From positions 67,429,716 through 67,493,715 of the forward strand of contig OX393553.1 in assembly GCA_947650365.1 (NCBI GenBank): 64,000 nt of DNA, written 5' to 3'. This DNA comes from Chamaelirium japonicum (lineage: Eukaryota > Streptophyta > Magnoliopsida > Liliales > Melanthiaceae). Under the pieces are notes generated by a model. The model saw only the letters and a program-made list of their open reading frames with translations. It had not been told where the DNA came from and did no database searches. The position numbers were made by a program, and so were the translations under genes. Positions 1 to 64,000 of this stretch are shown in pieces (positions within the stretch are counted from its first letter, which is position 1; every line of letters starts with the position of its first letter).

Positions 1-381
1 GGGGGGGCTGTTACAGTGAGTTGTGGGCTGCCGGAGGGGAAAGTGAGCTGCTGGTATTTTGACCCCCCAAGAAATTATGGAATTTGATAAAATTTGGTGA
101 GGTTGTTGCCTAGGATAAGATGATCAACCTCACCAATTTTCATCAAATTCCAAAACTTCTAGGGGGGTCAAATGGTCGAAGCAATTTTAACGGTGACTGG
201 GGACGGCAGAAATTGCTTCGACCAATTGACCCCCCTAGAAGTTTTGGAATTTGATAAAAATTGGTGAGGATGATCATCTTATCCTAGGCAACAACCTCAT
301 CAAATTCCATAACTTCTTGGGGGGTCAAAATACCCGCAGCTCACTTCCCCCCCCGGCAGCCCACAACTCACTATAACAGCC

Positions 382-384
<3 letters not shown>
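1..384. mobile_element. Foldback element built of nested inverted repeats
   Basis: Bases 1-187 and about 210-384 are reverse complements of each other with few mismatches, around a spacer of about 22 bases (188-209). Each arm also folds on itself: a GACCCCCC...GGAATTTGAT block and its inverted copy flank a short centre holding CCTAGGATAAGATGATCA. The whole can therefore form a large hairpin or a cluster of smaller ones. The outer end reads GGGGGCTGTTA. No coding capacity is seen. The left end may continue beyond the window, so no target-site duplication can be checked. It is a non-autonomous DNA element of foldback/MITE type; the superfamily is not determined. Confidence 0.75.

Positions 385-455
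<71 letters not shown>
385..455. repeat. (TC)n then (TA)n microsatellite
   Basis: About 53 bases of TC dinucleotides followed by 18 bases of TA. It fills the gap between the foldback element and the first base of the copia 5' LTR. Confidence 0.95.
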
Positions 456-456
<1 letters not shown>

Positions 457-619
457 GTTATGAAACGGTGGTTGCATCGGATATGGATGCCCACCGGATA
501 GAAACCCCTATCTTCATGGGATAGGAGATTTCCCCGTCTCTATCCCAACCTCCGATTATGCCTATATATAGGGGGTTAACTGGATTATAGAAAAGAGTTT
601 TTCCACAGTTTTCCCAACA
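456..619 (+). repeat. 5' LTR of the broken copia element
   Basis: It begins TGTTATGAAAC and ends CCCAACA, giving the TGTT...AACA ends usual for copia LTRs. The first about 95 bases match the sequence at 6996-7093 with few differences. A TATATATAG stretch lies inside and could have been its promoter. At 164 bp it is short for a copia LTR. Confidence 0.75.
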
Positions 620-667
620 CGTTATCAGCACGAGTGGAGAGCACAAGCCATCCGAGCTAGGCATGAC

Positions 668-712
<45 letters not shown>
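668..712. repeat. (GA)n microsatellite
   Basis: A GA-dinucleotide tract shortly after the primer-binding region of the copia element. Confidence 0.9.
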
Positions 713-714
<2 letters not shown>

Positions 715-1300
715 TCTCTCACCCGATCCGGCTTCGATCACGTGGACCCGGCCATACCGTCTGGTGCGCTCCGAGCCTCCGGCTCTCGTCCTCCCCGACT
801 CCGGCTTCGATCACGTGAACAACGTACGCCCCGAGACCTCTCTTTTCTGCCGTACCACGTCGTAGCCAGTCGGAGGCCCCTCAGACCGTGCCCAGGTCGT
901 CCGGTAACCCAGCCGGCGATTCCGCCAACCGTCCCCAGGTTTGTCGTACCATCGTCGTAGACCATCGACGATCCCGCTGACTCACCTCGAAACCCACAGC
1001 CTACCTCAGGCCAACCCCGCACGGCAATGTTGGCCATGGGCGATAGTGGCATCAGGCTCCGAGCGGCGTCCGATGGCAGCCTCTGGGCGAACCCGTTGGG
1101 ATCCAAGCGGCTTTCGACGACGAGCTTTCGGGCAAACCCATCAAGCTCCGAGCGGTGTCTGGTGGGGCTGGCTCCTACGAGCGGCATCCGGCGGGGCCTA
1201 CTCTCGAGATCGGCAGCGAGCGGCGCACGAGAACGACTGCCGACGGCGACGGATAGGGATCTCAGAAATCTCGATTAGATTCCGGTTCAATCGGAGAAGA
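715..1300. other. GC-rich block of unknown origin in the copia leader
   Basis: This stretch of about 590 bases is much richer in G+C than the AT-rich element around it. It has overlapping open frames on both strands (up to 149 codons on the minus strand), as GC-rich DNA often does by chance. The translations, rich in R, P, S and G, resemble no family I know. It lies between the primer-binding site and the gag remnant, where copia elements usually have only a short leader. It may be leader sequence peculiar to this family or a captured host fragment; I cannot tell which. Confidence 0.4.
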
Positions 1301-1374
1301 TGAACAGTATTCATCTGTTTGGGTTTTTAAAACCCGATTACAACCGGACCCGTCAACCATTTGTAATGGCTAAA

Positions 1375-1560
1375 CCTGACCCGACTGCATAGACAGACCC
1401 GACCCGACTATATTAGCATAGAACCGACTGTATTATGCAGACCCGACTGCATTATGCAGATCCGGCCCAACTGTGGTTAATACGGAACCCAACCTGATTA
1501 TGGTTAATACGGAACCCGACCCGACTGTGGTTAATACAAACCCGACCCATTAAAGTCTGT
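1375..1560. repeat. Degenerate short tandem repeat (ACCCGACTG units)
   Basis: Units of about 20-25 bases built on ACCCGACTG plus TGCAGA or GGTTAATAC recur about seven times. It is noncoding and lies inside the copia element. Confidence 0.6.
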
Positions 1561-2089
1561 ATGCATTCGCATATATGTTACTGTCTGATTTAATCTAGAC
1601 TATCAGTTCCATCCTGTGATTGTGAGACTGATCTTAGCCCGATCTGATTGATCCAAGAATGGATCTTAACTATTTGAATCGTTCCGAGCACATCGATACG
1701 GTCAGATTTTGCTATTTCATACATATTATTTAAATGTTTAACTGTTTAGCCCCTAAGGGATCAATACGTGATATCTATTTTTACAAATAAGGACAGAATT
1801 ATCCTTAATTGTAACAGACTTTATACGGTACATATATCTTGTGTTTTCTTACAAGCCATGTGCATAATATGTCATTTTCTTCATTAGTTGTACTTAGATA
1901 ATTAGTACCTTTTAGAAAAGCTTGGCAAGGCGCATGACGGTTCCATAGAACCCGCTCTACCTTGGTAAGTGGTTTCTTAAAGGACCCTATTAATACCCAG
2001 TATTAATAGGCTTTGTCCATGATATGTCAATTATTTTCTATAAAATGTCTCTTTATACCCATGTGATGAATATGATAATCATAGTAATT

Positions 2090-2160
2090 AATGAATATAT
2101 GAACATGCGTGCATATATGAATATATGAACATGCGTGCATATATGAATATATGACTATGG
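2090..2160. repeat. Short tandem repeat, about 28-bp unit
   Basis: Two near-identical copies of a unit containing ATATGAACATGCGTGCAT, followed by a partial third. AT-rich noncoding part of the copia element. Confidence 0.75.
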
Positions 2161-2339
2161 TTAAGATAAATATGAAGAATGAATATATGAGCATAGTAGA
2201 TCATGTAGATCTCTGAAAGGCACTCAAATAACACTATGATCACTATAAGATGATTACTTTGCCTACAGCAAAGAGCGAATCAATAAAACACTCTCTACCT
2301 TCCACCCAAATAATATCATTCTACAAAAACAATACAGGG

Positions 2340-2530
2340 GGATGAAGTACCAGAAGTACTTAGAACTCATAGAAGTTCTCCTGGTCGCTGAAGAACATAA
2401 TACCCTACTGATAAAGAATCATAATTCTACACCCACTAGATCATTGACATTGCCAAAAGCAAACGCCAATGATTTCTACCGAGATAGTGGGAGAGGCAGA
2501 GGAAGGAGAGGTGGAAGACACGACTGAGGA
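2340..2530 (+). pseudogene. gag remnant of the broken copia element
   Basis: The translated fragment has the pattern seen in plant copia gag C-termini: a leucine-rich ELIEVLLVAEEHN-type stretch, then a lysine-asparagine-histidine segment, then an RGRGRRGGR tract. The upstream part of gag is not recognisable. Broken. Confidence 0.65.
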
Positions 2531-2814
2531 GGGCGCAATAACTACCCTAGAAGAGATAGAAACCACCCTGGAAGAGGTGGATACCAAAATAATCCTAGAA
2601 GAGATGATTATTATGGTCCTAGAAAGGACACTTGTCTAGAAACTACCGTGCCAGTAAACATAAGAAAAGAATGAGTGACCTGAAAATTGCTAGAAGTAGA
2701 CTGATGCGCTGAAGACATCGTATCTGGAAAGTTTATATTACTTCGATGAGTTAAACAATGGCACATTAGATCCCTGAACCTTAGGATCTCTGAAGATTTT
2801 AGTTTTTTTTATTA

Positions 2815-2985
2815 TTATTCTGTCAGACATTGCTCAGTAGTTTTTATTTCCTGTCAGATATTACTCAGTAGTCTTTATTTCCTGTCAGACATTGCTCGGT
2901 AGTTTTTATTTCCTGTCAGATATTGCTCATAGTCTTTATATTCTGTCAGATATTGCTTAGTAGCTTTTATATTCAGTTGGGCATT
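2815..2985. repeat. Tandem repeat of about 32 bp between gag and pol
   Basis: About five imperfect copies of a unit built on CTGTCAGATATTGCTCAGTA plus a T-rich tail, in the spacer ahead of the protease region. No open frame spans it. Confidence 0.8.
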
Positions 2986-3089
2986 ATCAATTCATATTAT
3001 CATTCTAGTTAATATAGTTAGAAATTGTGTTAGTAAGTTTTATCATTGATAATTCTCTTTTGGTATTTATTGATTCATATAATTTATCA

Positions 3090-6000
3090 TTTAGGAATGA
3101 TGACCAACTGTGAAGAGATTTGCCTGATAGATAGCGCAGCAACGTATACCATACTGAAACACAGAAAATTCTTTATAAATCTTGAATATAATTCACGTAT
3201 GGTTACTACAGTGGCTGGCCCTATTCACATAGTTGCAGGGTCCGGAAGAGCTCATATTCTTTTACCTAATTGTACTCATTTGCTAATTAAGGATGCTCTA
3301 TACTCGGAAAATTTCAGAAGAAATTTACTGAGTTTCAAAGACATCCGAGCAAATGGATATCATTTAGAAACTACAAATAAAGGCAATCTAGAATACCTCT
3401 GCATCATATCTAAGAATGGAGAGCATATTTCCATACTAGAAAATTTTTCAACCCTATCTTTAGGGTTATATTTTACCCACATTGGGGTTATGGAATCCTA
3501 TGCCACCCACTTAAACCAGAAGTTCACCAATCCTGTAGATTTGGTACTTTGGCATGATAGATTAGGTCACCCAGGGTCAGGTATGCTTAGAAAGATCATT
3601 TACAATTTCTATGGTCATTCTCTTAGCAATCAAAGTCTTACTTTTCCAAATGACCATTTTTGTGACCCATGTCCCCAAGGAAAGTTTATCACTAGACATT
3701 CTTTTCATAAAATAGAGACAGAATCACCTATCTTCCTGCAGAGGGTTCAAGGTGATATATGTGGTCCTATACACCCTCCTAGTGGTCCATTTAGATATTT
3801 TATGGTCCTAATAGATGCATCCACTAGATGGTCCGATGTGAGTCTCCTATCCACTAGAAATTTAGCATTTACTAGATTATTATCCTAAATAATCAAACTC
3901 AGAGCTAGTTTTCCTGATAACCCAATCAAATCTATCCGATTGGATAATCCAGCTGAATTCTCTTCTAAAATCTTCAATGACTTATGTACATCCATAAGAA
4001 TAGAAGTTGAACATTCTATCCCCCATATTCATACCCAGAATAGTCTTATTGAAGCTTTTATCAACTGCTTGCAGTTAATAGCTAAACCATTACTCTTACA
4101 ATCTAGACTTTCAATTTTTGCATGGGGCATACTATCTTGCATGTTGCTAGTCTTGTTAGACCTAGACCTACTTCATACCATAATTTTTCTCCTGCACAAC
4201 TTGTGTCAGGTATCCAGCCAAATATATCTCATCTTAGAAAATTTGGATATGCTGTACAGGTCCCTATTCCCCCTCCAAATAGAACTAAGATGAGTCTCAA
4301 ACATATATTGGGGATTTATATCGGTTTTGACTCACCTTCAATCATAAGATTCTTAGAACCCTTAACCGGTGATCTATTTACTGCTAAATTTGCAGATTAT
4401 CATTTCGATGAGACAGTCTTCTCGATATTAGGGGGAGATAAAGAAGTTTCTAGGCAACGACCTGTTCCCAAAAAACGGCGTAAATTATCATGGAATACTT
4501 CCACTATATCTCATCTAGATCCCAGATCTCCCCAATGCGAGGTAGAAGTAAAAAAGATTTTGCATTTGCAAGATATTACAAATCAATTATCTGATGCCTT
4601 CAATGATACAACTAATATAACTAAGTCGTTTGTTCCAGCCAAGAATATACCTGTAAGAATTAATATTCCAACTCTCACTAATGAAACTATTGCACGTCAG
4701 AAACGTGGCAGACCTATAGGTTCCAAATATTCAGTTCCCAGAAGAGAAAGTTGAATGAGAAATCATGCCCTAAAACTCCAAAAAAAGTTAAGGTTCCAGA
4801 AGAACATGGTCATAATGCTCCAGAAGAGATTATGGAGCATATTTTTCCAGAAGAAAATATTTCTCAACGGCCAAATTTCCCTCAAACTCCTGAAGAGGTC
4901 CCTACAGAGGTTATAGATAAGGTGCCGGTACTAAATAATAAGATCTCAATATTCCATATAAGGGATGAAATTTGGGACCGAAAGGAAATAGTCATCGATG
5001 ATATATTTTCATACAAAGTAGCTACTGAAATAACAAAGTGCGATGATGAAGATAATGAACCACGTAGTATATATAAATGTCAACATAGAACTAATTGGCC
5101 AAAATGGAGAGAAGTTATTCAAGCTGAACTTGAATCTCTCAAGAAACGTAGAGTATTTGGACCTATAGTACGAACACCAAATAACGTAAACCCTGTAGGT
5201 TTCAAATGGGTATTTGTAAGAAAAAGAAATAAAAATAATAAAATCGCTAGATATAAAGCAAGGCTTGTAGCCCAGGGATTCTTGCAGAAACCCGAGATTG
5301 ATTATGAAGAGACATATTCTCCTGTTATGGATATAGTTGCATTTAGATATCTCATTAGTCTTACAGTTTCTGAAAAACTAAAGATGAGACTAATGGATGT
5401 CGTAACGGCATACCTATACGGGAACCTAGACATAAATATTTATATGAAAGTCCCAAAAAGATTCAAGTTGCCTGAAGCAACATTAAAGAGTGTGCACTCG
5501 ATAAAACTAAGATGAACATTGTACGGCCTGAAGCAATCTGGAAGGATGTGGTACAATCGCCTTAGTGAATACTTGTCTAGGGAAGGTTATAAGAATAATC
5601 CCATATGCCCATGCGTTTTCATAAAAAAATCAAAAAATAGATTTACAATAATTACAGTTTATGTGGATGACATAAACTTGATTGAGACTTCTAAAGAACT
5701 CAAGAAAATTTTTGATTATCTAAAAAGGGAGTTTGAAATAAAAAAACTCGGTGATACTAAGTTTTATCTTGGCTTGCAGATCGAGCGTAACTCTAGTGGG
5801 ATTTTAGTACATCAATCTTTATATATTGAAAATTTGTTAAAAAAATTTAATATGGATAAATGTCACCCACCCATGATAGTTAGACCTCTTGATGTTCATA
5901 AATATCCATTTAGATCTAAAGAGGAACATGAAACTATTCTTGGTTCTGAAAAATCGTATTTAAGTACTATTTGTGCTTTATTGTATTTAGCTCAGTGTGT

Positions 6001-6600
6001 TAGACCAGATATATATTTTTCTATTAATCTATTGGTTAGATACAGTTCAGAAACAACTCTTAGGTATTGGAATGTAATAAAACAAATATTTAGATATTTG
6101 CAAGGAACCACTGATATGGGATTGTTTTATTCTTGTGGTACTTCTCACTTGATTGGTTATGCAGATTCTGATTTTCTCTCTGACCCCCATAAGGGTCGAT
6201 CCCAAACAGGATATGTATTTTTGAATAACAATACAGCTATTTTTTGAAGATTGACCAAACAAACACTTGTGGCCACATCATCGAACCATGCTAAAATCTT
6301 AGCCCTGTATGAAGCAAATAGAAAATGCATATGGTTGAGGTCATTTGTGCAGCACATCAGAAGCAATTGTCAGTTGACATCAGTTACCAAAGAGCCGACA
6401 GTTTTCCATAAAGATAATGTCGCATGTATTGCTCAAATTCAAACTGGCTTCATCAAAGGAGATCGGACAAAGCACATCTCACCAAAGTTTTTCTACACCC
6501 ACGAGCTTCAGAAGAAAAGGAAGATTGAAGTCAAGCAAGTACGGTCAAGCGACAATATTGTGGATCTCTTCACCAAAGCTTTTCCCAAGTCTACTTTCTA
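3090..6600 (+). pseudogene. pol remnant of the broken copia element
   Basis: Regions in order: aspartic protease core (ICLIDSAAT type) near 3120; a pre-integrase zinc-binding stretch with WHDRLGH and CDPCPQGK near 3550-3690; integrase core to about 4350; a variable linker; reverse transcriptase from about 5090 with the FKWVFVRK and KARLVAQGF signatures and a YVDD-type catalytic box near 5660; RNase H with its usual late WLR...HNV-like segment near 6330-6420. All are on the + strand and match plant Ty1/copia order. The frame is broken several times, so this is a fossil and not a functional polyprotein. Confidence 0.9.
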
Positions 6601-6602
6601 GA

Positions 6603-6995
6603 AGATGGTGTATGGCATCGGACTGTGACGGGTCAATCACCAAACAAATTGATGTAATCAGGAGGAGATATAAGCAGGGGGAGAGATGTAATAATATAAT
6701 CAGGAGGAGATATAATCAGAGGAAGAGATATAATAATGGTAATGTAATTATCAGGCGGAGGGCATCCTGAAGATGCAAATTTATGTGCGTTGTACTATTT
6801 TTCCTTTGGTATGGTTTTTTCCACAGAATTTTTCCATCAAAGGTTTTAACGAGGCAGCATTATGCTCACCCACCATAGTTCCTGAAGAACTAAGGTTGTA
6901 CACTTTTTCCTTTGATAAGATTTTTCCCACTGGGTTTTTCCATTAAAGGTTTTAATGAGGCAATCATTGATGAATGATGGTCATCCAAGGGGGAG
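6603..6995 (+). other. 3' noncoding part and purine tract of the copia element
   Basis: It contains three imperfect copies of an AGGAGGAGATATAA-like unit (about 6658-6735), then two copies of a TTTTTCC...AAAGGTTTTAA.GAGGCA block (about 6820-6965) familiar from the 3' region of plant copia elements. It ends with AAGGGGGAG directly before the 3' LTR, the expected polypurine tract. Confidence 0.7.
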
Positions 6996-7230
<235 letters not shown>

Positions 7231-7284
7231 TACAACGTAACGATATACATATAATATCACAATTAACATTGTTAAGGACAGGTG

Positions 7285-7515
7285 TAGTGGGCTGCAAGTA
7301 ATTTACCTGACCATCAAACCAACCGACCCAACCATACCAAACACTATCTCCCAAACTGACTTATATACAAGCTCGGGCAACCCGAGCATAACCCGAGTTA
7401 ACCATGTTTAGCTCGGGTTGGGCTTGGGCTAGCCAACTCCAACCAAACCTCGGGTTGGGTTGGGCTTGGGTGAAGGCTCAGGTTAACCTCCCAACCCACC
7501 CGAGTTGCAGCCATA
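7285..7515. mobile_element. Probable eroded hAT-type MITE (GGGTTGGGC family)
   Basis: It starts TAGTGGGCTGCAA and ends GAGTTGCAGCC, with GGGTTGGGCTTGGG repeats between. This resembles the better preserved element at 59498-60055. No 8-bp duplication is visible, so the limits are approximate. The next about 260 bases (7516-7780) show no feature I recognise. Confidence 0.4.
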
Positions 7516-7779
7516 TTGCTTGGTGGAGGTCAGAACTGGCTCATCAAGGCCTATATTGGATCACCCTGAATAGATATGTATCGAACAAGCATAAATTTTT
7601 GGGGGACTTTGTCATAATTTCTTTTAAGAAAACCCATTTGAGCTGAAAGATAGAAAACATTTCGGTTTTGCATTTGATCCATCCTTGAAATACCCTAGTC
7701 ACCCCCAACCACCGGTTTGGTTTTACAACCCATCCAAATGACAAAAATACCCCTATCCTATTTTATGTGGTATTCTACA

Positions 7780-7965
7780 GATTTTTGCTACAATGATTCA
7801 CTGTAGCAAAGAGTAACAATATTTACAAATTGCTATTCTAGCAAAAAATTTAAAGCAAGATTTATCTTTAAAAAATTTGCTATAGTGATTTTACTGTAGT
7901 AATTGTTTTTCTTTTACAACAAGATTTTAAAAAAAAAAAAATCCTATAGTGATTCCATCGTAGCA
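7780..7965. repeat. Cluster of GCTACAGTG/CACTGTAGC palindromes
   Basis: At least three degenerate copies of an inverted motif, TGCTAYARTG followed by 3-6 bases and CACTGTAGCA, in an AT-rich setting. The same motif recurs near 35.5-35.95 kb and 37.9-38.2 kb. Confidence 0.6.
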
Positions 7966-8071
7966 AGAGTAATAATCTGAAACGCAAAGAGTAACTATTT
8001 CTACAGCATCTGGATTCTTTATGCTTTTCTTATACAACCACATATAGGGATAGAAGGGATACTTACAATAA

Positions 8072-8282
8072 AGGGTAAATTGCACATAGACCTTTTGTAG
8101 TTTGACCAACTATCTCTTACACCCCCTTCTTGTTTAAAACCCTGCAAATACCCCCCCTATAGTTTGAAAAACCATACACGTAGGCCCCCTCTGGAGGGGC
8201 TGCAAGGGAGCACTTGTAGTGTTTTGAACATGAGGGGGTGTAAGTGATAATCGGTCAAACTACAGGCGGCCTATCCTAAAAT
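8072..8282. mobile_element. MITE-like inverted repeat element
   Basis: An arm at 8097-8126 (GTAGTTTGACC...ACACCCCC) pairs with its inverted copy at 8234-8263. Flanking TAAATTGCACATAGACC and its looser partner extend the dyad outward. It has no coding capacity. It looks like a small DNA transposon derivative; no target-site duplication was identified and the superfamily is unknown. Confidence 0.55.
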
Positions 8283-8403
8283 AAATTAGTTATAGTAGGG
8301 CTTTTCACTCAACCCAAATATTCTCTCTCCTTTAGTCAAAGCAGCTTCCACTGCCTGAATCTAAGGCTTTACCCCAAAATCCTTCAGTTATAGTAGGGTC
8401 TAT

Positions 8404-9182
8404 TTGGGTACACTCCAATTCCAGGATTCTAGGATTCTGAAAATCCAGAATCCCTAAAAAAAAGACAAAAGGCATGTTTGGATACAACCCGATCCCAAAA
8501 AGTGTTTCTGTGGAAAATCCAAAATATACTTATGAGAGCCATTTTTCTAGAGCCTAAGGCCCTGTTTGGATAGGATTCTGATTTTGGGATTCTAGGAGTC
8601 CAGAATCCCAAAAAAATGGCTCTGGAGTCTGGAGCCTCGATTTTGAGCTCCAGAAAAATGGCTCTCAGAAGTACATTTTGGGCTCTCCGCAAAAACACTT
8701 TTTGGGATCCAGTTGTATCCAAACGGACTCTTCATCTTTTTCAGGAATTATACAAAAAGCATGTTTGGATACAACCTGATCCCAAAAAGTGTTTCTGTGG
8801 AAAATCCAAAATATACTTTTGAGAGCCATTTTTCTAGAGCCTAAGGCCCTGTTTGGATAGGATTCTGATTTTGAGATTCTAGGAGTCCAGAATCCCAAAA
8901 AAATGGCTCTGGAGTCCGGAGCCTCAATTTTGAGCTCCAGAAAAATGGCTCTCAGAAGTACATTTTGGGTTCTCTGCAAAAACACTTTTTGGGATCCAGT
9001 TGTATCCAAACGGACTCTTCATCTTTTTTAGGAATTATGTGCTTCCAGAATCTAAGAATCCAGGAACCAGAGCATATCCAAAAACACACCCTATGGCTCC
9101 GAACTTTAAAATCCTTTTTTGAGACTTTGGGAATCCGGAGTCCTAGAATATCCCAGAATCAGAATCCTATCGAAACAGGTAA
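8404..9182. mobile_element. Composite element with two tandem 287-bp hairpin units
   Basis: A unit beginning GCATGTTTGGATACAACC starts at 8472 and again at 8759, giving a 287-bp period with few differences. Within each unit the first about 80 bases are the reverse complement of a block near its end (GTTGTATCCAAAC), so each unit can fold into a hairpin. The inter-arm segment carries GGCCCTGTTTGGATAGGATT, whose relatives also lie at the outer edges (8404-8450 and 9128-9182, inverted). This is a MITE, probably hAT-like by the GGCCCTGTTTGGAT ends, with an internal tandem duplication. Open frames here on both strands are a by-product of the repeats. Confidence 0.65.
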
Positions 9183-9189
9183 CCTGCCG

Positions 9190-9590
9190 CCATAATAGCT
9201 GTTATGGCCACACAATGGTCGGCCGAGTGTTTGGTGCATTGTTCACCAAGTAAAAGAGTGGACCATCGACCTTTGCAGACGTGTCCATTATACTGCCGCT
9301 AGTGGTTGAGTGGGGTTCACCGGCCGGGCCTGGGTGCATCTGACGAGTGTCATGATCAGGTCACTTTCTGGTTCAATACTATTTTCCCTTGTGATGTGAC
9401 CTATCCTATGTTTGCATCTTGCTTCACTTAAGTACAGTAACAGTCGCATGTGGAGAATTGGCACTCATTCAACTTATCGGCTCATGGCGCCGGCTTTTTT
9501 CCATTTCTCCGCTAGGGTTAGGGTTTCGTGGATGGCGATATAATGATTCCGTCGTGACTACTAAAAAATACTTTATTATATCACTATATT
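9190..9590. other. Unclassified stretch
   Basis: Mixed-composition DNA without an open frame or repeat that I can identify. It ends where the older LINE remnant begins. Confidence 0.5.
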
Positions 9591-9878
9591 AAAACATTAT
9601 CACAAGCAGGACGATTGGTACTCCTAGAGGTAATTCTTGCCACAATCCCGGTTCATGTCATGGTGGCGAGAGGTCTACCTCATGGAACTCTCCATCGACT
9701 TGAACGTGTCCGTCGAGATTTCTTTTGGGGACATAATAGTAGGGAAAGAAATCTTCATCTGTTGTCTTGGGAGCAGATCACAAATTAAAGAGAAGCGGTT
9801 TGGTTGTCGATCTTCGTATACAGAGTCTCGTGTCCCGACAACAACTCGGGATTGCGACTCTCGAATACTTATTGAACG

Positions 9879-10844
9879 TAGGGGTGGCAATCCTTGAGCG
9901 GACCCGCCAACCCAGCCCGAAGTTAGCGGGTTTGGGTTTGACCTAAACGGGTTCGGATCATAAACGGGTCGACCCGATTGATCCATTTATTTAATGGGTC
10001 AGGTTCGGGTTTGTACTTATTAGGGATGATCGTCGGTTTTGTCGATCGGTTTCGGTGTTGGTTTTGTCGGTTTTAATTTTTTTCGGTTTTCGAAAAATCA
10101 AACCGAAACCGAAACCGAAATGGTCGGTTTTTCTCGGTTCGGTGTGTCGGTTTCGGTTGATATGAGGTATGCTAGAGCTCTTGGCTCTTGAATCTTGATC
10201 GTCAGTTTGTCACAAAATAGTGGATGATTGTGTCCTTACATAATGCCAAAATGAAAGTTCAAAGCAAAATCAACCGACGTTCACTCTTTTGCAGCATTGT
10301 AGATGTAACATAATTACTTCATACTTGTACTTACTGGAAACAAAAGTATTATGGCCGTTAGGTTTATGATTTAAGGAGTCGGGTCGGTTTTTTCGGTTTC
10401 GGTTCGGTGTTCCATACTCGAGAACCGAAACCGATTAAATCGGTTTCGTCGGTTCGGTTTGTTTTCGGTTCGGTTACCTCGGTTAAATTTTGGTCGGTTT
10501 CGGTTCCGTTAGACGGTCCGGGCCGGTTTTTGCACAGCCCTAGTACTTATAACCCGACTTGACCTGCTTACCAAATGGGTCGTGCCAACCCGACCCGATC
10601 TGACCTGTCTTGACCCAACCCGACAAGTTTACATGGGTTCTGTTGGCCCGACACGACCCGACCAGTTTAATAAACAGGTTAAACGGGTCGGGTAGGGTCA
10701 ACCCGTTTATTATGCAGGTCGGGTTTGGGTTTAAGTTTTTGACCCGTTTATTAAACGGGTCGGGTTCGGGTTGGGCGTTTTGCCTTGATACTTATGTCTC
10801 AACCAGACCCGAACCCGACCCGACGCGACCCATTGCCACACCTA
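9879..10844. mobile_element. hAT MITE of the GGGTCGGG family
   Basis: Ends TAGGGGTGGCAAT and ATTGCCACACCTA are inverted repeats. The 8-bp flanks ATTGAACG (9871-9878 and 10845-10852) are identical, the target-site size of hAT transposons. The body is made of repeated GGGTCGGGTC/AACCCGACCC words and contains no transposase. It contains a second hAT MITE (10021-10542); without that element it is about 440 bp, close to its relatives at 52803-53272 and 46635-47237. Confidence 0.92.
10021..10542. mobile_element. hAT-type MITE nested in another MITE (CGGTTTTCGG family)
   Basis: It starts TAGGGATGATCG and ends GCACAGCCCTA, with identical 8-bp flanks GTACTTAT (10013-10020 and 10543-10550). Both ends are packed with CGGTTT/AAACCG words. 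The middle is ordinary AT-rich DNA. No coding capacity. The intact duplication shows that it inserted into the surrounding GGGTCGGG MITE. Confidence 0.9.
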
Positions 10845-10970
10845 ATTGAACGGAACCACTTAGGGGGCCTCATGGATCCGGGAGGAGATACAACCTTCAT
10901 TGGATGGGTGGTCTCTTTCGAAGGGAAAGAGCACCTCTGCTGGTCTTCGACGGCTGATACTAATGGTGCA

Positions 10971-10983
10971 ACGTTTGATGTCC
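10971..10983. repeat. Left target-site duplication of the full-length L1
   Basis: ACGTTTGATGTCC here recurs at 34628-34640, right after the LINE poly-A tail. The first A could belong to the tail, so the duplication is 12 or 13 bp, a normal length for L1. Confidence 0.92.
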
Positions 10984-11003
10984 AAAAATCACATTTAGAA
11001 GAG

Positions 11004-12881
11004 ATGTCGGATAGGAACGCCTCTCCAGCTCCACGGCGCTCTTCTTCGGCGGCAAATGGTGAAGACCCAGGAGGGCCAGGTGGCTCTCGGCCGAGTTACC
11101 TCGCGGCGGCGACAAATAGGCGAGCTGGCCAGTGGGAAGGTAGGCTCGATGCCTCCCATCGCGCCAGGATGGGGGAATTAGTCGGTGGATTGGTGGTGCT
11201 TGATCCGGCGAGACTCCAAGCGTCCCAGATGCGGTGGAAGCAAGCGTTGGTTGGTAAATTTCTTGGGCCGAAGATGCCTCTGGATACGTTGCGGACGAGA
11301 GTTGCTCAACGGTGGCCGTGCGCTGGTAAGGTGCAAATCATGGATCTCCCCAATGGATTCTTTTGTTTCCGGTTCGAATTGGAGGAGGATCTATTGGATG
11401 TTTGGGAAGGAAGTCCATGGGTGTTTGATGGCAGGGTTCTCACCCTTAAAAGATGGACTCCTTTCTTTCAACCGGCGAACGAGACTATCGACCGGACTCC
11501 GGTGTGGATCAGGTTGCCAGGGTTGCTCGTGGATTGTTTTGATGAAGATTTGGTAATGGATATAGCGACAGCAGCTGGTCGACCGATTCGGGTAGATAAG
11601 AGGTCTTTAGAGGGGTCGAGAGGACTATTTGTTAGAGTCTGTGTCGAAGTGGACCTCACACGGAGTCTCCCGCCGGGAACAAATGTCGGCACGGCGGATG
11701 ATCAGGTGCGTTTCTACCAACCATTTGTGTATGAGAATCTCCCGAAGGTATGCTTTGCGTGCGGTAGGGTTGGTCATACGATTCAGGTGTGCCCTACGGG
11801 GAGCGGAGGGGGAAGAGGGGTGGCGGAGATGCGTGGTGTCGCGGAGGAGCTGAGGGGACAGGGTGCAGGTTCTGCCCCAGTTGGAGCAGCGAGTGGGGTA
11901 GAGAACAGGGTGGAGGGGCCATCGGAGATTTCTCGCGAGAAGAGCGTGGTGGATTCCGGGGTCAGGGACTCTGTTTTTGGGCCATGGATGGTGGTGGAGC
12001 GAAGACAGAGGAGGCCGACTGGTGACCGGCGGCGTGGTGCGTGCGGAGGGACGACGGCAGTGGAGCGGCGGGATGGCAAGTGTATGGACCCTATGACTCC
12101 ACGTCGCACAAACTATTTACCGAGAAACGATTCAGGCCCCGAGGGTCGTCAGGTGTTGGAAAGGTCGGGACCAATGGGCGGCTTGCGGGGGGGTCCCACA
12201 ATTAATATGGGGTCTCGGTTTCAACCTTTGGTAGGTGACCGGGTAGAGTCGGGAGATCCGGTACCACGGCCAAGTGCTGATGTTGAAAGATCTACTCCGG
12301 CCTTGCATGATGATCGGATGGAGGATATGGTTATAGATGGTTCAGCTTCAAGGCGACGTGGGAGCATGTCGAAAGTTAGTGGTCCAGATGAGAAGGTGGC
12401 TCTGCGCAGGAGGGAACCAGGCGTGGAGGCTTCGAGTGAGTCTGTTGGGGATGAGGAGGGGGTGATGAAGTGTGAGGAAGTGGTCAGAGAAGAGGGGCTC
12501 CTGCCTCCTGGGTCACCGGAATTGCCGCCGGGTTTCTCATCCGAGACTTGTGGCAGTGTGGATCCAAATATTGGGAAGTTGGGCCCACGTATTGGGCAGT
12601 TGGAGGATATTCACTCAGAGGCAGTTGAAACGGCTTGTGGTTTTCTAGCTGAGGCCGATCGAGCAGAGGTTGAGGTCCTGGAGGACGAGAGTGAGACTGG
12701 GGAGGGCGGTGCGATGGGTGAGGAGTCTAGGCCTGGAGTGCGAGTCCATGGGCTGGGAGGGCATCGAGGCCATCACTTGGTACGTCGTAAGGAGAGGCTT
12801 GCTTTGAAGGGACAAAGTTTGAAGAAGTCTGGTAAGGGAGCATGTCTCCCTACATTCATTCTATCCTCCCTTCCTAAATGA
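11004..12881 (+). CDS. LINE ORF1 protein (DUF4283 plus CCHC zinc knuckle)
   Basis: A 625-residue open frame, the nucleic-acid-binding ORF1 protein of plant L1 elements, which binds element RNA and accompanies it during target-primed reverse transcription. An alanine/serine-rich N-terminus (about 1-60) precedes a DUF4283 region (about 70-220; WPCAGKVQIMDL, FCFRFELEEDLLDVWEGSPW). A zinc knuckle follows with C250, C253, H258 and C263 (C-x2-C-x4-H-x4-C). The C-terminal 350 residues are of low complexity, rich in G, E and R. The open frame continues upstream to 10785, but I chose the ATG at 11004 because the region before 10984 belongs to the host DNA outside the LINE. The stop codon overlaps the ORF2 start in an ATGA arrangement, which suggests coupled re-initiation. 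The frame is undamaged. Confidence 0.88.
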   Translation: MSDRNASPAPRRSSSAANGEDPGGPGGSRPSYLAAATNRRAGQWEGRLDASHRARMGELVGGLVVLDPARLQASQMRWKQALVGKFLGPKMPLDTLRTRVAQRWPCAGKVQIMDLPNGFFCFRFELEEDLLDVWEGSPWVFDGRVLTLKRWTPFFQPANETIDRTPVWIRLPGLLVDCFDEDLVMDIATAAGRPIRVDKRSLEGSRGLFVRVCVEVDLTRSLPPGTNVGTADDQVRFYQPFVYENLPKVCFACGRVGHTIQVCPTGSGGGRGVAEMRGVAEELRGQGAGSAPVGAASGVENRVEGPSEISREKSVVDSGVRDSVFGPWMVVERRQRRPTGDRRRGACGGTTAVERRDGKCMDPMTPRRTNYLPRNDSGPEGRQVLERSGPMGGLRGGPTINMGSRFQPLVGDRVESGDPVPRPSADVERSTPALHDDRMEDMVIDGSASRRRGSMSKVSGPDEKVALRRREPGVEASSESVGDEEGVMKCEEVVREEGLLPPGSPELPPGFSSETCGSVDPNIGKLGPRIGQLEDIHSEAVETACGFLAEADRAEVEVLEDESETGEGGAMGEESRPGVRVHGLGGHRGHHLVRRKERLALKGQSLKKSGKGACLPTFILSSLPK

Positions 12882-12938
12882 AAGTTCTCTTTTGGAACTG
12901 TCGAGGTCTGTTACGACCGGCGGCAATTGGGCACATTA

Positions 12939-15267
12939 TGTTGGAAATAAATCCATGGTAGAGGCCCGCAGCGGAAGCAAAGTGAAGGTCCGAGGACCGT
13001 GAGCGGTGTGCGTTACATATCAAAATTTTCATCGAAACGATCTACATATGCGTGTATGAATCTAGCATGGTAACTACGCGAACCCCTAACGACGATCTAA
13101 CGCAAAAGAACAATCTAGAATGTATGCATGTTCTAATTATGTTAGATCTACTTGTTAGAGATCATACCTGCGTGCGGAATCTTTCACCGCGACAAATTTC
13201 TTCTTTGTCGATGGAGACGGGCTACGGATCTGCTCGACATAGCTTCGGTGCGACAGCCATAACTTTTTGCTCCGAACTCCGATTGGGCTAAAATTTGGAC
13301 TGCAGGTAGCCAACTTCGAGACGGAACTTTTGCAACAAGTTTCACGTCGTTTGGACTTCTATAGCTCCCGGAATAACAGAAACAACGCTGATTTTCTGTG
13401 CAGATTCTGGACAGCAAAAGGTTGCGGGAGACGCCTTCTAGTTCACCCGATCTCACACGATGCACGGCACCTCGTCGATGGATCTCTGAGTGCCTCCATA
13501 CGACGAGCCTTCTCCTTCTACAAAACACCACGTAAGGAAGACGAGTCGCCATCCAATGGCGCAAGCGAGGGAGAGAGAGACGAGAGAGGAGATGCGAAGA
13601 GAGGAGAGGGGGCGGCTAGGGTTTCCCCATGCCATGGCCGGCCCTAGGGCTTGCATGGCTCTATTAATTTTGTGCACCCTCTCTCTCCTTCTCATATATA
13701 GGGCCGGCCTATTCATATGGATAAGGACAGTATGGATAAGGATGATAGATTCAAATCTTATCCCTATATATCTCTTCTTTATCTCTATCCTTTCCTTGTT
13801 TTCGAAAACGGTCAAAACCAGCCCGTTTTCTGCGCCTCAGAACCGGCCCCTTCATCGGAGGCAACAACCTCCCGAAACTAATGGGGCCGGCCTTGACCAG
13901 TCTCTCAACACTTTGGGTCGGCCCCCTTAGTGCATAGTGGCGCATGGTATGACCAAAACGCCCTTATGCCACTAGTTGGCCGTTCCTCGTGTACGAGACT
14001 TTGCAAGGCACACATAAGTGAAGTGCACCAGTGATTTCACTATTCTCTGAGGTTCCCGTAGGGTGCCCCTAGTGAAGTCAACTAGTCAACTCGCAACATG
14101 TCCCAGTGCATCGCACCCATGTGGCAAAGTCCACTTATGGCAAGGAATTGCTACATGCGTCTCTGCACTAACCTAGGGTTTCCCCTTAGTGCACACACGT
14201 AGCTACGCATCTACCGTGCACTAGTGCGAAGCACTCACGGAGCGTATGCTTGGACTTCTCGCTTCCTCTAACTACGTTCTGTGTTTCGATGAGATGGTAT
14301 AAGAACCATACATAATGTCGATAAGGTGGAACCTTCAGGGACCAGGGTTCATGGCTTCCAACTCAGACTCGATCGACACACTACCCGAGTGTACCATCGA
14401 TCCTCTGAGTCCGAGTTAACCTGCGTAGCCACCCAGAGTGCGACGCAGGCTGCACTCCAATCCCCCCGGACTTACTATGTTCTCCCACATACCCCTGCTC
14501 TCCGCTTAGTATGGTAAACTCGTTGTCCCTCCACTGGTGCCATGACGCAACTCGAGCGGTGGAGAATACCGTCAGACTCGAGTGCTCATATGACTCGGTT
14601 CCTTCCAGGTTGACCACATACATCGTACCTCCGATTACTCTTCCGAGCAACCGGATCCGTCACCAGTCCAACTGATGACCACCTGGCCAGGGTTTAATAC
14701 GACGTAGGTCATACCAAGGAACGCACCTCCCGTTAGGGGTGTGGATAGCCTGCAGGAGTGACACGCTGATGCAACGCCAGCCGGGTAACCCAGTACACCG
14801 TGGTTTTGGATCACTGCATCCGGATCCTCACACATTGGTGTGCCAAAGCACCACACAACTGGTTAGTCCACCAGACATGGTTCCTCAGGGTTTAGGACCG
14901 TTTTACCCTAAGTAGAAACACGGTTTAGTGCACCGATATCTGCTCATCGATCTGTGCACCGTGTTGGTTCCGTTCGGCCACAGACACTGTGCCTGGTAAT
15001 GACCGTGGTGGAGACACCTACGCTCTGTCATCCCAACAGCTTATCCTGATAGGGCGACCAACCCTTATCAGAGCTGCGAACGTATTTAGGTTACATGGGA
15101 CCAGTCCCTTGAGTCTCCCACTCAAGTGGATTACCATGTAGCCATGGCTCTCTGTTCTGTAATCAGAACACGTACTAAGGTACGTACCAATATGCAATCC
15201 TATACTATCAACCATACAAAGCTAAACACTAGGTTTTTACGAGCTATAGACCTCACCAATTCTAACA
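12939..15267 (-). repeat. LTR 1 of the copia array (element 3' side)
   Basis: TGTTGGAA...TTCTAACA ends, 2329 bp, long for a copia LTR. It carries about 12 private variants relative to the other two LTRs, all in its left 1.49 kb. Confidence 0.93.
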
Positions 15268-18200
15268 ATCTCCCACTAGGTCTAACGAGGAATAACAGTG
15301 TTGAGCTCTGTAGCTTCTACATGCTGCCCAAAAGCCTTTGCAGGAATTCCCTAAAGGAATTGACAATATTGTCTGTAGATTCCACCTCAATACCGCTACT
15401 TGCATTTCCTCATATAACTGTCAGATCAAGTGGAGTTTGTACTTGATGGGTTTCCCCTCACGGTGGTGCCTAGTCTCCTTGGACCTTGCTTACCACTCTT
15501 CTGTTGTAACAACAGATAACTGAGCCTCTGGTACGCGTCCCAAGTTCTCTAAGAACTTCCTAAGCCTTACCACCTGATATACTACTTCGCACGCAACAAC
15601 GTGCTAAGCATCTGTGGTAGAGTCTGTGATGCACTTGCTTCACACTCTACCAATTACCGCTTCTAATCCCAAAATAAACATAATCCCTGAAATCGATTCT
15701 CTGAAACACACATCTGACACCAAAGTCAGATCCTGTGTGTCCAATCGATATCAGGACCTGTGAAGTGCAAGCTAACTCACAATCCTTACTTAACGAGGAT
15801 TTCTGAGTATACCCTTCACATCGGTCCAAAGATCTGGACCCGGGTTCGACTGAAACCGACCCATCTTCCTGCTGCGCAATAGATATCTAGCCTCTTAAAA
15901 CGAATCTGGCTAGAATCTTATCTTCATGCGTAACCTGTGATAGCAAGAGAATCTTGCTCTGGTTGTCTCGAGTTACCTTGATTCCCAGAGCATAACTCGC
16001 CTCATTAGGGTCTTTCACATCGAATTGTGATGACTACAAACCTTTACCGTAAACAATATTCTTACATCATTTTCAATCAGTAAAATATCGTTAACGTAAA
16101 GTACTAAATACACCCTTGTAGCTATTTCACCTTTCTTGTACCAACTTGGTTTATCCTCATTCTGATCAAATCCGTGTGAGCGGATTCCCTTGATCAAAAT
16201 AGACATTCCAACCTGGATGCTTGCATCAGTCCATAAATGGACCATTGCAACTTGCATTCCATATCTTCCTAACCTACTGACACAAAGCCTGAGGCTACAT
16301 CATCCATATGTCCTTTCCAAATTCCCGTTAGGGAATAACTGTCTTGACATCCATCAACCAGATCTCCCAACTATAATGGGCTGTGATGGATTAAGAGGAT
16401 CCGTTATAGACTTAGGCATAGCTACCAGTGAGATGGTTTTGACATAGTCAATCCCTTCTCCTTTGGTAACTAATCTAGCTACTTAAGTCTTAACCGGGTG
16501 CTCTTCTTATACACCTCCTACACCCTGAAGGGTGATAGTGCTATAAGTGTCAAGACTGTTCCAAGGGACATTGATGTAAGCTTGCCTCCATGGTCTTTTG
16601 TCAGTCAGAGCTGTCGGAATCTCCCACTACTTCTTCGTAGCTCTAGGGATCATCCTCCTGAAACTCTGGATTAACTATCAAAGTTTCTCCATAGTATCTT
16701 TCAGGAGCTCTGATGGTCCCACAACGATGAGGTGGTGGTGGTACAAAGGAAGCTCCCACTACTTCTTCGTAGCTCTAAGGATCATCCTCCTGAAACTCTG
16801 GATTAACTATCGAAGTTTCTTCATAGTATCTTTCAGGAGCTCTGATGGTCCCACAACGATGAGGTGGTGGTGGTACAAAGTGAATCGTTTCTACAATACC
16901 TGGTATACTAGTTTCTTGTCACTACACCAAAACAGACAATTTGTAACGGTCAATTAGTAACGGTTGTTACAAAAAGTGTTACAAATATTTGTAACGCCAT
17001 TTTTCTAACGGTTTTTTTGTGTTACTAAACATATTTATAACAGTTGGCTGCGTTACTAAATCCTGATTTTGGTGTAGTGTGTATCATCTACTCCCACTAC
17101 GTTTTTCAAATGCGCACTCTCTACCAGTACCCAGTAGTTCACCCAGAACTACCTTACCGGTAAACTTATGGTCTTATAATATAATCTTGATCTAGGTAGA
17201 TGGTGTTCGTAGAAACGATTACCTTCCTAACCTCAAGATCATAAAACAGTCCATCTTATGCCTCCTAAGGGTAACCTACAAACAGATATACCTGGAACTA
17301 CATCTCCATCTCATCCCTCTTGTCGTTTTGCACAAGTGCAGGACAACTCTATATCTCGAGACACTATAGTGTCAGCTTTCGCTTAGACCATAGCTCTCTA
17401 TAGGTCTGAGGTACTGATCTAGATGAGAGATAGTTTCAGATATAAGCTACTGTTTTAAGGTACAACCCCACCAAAGGTGGATAGTATACTTGGCAATATT
17501 CATCATACTACGGACCATGTCAAACAGAGTCCGATTCCTTCTCTCGGAGACTTCATTCTGACGTGTCATCCTTAGAGCATTTAACTAGGAGATAATCCCA
17601 TACTCTCTCAGGATCCTATGGAACTCGTCCGATAGTGACTTATTTCTTCGATTAAATCGAAGAGTCTTCTATCGTCTAGACGCTCTTGGAACCATAGACG
17701 TCAAAATTAACTAACTCCTATACCTTAGTGGCCCTTTTAGTTATTCTGCCTTCCAGATAACACTCATAGGTCAGAAGGATCTCCGATGAATCTGTGAACA
17801 GAAACTCAGCCTTCTTTTACCTTTGAATTTATCTAAGGCAGAATATCTAAATCAGAGGGGTCACAAATGGGATAGCTTCTCCGAAGGATTTAGATGAATT
17901 TCAATTAGACGCTACAGCTGTCATGAAATCTATTTCCGAATTAGGATTAAATACAAAGAGATTATTTTGATCTATTCCTCTAGTAATGAAGCTATCTATT
18001 CAGTTTAAGATACACACCAACGGTGCTGTCTAAAACTAAAAACTTCATTTACCAAAGAGGAAACAGAACTACATCTCTAAAAACCAAAATCCGTATTTCG
18101 GAAAAACTAAGACAATCATATCTAACAGCTTCCGCAGCGGCTTATGGCATCAGTACCTATGTTAGGATTCCATCACTATAAAGTAGCCTTCTGCTTTCCT

Positions 18201-20820
18201 TGAATATCTGTAGACCAGAAGTCTACATTCCAAGAAGCATAAGAACTGCTACTAGATAGCGACTCAACTCCTAACATCCTGAGGTCATACTCAATCTTCA
18301 AATACCCCCTATGCTCGCCACAGCGGAAATACTTTCGTCCTTGGCGTTACCAGACTTAGGATTCCACACCAGTTTCTGCACTAGAATAGTTTTCGATCTC
18401 TTATAAGTTATTCCCTTAGGTTCTTCTAAAGAAGACCTAGGTTAAGCACTAAAGGCATTGCCTTTAATCTTGATCTCATCCTTTGTCTCTTGGAAATCTC
18501 CTTAGAAGTTCTGCGTTTATCATCTCTAACTTGTTAAAGCTAAAGTCTCTGATAACGCCTTCGAAGGTTCCAGACAAGGATGCAAGACAGACGTCTTCCA
18601 CCACCTCGTCATCTGGTACCATGTCTTGGAAATCTAGTTTGTTCTGGAACTCAAAGATGTGTTCCCGAACAAGCATACCCACTGACATCTCGGTACCGAC
18701 AAGTATCTTAGTGGAAAAGCGATGAGTCGACTGACTTCGCCTTCCAGACATCTAATGCAAGTAAAACTTAATTAGAGAAGACCCGGCATATCTCTGACTC
18801 GCTTCTAAAGAATTGTCCGCAAGTCTGCTATAACATAGCACTTGCACATCTCCTTAGACTCTCGTCAGTCTTCATATGCCCTAGTTAGTGCCCTAGTGAT
18901 ATCTGGACCCATTAGGTCTAGTACAGGGATATTTAGATTGCATGCCAATGTACATTTACTACCCTAAGCATAAGCTAAAGATTGTGCTTCCACTCTACGT
19001 AGTTAGAGACCCGATAACTGGTTCTCTTATGGGATAACGGATAGGGGAACTATATGGTTGAATGAAAATGAATGCAAAATAACTTATTTTATGGATTTTG
19101 AAAATAAGCTAATTATATCCAAATGTCAGCGCTACCCTCACAGCGAAGACACCTCTATGGATTAATTAACCATGTATGTAAGATCTCGGAATCGACTACA
19201 CCTGCCCTAGGGGGCATCATGCAGCGTCAATCCGCTTACACGGGCCTTTCCTTGACCCAGTCCAAATCTGCCAACTAAGGGCTTTGATGGACCATGGTTA
19301 TCTTTTGGCCAGTGCCACGTGATCACCGTTGTCTTCGCAACGAATACCTCACGTGCACTTAGGATGCTTACCCACGAGCCTAAGCAATTATGACACGGGA
19401 GTTCATGCGGCCCCCACTAGGGTGGGATAAAAAGCCCTTCTCTCCTGGCCTCGTAATCGCCATATCCTTAGGGAGGTCATTAAGTAATTTGGCATGGAAA
19501 CACACAGCTCCCACCCTAGGGGGTGTGAAGTTATGCATCCCCACCCAAACACAAAACGACTGGCCGTGGAGGCCAGAGGATCTCTAAAAGTCCTCTCTTA
19601 CATCCCTTATTAAAGTTGAGGGTTATTTAATGCAAGTATGAGTGTACACTAAGGTCACGACAACCTATACACTAGACCCTGGTCATACCGTGCTCCCACT
19701 AGCATTCAAGCCTTTCGCGAAGCATTAATCGATCTTGGAATATCATAGTCCCTACCTCGAGTGGATTTCTCCACTCAAGGGTCACATTACATATCCCAAG
19801 AACATTGATGCTTTGCAAACTTGGCTATCACGCTAATGCCCTGCAGCCTAGCCTAAGGTCAGACTGACAAGAAAGGTCTTCCACTACCATGGCGCCTTGC
19901 TTATAAATTTGACGAATGATGTCATAGTAGAATTCCAACTCATTCTAGGTTTCGATGCTTGCCAAATAGGCACACCCGACTAATCGGGTGTTGACCTAAT
20001 GGGGGTATAACCAAATATGAGGAATTCATACTATCATCAAGGGTCAATTAAATAATAGGCGTCACTAGTGGAATCCAATCCTAATAAGGTCGCTAGGACC
20101 CGAGGGGAAAGGGCATCCCTCTGACACAGATAATCAAATTATCGCATCGGGGTTCTCTACAGAAATATAAAGAACTACTGAAAGAAATAAGCACACAACT
20201 GAATCAAGTTCAGGGTCCGACCCCTGAACCTGACTGGCACAGCGCAGGCTCTCTGTCTCCTTCACAAGGCTCCTCGATCCGGTGCAAGCCTCTGTATACG
20301 ATCTTCTGACGCTTTATGCCCTTTACCGTCATCGTGTACGCTTCGCCGGATCGCCATCGTCCTCCAAGGTTCCGCTCATCTTCCCAGTGGTGGATCTCCA
20401 CGGTAAGTCCTCCTCTTCAATCTGTAACCGAAAAAGATCTAGTACGCTTCGAGCAAGTGCTCGCTCGTACACAATTTCCTAGAAAGAAAAGGAAAACAAA
20501 CCTAGCAAAAGCCTGGGAATCAAGGGTGGTAAATCTTCACCTCTTGCCCGACTATGGCTCTAAAATCTATCCACACACAGAAGAAAAAACATCCAGACAA
20601 AATCGCTAACACGGGGTCCGACCCCCGGTAGCAAGCAATCACATATCCAGAATAATTTTAGAAGCGGCGCCCTGCAAGAACGATTCATAGAACATACAAA
20701 ATCTACTATGCATGATCTACTCGTAGAACCCCGATGGCGGCACATACTATTCATGCGCGCACATGACGGTTTCATGAAAAAAACATGAAACGCACACCAC
20801 TAGCGTGCTCTGATACCAAT
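15268..20820 (-). mobile_element. Copia array internal region 1
   Basis: 5553 bp, identical to internal region 2 apart from about 7 substitutions and the 163 bp added by a CACTA MITE and its duplication. Minus-strand remnants: a copia RT piece around 16.0-16.3 kb (GIRSHGFDQNEDKP and an LVLYV-D-ILLI box) and a gag-like piece around 18.45-18.75 kb. A 132-bp segment is tandemly duplicated at about 16621-16879. The primer-binding site is at 20807-20820 and the purine tract at 15268-15277. The remainder has no recognisable frame. Confidence 0.88.
16920..17079. mobile_element. CACTA MITE, 160 bp
   Basis: Ends CACTACACCAAAA and TTTTGGTGTAGTG form a perfect 13-bp inverted repeat. The 3-bp flanks TGT (16917-16919 and 17080-17082) are the target size of CACTA elements. 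The second copy of the internal region lacks it and shows the intact empty site near 24800, so insertion followed the tandem duplication, or it was lost precisely from the other copy. Confidence 0.96.
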
Positions 20821-23149
20821 TGTTGGAAATAAATCCATGGTAGAGGCCCGCAGCGGAAGCAAAGTGAAGGTCCGAGGACCGTGAACGGTGTGCGTTACAT
20901 ATCAAAATTTTCATCGAAACGATCTACATATGCGTGTATGAATCTAGCATGGCAACTACGCGAACCCCTAACGACGATCTAACGCAAAAGAACAATCTAG
21001 AATGTATGCATGTTCTAATTATGTTAGATCTACTTGTTAGAGATCATACCTGCGTGCGGAATCTTTCACCGCGACAAATTTCTTCTTTGTCGATGGAGAC
21101 GGGCTACGGATCTGCTCGACATAGCTTCGGTGCGACAGCCATAACTTTTTGTTCCAAACTCCGATTGCGCTGAAATTTGGACTGCAGGTAGCCAACTTCG
21201 AGACGGAACTTTTGCAACAAGTTTCACATCGTTTGGACTTCTATAGCTCCCGGAATAATAGAAACAACGTTGATTTTCTGTGCAGATTCTGGACAGCAAA
21301 AGGTTGCGGGAGACGCCTTCTAGTTCACCCGATCTCACACGATGCACGGCACCTCGTCGATGGATCTCTGAGTGCCTCCATACGACGAGCCTTCTCCTTC
21401 TACAAAACACCACGTGAGGAAGACGAGTCGCCATCCAATGACGCAAGCGAGGGAGAGAGAGACGAGAGAGGAGATGCGAAGAGAGGAGAGGGGGCGGCTA
21501 GGGTTTCCCCATGCCATGGCCGGCCCTAGGGCTTGCATGGCTCTATTAATTTTGTGCACCCTCTCTCTCCTTCTCATATATAGGGCCGGCCTATTCATAT
21601 GGATAAGGACAGTATGGATAAGGATGATAGATTCAAATCTTATCCCTATATATCTCTTCTTTATCTCTATCCTTTCCTTGTTTTCGAAAACGGTCAAAAC
21701 CAGCCCGTTTTTTGCGCCTCAGAACCGGCCCCTTCATCGGAGGCAACAACCTCCCGAAACTAATGGGGCCGGCCTTGACCAGTCTCTCAATACTTTGGGC
21801 CGGCCCCCTTAGTGCATAGTGGCGCATGGTATGACCAAAACGCCCTTATGCCACTAGTTGGCCGTTCCTCGTGTACGAGACTTTGCAAGGCACACATAAG
21901 TGAAGTGCACCAGTGATTTCACTATTCTCTGAGGTTCCCGTAGGGTGCCCCTAGTGAAGTCAACTAGTCAACTCGCAACATGTCCCGGTGCATCGCACCC
22001 ATGTGGCAAAGTCCACTTATGGCAAGGAATTGCTACATGCGTCTCTGCACTAACCTAGGGTTTCCCCTTAGTGCACACACGTAGCTACGCATCTACCGTG
22101 CACTAGTGCGAAGCACTCACGGAGCGTATGCTTGGACTTCTCGCTTCCTCTAACTACGTTCTGTGTTTCGATGAGATGGTATAAGAACCATACATAATGT
22201 CGATAAGGTGGAACCTTCAGGGACCAGGGTTCATGGCTTCCAACTCAGACTCGATCGACACACTACCCGAGTGTACCATCGATCCTCTGAGTCCGAGTTA
22301 ACCTACGTAGCCACCCAGAGTGCGACGCAGGCTGCACTCCAATCCCCCCGGACTTACTATGTTCTCCCACATACCCCTGCTCTCCGCTTAGTATGGTAAA
22401 CTCGTTGTCCCTCCACTGGTGCCATGACGCAACTCGAGCGGTGGAGAATACCGTCAGACTCGAGTGCTCATATGACTCGGTTCCTTCCAGGTTGACCACA
22501 TACATCGTACCTCCGATTACTCTTCCGAGCAACCGGATCCGTCACCAGTCCAACTGATGACCACCTGGCCAGGGTTTAATACGACGTAGGTCATACCAAG
22601 GAACGCACCTCCCGTTAGGGGTGTGGATAGCCTGCAGGAGTGACACGCTGATGCAACGCCAGCCGGGTAACCCAGTACACCGTGGTTTTGGATCACTGCA
22701 TCCGGATCCTCACACATTAGTGTGCCAAAGCACCACACAACTGGTTAGTCCACCAGACATGGTTCCTCAGGGTTTAGGACCGTTTTACCCTAAGTAGAAA
22801 CACGGTTTAGTGCACCGATATCTGCTCATCGATCTGTGCACCGTGTTGGTTCCGTTCGGCCACAGACACTGTGCCTGGTAATGACCGTGGTGGAGACACC
22901 TACGCTCTGTCATCCCAACAGCTTATCCTGATAGGGCGACCAACCCTTATCAGAGCTGCGAACGTATTTAGGTTACATGGGACCAGTCCCTTGAGTCTCC
23001 CACTCAAGTGGATTACCATGTAGCCATGGCTCTCTGTTCTGTAATCAGAACACGTACTAAGGTACGTACCAATATGCAATCCTATACTATCAACCATACA
23101 AAGCTAAACACTAGGTTTTTATGAGCTATAGACCTCACCAATTCTAACA
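20821..23149 (-). repeat. LTR 2 (middle) of the copia array
   Basis: 2329 bp with the same ends as LTR 1. It shares LTR 3 variants through its left 1.49 kb and LTR 1 variants at the two informative sites farther right. It also has about six private variants. It is thus a candidate recombinant LTR. Confidence 0.93.
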
Positions 23150-26100
23150 ATCTCCCACTAGGTCTAACGAGGAATAACAGTGTTGAGCTCTGTAGCTTCT
23201 ACATGCTGCCCAAAAGCCTTTGCAGGAATTCCCTAAAGGAATTGACAATATTGTCTGTAGATTCCACCTCAATACCGCTACTTGCATTTCCTCATATAAC
23301 TGTCAGATCAAGTGGAGTTTGTACTTGATGGGTTTCCCCTCACGGTGGTGCCTAGTCTCCTTGGACCTTGCTTACCGCTCTTCTGTTGTAACAACAGATA
23401 ACTGAGCCTCTGGTACGCGTCCCAAGTTCTCTAAGAACTTCCTAAGCCTTACCACCTGATATACTACTTCGCACGCAACAACGTGCTAAGCATCTGTGGT
23501 AGAGTCTGTGATGCACTTGCTTCACACTCTACCAATTACCGCTTCTAATCCCAAAATAAACATAATCCCTGAAATCGATTCTCTGAAACACACATCTGAC
23601 ACCAAAGTCAGATCCTGTGTGTCCAATCGATATCAGGACCTGTGAAGTGCAAGCTAACTCACAATCCTTACTTAACGAGGATTTCTGAGTATACCCTTCA
23701 CATCGGTCCAAAGATCTGGACCCGGGTTCGACTGAAACCGACCCATCTTCCTGCTGCGCAATAGATATCTAGCCTCTTAAAACGAATCTGGCTAGAATCT
23801 TATCTTCATGCGTAACCTGTGATAGCAAGAGAATCTTGCTCTGGTTGTCTCGAGTTACCTTGATTCCCAGAGCATAACTCGCCTCATTAGGGTCTTTCAC
23901 ATCGAATTGTGATGACTACAAACCTTTACCGTAAACAATATTCTTACATCATTTTCAATCAGTAAAATATCGTTAACGTAAAGTACTAAATACACCCTTG
24001 TAGCTATTTCACCTTTCTTGTACCAACTTGGTTTATCCTCATTCTGATCAAATCCGTGTGAGCGGATTCCCTTGATCAAAATAGACATTCCAACCTGGAT
24101 GCTTGCATCAGTCCATAAATGGACCATTGCAACTTGCATTCCATATCTTCCTAACCTACTGACACAAAGCCTGAGGCTACATCATCCATATGTCCTTTCC
24201 AAATTCCCGTTAGGGAATAACTGTCTTGACATCCATCAACCAGATCTCCCAACTATAATGGGCTGTGATGGATTAAGAGGATCCGTTATAGACTTAGGCA
24301 TAGCTACCAGTGAGATGGTTTTGACATAGTCAATCCCTTCTCCTTTGGTAACTAATCTAGCTACTTAAGTCTTAACCGGGTGCTCTTCTTATACACCTCC
24401 TACACCCTGAAGGGTGATAGTGCTATAAGTGTCAAGACTGTTCCAAGGGACATTGATGTAAGCTTGCCTCCATGGTCTTTTGTCAGTCAGAGCTGTCGGA
24501 ATCTCCCACTACTTCTTCGTAGCTCTAGGGATCATCCTCCTGAAACTCTGGATTAACTATCAAAGTTTCTCCATAGTATCTTTCAGGAGCTCTGATGGTC
24601 CCACAACGATGAGGTGGTGGTGGTACAAAGGAAGCTCCCACTACTTCTTCGTAGCTCTAAGGATCATCCTCCTGAAACTCTGGATTAACTATCGAAGTTT
24701 CTCCATAGTATCTTTCAGGAGCTCTGATGGTCCCACAACGATGAGGTGGTGGTGGTACAAAGTGAATCGTTTCTACAATACCTGGTATACTAGTTTCTTG
24801 TATCATCTACTCCCACTACGTTTTTCAAATGCGCACTCTCTACCAGTACCCAGTAGTTCACCCAGAACTACCTTACCGGTAAACTTATGGTCTTATAATA
24901 TAATCTTGATCTAGGTAGATGGTGTTCGTAGAAACGATTACCTTCCTAACCTCAAGATCATAAAACAGTCCATCTTATGCCTCCTAAGGGTAACCTACAA
25001 ACAGATATACCTGGAACTACATCTCCATCTCATCCCTCTTGTCGTTTTGCACAAGTGCAGGACAACTCTATATCTCGAGACACTATAGTGTCAGCTTTCG
25101 CTTAGACCATAGCTCTCTATAGGTCTGAGGTACTGATCTAGATGAGAGATAGTTTCAGATATAAGCTACTGTTTTAAGGTACAACCCCACCAAAGGTGGA
25201 TAGTATACTTGGCAATATTCATCATACTACGGACCATGTCAAACAGAGTCCGATTCCTTCTCTCGGAGACTTCATTCTGACGTGTCATCCTTAGAGCATT
25301 TAACTAGGAGATAATCCCATACTCTCTCAGGATCCTATGGAACTCGTCCGATAGTGACTTATTTCTTCGATTAAATCGAAGAGTCTTCTATCGTCTAGAC
25401 GCTCTTGGAACCATAGACGTCAAAATTAACTAACTCATATACCTTAGTGGCCCTTTTAGTTATTCTGCCTTCCAGATAACACTCATAGGTCAGAAGGATC
25501 TCCGATGAATCTGTGAACAGAAACTCAGCCTTCTTTTACCTTTGAATTTATCTAAGGCAGAATATCTAAATCAGAGGGGTCACAAATGGGATAGCTTCTC
25601 CGAAGGATTTAGATGAATTTCAATTAGACGCTACAGCTGTCATGAAATCTATTTCCGAATTAGGATTAAATACAAAGAGATTATTTTGATCTATTCCTCT
25701 AGTAATGAAGCTATCTATTCAGTTTAAGATACACACCAACGGTGCTGTCTAAAACTAAAAACTTCATTTACCAAAGAGGAAACAGAACTACATCTCTAAA
25801 AACCAAAATCCGTATTTCGGAAAAACTAAGACAATCATATCTAACAGCTTCCGCAGCGGCTTATGGCATCAGTACCTATGTTAGGATTCCATCACTATAA
25901 AGTAGCCTTCTGCTTTCCTTGAATATCTGTAGACCAGAAGTCTACATTCCAAGAAGCATAAGAACTGCTACTAGATAGCGACTCAACTCCTAACATCCTG
26001 AGGTCATACTCAATCTTCAAATACCCCCTATGCTCGCCACAGCGGAAATACTTTCGTCCTTGGCGTTACCAGACTTAGGATTCCATACCAGTTTCTGCAC

Positions 26101-28539
26101 TAGAATAGTTTTCGATCTCTTATAAGTTATTCCCTTAGGTTCTTCTAAAGAAGACCTAGGTTAAGCACTAAAGGCATTGCCTTTAATCTTGATCTCATCC
26201 TTTGTCTCTTGGAAATCTCCTTAGAAGTTCTGCGTTTATCATCTCTAACTTGTTAAAGCTAAAGTCTCTGATAACGCCTTCGAAGGTTCCAGACAAGGAT
26301 GCAAGACAGACGTCTTCCACCACCTCGTCATCTGGTACCATGTCTTGGAAATCTAGTTTGTTCTGGAACTCAAAGATGTGTTCCCGAACAAGCATACCCA
26401 CTGACATCTCGGTACCGACAAGTATCTTAGTGGAAAAGCGATGAGTCGACTGACTTCGCCTTCCAGACATCTAATTCAAGTAAAACTTAATTAGAGAAGA
26501 CCCGGCATATCTCTGACTCGCTTCTAAAGAATTGTCCGCAAGTCTGCTATAACATAGCACTTGCACATCTCCTTAGACTCTCGTCAGTCTTCATATGCCC
26601 TAGTTAGTGCCCTAGTGATATCTGGACCCATTAGGTCTAGTACAGGGATATTTAGATTGCATGCCAATGTACATTTACTACCCTAAGCATAAGCTAAAGA
26701 TTGTGCTTCCACTCTACGTAGTTAGAGACCCGATAACTGGTTCTCTTATGGGATAACGGATAGGGGAACTATATGGTTGAATGAAAATGAATGCAAAATA
26801 ACTTATTTTATGGATTTTGAAAATAAGCTAATTATATCCAAATGTCAGCGCTACCCTCACAGCGAAGACACCTCTATGGATTAATTAACCATGTATGTAA
26901 GATCTCGGAATCGACTACACCTGCCCTAGGGGGCATCATGCAGCGTCAATCCGCTTACACGGGCCTTTCCTTGACCCAGTCCAAATCTGCCAACTAAGGG
27001 CTTTGATGGACCATGGTTATCTTTTGGCCAGTGCCACGTGATCACCGTTGTCTTCGCAACGAATACCTCACGTGCACTTAGGATGCTTACCCACGAGCCT
27101 AAGCAATTATGACACGGGAGTTCATGCGGCCCCCACTAGGGTGGGATAAAAAGCCCTTCTCTCCTGGCCTCGTAATCGCCATATCCTTAGGGAGGTCATT
27201 AAGTAATTTGGCATGGAAACACACAGCTCCCACCCTAGGGGGTGTGAAGTTATGCATCCCCACCCAAACACAAAACGACTGGCCGTGGAGGCCAGAGGAT
27301 CTCTAAAAGTCCTCTCTTACATCCCTTATTAAAGTTGAGGGTTATTTAATGCAAGTATGAGTGTACACTAAGGTCACGACAACCTATACACTAGACCCTG
27401 GTCATACCGTGCTCCCACTAGCATTCAAGCCTTTCGCGAAGCATTAATCGATCTTGGAATATCATAGTCCCTACCTCGAGTGGATTTCTCCACTCAAGGG
27501 TCACATTACATATCCCAAGAACATTGATGCTTTGCAAACTTGGCTATCACGCTAATGCCCTGCAGCCTAGCCTAAGGTCAGACTGACAAGAAAGGTCTTC
27601 CACTACCATGGCGCCTTGCTTATAAATTTGACGAATGATGTCATAGTAGAATTTCAACTCATTCTAGGTTTCGATGCTTGCCAAATAGGCACACCCGACT
27701 AATCGGGTGTTGACCTAATGGGGGTATAACCAAATATGAGGAATTCATACTATCATCAAGGGTCAATTAAATAATAGGCGTCACTAGTGGAATCCAATCC
27801 TAATAAGGTCGCTAGGACCCGAGGGGAAAGGGCATCCCTCTGACACAGATAATCAAATTATCGCATCGGGGTTCTCTACAGAAATATAAAGAACTACTGA
27901 AAGAAATAAGCACACAACTGAATCAAGTTCAGGGTCCGACCCCTGAACCTGACTGGCACAGCGCAGGCTCTCTGTCTCCTTCACAAGGCTCCTCGATCCG
28001 GTGCAAGCCTCTGTATACGATCTTCTGACGCTTTATGCCCTTTGCCGTCATCGTGTACGCTTCGCCGGATCGCCATCGTCCTCCAAGGTTCCGCTCATCT
28101 TCCCAGTGGTGGATCTCCACGGTAAGTCCTCCTCTTCAATCTGTAACCGAAAAAGATCTAGTACGCTTCGAGCAAGTGCTCGCTCGTACACAATTTCCTA
28201 GAAAGAAAAGGAAAACAAACCTAGCAAAAGCCTGGGAATCAAGGGTGGTAAATCTTCACCTCTTGCCCGACTATGGCTCTAAAATCTATCCACACACAGA
28301 AGAAAAAACATCCAGACAAAATCGCTAACACGGGGTCCGACCCCCGGTAGCAAGCAATCACATATCCAGAATAATTTTAGAAGCGGCGCCCTGCAAGAAC
28401 GATTCATAGAACATACAAAATCTACTATGCATGATCTACTCGTAGAACCCCGATGGCGGCACATACTATTCATGCGCGCACATGACGGTTTCATGAAAAA
28501 AACATGAAACGCACACCACTAGCGTGCTCTGATACCAAT
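23150..28539 (-). mobile_element. Copia array internal region 2
   Basis: 5390 bp, the same content as internal region 1 without the CACTA MITE. The primer-binding site is at 28526-28539 and the purine tract at 23150-23159, both on the minus strand. Confidence 0.88.
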
Positions 28540-30868
28540 TGTTGGAAATAAATCCATGGTAGAGGCCCGCAGCGGAAGCAAAGTGAAGGTCCGAGGACCG
28601 TGAACGGTGTGCGTTACATATCAAAATTTTCATCGAAACGATCTACATATGCGTGTATGAATCTAGCATGGCAACTACGCGAACCCCTAACGACGATCTA
28701 ACGCAAAAGAACAATCTAGAATGTATGCATGTTCTAATTATGTTAGATCTACTTGTTAGAGATCATACCTGCGTGCGAAATCTTTCACCGCGACAAATTT
28801 CTTCTTTGTCGATGGAGACGGGCTACGGATCTGCTCGACATAGCTTCGGTGCGACAGCCATAACTTTTTGCTCCAAACTCCGATTGCGTTGAAATTTGGA
28901 CTGCAGGTAGCCAACTTCGAGACGGAACTTTTGCAACAAGTTTCACGTCGTTTGGACTTCTATAGCTCCCGGAATAATAGAAACAACGTTGATTTTCTGT
29001 GCAGATTCTGGACAGCAAAAGGTTGCGGGAGACGCCTTCTAGTTCACCCGATCTCACACGATGCACGGCACCTCGTCGATGGATCTCTGAGTGCCTCCAT
29101 ACGACGAGCCTTCTCCTTCTACAAAACACCACGTGAGGAAGACGAGTCGCCATCCAATGGCGCAAGCGAGGGAGAGAGAGACGAGAGAGGAGATGCGAAG
29201 AGAGGAGAGGGGGCGGCTAGGGTTTCCCCATGCCATGGCCGGCCCTAGGGCTTGCATGGCTCTATTAATTTTGTGCACCCTCTCTCTCCTTCTCATATAT
29301 AGGGCCGGCCTATTCATATGGATAAGGACAGTATGGATAAGGATGATAGATTCAAATCTTATCCCTATATATCTCTTCTTTATCTCTATCCTTTCCTTGT
29401 TTTCGAAAACGGTCAAAACCAGCCCGTTTTTTGCGCCTCAGAACCGGCCCCTTCATCGGAGGCAACAACCTCCCGAAACTAATGGGGCCGGCCTTGACCA
29501 GTCTCTCAACACTTTGGGCCGGCCCCCTTAGTGCATAGTGGCGCATGGTATGACCAAAACGCCCTTATGCCACTAGTTGGCCGTTCCTCGTGTACGAGAC
29601 TTTGCAAGGCACACATAAGTGAAGTGCACCAGTGATTTCACTATTCTCTGAGGTTCCCGTAGGGTGCCCCTAGTGAAGTCAACTAGTCAACTCGCAACAT
29701 GTCCCGGTGCATCGCACCCATGTGGCAAAGTCCACTTATGGCAAGGAATTGCTACATGCGTCTCTGCACTAACCTAGGGTTTCCCCTTAGTGCACACACG
29801 TAGCTACGCATCTACCGTGCACTAGTGCGAAGCACTCACGGAGCGTATGCTTGGACTTCTCGCTTCCTCTAACTACGTTCTGTGTTTCGATGAGATGGTA
29901 TAAGAACCATACATAATGTCGATAAGGTGGAACCTTCAGGGACCAGGGTTCATGGCTTCCAACTCAGACTCGATCGACACACTACCCGAGTGTACCATCG
30001 ATCCTCTGAGTCCGAGTTAACCTACGTAGCCACCCAGAGTGCGACGCAGGCTGCACTCCAATCCCCCCGGACTTACTATGTTCTCCCACATACCCCTGCT
30101 CTCCGCTTAGTATGGTAAACTCGTTGTCCCTCCACTGGTGCCATGACGCAACTCGAGCGGTGGAGAATACCGTCAGACTCGAGTGCTCATATGACTCGGT
30201 TCCTTCCAGGTTGACCACATACATCGTACCTCCGATTACTCTTCCGAGCAACCGGATCCGTCACCAGTCCAACTGATGACCACCTGGCCAGGGTTTAATA
30301 CGACGTAGGTCATACCAAGGAACGCACCTCCCGTTAGGGGTGTGGATAGCCTGCAGGAGTGACACGCTGATGCAACGCCAGCCGGGTAACCCAGTACACC
30401 GTGGTTTTGGATCACTGCATCCGGATCCTCACACATTGGTGTGCCAAAGCACCACACAACTGGTTAGTCCACCAGACATGGTTCCTCAGGGTTTAGGACC
30501 GTTTTACCCTAAGCAGAAACACGGTTTAGTGCACCGATGTCTGCTCATCGATCTGTGCACCGTGTTGGTTCCGTTCGGCCACAGACACTGTGCCTGGTAA
30601 TGACCGTGGTGGAGACACCTACGCTCTGTCATCCCAACAGCTTATCCTGATAGGGCGACCAACCCTTATCAGAGCTGCGAACGTATTTAGGTTACATGGG
30701 ACCAGTCCCTTGAGTCTCCCACTCAAGTGGATTACCATGTAGCCATGGCTCTCTGTTCTGTAATCAGAACACGTACTAAGGTACGTACCAATATGCAATC
30801 CTATACTATCAACCATACAAAGCTAAACACTAGGTTTTTACGAGCTATAGACCTCACCAATTCTAACA
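28540..30868 (-). repeat. LTR 3 of the copia array (element 5' side)
   Basis: 2329 bp, ending TTCTAACA directly before the right CATTA duplication. About four private variants by eye. Confidence 0.93.
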
Positions 30869-33800
30869 CATTAAGCTGTTAATACGGCAATCTCGACCAG
30901 ACTTGGTCCTATTAGTGGAAAGCCACTTGCGGGTGACGCATTTGCGTCGGGTGCAATCCATTTTTCGCGGGAAATTTGAAGTGGCCTGTATACCTTCTAA
31001 TGGGCGATCTGGGGGAATTGTCTGCATGTGGCACCGGGAGATTGGTTTAGTTACTCCTCTTACCCGCCAAAAACAAGTTATGCACCTTGTGTTGACGAGA
31101 CCTCAGTTGTCCCCAGTGATCGTCTCCGTCATTTATGCAAGCAATTCGGCACAGGAAAGGCAAACATTATGGTCTGAACTGCAAGTGCTTGGGCAGTGGA
31201 ATTTTCCTTGGTGTTTACTAGGGGATTACAATTGTGTTCTAACCCCAGAAGACAAGCACGGGGGCCGACCATTCCATTGGTCGAGAAGTACTCAGGCTTT
31301 TTTGGAGACGCTTCATGTATGCGGGTTGAGAGATCCTCATCATTTAGGGGATGTCTACACCTGGTGTAATAATCGGCAAGGAGCAGCTCAAATTTTGGAA
31401 AGGCTTGATAGATGTTTTGTGAATGATCGGTGGACCACGATGATTGATGACACTGCGGTCAATCATCTCCCAAGATGTGTGTCCGATCACTCCCCTGTTC
31501 TGGTGTCTACGGCTCACAATACTCGTCCTACTCGGGTTCCGTGGAGATTCCATAATTTTTGGTTTCACCAAAAAGACTGTGTGCCGGAGATCAAACAACA
31601 CTGGATACAGGGTGCTAGTTGTGAGGCCAACTTGCCCTTTAGTCGAAGGGCTTTATCGCACTGGAATAAACATTCAGTTGGGAATATTCATTCACTAGTG
31701 GATTCGTTATGGGATAGGCTTTTGAAATTGAATGGTGATACGCAAGATCCCGTTGAATCAGTTGAGAGAGAGAGGGTCCGCGAACAGTTGGACTGGGCGC
31801 TGGAACAACAGGAGCTTCTTTGGATGCAAAAATCCTGAATCCAATGGTTGCGGGGAGGCGATCGAAATACTGGTTTCTTCCATACGTGTACTAAAGTGCA
31901 CCGGAGCCAAAATCGTATAAGGAATTTGCGGATTGGAGACGAGGATGTTACAGAACCACGACGAATCCAAGAGGTTCTGATTGAATTCTTTCAACAACGG
32001 TGGACGGCCAAAGGTGGACTCCAACTACAATTGTTGGATAGTATACAGAGCATTATCACGTCGAGCATGAATGAATTCCTAGTACGGATACCAGATGAGG
32101 GGGAGATACAGCGGGTCGTATTTGCCGCACCAAACAATAAATCTCCAGGACCCGATGGCTTCAATGGAGAATTCTACAAGGAGTGTTGGAGCTTCATCGG
32201 GGTAGATGTTACCCGTGATGTGCAGCAATTTTTTCGGTCGGGATGTATGCCTCCTAGATGGAACGATACTGCAGTAGTGCTGATTCCAAAGAAGCCCACA
32301 CCTATGAAGCCGGACGATTTCAGACCGATTAGTCTGTGCAACCAAAGGTATAAATTTATCTCAAAGATATTGTCTAATCGGTTGCGGGTTCTGATACCTT
32401 CTATCATTAAGGAGGAACAATATGCCTTCATACCAGGGAGGCGGATTAGGGAAAATGTGGTACTGGCACAGGAGATCCTCCATTCCTTGCATGTTGCCCC
32501 TCGGAGTCGGGCGGCAATGGCAATCAAAGCCGACTTGGACAAAGCCTATGATAGCATCCAATGGGATGCTTTGGAAACGATTCTCTACAAGCTGGGATTC
32601 CATAGGATTTGGATAGCTTGGGTTATGCAATGTGTTAGATCACCAACTTTGAGTTTGTTACTTAATGGCGAGGACATGCCGGGTTTTCGTCCGAGTTGTG
32701 GGCTAAGGCAAGGCGATCCGTTATCCCCGTATTTATTCTTGTTGGTAGCGCAAGTCATTCATTGGGAAATGGAAAAATCAGTCAATACGGGAGATATTGA
32801 TGGGTTCGTTACAAAGAGACACTCGGATCCTGTCACCATCTTAGCCTATGCTGATGATTACATGTTCTTTGCCCGGGCAACGGAATTAGATGCTTGGGGC
32901 CTTTGTGCCGTGTTTGACAGGGTGGCCAAAAGTACGGGTTTGCGAGTGAGCCCGCATAAATCCAGCGTGAAATATTCTCGAAGTGTGAATACAAAGATGA
33001 AGAGGAGAGTGGGGAATGCTTTGGGGATGAGGGAGGACACTGAACCATGGATTCATCTCGGGGTTCCTTGCAATGGTCGACGGGTACCTCATAGGGCCTA
33101 CCAGGTGGTGATCAGTCATATGGAGTCTCGGTTGTCTGGGTGGAAGGCCAAACTGTTGTCTCAAGCGGGAAGGGTGGTAATGCTGCAGTCGGTTCTGACA
33201 TCTATACCCATTCATTGTATGGCTGCAGGGGGTTTACCTATGGGTGTGATACACCAACTAGACCGACTGTGCCGGAATTTCCTTTGGGGACACAAAGGAG
33301 GTGAGCGACGACTTCATCCGATAGCTTGGGAGACTATCACGCAGGATAAGGAGTATGGTGGGCTACAGGTACAGAGTTTTATGAATTTGCAATTACAACA
33401 AGATATTGCCAATTTACTGTATATCTTAACATATTCGCATAATGGGGCGCAGTGGATACGGTCTAAATATCGAGTGGCTTTAGACTCGTGGCAACAATGG
33501 AGACAGCGTGGGGCGTCATCAGGATGGAATCGAATGATGTCTCGAATACAACACCTAAATTCCAAGGTATCAGGATTGCGGCCCCGGTATTTACGTATGC
33601 TTGATACACTGAGAGGAGTGCAATGTGATGGTGGTTCCTTGTCACCCAAGTGGAGAGGTGCTGATTTATGGCAATTGAGGGTACCACCTCGAGTCCATAT
33701 TTTCTTGTGGAAGCTAATACATGGAGCTCTTCCGACTGCGACCATGATAAGGGATCGGGCTCGTTTGGGCTTTGGTGAATGCCCATGGTGTAGTGCACCA

Positions 33801-34627
33801 GATGAGGACATAGCTCATGCTTTCTGGCTGTGTCCCAAAGCTAGCGAGTTTTGGGGCTACATGAAGCAGGTCACTGGGCTCGACTTCTATCAACTAGACA
33901 TACTAAACAGTGGGCCTGGAAAGGGGGGTTAGGGTGATACTCCACTGCCGGGCGAGTTACTAGCTATGGCAATGTGGCAACTTTGGAAAGCCAGATGTAG
34001 ACAAATTTTTGAGAAAGAGGCTCTGAATTGCAAAACGGTGGTGCGGCTAGGGGTGTCCCTCTCTGAACAGTTTGTTCGAAACCATAGGCCGACGATGATA
34101 ACTCAAGATAAGGGGGTGGAGTACCAATTTGTCATGTGGACAGATGGGTCCTTTAGGACACAGCTGGAGGTAGCGGGAGGTGCATGGGTGCTATCTACTA
34201 CTGAGGGTTCGATGTGTGCCGCAGCTTCCTTCACGTGTCAGGTTGCGTCGCCAATCCAAGCTGAGTTGTGGGCGATTCGAGGGGCTCTAGAGGCCCTTGG
34301 GACGAGGGGGTGTAACAATGTTGTAGTCCTGACCGATGCTTTGCAGGCCCGAGAAGCATTAGTGGTGGGCAAAGGCTGCTCCACGGGTAATCAGGATTTG
34401 ATAATGTCCTGTATGCAGGCTTGGGATCGCTTACAAGGGGTGAATATTCGGTGGGTGCCGAGAATCTACAATAGTACAGCCCACTGGTTGGCTAATGAAG
34501 CCAGAAGATCCGGTGTGGGGGGTTACTGGGAAGCTGATTTCCCACATGCCATCACAGCCCTCTTGTTGGAGGACCTAAGGGTCATAATGTCATGATCCGA
34601 CTATCTGTTGTACCAAAAAAAAAAAAA

Positions 34628-34640
34628 ACGTTTGATGTCC
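34628..34640. repeat. Right target-site duplication of the full-length L1
   Basis: ACGTTTGATGTCC directly follows the poly-A tail and equals 10971-10983. Confidence 0.92.
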
Positions 34641-35470
34641 AGGCCAGTGGATTTGGGATCGAAGTATTCAAGACTCTATAATACTATTCGGGGCGAGGGG
34701 ACTTCCTCTCCAGGCCAGTGGACATGCCGATGGGCAGTCGGCTGTCGATTCTTAGACCGTCGGAGTAGCATGCGGCGAAGGTCGGAGCCGGGGGTGAGTG
34801 AACTGTTGTCGATGGCTATGTGGGTCCTGCGGAAGGCCCAATGTGACAAACTATTTGGGCGGATAGTCGACTCACATATGCGGCTTGCTTATAAGGGTGA
34901 CAAATGTTGGATACCTTTCTCTGACAATTTCAGCCTCCTACTTTGAGGCGGCGATGGGGTAAGGAAGTCGATTACATTGTGTGGGTGGATAGTGCCTTCC
35001 AGTCTCCGACTGAGATAGCTAGTGGGGCTTGGGTGATGGTCTCTTCGGAGGGTCGAGTGTGTATGGCGGCGGTATTTCAATGTCGTGTCAAGTCGGCCAT
35101 CCAGGCAGAACTGTGGCCCGGGCACTGAAAGGGGCATTAGAAGAAATTAAGCGGCGTGCTTACCGGAGAGTAGTCGTGTACACAGATGCTATTCGAGCAC
35201 GAGATGCCATTGTGTTAGGCAATGGTCGTTTGGAGGAAACGGGAACGCTGGGGTCATTGTGCCGTCAGCTTTGGTCTCAGATGTCGGAGGTGCAGATCCA
35301 GTGGGTCTCCCGGGCTGCGAATGGAGCTGCGCACCAGCTAGCGCTGCAGACTCGTGTCTTTGTTCTGTAGGGATATTGGGATGCGGATTTCCCTAATGCA
35401 CTGCCGCATCTGATCTCTGAAGACCTTCAGATCATGCTGTGATGACCACTCTCTGGACTACCTAAAAAAA
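34641..35470 (+). pseudogene. Older L1-type LINE remnant, right part (RNase H end)
   Basis: The + strand encodes an RNase H domain in pieces: DYIVWVDSAFQSPTEIASGAW, then a glutamate-bearing IQAEL segment, then VVVYTDAIRARDAIVLGNG and a late WVSRAANGAAHQLA box. These follow the RNase H of the younger LINE (FVMWTDGSF, AELWAIRGALEAL, VVVLTDALQAREALVVGKG). There are several stops and a frameshift near 35120. It ends LISEDLQIML and a short A run at about 35463-35469, like the younger copy's 3' end. It is the far half of the LINE that begins at 9591. Confidence 0.85.
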
Positions 35471-35960
35471 TATCATTAAAGCAATAGTACTCATTCAATT
35501 GAGTATTATTGACATATATTTGAGTATCTTTGCTATAGTGAAATCATTGTAGCTGCTATATTGATTATTTTGTGACTGCTAAAAACACTTTGCTATAGTG
35601 AAATCATTATAGTACTCAATTTTAGTTGCAATAATATTCAATTAAACTAAGTATTATTTGAATAAAATTGAATACTTTGTTACAGTGATTCACTATAGGG
35701 AAGCCTTTTTAACCGGCACATTGAATTTCACTGTAGTAAGTATAATGAAATCATTGTAGCAACTCGTTCTTGGTACTCAAATATATAAAATAATACTCAA
35801 TTCAACTGAGTATTATTTGCATAAAATTGAGTGCTTTGCTATAGTGATTTTACTATAGAAATATCTTTTTAGCATCCATGATTTTATCATGGGTTGCTAC
35901 AGTGAAATTATTGTAGTAGCTACAATAAAATCACTGTAGCAATCCGTGCCACTATTTTCG
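35471..35960. repeat. AT-rich array of GCTATAGTG/CACTGTAGC palindromes
   Basis: About eight degenerate copies of GCTATAGTGAAATCATTGTAGC-like dyads (inverted arms with an AAAT or TTTT centre) alternate with TACTCAATTNAACTGAGTATTA-like dyads. It is noncoding and contains no long frame. From 35961 to 36472 I see nothing identifiable. Confidence 0.6.
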
Positions 35961-36480
35961 TAAAAAAAAGCTTGCTTGTCATATATTATCTATCGTTATT
36001 TAATGTGGTAGGATAACATGTATATTTATGATATTTATAAAAAACACGTTATCCAAAACGCTTAAGTTCGGATCATTTGGATTCAAAACTATGGACAGAG
36101 GATCAAGTTTTATACAATAATCATATCAGTGGACTTGCTATAAATAGGAACTTAAAATAGAATTAAATATTATACACGTTCTGTTTTTTGGACTTAACAC
36201 CGATTTTTCTTTTATTTTTGCTAGACTGACCAAGCAGTCAAAGGACAAAACCCTAGAGCAATGGCTCAAAGAGGTTCGGAGATCGAAACTAGGAGACGCA
36301 ATAGTTGCTATTTATTAATTCCATAATCCCATGAACACGACACCAACGGCAAGGATTCGAGTGCACAATCACGACACAATGGCCTTGAGGGAATGTTTGC
36401 TCCACGGTGTCCATACAAGTGTATGTACCAGAGTCATACAGGGAACTTATCGAACATAGGACTGAGGAAGTACCACCAGG

Positions 36481-36913
36481 AGAGCATTTTTGCTACCCGA
36501 TTCATTTGATGCACTTGCTTACGGCCAAATCGTGGGCTCATCTCCAATAGAAAGGGGATAATGGGGATTATATTTGCTACCGGACTACACTTGCCCCATT
36601 ATGCCCCTTCGTTTGGCGACATAGCAGATCATAATCAGTGGCGGCTCCAGGAATTTATATCAGTAGGGTAAAAAATTATATTAAAAAATATTTTCACGTG
36701 ACGGTGTGAAGTAAGGTTCGGTAAATCAATGGAGTGGGAACAGTAAAAACTAAATAAATTATGACAAAAATAAAATTTTAATAAATTTTTTTAATAGATT
36801 TGAATCGGTGAGTGTGGTTAATTGACCCCTCACCCATATGTAGCGCTGCCTATGGCTTTGATTTGGCCGTAAGCAAGTGCAACAAATGAATCGGGTAGCA
36901 AAAATGCTCTATT
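36481..36913. mobile_element. DNA element with about 50-bp terminal inverted repeats
   Basis: Arms 36482-36531 and 36860-36909 are inverted copies with one or two mismatches (GAGCATTTTTGCTACCCGAT inward). CCACCAGG lies on both sides (36473-36480 and 36914-36921), a likely 8-9 bp target duplication, although the right end has three more bases than the left. The interior includes a GTGGCGGCTCCAGG start typical of degraded hAT ends. No transposase. Mutator-like or hAT-like; not resolved. Confidence 0.7.
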
Positions 36914-36921
36914 CCACCAGG

Positions 36922-37815
36922 CATTGTATATGGTTTTATGCCGCGATGCGCGTCCTTCATGTCCACTAGAAATAAATTACGATCAAACCATAAGGTAGTC
37001 AGCCCATCGCCATAGATAGAAAATGGTATGTGCGATGCATGGGTTCAACTCCTCTCCACTGATGATCGTCTTTTCTATTGGTCGTTGACGATTTAGTGAG
37101 CAATAGGTAGTGATCCAAAAACCAAACGGGCACGATTTATGGTCATGGGATGAATCCAAGGGGGATGCCACCATCCCGGTCGTCGCCCACCACCTGCTGT
37201 CGTCGCCACCGGCCACCACCCGTCAGCACGCGCCATCGAAAAGGGTGTCAGCGGGTGGTGGTGGGCAGGACAGCAGCTGACGGCCGGTGGTCGGCAAGGG
37301 TGGACGTCAGTGGCGGCGGTGGTCGACGGTAATGATGGAGGCCGGCGATCGGTGACGGTTGATTTTTGAATCATCAGTGGAGAACAGTCGAACCCGGGAT
37401 GCACTGAGCTCTCTGTCCGAAATGACTCCACACCTCCGCATTACAACCGTGAGCATATCACGTGGTATGTTCAAACACGACGTCCCTTTCCCTACGGGTT
37501 GGGCTAGTGAGATTCCCCGATTGGGGCTGCGCACAACGGACGGCTGTGATCGGAACACATCATTATGGTTGACAATTCGGGACATACGCTTAGGGACAAA
37601 TTTCCTTAGGAAATTTTTATCTTGATTTCACGTACCCAAATTTTTACGAGTTAATTAGTCCTAAATCCCTCCACAAGTCGTTATTTAAGATAAAGGATAC
37701 AACTTGTTAGGATATTAGCTAAAGTCCCTCCCAAAGAACACGTTTGTATAGCAAATCCTTAACCAAAAATATTAACTTTTTTTTATCCTTTAAATTATAA
37801 AACTGTCACTCCAGC
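36922..37815. other. Unclassified intergenic DNA with a GC-rich patch
   Basis: 37140-37600 is GC-rich with short overlapping frames on both strands (60-112 codons). None resembles a known protein or has supporting signals. I call no gene here. Confidence 0.5.
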
Positions 37816-38240
37816 AAAAGTATCCATTCGTTTTCAGTAAGAGTATCCATTCGTCTTTGACATGAGTATCCATTCGCCGATTAACACTATACATGTAACG
37901 ATTGCTACAGTGATTTCACTGTAGCTACTATAGCGAAAACACTGTAACAAGAGTATACATTCGTCTTCAGAAAGAGTATCCATTCGTCATCAACAAGAGT
38001 ATCTATTCACCATGTGATATTGTGCATGTTGCAGTTGCTATAGTGATTTTACCGTAACAAAAGTATTCATTCGGTTAATTGATACTCTTGTAGTAACAGT
38101 CAATTCTCTAAATTGATACTCTTACCAAATCAAATTGATACTCTTGCTACAGTGAAATCACTGTAGCAGCTATAGCGAAATCACTGTAGCAAACGCTACA
38201 TGCACAGTGTCAAACTAGCGAATGGATACTCTTTCTGGGG
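37815..38240. repeat. Satellite-like array of GAGTATCCATTCG and ACAGTG palindromes
   Basis: About seven copies of a GAGTATCCATTCGTC-like phrase are interleaved with GCTACAGTG-N4-CACTGTAGC dyads. Copies in both orientations occur (GATACTCTTGCTACAGTG near 38140). Noncoding. Confidence 0.65.
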
Positions 38241-38577
38241 ATAAATGGAAACTCTATCTATAGCACGTGAGGGGGTAAATAAGGAAGAGGGGCTTGATGT
38301 AGCATACAAAGTTCGGGAGGGACTTGGTGTAATATTGAAACGTGGACTGTCCTTTAACTAATATAGCATCTGCTAAAAGGAATTAACGCTAAGTCTCCCT
38401 ATTTTTTTACCCTAATACCAAAATTTTAAAGTCATTCGTTATACCTTTGCCCAAGAGGTAAATACTGATTAATAGAATAGAAGACATTTTAAGTGTTACG
38501 CTTCTCTCCAATAATATTAATCTGCTACCACTCTTCTCCACTTTAGCATCTTTTTTCATCAAGAAACATCAGGAGTC

Positions 38578-38917
38578 ATTTTGATAGTCCCACATCAATG
38601 AGGGAGGCACCTATCACCTGCTTTGTATACCCCACGTGGACCGTCTCTTATGACTCGGGTTTTGGGGTGTGAGGGTATCTAACATAGTATTAGAGCTAGA
38701 GTTCATCATCTCCTGTTACGGGTGTTTCCCATCGATCGTGTCTTGCCACGCGTGCTCCACAAAGGAGAATCATTGCCATCCATGCTCCGCGTGAGGGGGA
38801 GTGTTGACATATAACTCCACATCGATAAGGGAGGCACCCATGACTCGCTTATTATACCCCATGTGGACATGGACCTCCCCTTACGACCCGGGTTTTGGGG
38901 TGTGAGGATATCTATTA
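38578..38917 (+). mobile_element. TRIM-like miniature LTR element
   Basis: Two similar sequences of about 107-115 bp (38578-38684 and 38802-38917), each containing CCCACATC..TGAGGGAGGCAC-like and GGGTTTTGGGGTGTGAGG blocks, flank about 117 bp. The first is followed by TAGTATTAGAGC (38685-38696), an eroded copy of the TGGTATCAGAGC primer-binding site; the second is preceded by GTGAGGGGGAG, a polypurine tract. It is too short to code. Same family as the array at 55207-55783, opposite strand. Eroded; no target duplication found. Confidence 0.75.
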
Positions 38918-38963
38918 ATATCAATGGTAATGGAGGCCTAGGAAGGCCGCTTCTTTTTTGCGG

Positions 38964-39144
38964 GAGAAATGCTACTCAGCCCGAAGGTTTTTTCGATTTC
39001 GGCAGCCCGAATGACATGGCATCATGCAACTGGTGGCTGAAACTCACCAACAACATTTAAATCTTTTACTCCACCAGTTGCACGCTGCCACGTCAATCAA
39101 GCTGAGCAGAATCGGGAAAACCTTCAGGCTGAATAGCATTGCTC
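38964..39144. mobile_element. Mutator-type MITE, 181 bp
   Basis: Inverted ends GAGAAATGCTACTCAGCC and GGCTGAATAGCATTGCTC continue as arms of about 70 bp. Identical 9-bp flanks TTTTTGCGG (38955-38963 and 39145-39153) give the target size of Mutator-like elements. Confidence 0.9.
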
Positions 39145-39153
39145 TTTTTGCGG

Positions 39154-40116
39154 TGGGGGCTTTGATTGGATTTCATTCCAATTTAGTAGAAATGCAATAT
39201 GCCAATGGTGCATGGAACTATTATTATTTTAATACCAAAGGGCATTGTTTTACTAAGTATTTGGTAATTTGAGGAGTTTTGATTTGGTTATGATAAAAAA
39301 AAATAGAAAAAAGAATGAAATAATTATTTTTATTATTCCATGATAAAATAGAGTAGAGTAACCATCCATATATTTTGTTTGGTTAAGGCATATATGTTAT
39401 ACAATTGATATAGACAAATCCATGGGACAATTCATGAATTACTAATAGATCTAGTAATAGATTTATGGGCCGAATAACTTAATTGATGAGAGAAATTGTT
39501 GTTGAGAAACATGAAATTTGAAACCGGATATAGAATCAATTCCTATAATCGTTAAACCCATGTAAGATACATAAGAATAGGCTACCGTACTCCCTAGACG
39601 AAGTGTTTCACGCATTAGCTGGCCCTGATCGGCTCATGCTCCCAAACAAGCATATGTGCCAAAGCCCAAACCAGCCATCTAATCCAATCCAAAGCAACTT
39701 TAATTGGATTGGATTGAGAATCCTCAAAAATCGACAAAGATTGGATCGGTTTGAGTTTTGCCTGTATAGATTGGTTTTGAACCGATGCACACCCCTAGCG
39801 GTGGTTGTGCGTTATCAGCGGAGGCGGGTTGGTGGCAGCCCATGAATTAAAACTTCAAGATTTATCATTTCCAACTTCCACAATAAAGTGGAATTTCACT
39901 TTGCGCCTCCGTCACGATCAGCAACCACCCCAGCAAATAGTGATCACGATCAAGCAGATCCAACGGTCTAACTGCCATCAAGAAGTGCTCTGATCTCGCA
40001 TTTGCGCTCTTGACATACTCAGATCTCCATCAAGAAGTGCTCCTTCAAAAGGGAGAAAAAATCAGTGTACAATAGCTTTACTGTTGATGTCTTCTTTCTC
40101 TGCTTTCAAAATCTTT
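39154..40116. other. Intergenic stretch downstream of the SDN gene
   Basis: AT-rich to about 39600, then mixed. An ATTGGATTGGATT-rich piece ending GCACACCCCTAG (39660-39798) looks like a hAT remnant. The SDN 3' UTR must lie in the last few hundred bases before 40117, but no clear minus-strand AATAAA signal was found. Confidence 0.5.
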
Positions 40117-43100
40117 TCACAACCCATGTTTTCTGGTAAGAGCAGAAAGGATCTTCTGCAAGTTAAATATTTCTTCCTCCCTCGCAGACAGGACCTTCTG
40201 CAACTTATTTTTGTCTTCCTCCCTCCGGTGGAGCTCCTCCCTCAGTTTCTCCACCTCTTGAACGTGGTCACACCGACACAACCCTAATCTTTGCCTTTTC
40301 GGGTCTTCGGTCGTATATTCGACCAACCTCTTCTTCGACGGTTCATCGTTGTTAGGTGCGCAAGCAGGTGTCATCCGGCGGATGTAGAAGGTTGGAACTT
40401 GTCCTGTGCTGAGTTTCAGCGAAACAAGCTTCTGGACCCGTCCTCCGGAATCCTGAGTTCAAAAAAATTCCTTAGTTACCGACCGAAAAGATGGAACTCT
40501 CAACTATCATAAAATAGTACAAATATTTAGCGAAAAAAGGACAACAGAGAAACCACAGTAAGTTGTATAAACATCTTTGTCAATGTGATCAACTGCGTGA
40601 ATATCTAGTAAAAAACATTAAGTTAAGCCCATAAGCTTCATTTAGTAGGGAATGGACTAACAATGCATGTCAAGCTAGCAAAAAAGAAGGCACATAAACT
40701 ACTGCAAGCTTTATAAACATGGCAGTCAAATGACCAATGACACCAAACACCTATCTCAGGGAGCGGTGACCAGAATCAAGAAACCTTTCATTGGTGGACG
40801 AGAAGGCCAAGTGTGCTCTGGTTCACCAGGAGGTGAACGCTGCCTTGAACTATTAATATAGAGGTTGGAACTGGGCTCGGCACCAAGTGTTCTACAAGAG
40901 AAGACACTCAGACGGGTAAGGCAAGGGAGGCAGACAGACGTTACTCGACTCCTCAAGACCCAACCACAACCATCCTAGAGTTGCCAAATGACTAACAAGA
41001 GGACGCACTAGAAAGAAAAGCACCCCAACAATAAACAAAGCTTATCCTGTGACTAGCCAGCAAGCTACGACTAGGGAGCGGGCCGGCTAATCTCAAAGGT
41101 CGAGATATGACCAAACAATCCAAACCCTCGACCTACCAAAAGGCTCCACGCAGAAGCTTCCCCGACAGAGCCTATTGTCCAAGAATGGGGCGACACATGA
41201 CAGCCTCATCCAAAGGGGAAACGGCCTCATGGGACGACACCTAGATAGATCCGTGTCACAAGCTCCAACACCAATCCGCAAGTGACAGCCGTCATGGAGA
41301 GATGAGCTGGTTTGGCCCATCTCTCATTTCTATCAAAGACAACCACCAATATATATAATCTGCTCTGGCATAAGATCACTTTCACCACCAAGATTTCATA
41401 AGTTTGATATAAATAAACCTTACTCATGCACTTAGAATGGACTTCGTATCAATGGTTCCAATAGAAAACTCATTCTTACAAAAATGTCTAAAAATTTCTG
41501 CTCACAGCCATTGGTATTCTTTGGCCTTCCTGTAGTTGTTTATGACACTCCAATCTGAATTTGAGACCCTCTCCTCACTATCTAAGGATTTAATGTTTAT
41601 GTTTTCTTCTCTATAATGGTGTATTCTGTTGCTTCCAGGAAACCCGTTTCATCTGTAAGAAAGATTTTTTCATGTCCCACTTCTTATTTTTACTCATACT
41701 TTTCCACTTTACATATAATACCCGCCTTATTAACTTATTATATGAAGTGCTTGCAACTTCCATTGTTCTGGTTTCAGAACTCAATACTTAGAAGGTACGA
41801 CTCAGTAAATATTAGTTAACAGCTAGCATGAGATCACTTAGGAAAAGATAAATTGTCTGACTATCTATGATATGGGGGACACCTCTAATTGAGCCCTCGG
41901 AGCCGTGTCAACCCGTGTCGACACGGATTCCCGTGTCCACCAATGTCGACTCGGCATGATACTATCGCTCCATGTTATTAAACCGAATGTTGTGACTTGT
42001 GAGTCTCTACCTTCTCCAATCGAGTGAACAGCGGAAAATGGTAAACCGTGTAGGAGTCAAATTCCAAAGGAATAGTATTTTTTAATTTATATGAATTTCA
42101 TAATTTTGTTGGTGTGTGTGTATCCACGTGTCTCCTATCTATCTTTTATAATGTTGCGGTGTCCGACTCCCGTGTCCGTGCTGACACTCGACACCCGTGT
42201 CCGTGTCTACAGATCAAAGCTGACTATATTCAGATAGTTCCCATTGTATCATCAGTGTAGAATTCAGAGGCATAAAGACAATTTAAGTCGACTAAAGAAG
42301 CATCGTCGTTGCACAACAGTGAGAGTTTCAGTGCATACCTTGCTTTCTGGGCCTTGTATTCGTCGGAATGCTTCATCTGCCTCTATAGCATCCTTGAAAA
42401 CAGCAATGGTAGAATAGCTTTTGCCTCGAATTCTTACATCACTCTGCAAAAAAAATCATTTCATAAAGTGCTGCATACTCTATTATAATACTACTGGCAT
42501 GAAGAATTTGGAACCTGAATGTCAATATTGTAGTCTGCAGAAAAGAGTTTTAGCAACTCTTCGCAGGGTATGTCAACTGGAATTTTGTGAAGAAAGAGCT
42601 TTGCTAGATCAGAGTCAGGTACCTGGAAATTGAAAGATAACTAAGGAGATGGACTTCGAAGAACAGAATAAAGATATGTTTATCTTATTAGTACGCACAC
42701 TTTTCCCTGTGATTGCAATGGGATGATTGAAATTGTGTTCCAGCTTGGCAAGAACTAACTTCATTGTGGCTTCTGCATCATTAAGACAATTATGTGGCTC
42801 GCCTTCCTTTCGAACTTCGAAGCCCAACACGGACTGTCAAAACCAAAGGCAAATGAGAATAAAAGAGTAACAATGCCAGTAGATAAAGAGTAAATGCAAT
42901 TTTATATGCCTAAAATTGATCACATACACATGATATAAGCTTCTTTTTTTAATTTCCAAAAAAAAATGGCGTACCTAATTGTCTGTTATTTTGTTTTTTA
43001 TATTTTTCTATAAATAATGCTAAATGAGAACTGACAAATAAAACTGTATAATCCTATCGAATATATCAGAAGGTTTTATGGAAAAGGACCACAACAAAGG

Positions 43101-46100
43101 AGACGTGAGGTTCCCACGCTCAGACAATCCTATCGATTGAGATAAAGATATACGCTCATGGTGCTTTGACAAAGGACCAAGAAGGGGTGAATAGGTCTAC
43201 AAAAATTTACGTATTAATTGAAGAAAACCTATTTGCCTCTTATTCAAATTATCAGCTGAAAGCGGATTGAATCGCTTTAGCAAAGCATCTAATCCGCAAG
43301 CATAAGAAAAAATCACAAAGATAGCAATAAAAGAAAATCCAATAAGAGAGCACACAGATTTTACATGGTTCGGTCTCAAAAAGGTTGCATGCATGCACGA
43401 GACTATTGGTCTGACTTGAACTCTAATCGAAAAATTATCAGTTACAGACTCGACAATCTTTCCATACGAAGAGCTCAGACTTACAATCCTATGCCACCTC
43501 GAACGTGTATTGCCTTGTATGCCACATAATTCCACGCCACTTGTGTATTCGAGCATCATCAGCGCCAATTCCTTAGTGCGGTCCAATCAAAGTGACACAG
43601 CCAGATCACGTCAAAGGACCACAAAGGAGGAAAGAACGAACTCGATCTCAATCCACTCGGGAACTATCTCCAAGAAAGAACTGCACAGGTTTAGAAATTT
43701 CTCACACAAGAACATGAAGGGAAAAGACTCTTGCTTCGTTTTGGATGGGAAACCTCACCTCTAAACGATGTACCTCAACCGTAGAAAGGGGCTCCCAAAT
43801 TCTCCTTAATCTAATGCGTGACAGACGGCCTTTATATAGCTAATGGAATCTCCCAAGTCTCCTAGAGAAGGATGCAAAGAAATCGGATTCAAAAAAGACT
43901 GAAATTGAGCAGAAACTTCATTGCAGATCACTTCACAAGTATCCTTTCATGATTCAAACTGTTGGCTTGATCGGCCGTCAAAGTAACCACGGACTAGTCC
44001 GCAAATAGAACCACTCTCTTCTTCGCTTGAAGTAAGATCGATCCCACGAACCAAGATCGATCTTCCCGCATAGCTTTACGACCCTAAGAGGAGAACCGGA
44101 CTGGGCTCCACCTAGGATATACGCAAGTTCTATCAAAGTTAAAGTCACTTATCAATCTTTAGTAATGTCACACCAACTTTTCCCTTTGATGAAAATGAAA
44201 ACTGAGTCAGAAAGAAAAGATTTTTCCACGTTGCCAATAGGTGTGAATGTTTAGTTTCTACAGGCAGCAGTCAAACCTAGCCAGATCACAAACATTAAAA
44301 ATATTCAATTAAGTTCCTCCACGTCCCGTCTTCTTTCTTCCCGCACGTGGGTGGGATTCCCGAGAACCCTATGTCCATTGCATGCATCCTCTATCCCTCT
44401 CATCTCTTCACGCACCCTTTTTTCTCCCTGATTTCCTTATTTGGATGTTCTCATCTATACAAGGGGATAAAAACCCTAGATTAAAAAGATTTGGAGGATG
44501 AGAAAGATCTCTTTGTGAGAATTTGAGAAGATGCTCTTCGTTCTTCGACAACCCTCGTGGATTTCTTCCGGCTTGGAACCTTCTTCATTCGTGCCATCTT
44601 GTACCCCTCGCACTTTCATCCCTCATTGGTAATATCTTTTCTCATACTTTGATCTCTCCATTGGTCATCATCTTGTTTATCCGCAATCGTTACTCGATGC
44701 ATATTCTAGTTGGCTTGGCTTGATCGCTTTTGGGCTTATCATCGTTGTTTTACTTTATCTTTGCAAGTACTTGTTTGCAGAATTTATTATTTGCAAAGTT
44801 GTTTTTAAGTTTAATTCATTGTTTTTGCATCTCTGTTTAATTGTCATTACATGAGCATGCTAATGCACATTAGAATATTATTTCTTGATTAAAATCTGAT
44901 TTGAGTTAGTTTGTTGATGTTGAAATTTAATATAAAGTCCTAAATAGCCTATATAATCTTCCATTTAAACTTGGCTTTCATCTTTGTAACCCATTTTGCA
45001 TTATTTGGTATCAGATTGAATTCCCGTTTGCATTATTATGTTCGCAATTTGCATTGAGTGGACAGGTGCATTGAAATCTCTATGATTTTTATACTAATGA
45101 CCTAATGCTGTTTTTTTGTTAGCTTCTATTGATTTTCTAAATTTTTTTTGAATCTTCCCTACTTTTTAAAGCTTTTTTAAGATTTTTTATTTCTTGAATT
45201 TTTAAAATAAACCGAAACCGCCGAAACCACAAACCCCGTCCAAAACAACATATCCAAACTTGGACCGAAATCGAAACTGATCATGAAAACCTTGAAATTT
45301 ATATATGGTTTTTATTAACTTAGAGAAGGCTTTTCATATAGTACCATGAAATGTAATTTGGTTGACTCTAAGAAGGAAATGGATGCCTCAAGGTTATATT
45401 GAAGTGATTGAAGACATGTTTGAGGCAGCAATTACTATCGTTAAAAATTACTGCGGAGAGAAATGAATTTCTAATAACTGTGAGACTTCACCAAGGGTTA
45501 GTATTAAGCCCATATCTTTTTACTCTTGTCTTTGATGAACTCACTGCAAATATTAAAGAGGTATCATAGTGTATGTTATTTGCAGACGATATAGTGGTAG
45601 TTGATGAGAAAATGATAGGGTTAAATGCTAAGTTGGAATTGTGGAGATAGACTGTGGAAGATAAGGGCTTAAAAATAAGTAGGGCTAAAACGAAATATAT
45701 GGCGTGCAATTTTAATGGAAATAATAATAATAATGAAGCCCACTTCACAATTGATGGCCAAGAAATACAACAATGTGATTGACGCATGCCTTTAAGACTC
45801 AAGGGTAAATTTTACATGAAAACAATAAGACCCGTAAGATTATATGATTCAGAAAATCAGAATGTTGGCCCTTAAAGAGAGTTCAAGTTCATATGATGAG
45901 CATAGCAGAGACGAGGATGTTGAGATGGATGTGCGAAAAAACTAGAAGGGATAGAGTGAGGAATGAGTATCTTACAAGAAGTTTTGGAGTGGCACAAATT
46001 GAGGACAAGATAATGGAGAACATATTAAGATTGTTTGGGCATGTAAAACATAGAGCAAAGGCAGATTCGATAAGGAGGGGGTCTAAGATTAGTGTGAATG

Positions 46101-49100
46101 TCAAAGGAGAAGGGGAAGACTTAAAATAACATTGATGAAAATTGTTAGAAAAAACATGAAAAAACTTTCTTTGACAACAGATATAGCCCTAAATAAAAAT
46201 GAATGGAGAAGAAGGATTCATAAAGCCAGCCCCAAGTAGATAGGATATGGCTTGATGGTTATGGTTATAGTTATGCCATCAAAGCAAATAAAATAGCTTG
46301 GAATGTGTACATGTTCGCTGAAACACGAATGGAAGTAGTGAGAAAAGACTGCAACATAAAATACAGGGGCAGTCAAGGTACAAAATGTCGACAAATTTCA
46401 CGAAATATCGCTAAATATCTCGGTTTTTTTAGACCTTGGCACAAAATTCTTGTTGCGATATCGAAAGGAATGCAAATCACGATAATATCGCGATATTTCG
46501 CACGATATATTTGTCGGCACGAAATATCGCGATTTATCGTGCCAAAACACGCTGATTCACATCAATTTCGTGAAAATTTCGAGAAATTTTGAGATTTTGG
46601 TACCGAAATCTTGGGACTGACTGGTTATAAAAGGTAGAGGTGGCAATGGGTCGGGTCGGGTCGGGTTCGGGTCGGGTTGAGACATAGGTATAAGGGCAAA
46701 ACATCCAACCCGAACCCGACCCGTTTAATAAACGGGTCAAAAACTTAAACCCGAACCCGACCCGCCTAATAACGGGTTGACCCGACCCGACCCGTTTAAC
46801 CCGTTTACTAAATATGTCGGGTCGGGTCGGGTCGGGTTGGGTCAACAGAACCTATGTAAACCTATCGGGTTGGGTCAAGACGGGTGGGATTGGGCCGGGT
46901 TGGATCGGGTTGGGTCAACAGAACCTATGTAAACTTGTCGGGTTGGGTCAAGAGGGGTGGGATTGGGCCGGGTTGGATCGGTTTGGTTCAAGTTGGGTCA
47001 GGTCGGTTCGGGTTGGCTCGGGTCGGGTCGGGTCGGGTTGACACGACCCATTTGATAAACGGGTCAAGTCGGGTCAATCGGGTTGTAAGGACAAACCCGA
47101 ACCCGACCCATTAAATAAACGGGTCAATCGGGTCGACCCGTTTATGACCCGAACCCGTTTAGAGCAAACCCAAACCCGCTAACTTCGGGTCGGGTTCGGG
47201 TCGGGTTGGCGGGTCGGGTCAAGAATTGCCACCCCTAATAAAAGGGGACTGGAGGATTTGTTCTCAGCAGCTTATTTACATAAAATAACATTTTTTTACT
47301 TTAAATTATTATATATAAATAAGCAAATACCCCACATTTGATTTCAATCAAAATATCGAAAAATTCAAAAACCAAGTAAATAAAAAAGTATACTTTCAGT
47401 TTTAGTAGGAGAAAATAGTTTTTTCGGTTTTTTATAAAATTTGTATGTTGAGAAAAGTGGTTAAATCAACTCATTTTTAGCTCAAAATATTCCACAAGAT
47501 GTAGAACTACAAGTACATCTAGAAAACGATGGTACGTCAAAGAAAATTTTGAATGTATAAAAAAATTTCTTTATAAAAACTTTTTTTTTTAAACTTGGTA
47601 AAAAAACAGTGTTTCGCATTTCAGCATAATTTTTGCACAATTTCAAACTTGCACAACTTTATTGTTTTAAGTCCGTTTTCAAAATCGTTTGAAGCATTAT
47701 TTTAACAATCAACTAATCTTTATTTTGGAAACATTTTTATCCACAAAAAAGATTAAAAACAATTTTTAAAAGCATAGATCAAAACAGGACCAAACAAGAC
47801 TGCACAAGACTCACGGACTCAAATGCATAATACATGCTTTATGAAGCTCTACATCCGTAAATAGGGTACAAATATTATCTTAGTGTTCCAAATTGTGTAT
47901 ATATACTTGGTTTATGACTATGCAGAGATTCACTTGAAAATTCCATTAAAAAAAAAATATTTCCACCATTTATATAAAATCACAATATTTCCACACTGTC
48001 GAAATATTTCTATATCCAGAGGGTCGAAATATTGACCGAAATGAAAATTTTGAACCTTGGGGGTAGTCATTATGTGTGAAAGGACTAACTGATGAAATGA
48101 TACATGCATATGAGCATCGAAGAGCTCAGAAGGCTCAATAGGAAAGGCACTACAATTTTTGTGGAAGGAACAAGAAGAGAGAGAGAGAGAGAGGGTCCTA
48201 GACGTACATGGATGGAAGTATTGAAGAAGAAAAAAATGTGACGAAAAAGGTGACCCTTAACTAAAAATGGCTAGTAAAAGACGGATTCATGAGACCGACC
48301 ACAAATAGCTGGGATAATGGCTTGATGGTTATTGGTATAAGTTTACTGAAACATTCTTCAATAATATTGTCAAACTTACGTTCAGTTAAACATCAAGGAA
48401 GAAAGCAACTACTATTTCGCGATGAATTTCTTATATGTGCAAATGAAGCGATGTAAGTTTAGGCAAAAAATTTCCAGGATAGAACAGAAGTTTTCAAACT
48501 TTTCATCACATATTGCAATCCATCAGTATGATGGAAAGCAATAATCACATCATTTACCAAAAATAAAGTTGGTTCATTCGACATGCAGGACCCATAAAAC
48601 TGTTATTTTACTCATCACAATATGATGAGATGTGGTTTACACTTATATGATTATATCTGAGAAGATCAACAAATTGTAAGCAACTTAATTGAAAGGGCGT
48701 TACCAGTTAGCAGATTTGCAAATTTTAAGCAACAAAAAGAAGGAAAGGGCATATTGATGACAAGTATTAGGCACGTGGGTCAACAAAAATTCAAATGGTT
48801 ATAGAAAAACAGTACATCAGCCAGCGTATTACTGATGACTGATAGATCAGAAATGACGGGAGATACATATGAGTAGTTGCAGATAAAAAAAATTATATTT
48901 AGAACTTACCTTACACAAGTTGTTTAAGGAAGGTGCATAATTAGTTGGTAAATCTATAAATCTGAAGATATATGATGTGTCAATTACTCGTGGATGATCT
49001 ATTTTAAGAGCTGTAGAGATCAAAGAGAGAAGTTAGAATACGAAAAACTGAAATTATTGTCAAGTAAATAAGCTTCCTTCATACCTCGTAAATCATTATG

Positions 49101-51857
49101 TAAACTGTGGCCAACTAAAACAGTTCCATGAGAAAGCAGCTTCTTTAAGGATTTCTGCAAAAACACTAAGATCAGCTTTGGAGCAGAGAATCTAAGGATT
49201 AACTGGTAGATCACAGACAACTGCTCTTACCTGTATATCACCTAATGAACAAGTAACTCCCTTCAAATCTTCAGCAGATACACCGGTGATCTCTGTTCTA
49301 TAGTCAGTGACAACCTTATTGGGGTTTACAAATCTATCAAGTTTAACCTGAAAATTACAGCTATTCTGTAAAGCATGCACCATCCAGAAAGAAAAAATTA
49401 TAGACGTGATGTTTGAAATGTCTAGAACATGATAGTCAACCCACAATAAGAATTATTTATGTCCCCAAATTACATTTCCCTAGTAAGTTATGGCATAAAG
49501 CAAAGGGGCATCGTACCTCTAAATTATGGTCTACTGCACAAACTCTCACTACCGCTTCAGTGCCATCCATGCAAAGAACCATCTCACAATCAACAGAAAC
49601 CATAGAATTTGATTTCATTGCCTTCGAAACTTTACCTAGGGGAACAATTATCCACTCCTGTGCCACATTATTCCATCGAAATAAATGCAATATATTGTAA
49701 GAAATGGCATTAAAAGACTCACATGTTATGCATGTTAGATAATTGTAGATGTATTGATGTGCCGAAATTCGTAAACTTAAGATAATATTGTCTCCAAAAC
49801 AGGAAGCCATAAGTGATGAACTTTAAGCCACTTCTGAAAAATTAAGCTTTATGCAATCAGCATCACAGACAAGCCATTAACATGGTATCAATTTCCCATT
49901 AAAATTATTTATAACTTCAAATCAGGTGATACTTATTATTGTGGAATCCTTTTTAATGGCCAGGCTAACGCCTATGGTTTCCCAGGTGAGCCCCCGTCTG
50001 CTATTTTTTGTCTCTGGTAGTAAGCTGATTTGGCCCCAAAGGACCCAAGATTTACGTTATCCTTCATCAACTCAAGCTCCCATGTGTAAACCTCTGCATA
50101 TTTCCTTATCAACAGACGAGCCTATTGGCAAAGACCCAATTCCGGTGTTTCAGGAAACTGTCTTTCCTCCCTACCTTTCGGAGACTCAAGATTGCAAGCA
50201 TTAAACATATCCTCATGGTAGAATAATTCATTCCCTCCAAAGTGATCTCCCTAAGCAGTGACGATCAGAACATACTTGAGTAGCTAGCTATTATTTTATT
50301 TTATGATGAATTAATAAAATCTATGATTGATGCATAACAGAATAACATGTGATGCATGGTTACAATAATACTCAGATGTATTTTAGGACCAGTGTGGAAT
50401 GTGCCTGATGTTACGTTTGATGAGATAAGAGAAATGGGTGGAATTGTACCCGTTGGCTATTATTGACTTATCATCAGCGGTAGAGTAAGTATCATTGGAT
50501 GGAAGAATACCATGTGGAGTCAGATCAGGAGGTCTCTACTCGGCAAAGGTGAGTTTACCTCTTCTAGTCATCTATTATAGTAGGAAATTCAATGTATTTA
50601 CGAGACACAAAACTTGATGACATAAGACATACACATGAACACACATCACATAGGGTATATACATGAACATATGACATAGAACGTACACTTGGACATATAT
50701 ATGACATGGAATATTAAATAGAACATTGAACATAGAATATACATGTACTTATGTAACGCCTTACAGTAGAAAGTGATGACTATGAACATTTCTTGATTAG
50801 GTTACATGCTTTTTGTATAGGAATATTGCATGGTTTGCTATATGTCACATGCTCAGTACCTGCTTAGAAACTGTTGTTATCAAAACTTATAATTATTTTC
50901 CCTGTTTAGTCAGTTTCTAGTATTACATTAACATGATGTTGATGGATAACTATTAGTTGTAAGCTCACTAGTAGTTATCAACTAATCTCCCATTTTATGA
51001 GGGTTGTCTATATAAACAAGAAGAGCCTTTTTCAGGTTGTGGTTGCTAGTGTCCAGAGGCGTAGCTTGGAGCAATGGGGTAGACTCCACAGTAGTTAGTT
51101 TTTAGTATTCCTTTCAGTATATCTTGTAATCAGATTGTAATTCTAGAATAAGATATAATTGTTTATGTTTCTCTAGTTAGTTGCCGTATGCACTGCCTTG
51201 GTACCATAGGATACCTTGGTAGACCTCTCCTCATGGTCCCCTCTGACCAGTAGCATAGTGAATAAAAAGAATACAAAAATAAAAATTATAATATGACACC
51301 TAGTAGTTAATGGTTATCCTAACCCTACCTGGAGCGTTGTTGTGATTTGTGTGAAAATCCTTTGGATCGCCCTTGAGGTTAGAGCTCCCGTGCCGCCATA
51401 AGAGTAAATCCTTCAAGCATAGCGTAACAGCTGAGTGTTACCTATATTTGAAAGATAGTCCTCCCTTTGGTCGAGTTACTTCCCTGGGAAGTTCATGTAG
51501 CATAGTCTACAAGCATTCCAAAATTAATAGAATGCTTTTATCAAAATCTACACACTTTGTCGGTGACTCAATTAGACCGTCCATATGGTTGCCCCGGGTA
51601 ATCATTAAGTGGTAGCGATTCTGGGTTACTTCGGTCATGGGTACTTCTCACCCCCTATTTAAAATGGTATTTCTTGAACCCACAAGTTTAAAATAAAAAG
51701 TAAACTATTTGTAACGTTCTATGGGTTTTTTCCAAATCAAAAAATGTTTTCTCAGTGGTGCTTTCTCAAAAATCCCCAACCTACTTTTCAACCAAACCCA
51801 AACCCCATCACCCTCGAATTTTACGGTTTTCTCTTTGCCAAAAATCTGGGGCATGAC

Positions 51858-51934
<77 letters not shown>

Positions 51935-54900
51935 TACGAGCTCATCACTCCAGCGTTCATCGATTCATCCTTGGGTCTTATTTAACGATCTTGATAACGT
52001 CACCAGATTGGCTAATGGCAAAACCCTCGAGATCAGCATCAAGCTGTGTGTCCTACCTAATGAGGTCACTCATGACGTCATGGTCGCCCAAAGGTAAGAC
52101 CTGCATGATCAACCTTGGGTCGTGTACCTTGCGCTTCTTAGCAGTTGTCGTCCTACTGTTGTCACCAATGTCATCGCCCATGACGTCACCAGGTTGCCCA
52201 AAGGTCGGACCTGTATGATCACTGTTGGGCCGTGTATCTTTCCTGATGACGTCAAAAACGACCACTAGGTCGTCCATTGGCAGGCCTTCGTGACCGCCTG
52301 AGTGACACACCATTGAAACCGTCGACCTTCTGATGGTGTCACCAGGTCACCCAATGGCAGGACCTTTGATATAGCCTCCAGGGCATGTGTGCCTTTGCTA
52401 TTCTGACCATTTAGACCTTCCGCCATGTTCTGCATTTATCTCTAATCTACCTCATGTTGACCATCCATGTAGCCACGTGTTAATAATCCGTGATGCCATG
52501 TGGACGATGAGTGTTTCACGTTTTTGGCACCCACACTTCTACTTGGTTTTTGATGCCTAAAACCATCTAAATAATTGATTTATTATTAAGAATCACATTA
52601 AACTACTAAATCAACTGATTTTGTAAATTATGCTCTCATATTATACTGGTAATGCGTGTAAGCAATACATATCACGTGGTAGTTGATACATAGCTATGCT
52701 ACTATCATATTTAGAACAAAGTTTAGTCAAATTATTCTCATTTTCTAAGATCAAGCATTATTCAAAGGCTTGAATACAGCAATTGAATAATTCAGTGGCC
52801 ACTAGGGGTGGCAATGGGTCAGGTCCGGTCGGGTTGAGACATAGGTATAAGGGCAAAACACCCAACCCGAACCCCGACCCGTTGAATAAATGGGTCAAAA
52901 ACTTAAACCCAAACCCGAACCGCCTAATAAACGGGTTGACCCGACCCGACCCGACCCGTTTAACCCGTTTACTAAACAAGTTGGGTCGTGTCAAGTCGGG
53001 TTGGGTCAACAGAACCCATGTAAACCTGTCGGATTGGGTCAGACGGGTCGGATTGGACCGGGGTTGGTTCAGGTTGGGTCAGGTCGGCTCGGGTTGGGTT
53101 GACACGACCCATTTGGTAAACGGGTCAAGTCGGATCAATCGGGTTATAGGTACAAACCCGAATAAACGGGTCAATCGGGTCGACCTGTTTATGACCCGAA
53201 CCGTTTTGGCCAAACCCAAACTCGCTAACTTCGGGTCGGGTTGGCGGGTCGGGTCAAGGATTGCCACCCCTAGTGGCCACTATGTTTATATAAGGCTCAA
53301 GCATGGGCTAACTCTTTGTGAACGGATTCAATATATTATTTAAGTATCAATTATTACTAATCATATTAAACGCAACCTTTCCTGTAAGGCAAAGAGTCCA
53401 ACTTAAGCCATGGAGAAGCAAGGTCGTTTTTATTTGGATTTTACGATCATCCATTTGGGAATTGCTTTTATGTATTTTTCAATTCACTAAAATAAAAAGC
53501 TACATCTTCAATTCAGTTCTCAAACTTTTCATCTATCTTAAAAACTTTCCACTCCTTTTCTGCAACTCACACAACTAAGAGCCTTTCCTTGCTAGAGCTT
53601 AGCTAAGATACACTCTGTCACAAAATTCTTCATTAAGGGTCCGCTCTTTTGGTGAGTAAAATAGGTTAGACATTGATTTACCCAGGTAATCTCACTTTGT
53701 GCCATGTTTTTTTGTCCAATGTCCCGGCTAAATGGATTCCCAAGATTCCCATTTTTTCTAGTTTGGTGGCACGTTAGAGTCCCACCAAAATTGGTCGGAC
53801 ATTGATTGCTCACCAAGGGCTAGACATTATTTGCCCGAGCGATCGGTTCGATACACCGGATATCCTGATTTACCCAGCAAAAAAGAACATGAGACATATA
53901 ATTTCTTGAGACATCATTGTCCTTGCCCATGAATGTCTCAAGCAAACAAATTTTTCACCCCATTTATGTCTTGTCAAAAGGACCCTAAAAACAAACTGTC
54001 AGATCACAGTCTGTGTATGTGCGAGTTTCATTCTAACAGGCTAGAATTTAAAAGTGTTTCTCCAGATATGAGGAAAGAGCTTATACTTCTTTGGAACAGA
54101 AACTTCTGCAAGCAGAATATATGTAACCAAAAACTTGTGGATATCTCGAAGACAAGGAAAAAGCTAGTGGGATTTATTGTGAAATGAGGAAAAAGATCCA
54201 CTCGTGATACATAAAATAGAGATAGTAGGATTTCTCGTAAAACGAAGAAAAGCTTCCACTTCTATGGCACAACAGTTTGTGTACTCTCAATATGATTTGG
54301 TCGTAATTGACAGAGGAGTTTCCCATGTGAACTGTACCAGCAATTCCAATTATTGTTAAGACAGCAGTGATATAAAAAGAACAGCTGAGAGGAAATCATT
54401 GACTAGGCAATCTTTTCATTATTGGAATGAATGTATATATCCTACTATGTGAAACTATAGTGCCAAAGAATGAAAACAAGGACTGAACGTCTATCCAGAT
54501 GCACTAAAGCATTGAAAGGATGTAGTATTTCACCTTCATGAACGTTTAAGATCGATACTGTATTAAAAATGAAATAACAGCGAATTTATGAATGTCAACT
54601 TTACAAATTGCAAATAAATTGACTTTACATGAGACCAACAGAAAAAAAAAAAAAACTTCATCAAGAAAAAAGAATAAAGTTTGATCGAGTTTATAAGAGT
54701 TTCACGACCACATCGAGTGATGATTAACTATTATCAAAGACAATGCTGAGCCTCAAGTGAACTGTCCCGTGAAAAATAGGACAATTTTAAGTGCATGCCA
54801 TTGATAAGCAAGCATAATACAATCATATAGACTGCTTTAATAAAAAAAAATTATGTAACAATAACAAGAACTGAAGATGGAAACAGACCTCATCATTTGA

Positions 54901-57900
54901 TGGAAAAGAATAATGTTGTGCATAATTTGGGTGTTCAACAGTCAAACGGACTAGCCTCTGCATTTCCCCAAAATATACGTCAACGACAATAAAATATTGA
55001 TCAGTAGACTGATATTCCTTTCATGTTATCAACAACATTTGCTTATTAACTTACACAAACTATAGCCAAATGACAATAATAGAAAGCAGATTTTGATTGG
55101 CTCCAGCATTAATGCCTAGTAAGACTATTGGGCAGCTACATACAATTAAAGCACTAGAAACCCATCAAAATAAGGTTATTAGACACGAAATTTATGTCAC
55201 CGATATTGTTAGATACCCTCACACCTCAAAACCCGGGTTGTAAGGGGAGGTCCACATGGGGTATATTAAGCGGGTGATGGGTGTCTCCCTCATCGATGTG
55301 GGACTATTCGTCAACACTCCCCCTCACGCGGAGCACAATGATCCTCCCACGCAGAGCACACGTGGCAAGGCACGATCAGTGGGGAGCACCCGGAACGGGA
55401 GCAGGAGCAGGAGATGGGACAACTCTGATACCATGTTAGATACCCTCACACCCCAAAACCCGAGTTGTAAGGGGAGGTCCACAGGGGGTATATTAAGCGG
55501 GTGATGGGTGATTCCCTCACCGATGTGGGACTATTCGTGTCAACACTCCCCCTCAAGCGGAGCACGCGTGACAAGGCACGATCAGTGGGGAGCACCCGGA
55601 GCGGGAGCGGGAGCAAGAGTAGGAGACGGGCCCGCTCTGATACCATGTTAGATACCCTCATGCCCTAAAAGCATGTTAGATATCCCCACGCCCCAAAACT
55701 CGGGTTGTAAGGGGAGGTTCGCAAGGGGTATATTAAACGGGTGATGGGTATCTCCCTCACCGATGTGGGACTATCCGTTAACAGATATAAAAAATGAAAA
55801 GTAGATCATGACATTTAAATGACAGTCTTCCCATTTATAAGAGAATTATTGATCCAATGAATCATATGGGTGCTTTTAGATCCACGCAATTGCACATTCC
55901 TTCGCTAAAACAATAGGAAGGTTCTGTCCAACTAGGCTAGTATTTACATTATCTATTCAACCGATTAATCCTATGTTAAACAGAGGAGAGAATAGACTAA
56001 GGGAAGGATCGATTACGACGATCCTTTGATTTGTTAATAAGTCGGAATAGACCGAAGAATCCTAGGAGTATCCTTTTTTTAGAGAACTCCCTCTTGTGTG
56101 AGGGAGGGGTTTGGCATGGACCCCTACCTGTTTATTAATAAAACAAACTAGTTACAACAATAAGAAGTGGCAACTAAAAGGATTACAACAATGAAGAAAA
56201 CAAAGCTCTCAGTGTTTTCAGGAAAGCAGAAATCCATAGCTTCAAAGTCTCTGATATTCGTCTGATAATCTATAGCCCAAGAACTAGGAAAACCTAAACC
56301 CTAGCGTCAGTAACTATAGGGTCCAATTATGGAATCCTGGATTAATTTTGAAAAAGTGCAAAAAGTTGTGTTCAAGTTGGACTCCATTACCTAGATTCTC
56401 TCCCAAGGAAAACTAAATTGTATAAGTGTTAATGTTTGATTGGAACTCTCAACTCTATTAGGTAGGCTTTCTCATAAGGAAATACTAATTGCATAGGAGC
56501 TCATGATTGATTAAGACCGCCAGTCGAAACTAAATTTGGGGAAGATAGAGGCCAACTTGATGGACAATCGACTATCAAGGGGTTCCGGTCTTAGTTCTCT
56601 CAAGTCAATATCACTTCACCGACGTGCGGATTAGGAGATGGAGCCATCTCATCAAGTGCCATCTAAGCCATTACATCTATCTAGATAAAGGGATGAATAC
56701 AGATCACAGAAGGGCTCGAGGTGCCATGGATGGCAAGCGATGGTTACACCCTCCACGGAAGGAAAGGGCATGTATGAGACAAAAACGACCTCATATATGG
56801 ATGATGGTCCCCGAGATTACGCTTCGACATGTAAGTAACAGATGGACAAAGTATGTTCCTAAAAGGAGGGAAAAGTGTGCATGATCATAGGAAAATAGTC
56901 AAACACGAGATACAATAGGCAGCATTGGAGATTATTGTTACCAATCTACAGAATCCATGACCAATATAAGCCGCCTAAGGGCCACATGTAAGGAGGGATC
57001 TCTCTAGATCCTTGGATTCGAACTCTGAATACATCCACTCAATGTTGTTTATTCGACTTTTAGAATGTAGATCGGAGGGTTCGTGATCCTAACACCAAGG
57101 ACCGCTTAACCAAGGTATTGGTATTTGGGTGCAACTAGGAACGAAGGTGGAAGGAGAACCACATTGCAGAGTTGAAGACTTGGGAGAGGTGATGGAACAG
57201 AAAAATCATCCAAATTAATGATTCATCAAAAATATATTTAAAATATAATTTAAGCTAAGGCATATTCTCAAAGAGAGGATCCAATTTGAGAGGCTTCTAC
57301 CCCATGGCTCTAACCATCTAATATTGTATCATTTATCCTTTAAGAGACCATATTATAGTGTGCATTTTCAATAGCAGTCTATTGAGAGACCATATTCTAT
57401 TGTGGATTTTTGGTGTGGCGACCCCAAGTAGAAGCCAATTTTGTGGAAGATAGAGATGGCTTGATGGAAAACCGACGAGTTCCCTAAAGTCGACATCACT
57501 TCACCAACTTGGGACATGTGATGGAGCCTTCTTAGAATGTGTTCCATCTAAAGTCGTGACACCTCTATAGATCAAGGGATGAATCTGAATCGTGGAGGAG
57601 ACTGAGGCACGATGGATAGCCAACGACAATTACACCCTCCACAAAAGGAAAGGCCACGTATGATATGCATATTATCCAATATTATTAAAGGCGCGCCTAG
57701 GCGCGCGCCCCTAGGCTCAGGCTCAACTAGGCTCAGCCCCTGCACCTTAAAAAGCACAAGACCAGGCTCTGTAAGAAAGGCGCGCGCCTAGGTCTAAGGC
57801 GCGCGCCTAGGCTCCAGGCGCAAAAAAGGCGCGCCTAGTTGAACCATGTGCAATTATGTGCTTGCAATTGATTTTTTTGGCAATATGATGAAGTTATTAA

Positions 57901-58371
57901 GTATATTTGATTCATGATAACAGTAATCTGAATATTGGCACATTGATTGAATATTATTTACATTCAAAATTATTTGTTATAGTTCTTAGGTATGACCATA
58001 TGAGCAATTGTGGGTTGGATTTGATGCCTTTGATATTATTTCAACTATTACAAGATTCAATGAGTTTTCTTTTCTTTCTCAATTTGCACATTTTATACTG
58101 ATTTAGAAGCATGTGCACAAGCACATGGATGAAATAACGCATTCAATCATTCACTATTTATTTTTTATTTACTATAATATCACATTTGATATCTTATAAC
58201 TGGTTATTGAATTTGAACTATACATATTTGAAGATTTAATATATTTTAAATGGCTTATTTAGAGCCGTAATTCAACCCTACAAGGCTACAACATTTGTGT
58301 TGTTGCAACAACGATCTATCCAATTTATCTTTTGTCTTAAGATTCATTTTTTTAGTGTAGTTATACATGTT

Positions 58372-58415
<44 letters not shown>

Positions 58416-61400
58416 GTTGTTACTTCAATCAGGCGCGCGCCTTGAGTTGCGCCTTGCGCCTAGGCTCTAGGAGACCTTTGCGCCTCATGTGCGTCTTGAG
58501 CCTTTCAAAACACTGATATTATCCCACATACCCATGATGGGTCCTCGAGATTGCGCTCCGACTGGTCAATAATGGCTGGACATTGCATGTTTCCTAAAAG
58601 GAGAGAAATGTGTGCATGATTGTAGAATTACTATCGACCGCGAAGAGCCAATCGTGGCATGACTGGAGATGGCCATTACCAACGTGCAAAATCCACACCC
58701 TATATAAGCCGCCAACAACTTTCAGGGACAAGGATCAATACGGATTCTCCCATCTAAGGGTCCTTGGTAAAGATATCAAGGAGTGATTTGCCAAAGGTGA
58801 TGGAATTTGGTAGCACGGAGAAACGAAGGTGGAAGAAGAACCTCATCGCTGAGTTGAAGACTTAAGAGAGGTGGTGGAATGGAAAAATTCCCAAACTATT
58901 ATTCGTCAAAAAGATATTGAAAATATAATCCCCAAAAAAAATTAATTAATTTTGCCACACTCATCATGGATCTAACCATCCAATAGTGTACCATTTATCC
59001 TTTCATAAATCCTGTTCTAATGTGGATTTCTAAAAGCAGTTGATTGAGAGACAATTATATTTTCTTAAATGATCCACAAATTCATTTGAAAGGTATTAAC
59101 CTTCTCAATCATAACGAAAAGCCTTAATGGGCTTGCCTAAAGTCTTTCCGACTTCAATGCTAGCTTTCCTTTCAAAGGAATCAAAAAGTGTCCCATCAAG
59201 TAGACTCCCCCATACCACGTGTAAACAACAGTAAATATAAAGCACCCTCTATTACACTAATTTTACCACATGCCTGGAAAATCACTAACAAATCGTTAGC
59301 CTCTCATGTTTCTTCAAGAAAGGTACATTAACCATCTCCTCTCAAGAAAAAGAACATTTGTGGGTAAAAGATTCACATGAAAAAGATAAAATGGGCCATC
59401 CTTAGCCAATCTGTCAATCTTATCAAAATTCATGCATCGAAGATCAATGTCATATGTATGTCAAGTTGTTAAATTGCTTCCTTTTAGGAGTCATATGTAG
59501 AGCTGCAACTTGGGCGGGTTGGGAGGTCAACACGAGCCTAACCTATGGTGTTGAATCCTCAACCCAAGCCCAACCCAACCCGAGGTCGGGTTGGCTTTAG
59601 CAGCCCAACCCGAGCTCAACAATTAGAACTCGGGTTAAGATTGGGTTGCCCGTGTTTTGTATGTGGGTCGGGTTGGATCAGGTTGGAAGGTTGGATCAGG
59701 TTCCATACAAAGTGGTTTTGAATTTTCAAAAATATTAGGAGATTAAAGCAAGCTCCAAAAACTACCAATATAAGAAATAAACTAAAAAAGGAAGATGGTC
59801 AACATATTCAAAAACAGAAGGTGAAACAAAAGAAGTCAAAGTTCCAAGTTACTTCTGCCCATGCCCAATCCGAATTCAATATAGGGGTCGGGTTCGGGTT
59901 GGGTCGGGTTGCCCAATCCCCTGCCCATGCCCAACCCGAATTCAAGTCAGGTTGAATATTTTGAACCCAAGCCCGACCCGGGAAGGCAAAATCCCAACCC
60001 AGACGCACAAAAAATCGGGTTGGGCTCGGGTTGGCCAACCCAAGTTGCAGCCCTAGTCATATGTGGATTCACTTAGGTAAGCAATCTAATTTTTATATCT
60101 AACAAGATACTAGATATTTGATTGCTTTAATGAAAATAATTACTTCTGATAAAATAATCTTTATTGTATCTCCATGTGTATCACATCAATCAAGTTCTTA
60201 TGTTTTGTGGTTTGGAGTTTGGAGTTGGACATCTGGATTATCTTTATGTTCGGTTACTATCGTATTTCTGATACTCTTGTTAGCGTTTTGATGGTAGACA
60301 TGTGATGCATAATGCAAATTTTTGCTATTTATTAATATATATATAATATTAAAAGTATATGATATATTGTCAAGTTTTTTGTATTAAGTTTTGCCGAGTT
60401 TTCGAATTGAATCGACTGGACTCATTAGGGTTTTGAGTTGAGTTGAGTAGAGTATTCATGTTTTAAGACACTGCTTTTAATATCAAAACGAAAAAGAGAA
60501 CTAGAGCAACAATAGAAATCATAAAAGCTGAGCAATATCCAAATTGTAAAAAACTAAGTTACAAGCTCTACAACTATGAAGGACAAATTAGAAACATGAT
60601 ACTATTTTTTTTAAAGGTAGGAAACATGGTACTTTCACGAAAATGAGCTTGCTTAAATGTGAATATTCGTGTCATGCTGCTGCAGTTTAAATCTACATAG
60701 ATAATAAGATGTGTCAAAAAATAACCATAGACGCCTAGGCAAGACTATATAAGTTTAACTAGATAAGAACCATGTAAAAGAGGGGAAACAACTATGCCAA
60801 CAGGTCATGTCAGATACTGAAAATAAAATTCAACAGAACTAATAAACCGATTATAAATTGATTGTCCAACTTATACCTGTTGAGGGGATTCTCGCTCTGG
60901 AAAGTCCTTGACAAACTGTTCTATTGCTTTATGGTCACTAAGCCGCTTTATAATTTTGCCGAAGAACTAAAACCAAAATGACCAAGAAATCTCAAAGTTT
61001 TGGTAGTAGATATATCACTATTGAGAAGAAATTACCTTCATAAAAGTTCATAGCATTTTACAGTAGTTACATGATATAAGCATTGTACAGTAGTTACCTT
61101 CATATCATCTTCTTGAGTGAATGTTTTCAGAAAAGTAACCAAGATATCTGTTGACCTTTTTGCTGGGTCACTTAAACCAGCACCAAATTTCTTATCATGA
61201 TAGTTCAAAAAATCCTTCCATCCTCCTTTCACACCTTTCATTCCCTGTTTTTGAGCTAGTCTCACAATCTCAACAAGCACCTAAAGATTAATAAAGTCAA
61301 GCATGCATTATATAAATCAAAATACTAATTTAAGCATCATGTTTTAACAAGAGATTTACTTGAATTTTAGCAAGATAGCATTTATATATACCCATCATGA

Positions 61401-63159
61401 AGAACATATAAAACTACGGGTAGAAACTTGTTCAATGATCAATGCGAGAAGCACTGACACTGGTACGGGGACACATGTACAACACGACACGAGTACGCCG
61501 ACACGGCAAATCCTAAAAAAGAGGACACGGGTACGGCGGGGGACATGGCAAAATAAATTAATATTTTTTATTTATATTTTATATGTGTTTATAATTTATA
61601 TATATTTCAATAACTGAAAAAAAATCATAGAAACCAACTAAAATGAAAATATAATGAATACTAAATCACAACTATTAGTTACACCTAGCCCGATCGGTGA
61701 ATCGCACACATTCCTAAATAGCATGGAAAAGAACAATTGTGTTTCAGTTTTGACTTCAAACTATCTGAAACCTCAGAGGATTAGATAGGTTAAAGCCAAA
61801 AGTGAATCGTAACCATTCGTTACAACCAGCCTGACAAGTGAATCGCACTCAGGCCCAAATGGCATGCAAAAGAACGGTTGTGATTCAGTTTTGGCTTTAA
61901 CCTATCTAATCCTCTGGGTTATAACCTCCGAGGATCAGATAGGTTGAAGCGAAAACTAAATCACAACAGCTTGTGACTCGACCCTATATCGAACAGCCTG
62001 TCAGCGCATCGTGTCCCGCACGTGTCTGGCTCCCGAAAGCACATGGAACACGGCATATGCTTGTCCGACACGTGTCTGACACAGGTACGAGGGGCCTGGG
62101 GAAGTGTCTGTGCTTCCTAAGCTCCACGCCCTTCAGAAAATAATAATATGTATACATATTGGGAGATACCACCTCATAGAGCAGAGCATGTAGGTAAAAT
62201 AACCATAGACCCTAACATGAACATAGTTTGTTTCCTATAAAGGAAACAATACAAATCTCTTGCAATACTTTTATGAGGAAAGATTGAAACACCATAGTCA
62301 GAATAAAAAGATAGTACAATGATACAACCTCAACATAGATAGTGGTACCAAGGAAGTACCAAGCAAAAAGAAGCCCACACTATCAAACAGAAGAAACACC
62401 AGCCAACTAGAACCAGAATCTAATACAGAAATCCAATTATTCTACACCAGTCTAAGCCCTTTGTTTGATAACACGTATGTGAAAATCCAAACGGATGGCT
62501 GTTACATTGAAACGTGCACCGCAGATGGCCGTTTCGCTGAAATGTGCATCTGAGCGTCGGGCACCAATGAGATTTTCTACGATTTTGATGAAAAGCGGGT
62601 CCGCACGAAACCACTTCAGCGTTATCAAACATACAAAATTTGATAAAACACTGAAACACGGTCCGTTGATCCCATTTCAGTGTTATCAAACAAGGGCTAA
62701 GTTAATGACAATCAAAACACAAAAGCTACCTCCCATTAGTTAGCTACAGGAATTGTACCCATCACCAAACTCTCTTTTGAACTAAAATTCATGCCATGTA
62801 TAGTTTTGTGCACAAATACGTGGACTTCTTTGAATAGAGGCAGCAATAGATGGAAGAAACATAGGTCAAGGATAACAACACCACCCCTTCATCCCAAAAT
62901 ACTTCAAGGTCGAATATAGCCCACTTCGTCACTGTTTGTACAGACAAACATTTTCTCTCTCTTAATGCGATCAACAATTCCATTTAACAACACTAATTAT
63001 CGGGAAAATACCAGAATCTGGAAATAACAGAGTAGGGTTTGGGCCGATAAGCTCGGAGCACGCAACAAAGCACACCCGTAAAGATCATCAACTTCGGAAT
63101 TCGAGAGGAAATGAGACCACACTTACCTCCTTGTCGGCATCGGCAATCACTTTGTCCAT
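40117..63159 (-). CDS. SDN: Small RNA degrading nuclease (SDN-type 3'-5' exonuclease), 12 exons
   Basis: Coding exons on the minus strand: 63127-63159, 61098-61280, 60877-60966, 54889-54957, 49517-49657, 49231-49347, 49085-49154, 48910-49010, 42699-42833, 42515-42622, 42339-42443, 40117-40452. All introns are GT-AG; all are phase 0 except the seventh (phase 1). The product is 495 residues, in the family's normal range. An N-terminal helical region (about 1-125; GGWKDFL, DPAKRSTDILVTFLKTF) precedes the DEDDh exonuclease: D148 and E150 in VSVDCEM, D232 in GHSLHNDL, H282 and D287 in PHNCLNDA. An RRM covers about 320-411 (KLFLHKIPVDIP ... VPTFYIRRM), and a basic linker leads to a coiled coil at about 445-490. 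In Arabidopsis such SDNs trim miRNAs from the 3' end, including 2'-O-methylated ones, and so control miRNA turnover. All catalytic residues are present and there is no stop, so it is probably functional. The first exon codes for only 11 residues; no upstream ATG lies in the 5' UTR. The orthologue (SDN1, 2, 3 or 5) is not resolved; the C-terminal coiled coil recalls SDN1/3 types. Confidence 0.93.
40453..42338 (-). other. SDN intron 11
   Basis: About 1.9 kb. 41880-42212 holds a sequence edged by runs of GTGTC/GACAC words (CCGTGTCGACACGG on the left, GACACCCGTGTCCGTGTC on the right), probably an eroded DNA element related in wording to 61448-62116. 40750-41430 is non-AT-rich DNA with short frames and no recognised family. 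Confidence 0.55.
43080..44180. mobile_element. Probable LTR-retrotransposon fragment in SDN intron 8
   Basis: GGGGTGAATAGG near 43187, a TTTACATGGTTCGG phrase near 43361 and CAACTTTTCCCTTTGATGA near 44172 are phrases common in plant LTR elements. No paired LTRs, target duplication or coding domain was found. The limits are guesses. Confidence 0.35.
44300..45300. other. Unclassified part of SDN intron 8
   Basis: AT-rich from 44700 on, with short frames only. I see no gene or repeat family. Confidence 0.5.
45305..46272 (+). pseudogene. RTE-type LINE reverse transcriptase remnant
   Basis: The + strand in two or more frames resembles the RTE-like reverse transcriptase common in plants: an FINLEKAFHIVP start, VIEDMFEAAITIVK, LHQGLVLSPYLFTLVFDELTANI, then an LFADDIVVVDE catalytic box near 45570, then late RMLRWMCEKTRRDRVRNEY and LRLFGHVKHR segments (about 45910-46060). 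Several stops, frameshifts and an internal deletion are visible. The 3' end reads GGATATGGCTTGATGGTTAT, the usual end of this LINE type. It lies in SDN intron 8 on the strand opposite to the gene. Confidence 0.85.
46374..48059. mobile_element. hAT-like non-autonomous element rich in CGATATTTCG words
   Basis: Inverted ends CAAGGTACAAAATG and a looser TTTTGAACCTTG, with 8-bp flanks GGGGCAGT (46366-46373) and GGGGTAGT (48060-48067) that differ by one base. The left 250 bp is dense in CGAAATATCGCGATATTTCG-type palindromes; a few recur at the right end (TCGAAATATT). The interior is AT-rich without a transposase. It is interrupted by the GGGTCGGG MITE 46635-47237. Confidence 0.7.
46635..47237. mobile_element. 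hAT MITE of the GGGTCGGG family, 603 bp
   Basis: Ends TAGAGGTGGCAAT and ATTGCCACCCCTA, with identical 8-bp flanks ATAAAAGG (46627-46634 and 47238-47245). The body is repeated GGGTCGGGTC/AACCCGACCC with a partial internal duplication near 46840-46990. Frames here are repeat artefacts. Confidence 0.95.
48068..48345 (+). pseudogene. Second RTE-type LINE 3' fragment
   Basis: GAGGGTCCTAGACGTACATG, an AAGACGGATTCATGAGACCG phrase and the terminal GGGATAATGGCTTGATGG match the 3' end of this LINE type, as at 46200-46270. A GA microsatellite lies inside (48175-48193). It is a non-coding stump. Confidence 0.6.
48346..48909 (-). other. 3' part of SDN intron 8
   Basis: AT-rich intron sequence with no recognisable element. 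Confidence 0.6.
49658..51840 (-). other. Part of SDN intron 4 without a clear element
   Basis: Mostly AT-rich. 49920-50220 and 51000-51300 are less so; the second contains GTCTATATAAACAAG, a TATA-box-like phrase that could come from an LTR, but no paired repeat was found. Short frames only. Confidence 0.45.
51862..51932. repeat. (TC)n microsatellite
   Basis: About 35 TC dinucleotides in SDN intron 4 (as GA on the transcribed strand). Confidence 0.97.
51980..52415. repeat. Degenerate minisatellite with TGACGTCA boxes
   Basis: Four or five diverged units of about 65-110 bp share a GTCACCAGGTTGCCCAAAGG phrase, then GACCTGTATGATCA and TTGGGTCGTGTACCTT. The palindrome TGACGTCA occurs at 52073-52080, 52181-52188 and 52247-52254. 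Noncoding and intronic. Confidence 0.65.
52803..53272. mobile_element. hAT MITE of the GGGTCGGG family, 470 bp
   Basis: Ends TAGGGGTGGCAAT and ATTGCCACCCCTA are a perfect inverted repeat. Identical 8-bp flanks GTGGCCAC (52795-52802 and 53273-53280). The body is GGGTCGGGT and AACCCGACCC words. It is the cleanest family member in the window. Confidence 0.97.
53636..53830. mobile_element. Possible small inverted-repeat element
   Basis: TTGGTGAGTAAAAT near 53650 and its inverted partner ATTGATTGCTCACCAA near 53800 bracket about 150 bases. No target duplication was found. Confidence 0.35.
53831..54888 (-). other. 5' remainder of SDN intron 4
   Basis: AT-rich intron sequence. I see no gene or repeat. 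Confidence 0.55.
55207..55783 (-). mobile_element. Tandem TRIM array with three LTRs
   Basis: LTRs at 55207-55316, 55434-55545 and 55646-55783 (TGTTAGATACCC...TCAACA) are separated by two internal regions of about 100-117 bp. One 5-bp duplication, GATAT (55202-55206 and 55784-55788), encloses all three. On the minus strand each internal region begins with TGGTATCAGAG, the initiator-Met primer-binding site, and ends with GAGGGGGAG, the purine tract. There is no coding capacity, as usual for TRIMs. The right LTR carries a short internal duplication. It lies in SDN intron 3 in the same orientation as the gene. Confidence 0.92.
56074..56350 (-). mobile_element. Possible LINE 3' tail on the minus strand
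   Basis: Read on the minus strand, TTTATTAATAAACAGG is followed by CCTCACACAAGAGGGAG and an AGAGAACTCC..AAAAAAAGG tail, resembling the 3' end of plant L1 copies. No domain is recognisable. Confidence 0.35.
56530..57400. repeat. Diverged direct repeat, copy 1 (possible LTR)
   Basis: GAAGATAGAGGCCAACTTGA, CACTTCACCGAC, AAGGGATGAATACAGATC, TACACCCTCCACGG and AATATAAGCCGCC occur here in the same order and spacing as in copy 2, at roughly 75-80% identity by eye. The shared ATATAAGCCGCC could be a TATA region, suggesting eroded LTRs. No coding sequence lies between the copies. Confidence 0.55.
57425..59060. repeat. Diverged direct repeat, copy 2, with a nested MITE
   Basis: Second copy of the block at 56530-57400, including TATATAAGCCGCC at 58701-58713. 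It is split by the GGCGCGCC element 57678-58515. Confidence 0.55.
57678..58515. mobile_element. hAT-like element with GGCGCGCC-rich ends, 838 bp
   Basis: Identical 9-bp flanks ATATTATCC (57669-57677 and 58516-58524; 8 or 9 bp may be the true target size). The ends AATATTATTAAAGGC and, inverted, CAGTGTTTTGAAAGGC lead into subterminal clusters of GGCGCGCC and GCCTAGG words, dense on the left (57688-57840) and present on the right (58432-58500). The middle is AT-rich with a TA microsatellite (about 58378-58411). No transposase. Confidence 0.8.
59061..59489 (-). other. Part of SDN intron 3 without a clear element
   Basis: Ordinary AT-rich sequence; nothing recognised. Confidence 0.5.
59498..60055. 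mobile_element. hAT MITE of the GGGTTGGGC family, 558 bp
   Basis: Ends TAGAGCTGCAACTTGGG and CCCAAGTTGCAGCCCTA are inverted repeats. Identical 8-bp flanks GTCATATG (59490-59497 and 60056-60063). Subterminal GGGTTGGGC and CCCAACCCGA words with an AT-rich centre. A sister family to the GGGTCGGG MITEs. Confidence 0.95.
60064..60876 (-). other. 5' remainder of SDN intron 3
   Basis: AT-rich intron sequence without a recognisable element. Confidence 0.6.
61448..62116. mobile_element. Probable DNA element with GAAGCACWGACAC ends
   Basis: GAAGCACTGACAC on the left and GTGTCTGTGCTTC on the right are a 13-bp inverted repeat with one mismatch, continued by GGACAC/GACACG words. Inside, a block around 61776-61815 (GAGGATTAGATAGGTTAAAG) has an inverted copy at 61879-61917. 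No target duplication was found. In SDN intron 1. Confidence 0.55.
62452..62701. mobile_element. MITE with TAAGCCCTTTGTTTGATAACAC ends
   Basis: The left end CTAAGCCCTTTGTTTGATA and the right end TATCAAACAAGGGCTAAG are inverted repeats with one indel. About 250 bp, without coding capacity. No matching 8-bp flanks are seen. Resembles hAT MITEs. In SDN intron 1. Confidence 0.65.
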
Positions 63160-63258
63160 TGGAGAGAGATTGGGCTCAGGAGATTCGCGCAAGGGTGTCA
63201 CCGTCTCGGCGGCGGCGGCGGCGGCGCTGACCTGGAGGCGGAGCAGAATGGAGACGTG

Positions 63259-63278
63259 TAGGGTTTGAAATATTTATA
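63259..63278 (-). promoter_or_regulatory. TATA box and telo-box of the SDN gene
   Basis: TATAAATA at 63271-63278 (minus strand) lies about 112 bp before the start codon, predicting a transcription start near 63240 and a leader of about 80 bases. AAACCCTA, the plant telo-box often found near start sites of housekeeping genes, follows at 63259-63266. The predicted leader carries a GCC trinucleotide repeat (63208-63226). Confidence 0.65.
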
Positions 63279-63360
63279 TCGCGGGATCTTTAAGTAGGTC
63301 GGAGAGTCGGAGGTAGTAGCTTGTTTCTACTCCGATCTGCTGAAATTAGGGTTCCGTTTC

Positions 63361-63570
63361 TTTTTATTATATATATTTGAGATCGGCGGGTGTCCCGAAA
63401 CCTTTTAGGGCAATAGCCCACTCCAGGCTCAAACTAATCCCACCGGGAGTGAAGCTCGAGCCACTTGAAATTTTCCACCGCACTCCTAGGTAAATCGAGG
63501 GTGGGAGAGAGGATCCGAACACACAACCTCCTCATCCAATCATCAATTGCTTTCCAACTCTTCTATCCCC
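63361..63570 (-). mobile_element. Probable tRNA-derived SINE
   Basis: Read on the minus strand: GAGTTGGAAAGCA (A-box-like, about 63548-63560), then GTGTTCGGATCC (B box of RNA polymerase III, about 63511-63522), a unique body, GGGACACCCGCCGATCTC and an A/T-rich tail (63361-63378). The 3' phrase recurs at the window end. It lies about 100 bp upstream of the SDN TATA box. Target duplication not identified. Confidence 0.6.
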
Positions 63571-63966
63571 TGATGGGTCCTAACCCAACCCACTTTTATT
63601 CTAAGCTTATATGCACCATTTCACTTAAGTTAATCTACTCATACCTGAACTAATACTATTATATTAAAAGGGGAGCCAAGTGTCACCATGTTTTGAATCG
63701 TATCGTGCCACAGGGATTCCTCTCCTGGGAAAATCGTAGCAGGTTTCTCTTCTTTTTGTGGGTTTTCTTGTATTGTCGGATTGGTTTCGATCGTCGTGTT
63801 AAAACACCTATGAGGTGTTCTTTGTGTTGACTTACATTTGGTATCAAAACTACGGTTATAGTCATTGTGTAACACTGAACTTGAACTGATATATCACTTG
63901 AGTATTGTGCTATTTTGCATATCATCAATGTGCATATCTTGACTACTTATTTCATTATGTTCATCC
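63571..63966. other. Unclassified stretch
   Basis: AT-rich DNA with short frames only; no gene or repeat recognised. Confidence 0.5.
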
Positions 63967-64000
63967 TTTTTTTTTTTTTTTTGAGATCGGCGGGTGTCCC
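63967..64000 (-). mobile_element. 3' end of a second SINE copy, cut by the window edge
   Basis: GAGATCGGCGGGTGTCCC (63983-64000) equals 63379-63396 of the first SINE. It is preceded by a run of about 16 T, a poly-A tail on the minus strand. Confidence 0.7.

Follow-up and report, generated by a model that had tools for sequence, protein, structure and literature searches.

Does a tandem LTR retrotransposon enter the genome already doubled, or does it arise from a single insertion by later recombination? Such tandems are common in plants, and passages of a 2025 rice survey leave undecided whether they insert in this form or recombine afterwards (PMC11899658). Tandem LTR-retrotransposons named TLI1 and TLI2, along with the IDENTAM set, are described there from rice and other plants (Morales-Diaz et al. 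2025). The class is therefore already known and the origin of such arrays is usually left unresolved; the array described here, in a 64,000-nt stretch of the Chamaelirium japonicum genome (contig OX393553.1; hereafter the window), is a well-resolved case of it. Given enough sister LTRs, a single assembly can be used to address tandem origin locus by locus. As judged from polarised sites and divergence, this array was very probably formed by homologous LTR x LTR exchange after insertion, with its breakpoint in the probable U3, and the locus is likely to preserve, polarised by outgroups and ordered in time, the record of a tandem LTR element that originated in this way.

Layout of the array and its target site

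Self-BLAST and alignment resolve the array into three LTRs that alternate with two internal regions, with an LTR at either end. Both bear out a preliminary description of three 2,329-bp LTRs enclosed by one pair of CATTA duplications: each LTR is exactly 2,329 bp in length, and the three-way alignment is gap-free. The window contains no N and the array lies within a 93-Mb contig; as read from the assembly, the tandem array is real. Its parts are as follows.

12934..12938, unstranded: left TSD copy, CATTA, inside LINE ORF2; the empty site occurs in LINE copies elsewhere
12939..15267, minus strand: LTR1, the biological 3′ LTR (self-BLAST); a PPT-like sequence (complement of ATCTCCCACTAG) adjoins it at 15268
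15268..20820, minus strand: internal region 1, 5,553 bp; longest minus-strand stop-to-stop frame 94 aa
16920..17079, unstranded: CACTA-type MITE of 160 bp, in internal region 1 only, with a 13-bp exact TIR (CACTACACCAAAA) and a 3-bp TSD (TGT)
20821..23149, minus strand: LTR2, the mosaic middle LTR (self-BLAST and polarised sites)
23150..28539, minus strand: internal region 2, 5,390 bp; lacks the MITE and has a weak RVT_2 remnant (23900-24181)
28540..30868, minus strand: LTR3, the biological 5′ LTR; directly left of it lies the primer binding site (PBS), seen as its complement (TGGTATCAGAGC)
30869..30873, unstranded: right TSD copy, CATTA; the empty site occurs in LINE copies elsewhere

The element is oriented on the minus strand. 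CATTA stands only outside the array, and the inner LTR has no TSD around it. LINE copies at five other places in the genome (L041, L042, L043, L044/L047, and L046) preserve the empty site, with flanks overlapping by exactly 5 bp; L043 has a different base at the first of these five positions. Together, the single 5-bp TSD and the empty site in these LINE copies indicate one insertion.

The LTR ends (TG...CA), the PBS beside the 5′ LTR, the PPT beside the 3′ LTR, and the 5-bp TSD are all present, although other LTR superfamilies have these features too. We take the PBS to be that of initiator Met-tRNA. The RVT_2 match is weak and below Pfam's cut-off (E=0.0021), and a weak Retrotran_gag_2 match (E=0.17) at 26198-26470 lies next to another weak match that is unrelated. 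When 10 frame pieces were scanned for domains, seven yielded nothing at E≤1 and one yielded an unrelated weak match only, and the domain order is not readable. The element is probably non-autonomous and copia-like, and contains domain remnants only. Scans of the window with Rfam at the gathering threshold and for tRNAs were empty, and viral_contigs, searched twice by exact pattern for LTR-end relatives, returned 0 stretches each time.

Polarised sites in the middle LTR

The three-LTR alignment contains 22 variable sites. Twelve of these are private to LTR1, at offsets 65 to 1485, and none of them falls in the last 844 bp; six are private to LTR2 (offsets 332, 408, 621, 971, 1899, and 2302) and four to LTR3 (239, 350, 1975, and 2000). 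The sites listed in the preliminary description are correct: about 12 on the left where LTR2 agrees with LTR3 against LTR1, two on the right (given as about 1974 and 1999, and found at 1975 and 2000) where it agrees with LTR1 against LTR3, and no LTR1-private variant in a final stretch put at 840 bp. Its pattern was nevertheless incomplete, as two LTR3-private sites on the left were missed and the LTR2-private sites went uncounted. The LTR1-private sites are clustered rather than evenly spread (p=0.0045 by length, 0.029 by rank). The LTR3-private sites on the left and the LTR2-private sites make the proposed breakpoint test weak when it is run without polarisation; neither MaxChi (permutation p=0.15) nor a 3SEQ-like walk (p=0.61) is significant, and these tests are therefore not relied on.

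All 22 sites were polarised with 26 outgroup LTRs from the same genome under an 80% rule, one further outgroup (L030) being left out for one indel (26/27 used). Seven variants are common to the array and present in none of these outgroups. Polarisation divides the 12 left sites equally: six are LTR1-derived, and hence uninformative, while the other six (offsets 65, 336, 348, 439, 892, and 1485) are shared-derived in LTR2 and LTR3. LTR1 and LTR2 share derived states at 1975 and 2000. Incompatibility affects 12 of the 28 pairs of informative sites, every one across 1485-1975. LTR2 thus carries the derived alleles of LTR3 on the left and those of LTR1 on the right, with a single switch that agrees with the breakpoint placed earlier at about 1485 to 1974. 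This mosaic is the predicted product of an unequal exchange between a right LTR and a left LTR, a reading that the polarised sites support; the evidence first offered for it was insufficient, as only 8 of the 14 sites used were informative.

In a site-level likelihood comparison that takes mutation polarity into account and leaves the LTR rate free, the mosaic is favoured over a star tree by 8.0 units, a difference reached in 2 of 3,000 bootstraps, and over a history in which LTR2 follows LTR3 throughout by 5.06 units (12 of 3,000). On its right side the mosaic depends on two sites separated by 25 bp, and with both removed it is no longer preferred over LTR2 following LTR3 throughout. At least two parallel hits in LTR1 and LTR2 in place of an exchange have P=0.0026, even before their placement on the right side is demanded. 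The derived alleles at 336 and 1485 are also found in outgroup L004, and that at 439 in three outgroups, indicating some homoplasy. Private-derived sites on the left of LTR1 and the right of LTR3 number six, where the other counts, under a strict clock, would call for approximately 9 to 12. Two features of LTR2 locate the switch relative to the LTR promoter.

21575..21582, minus strand: predicted LTR promoter TATA box (TATATATG), in silico only
22305..22795, unstranded: interval with the probable exchange point (LTR offsets 1485-1975), from the polarised incompatible pairs

Transcription typically starts 30 bases from a TATA box, and the position of the predicted box would accordingly place the U3/R border near LTR offset 730. 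The switch in LTR2 (1485-1975) lies away from this in silico border.

Order of insertion, divergence, and proposed exchange

Between the two internal regions 7 of 5,390 positions differ (0.13%), and between the outer LTRs 16 of 2,329 (0.69%; p=1e-4). Internal divergence is approximately one fifth of outer-LTR divergence, which argues that the duplication probably took place later than the insertion. Each of the seven internal differences is private to one internal region, three to internal region 1 and four to internal region 2. As a control for rate, the ratio of LTR to internal divergence has a mean of 0.70 across 28 pairs of eight other family elements (per-pair range 0.28 to 1.81), and is about 1.7 for L034 and L039, whose internals are nearest to those of the array. 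This ratio was taken from the 8 of 9 other internals with both LTRs known, while checks of the MITE and of the seven sites used 9/9, one with a gap at one site. If LTRs mutate faster, the one-sided p of the timing test is 0.003 at 1.5 times, 0.02 at 2, and 0.07 at 2.5; after correction for CpG/CHG context it is 4e-4. Recent differences are more frequent in the LTRs (8/2,329) than in the internals (7/5,390), at p=0.086. The MITE was found in none of the nine other internals and probably arrived after the exchange.

An order of insertion, LTR divergence, and then exchange is well supported. A copia-like element consisting of an LTR, a 5.39-kb internal region, and a second LTR would have inserted once into LINE ORF2, on the minus strand, duplicating CATTA, after which its two LTRs would have diverged. 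Homologous recombination may then have joined two copies of the locus, the right LTR (biological 5′) of one pairing with the left LTR (biological 3′) of the other, at a point within offsets 1485-1975 in the probable U3. Such a duplication would yield LTR1, internal region, hybrid LTR2, internal region, and LTR3 in that order, and its reciprocal product would be a solo LTR; the CACTA MITE would later have entered internal region 1 as the parts gained private mutations. We infer the exchange itself, which may have been a crossover or a copying process (break-induced or synthesis-dependent), and its partner may have been on the sister chromatid or the homologue. Since adjacent LTR pairs in such arrays are partly of duplication age, insertion dating by adjacent LTRs misjudges.

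Alternative origins and related tandem elements

An extrachromosomal copy (one-LTR circle or cDNA), reverse-transcribed from the same element and recombined into one of its LTRs, would leave a similar LTR2. Reverse transcription joins the U3 of LTR1 (3′ LTR) to the R-U5 of LTR3 (5′ LTR), so that, for an element on the minus strand, an LTR3-left/LTR1-right mosaic with left and right in the observed order results here too, and one-LTR circles of LTR elements are known (passages of PMC4751563 and PMC11899658). In a reverse-transcribed LTR, however, the switch must fall at the U3/R border, as stated in a passage on Ty1 (PMC4751563). The TATA box predicts that border at about offset 730, yet LTR2 has LTR3's derived alleles at 892 and 1485, and a switch at 733 costs 6.4 likelihood units and a circle entering LTR3 costs 5.1. 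The distance of the breakpoint from the predicted border argues against a reverse-transcribed copy, which we consider very unlikely. Insertion as a tandem, by concatenated RNA or template switching, would leave the LTRs all equal or only the middle one different. It would likewise produce one TSD, and passages on these elements leave the route open (Morales-Diaz et al. 2025, PMC11899658) or propose it for Cassandra arrays, but it predicts equal divergence where the outer LTRs (0.69%) far exceed the internals (0.13%). The star tree is rejected, treating LTR2 as the odd one gives no improvement in fit over the star, and the shared-derived sites are left unexplained, making this origin extremely improbable.

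False joining of two single-element haplotypes, with and without the MITE, through an LTR would give the same mosaic LTR2 as an exchange. The seven internal differences could then be allelic, and such a join would leave no separate haplotig, as is the case for the left flank. The size of the contig and the absence of N speak against it. LTRs of 2.3 kb in an 18-kb array are within reach of long reads. The rice element TLI1, of similar form, was confirmed by spanning reads (in a passage of PMC11899658), and overall an artefact of this kind is unlikely. Gene conversion between neighbouring LTRs, following another kind of tandem duplication, is plausible as a process and predicts the same tract pattern. 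It needs an extra event, though, when homologous duplication through the LTRs makes one hybrid LTR anyway, and the left derived mutations private to LTR2 (four) and LTR3 (two) mean that any conversion was not very recent; we give it hardly any weight.

Passages on previously described tandems place the proposed post-insertion exchange at this locus in context. TLI1, TLI2, and the IDENTAM set also have two internals, three LTRs with a shared middle one, one short TSD (4-5 bp there), and high identity, and TLI2 is likewise nested in another transposon. Whereas tandem insertion and later recombination were not separable in that study, here the polarised sites and internal divergence favour later recombination. 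The tandems in that study are mostly gypsy, and 28/28 curated rice cases have regions coding for retrotransposon domains, in contrast to the remnants in the Chamaelirium element. Cassandra and Wukong TRIM arrays are also non-autonomous tandems that share LTRs, with unequal crossing-over proposed (PMC7215508, PMC4528315); they are miniature elements in often longer arrays, and the passages concerned contain no polarised middle LTR. The tandem HERV-K(HML-2) proviruses at 7p22.1 and 6q14.1 likewise combine, at a single site, three LTRs with two internals, but are retroviral and human, with single and tandem alleles known to segregate (passages of PMC11807958). In yeast Ty1 circles from LTR-LTR recombination, divergent LTR sites similarly place the breakpoint and the U3/R border separates genomic recombination from cDNA, although the product there is an excised circle and here a duplication (passages of PMC4751563). 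If the proposed origin is true, shared-derived sites in the middle LTR, internal vs. outer-LTR divergence, and the position of the switch relative to U3/R would sort other plant tandems by origin.

Among 30 LTR loci of the family (30 of 40 scored hits, from 8,344 candidates), no other three-LTR array was found, and LTR2 is the only one of the 30 with internal sequence on both sides. Six of the 27 other LTR loci are solo LTRs, five of them with a perfect 5-bp TSD; as a solo LTR is the expected deletion product of LTR-LTR exchange, these count in its favour.

Architecture and orientation of the array

The array occupies an interrupted LINE within the window (G000:C5:67429716-67493715, in a 1.52-Gb genome) and consists of three LTRs separated by internal regions of 5,553 bp (internal 1) and 5,390 bp (internal 2).

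Features of the array and its host (window coordinates)
12939-15267, minus strand, LTR1, exactly 2,329 bp
20821-23149, minus strand, LTR2, exactly 2,329 bp
28540-30868, minus strand, LTR3, exactly 2,329 bp
10755-34592, host LINE, ORF1 and ORF2

CATTA is present on both outer sides of the array and does not flank LTR2. Elsewhere in the genome, LINE copies at five sites (six LINE loci, two of which coincide) have the two flanks overlapping by exactly 5 bases and so show the clean empty site, with a different first base in the LINE locus L043, and insertion therefore happened once. Coordinates, flanks, and empty sites thus confirm the preliminary description, in which one CATTA duplication encloses three LTRs, each exactly 2,329 bp long. 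ORF1 of the host LINE (10755-12878) matches DUF4283, while ORF2 starts at about 12878 and runs on across the empty site; its parts match RT and RNase H and, weakly, an endonuclease, and a single in-frame stop near 31836 splits the two right-hand pieces. Both internals carry a 132-bp tandem duplication in two copies (16616-16880 and 24498-24762), which is therefore older than the array duplication.

The complement of TGGTATCAGAGC adjoins LTR2 and LTR3 on their left, and a PPT-like GTGGGAGAT lies directly beside LTR1 and LTR2. This places the element on the minus strand and makes LTR3 the biological 5′ LTR and LTR1 the 3′ LTR. On this strand, stop-to-stop frames in the internals reach at most 94 aa. 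One of ten frame pieces scanned contains a weak RVT_2 remnant (E=0.0021, short of the curated cut-off), and a gag match, also in one of ten, is weaker still (E=0.17). By sequence, the element appears non-autonomous and copia-like, with weak evidence for the superfamily assignment. Elsewhere in the window, a further copia pol in degraded form on the plus strand (3037-6244; gag_pre-integrs, Pol_BBD, SH3, and RVT_2 matches in four pieces) has no BLAST match to the array; positions 3-384, at the window edge, match their own reverse complement (87% over ~390 columns) and form a foldback structure; and a 287-bp unit occurs in two head-to-tail copies, 97% alike, at 8465-9038.

Origin of the middle LTR

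The three LTRs differ at 22 sites, of which 12 are private to LTR1, 6 to LTR2, and 4 to LTR3. The preliminary description had read LTR2 from such sites as the product of unequal exchange, LTR3-like on the left and LTR1-like on the right (offsets along the plus strand of the LTR). No LTR1-private site lies beyond offset 1485 (p=0.0045 by length, 0.0020 with context weights, 0.029 by rank), but LTR3-private sites also occur on the left, at 239 and 350, and an unpolarised breakpoint test on the three LTRs gives p=0.15, so that this evidence by itself is suggestive and not decisive. With a free LTR rate, the mosaic beats a star tree by 8.0 in likelihood (reached in 2 of 3,000 bootstraps) and a model in which LTR2 equals LTR3 throughout by 5.06 (12 of 3,000), the latter margin falling to 0 once 1975 and 2000 are both omitted. 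Decay of methylated cytosine is expected to leave T or A in the mutated copy. Under the exchange model, the private copy has T or A at all 8 young transitions, versus C or G at 8 of 13 old transitions, including both right-hand LTR3 sites (Fisher p=0.0068, tested after the pattern had been noticed).

The interpretation as an LTR exchange product is supported on better evidence by outgroups from the same genome. Of 8,344 candidates, 40 were scored; three of these are the LTRs of the window, and 27 of the remaining 37 became loci, with 97.7 to 98.4% identity to LTR3; L030, a family LTR with one indel, was left out, leaving 26 outgroup LTRs. An 80% rule allowed polarisation of all 22 sites. Derived alleles are common to LTR2 and LTR3 at offsets 65, 336, 348, 439, 892, and 1485 and to LTR1 and LTR2 at 1975 and 2000, and the private-derived sites number 6, 6, and 2 in LTR1, LTR2, and LTR3. 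This bears out the proposed left-right mosaic, with the switch in 1485-1975. Incompatible pairs of informative sites (12 of 28) all straddle this interval. The derived allele also occurs in outgroups at 336 and 1485 (L004, a family LTR) and at 439 (three loci), and is in none of the 26 at 65, 348, 892, 1975, and 2000. Without exchange, the probability of LTR1 and LTR2 being hit in parallel at least twice is 0.0026. Given 6 + 2 informative sites, a one-switch arrangement in this orientation has a chance of 1/28, the lowest attainable because such sites are so few. Seven LTR variants common to the array are seen in none of the 26 outgroups; the three LTRs therefore look like a group of their own, and a foreign donor is unneeded.

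A less favoured origin is that LTR2 was rebuilt by reverse transcription of the element's own RNA. Given the reversed orientation of the element, this too predicts an LTR2 that resembles LTR3 on the left, in R-U5, and LTR1 on the right, in U3. Such a mosaic must switch at U3/R, a rule applied to yeast Ty1 circles (PMC4751563). The best predicted TATA box, GCCCTATATATGAG, whose core occupies biological offset 1568 in each of the three LTRs, scores 10.1 bits, versus 5.6 for the top-scoring site close to the interval permitted for the breakpoint; the U3/R border is predicted near plus-strand offset 730. However, LTR2 carries derived alleles of LTR3 past this predicted border, at 892 and 1485, and placing the switch at 733 costs 6.4 likelihood units, while a circle entering LTR3 costs 5.1. 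Genomic LTR-LTR exchange is thus favoured over reverse transcription, subject to the in silico promoter. The same mosaic, with no haplotig left over, would also be expected if two haplotypes had been falsely joined in tandem. For the left flank, 15 matches include no second near-identical copy (next best 95%), and none of the 37 other LTR matches among the 40 scored of 8,344 candidates reaches 99%, so no separate haplotig was seen, an absence that fits a false join too.

Timing of the duplication

The internals differ at 7 of 5,390 sites versus 16 of 2,329 between LTR1 and LTR3 (p=1e-4), each of the seven being private, with 3 derived in internal 1 and 4 in internal 2. The LTR is richer in CpG (54 versus 30 per kb), and a stratified test still gives p=4e-4. 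Across 28 pairs drawn from eight further elements of the family, the mean ratio of LTR to internal divergence is 0.70 (range 0.28-1.81), and LTRs are therefore not generally faster. Counting against this reading, L034 and L039, whose internals are nearest to the array's, show ~1.2% internal and ~2.1% LTR divergence from it (ratio ~1.7); with assumed ratios of 1.5, 2, and 2.5 the timing test gives p=0.003, 0.02, and 0.07. From these divergences and rate controls, the duplication is probably younger than the insertion, with an age that our own arithmetic puts at about one fifth to one half that of the insertion. A 160-bp MITE with a TGT duplication is confined to internal 1 (in 0 of 9 other internals) and therefore probably arrived after the duplication, or is an allelic difference if homologues exchanged.

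Tandem elements and the LTR family

Tandem elements with shared LTRs are a known class, with 266 in a rice pangenome and others in Arabidopsis, almond, and cotton, for which the authors leave both insertion as a tandem and later recombination possible (PMC11899658). Similar arrays are described for Cassandra and Wukong (PMC7215508, PMC4528315) and as HERV-K tandems (PMC11807958). Titles, abstract openings, and cited papers, with subscription journals largely outside, yielded no plant tandem whose hybrid middle LTR had been polarised, and we claim no priority. The observation is confirmed, and the locus is a well-resolved member of a class already known.

Among 30 LTR loci, LTR2 alone is bordered by internal sequence on either side; 23, including LTR1 and LTR3, have it on one side, and 6 are solo LTRs, five with perfect 5-bp TSDs and the sixth matching at 4 of 5 bases. 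Solo LTRs are the expected counterpart of LTR-LTR exchange, and such recombination therefore probably acted elsewhere in the family. The relative represented by L035 with L004 and L022 (G000:C1:63268764-63278816) may be mosaic or exchanged: its LTRs differ at 33 of 2,329 sites, versus 1 to 13 in seven other elements, and L004 carries alleles at 336 and 1485 otherwise specific to LTR2 and LTR3. Compared with window positions 23150-28539, L034 and L039 are closer in the internal region (~1.2%) than in the LTR (~2.1%), and L033 shows the reverse (5.0% and 1.95%), a pattern that suggests recombination among family members between LTR and internal parts.
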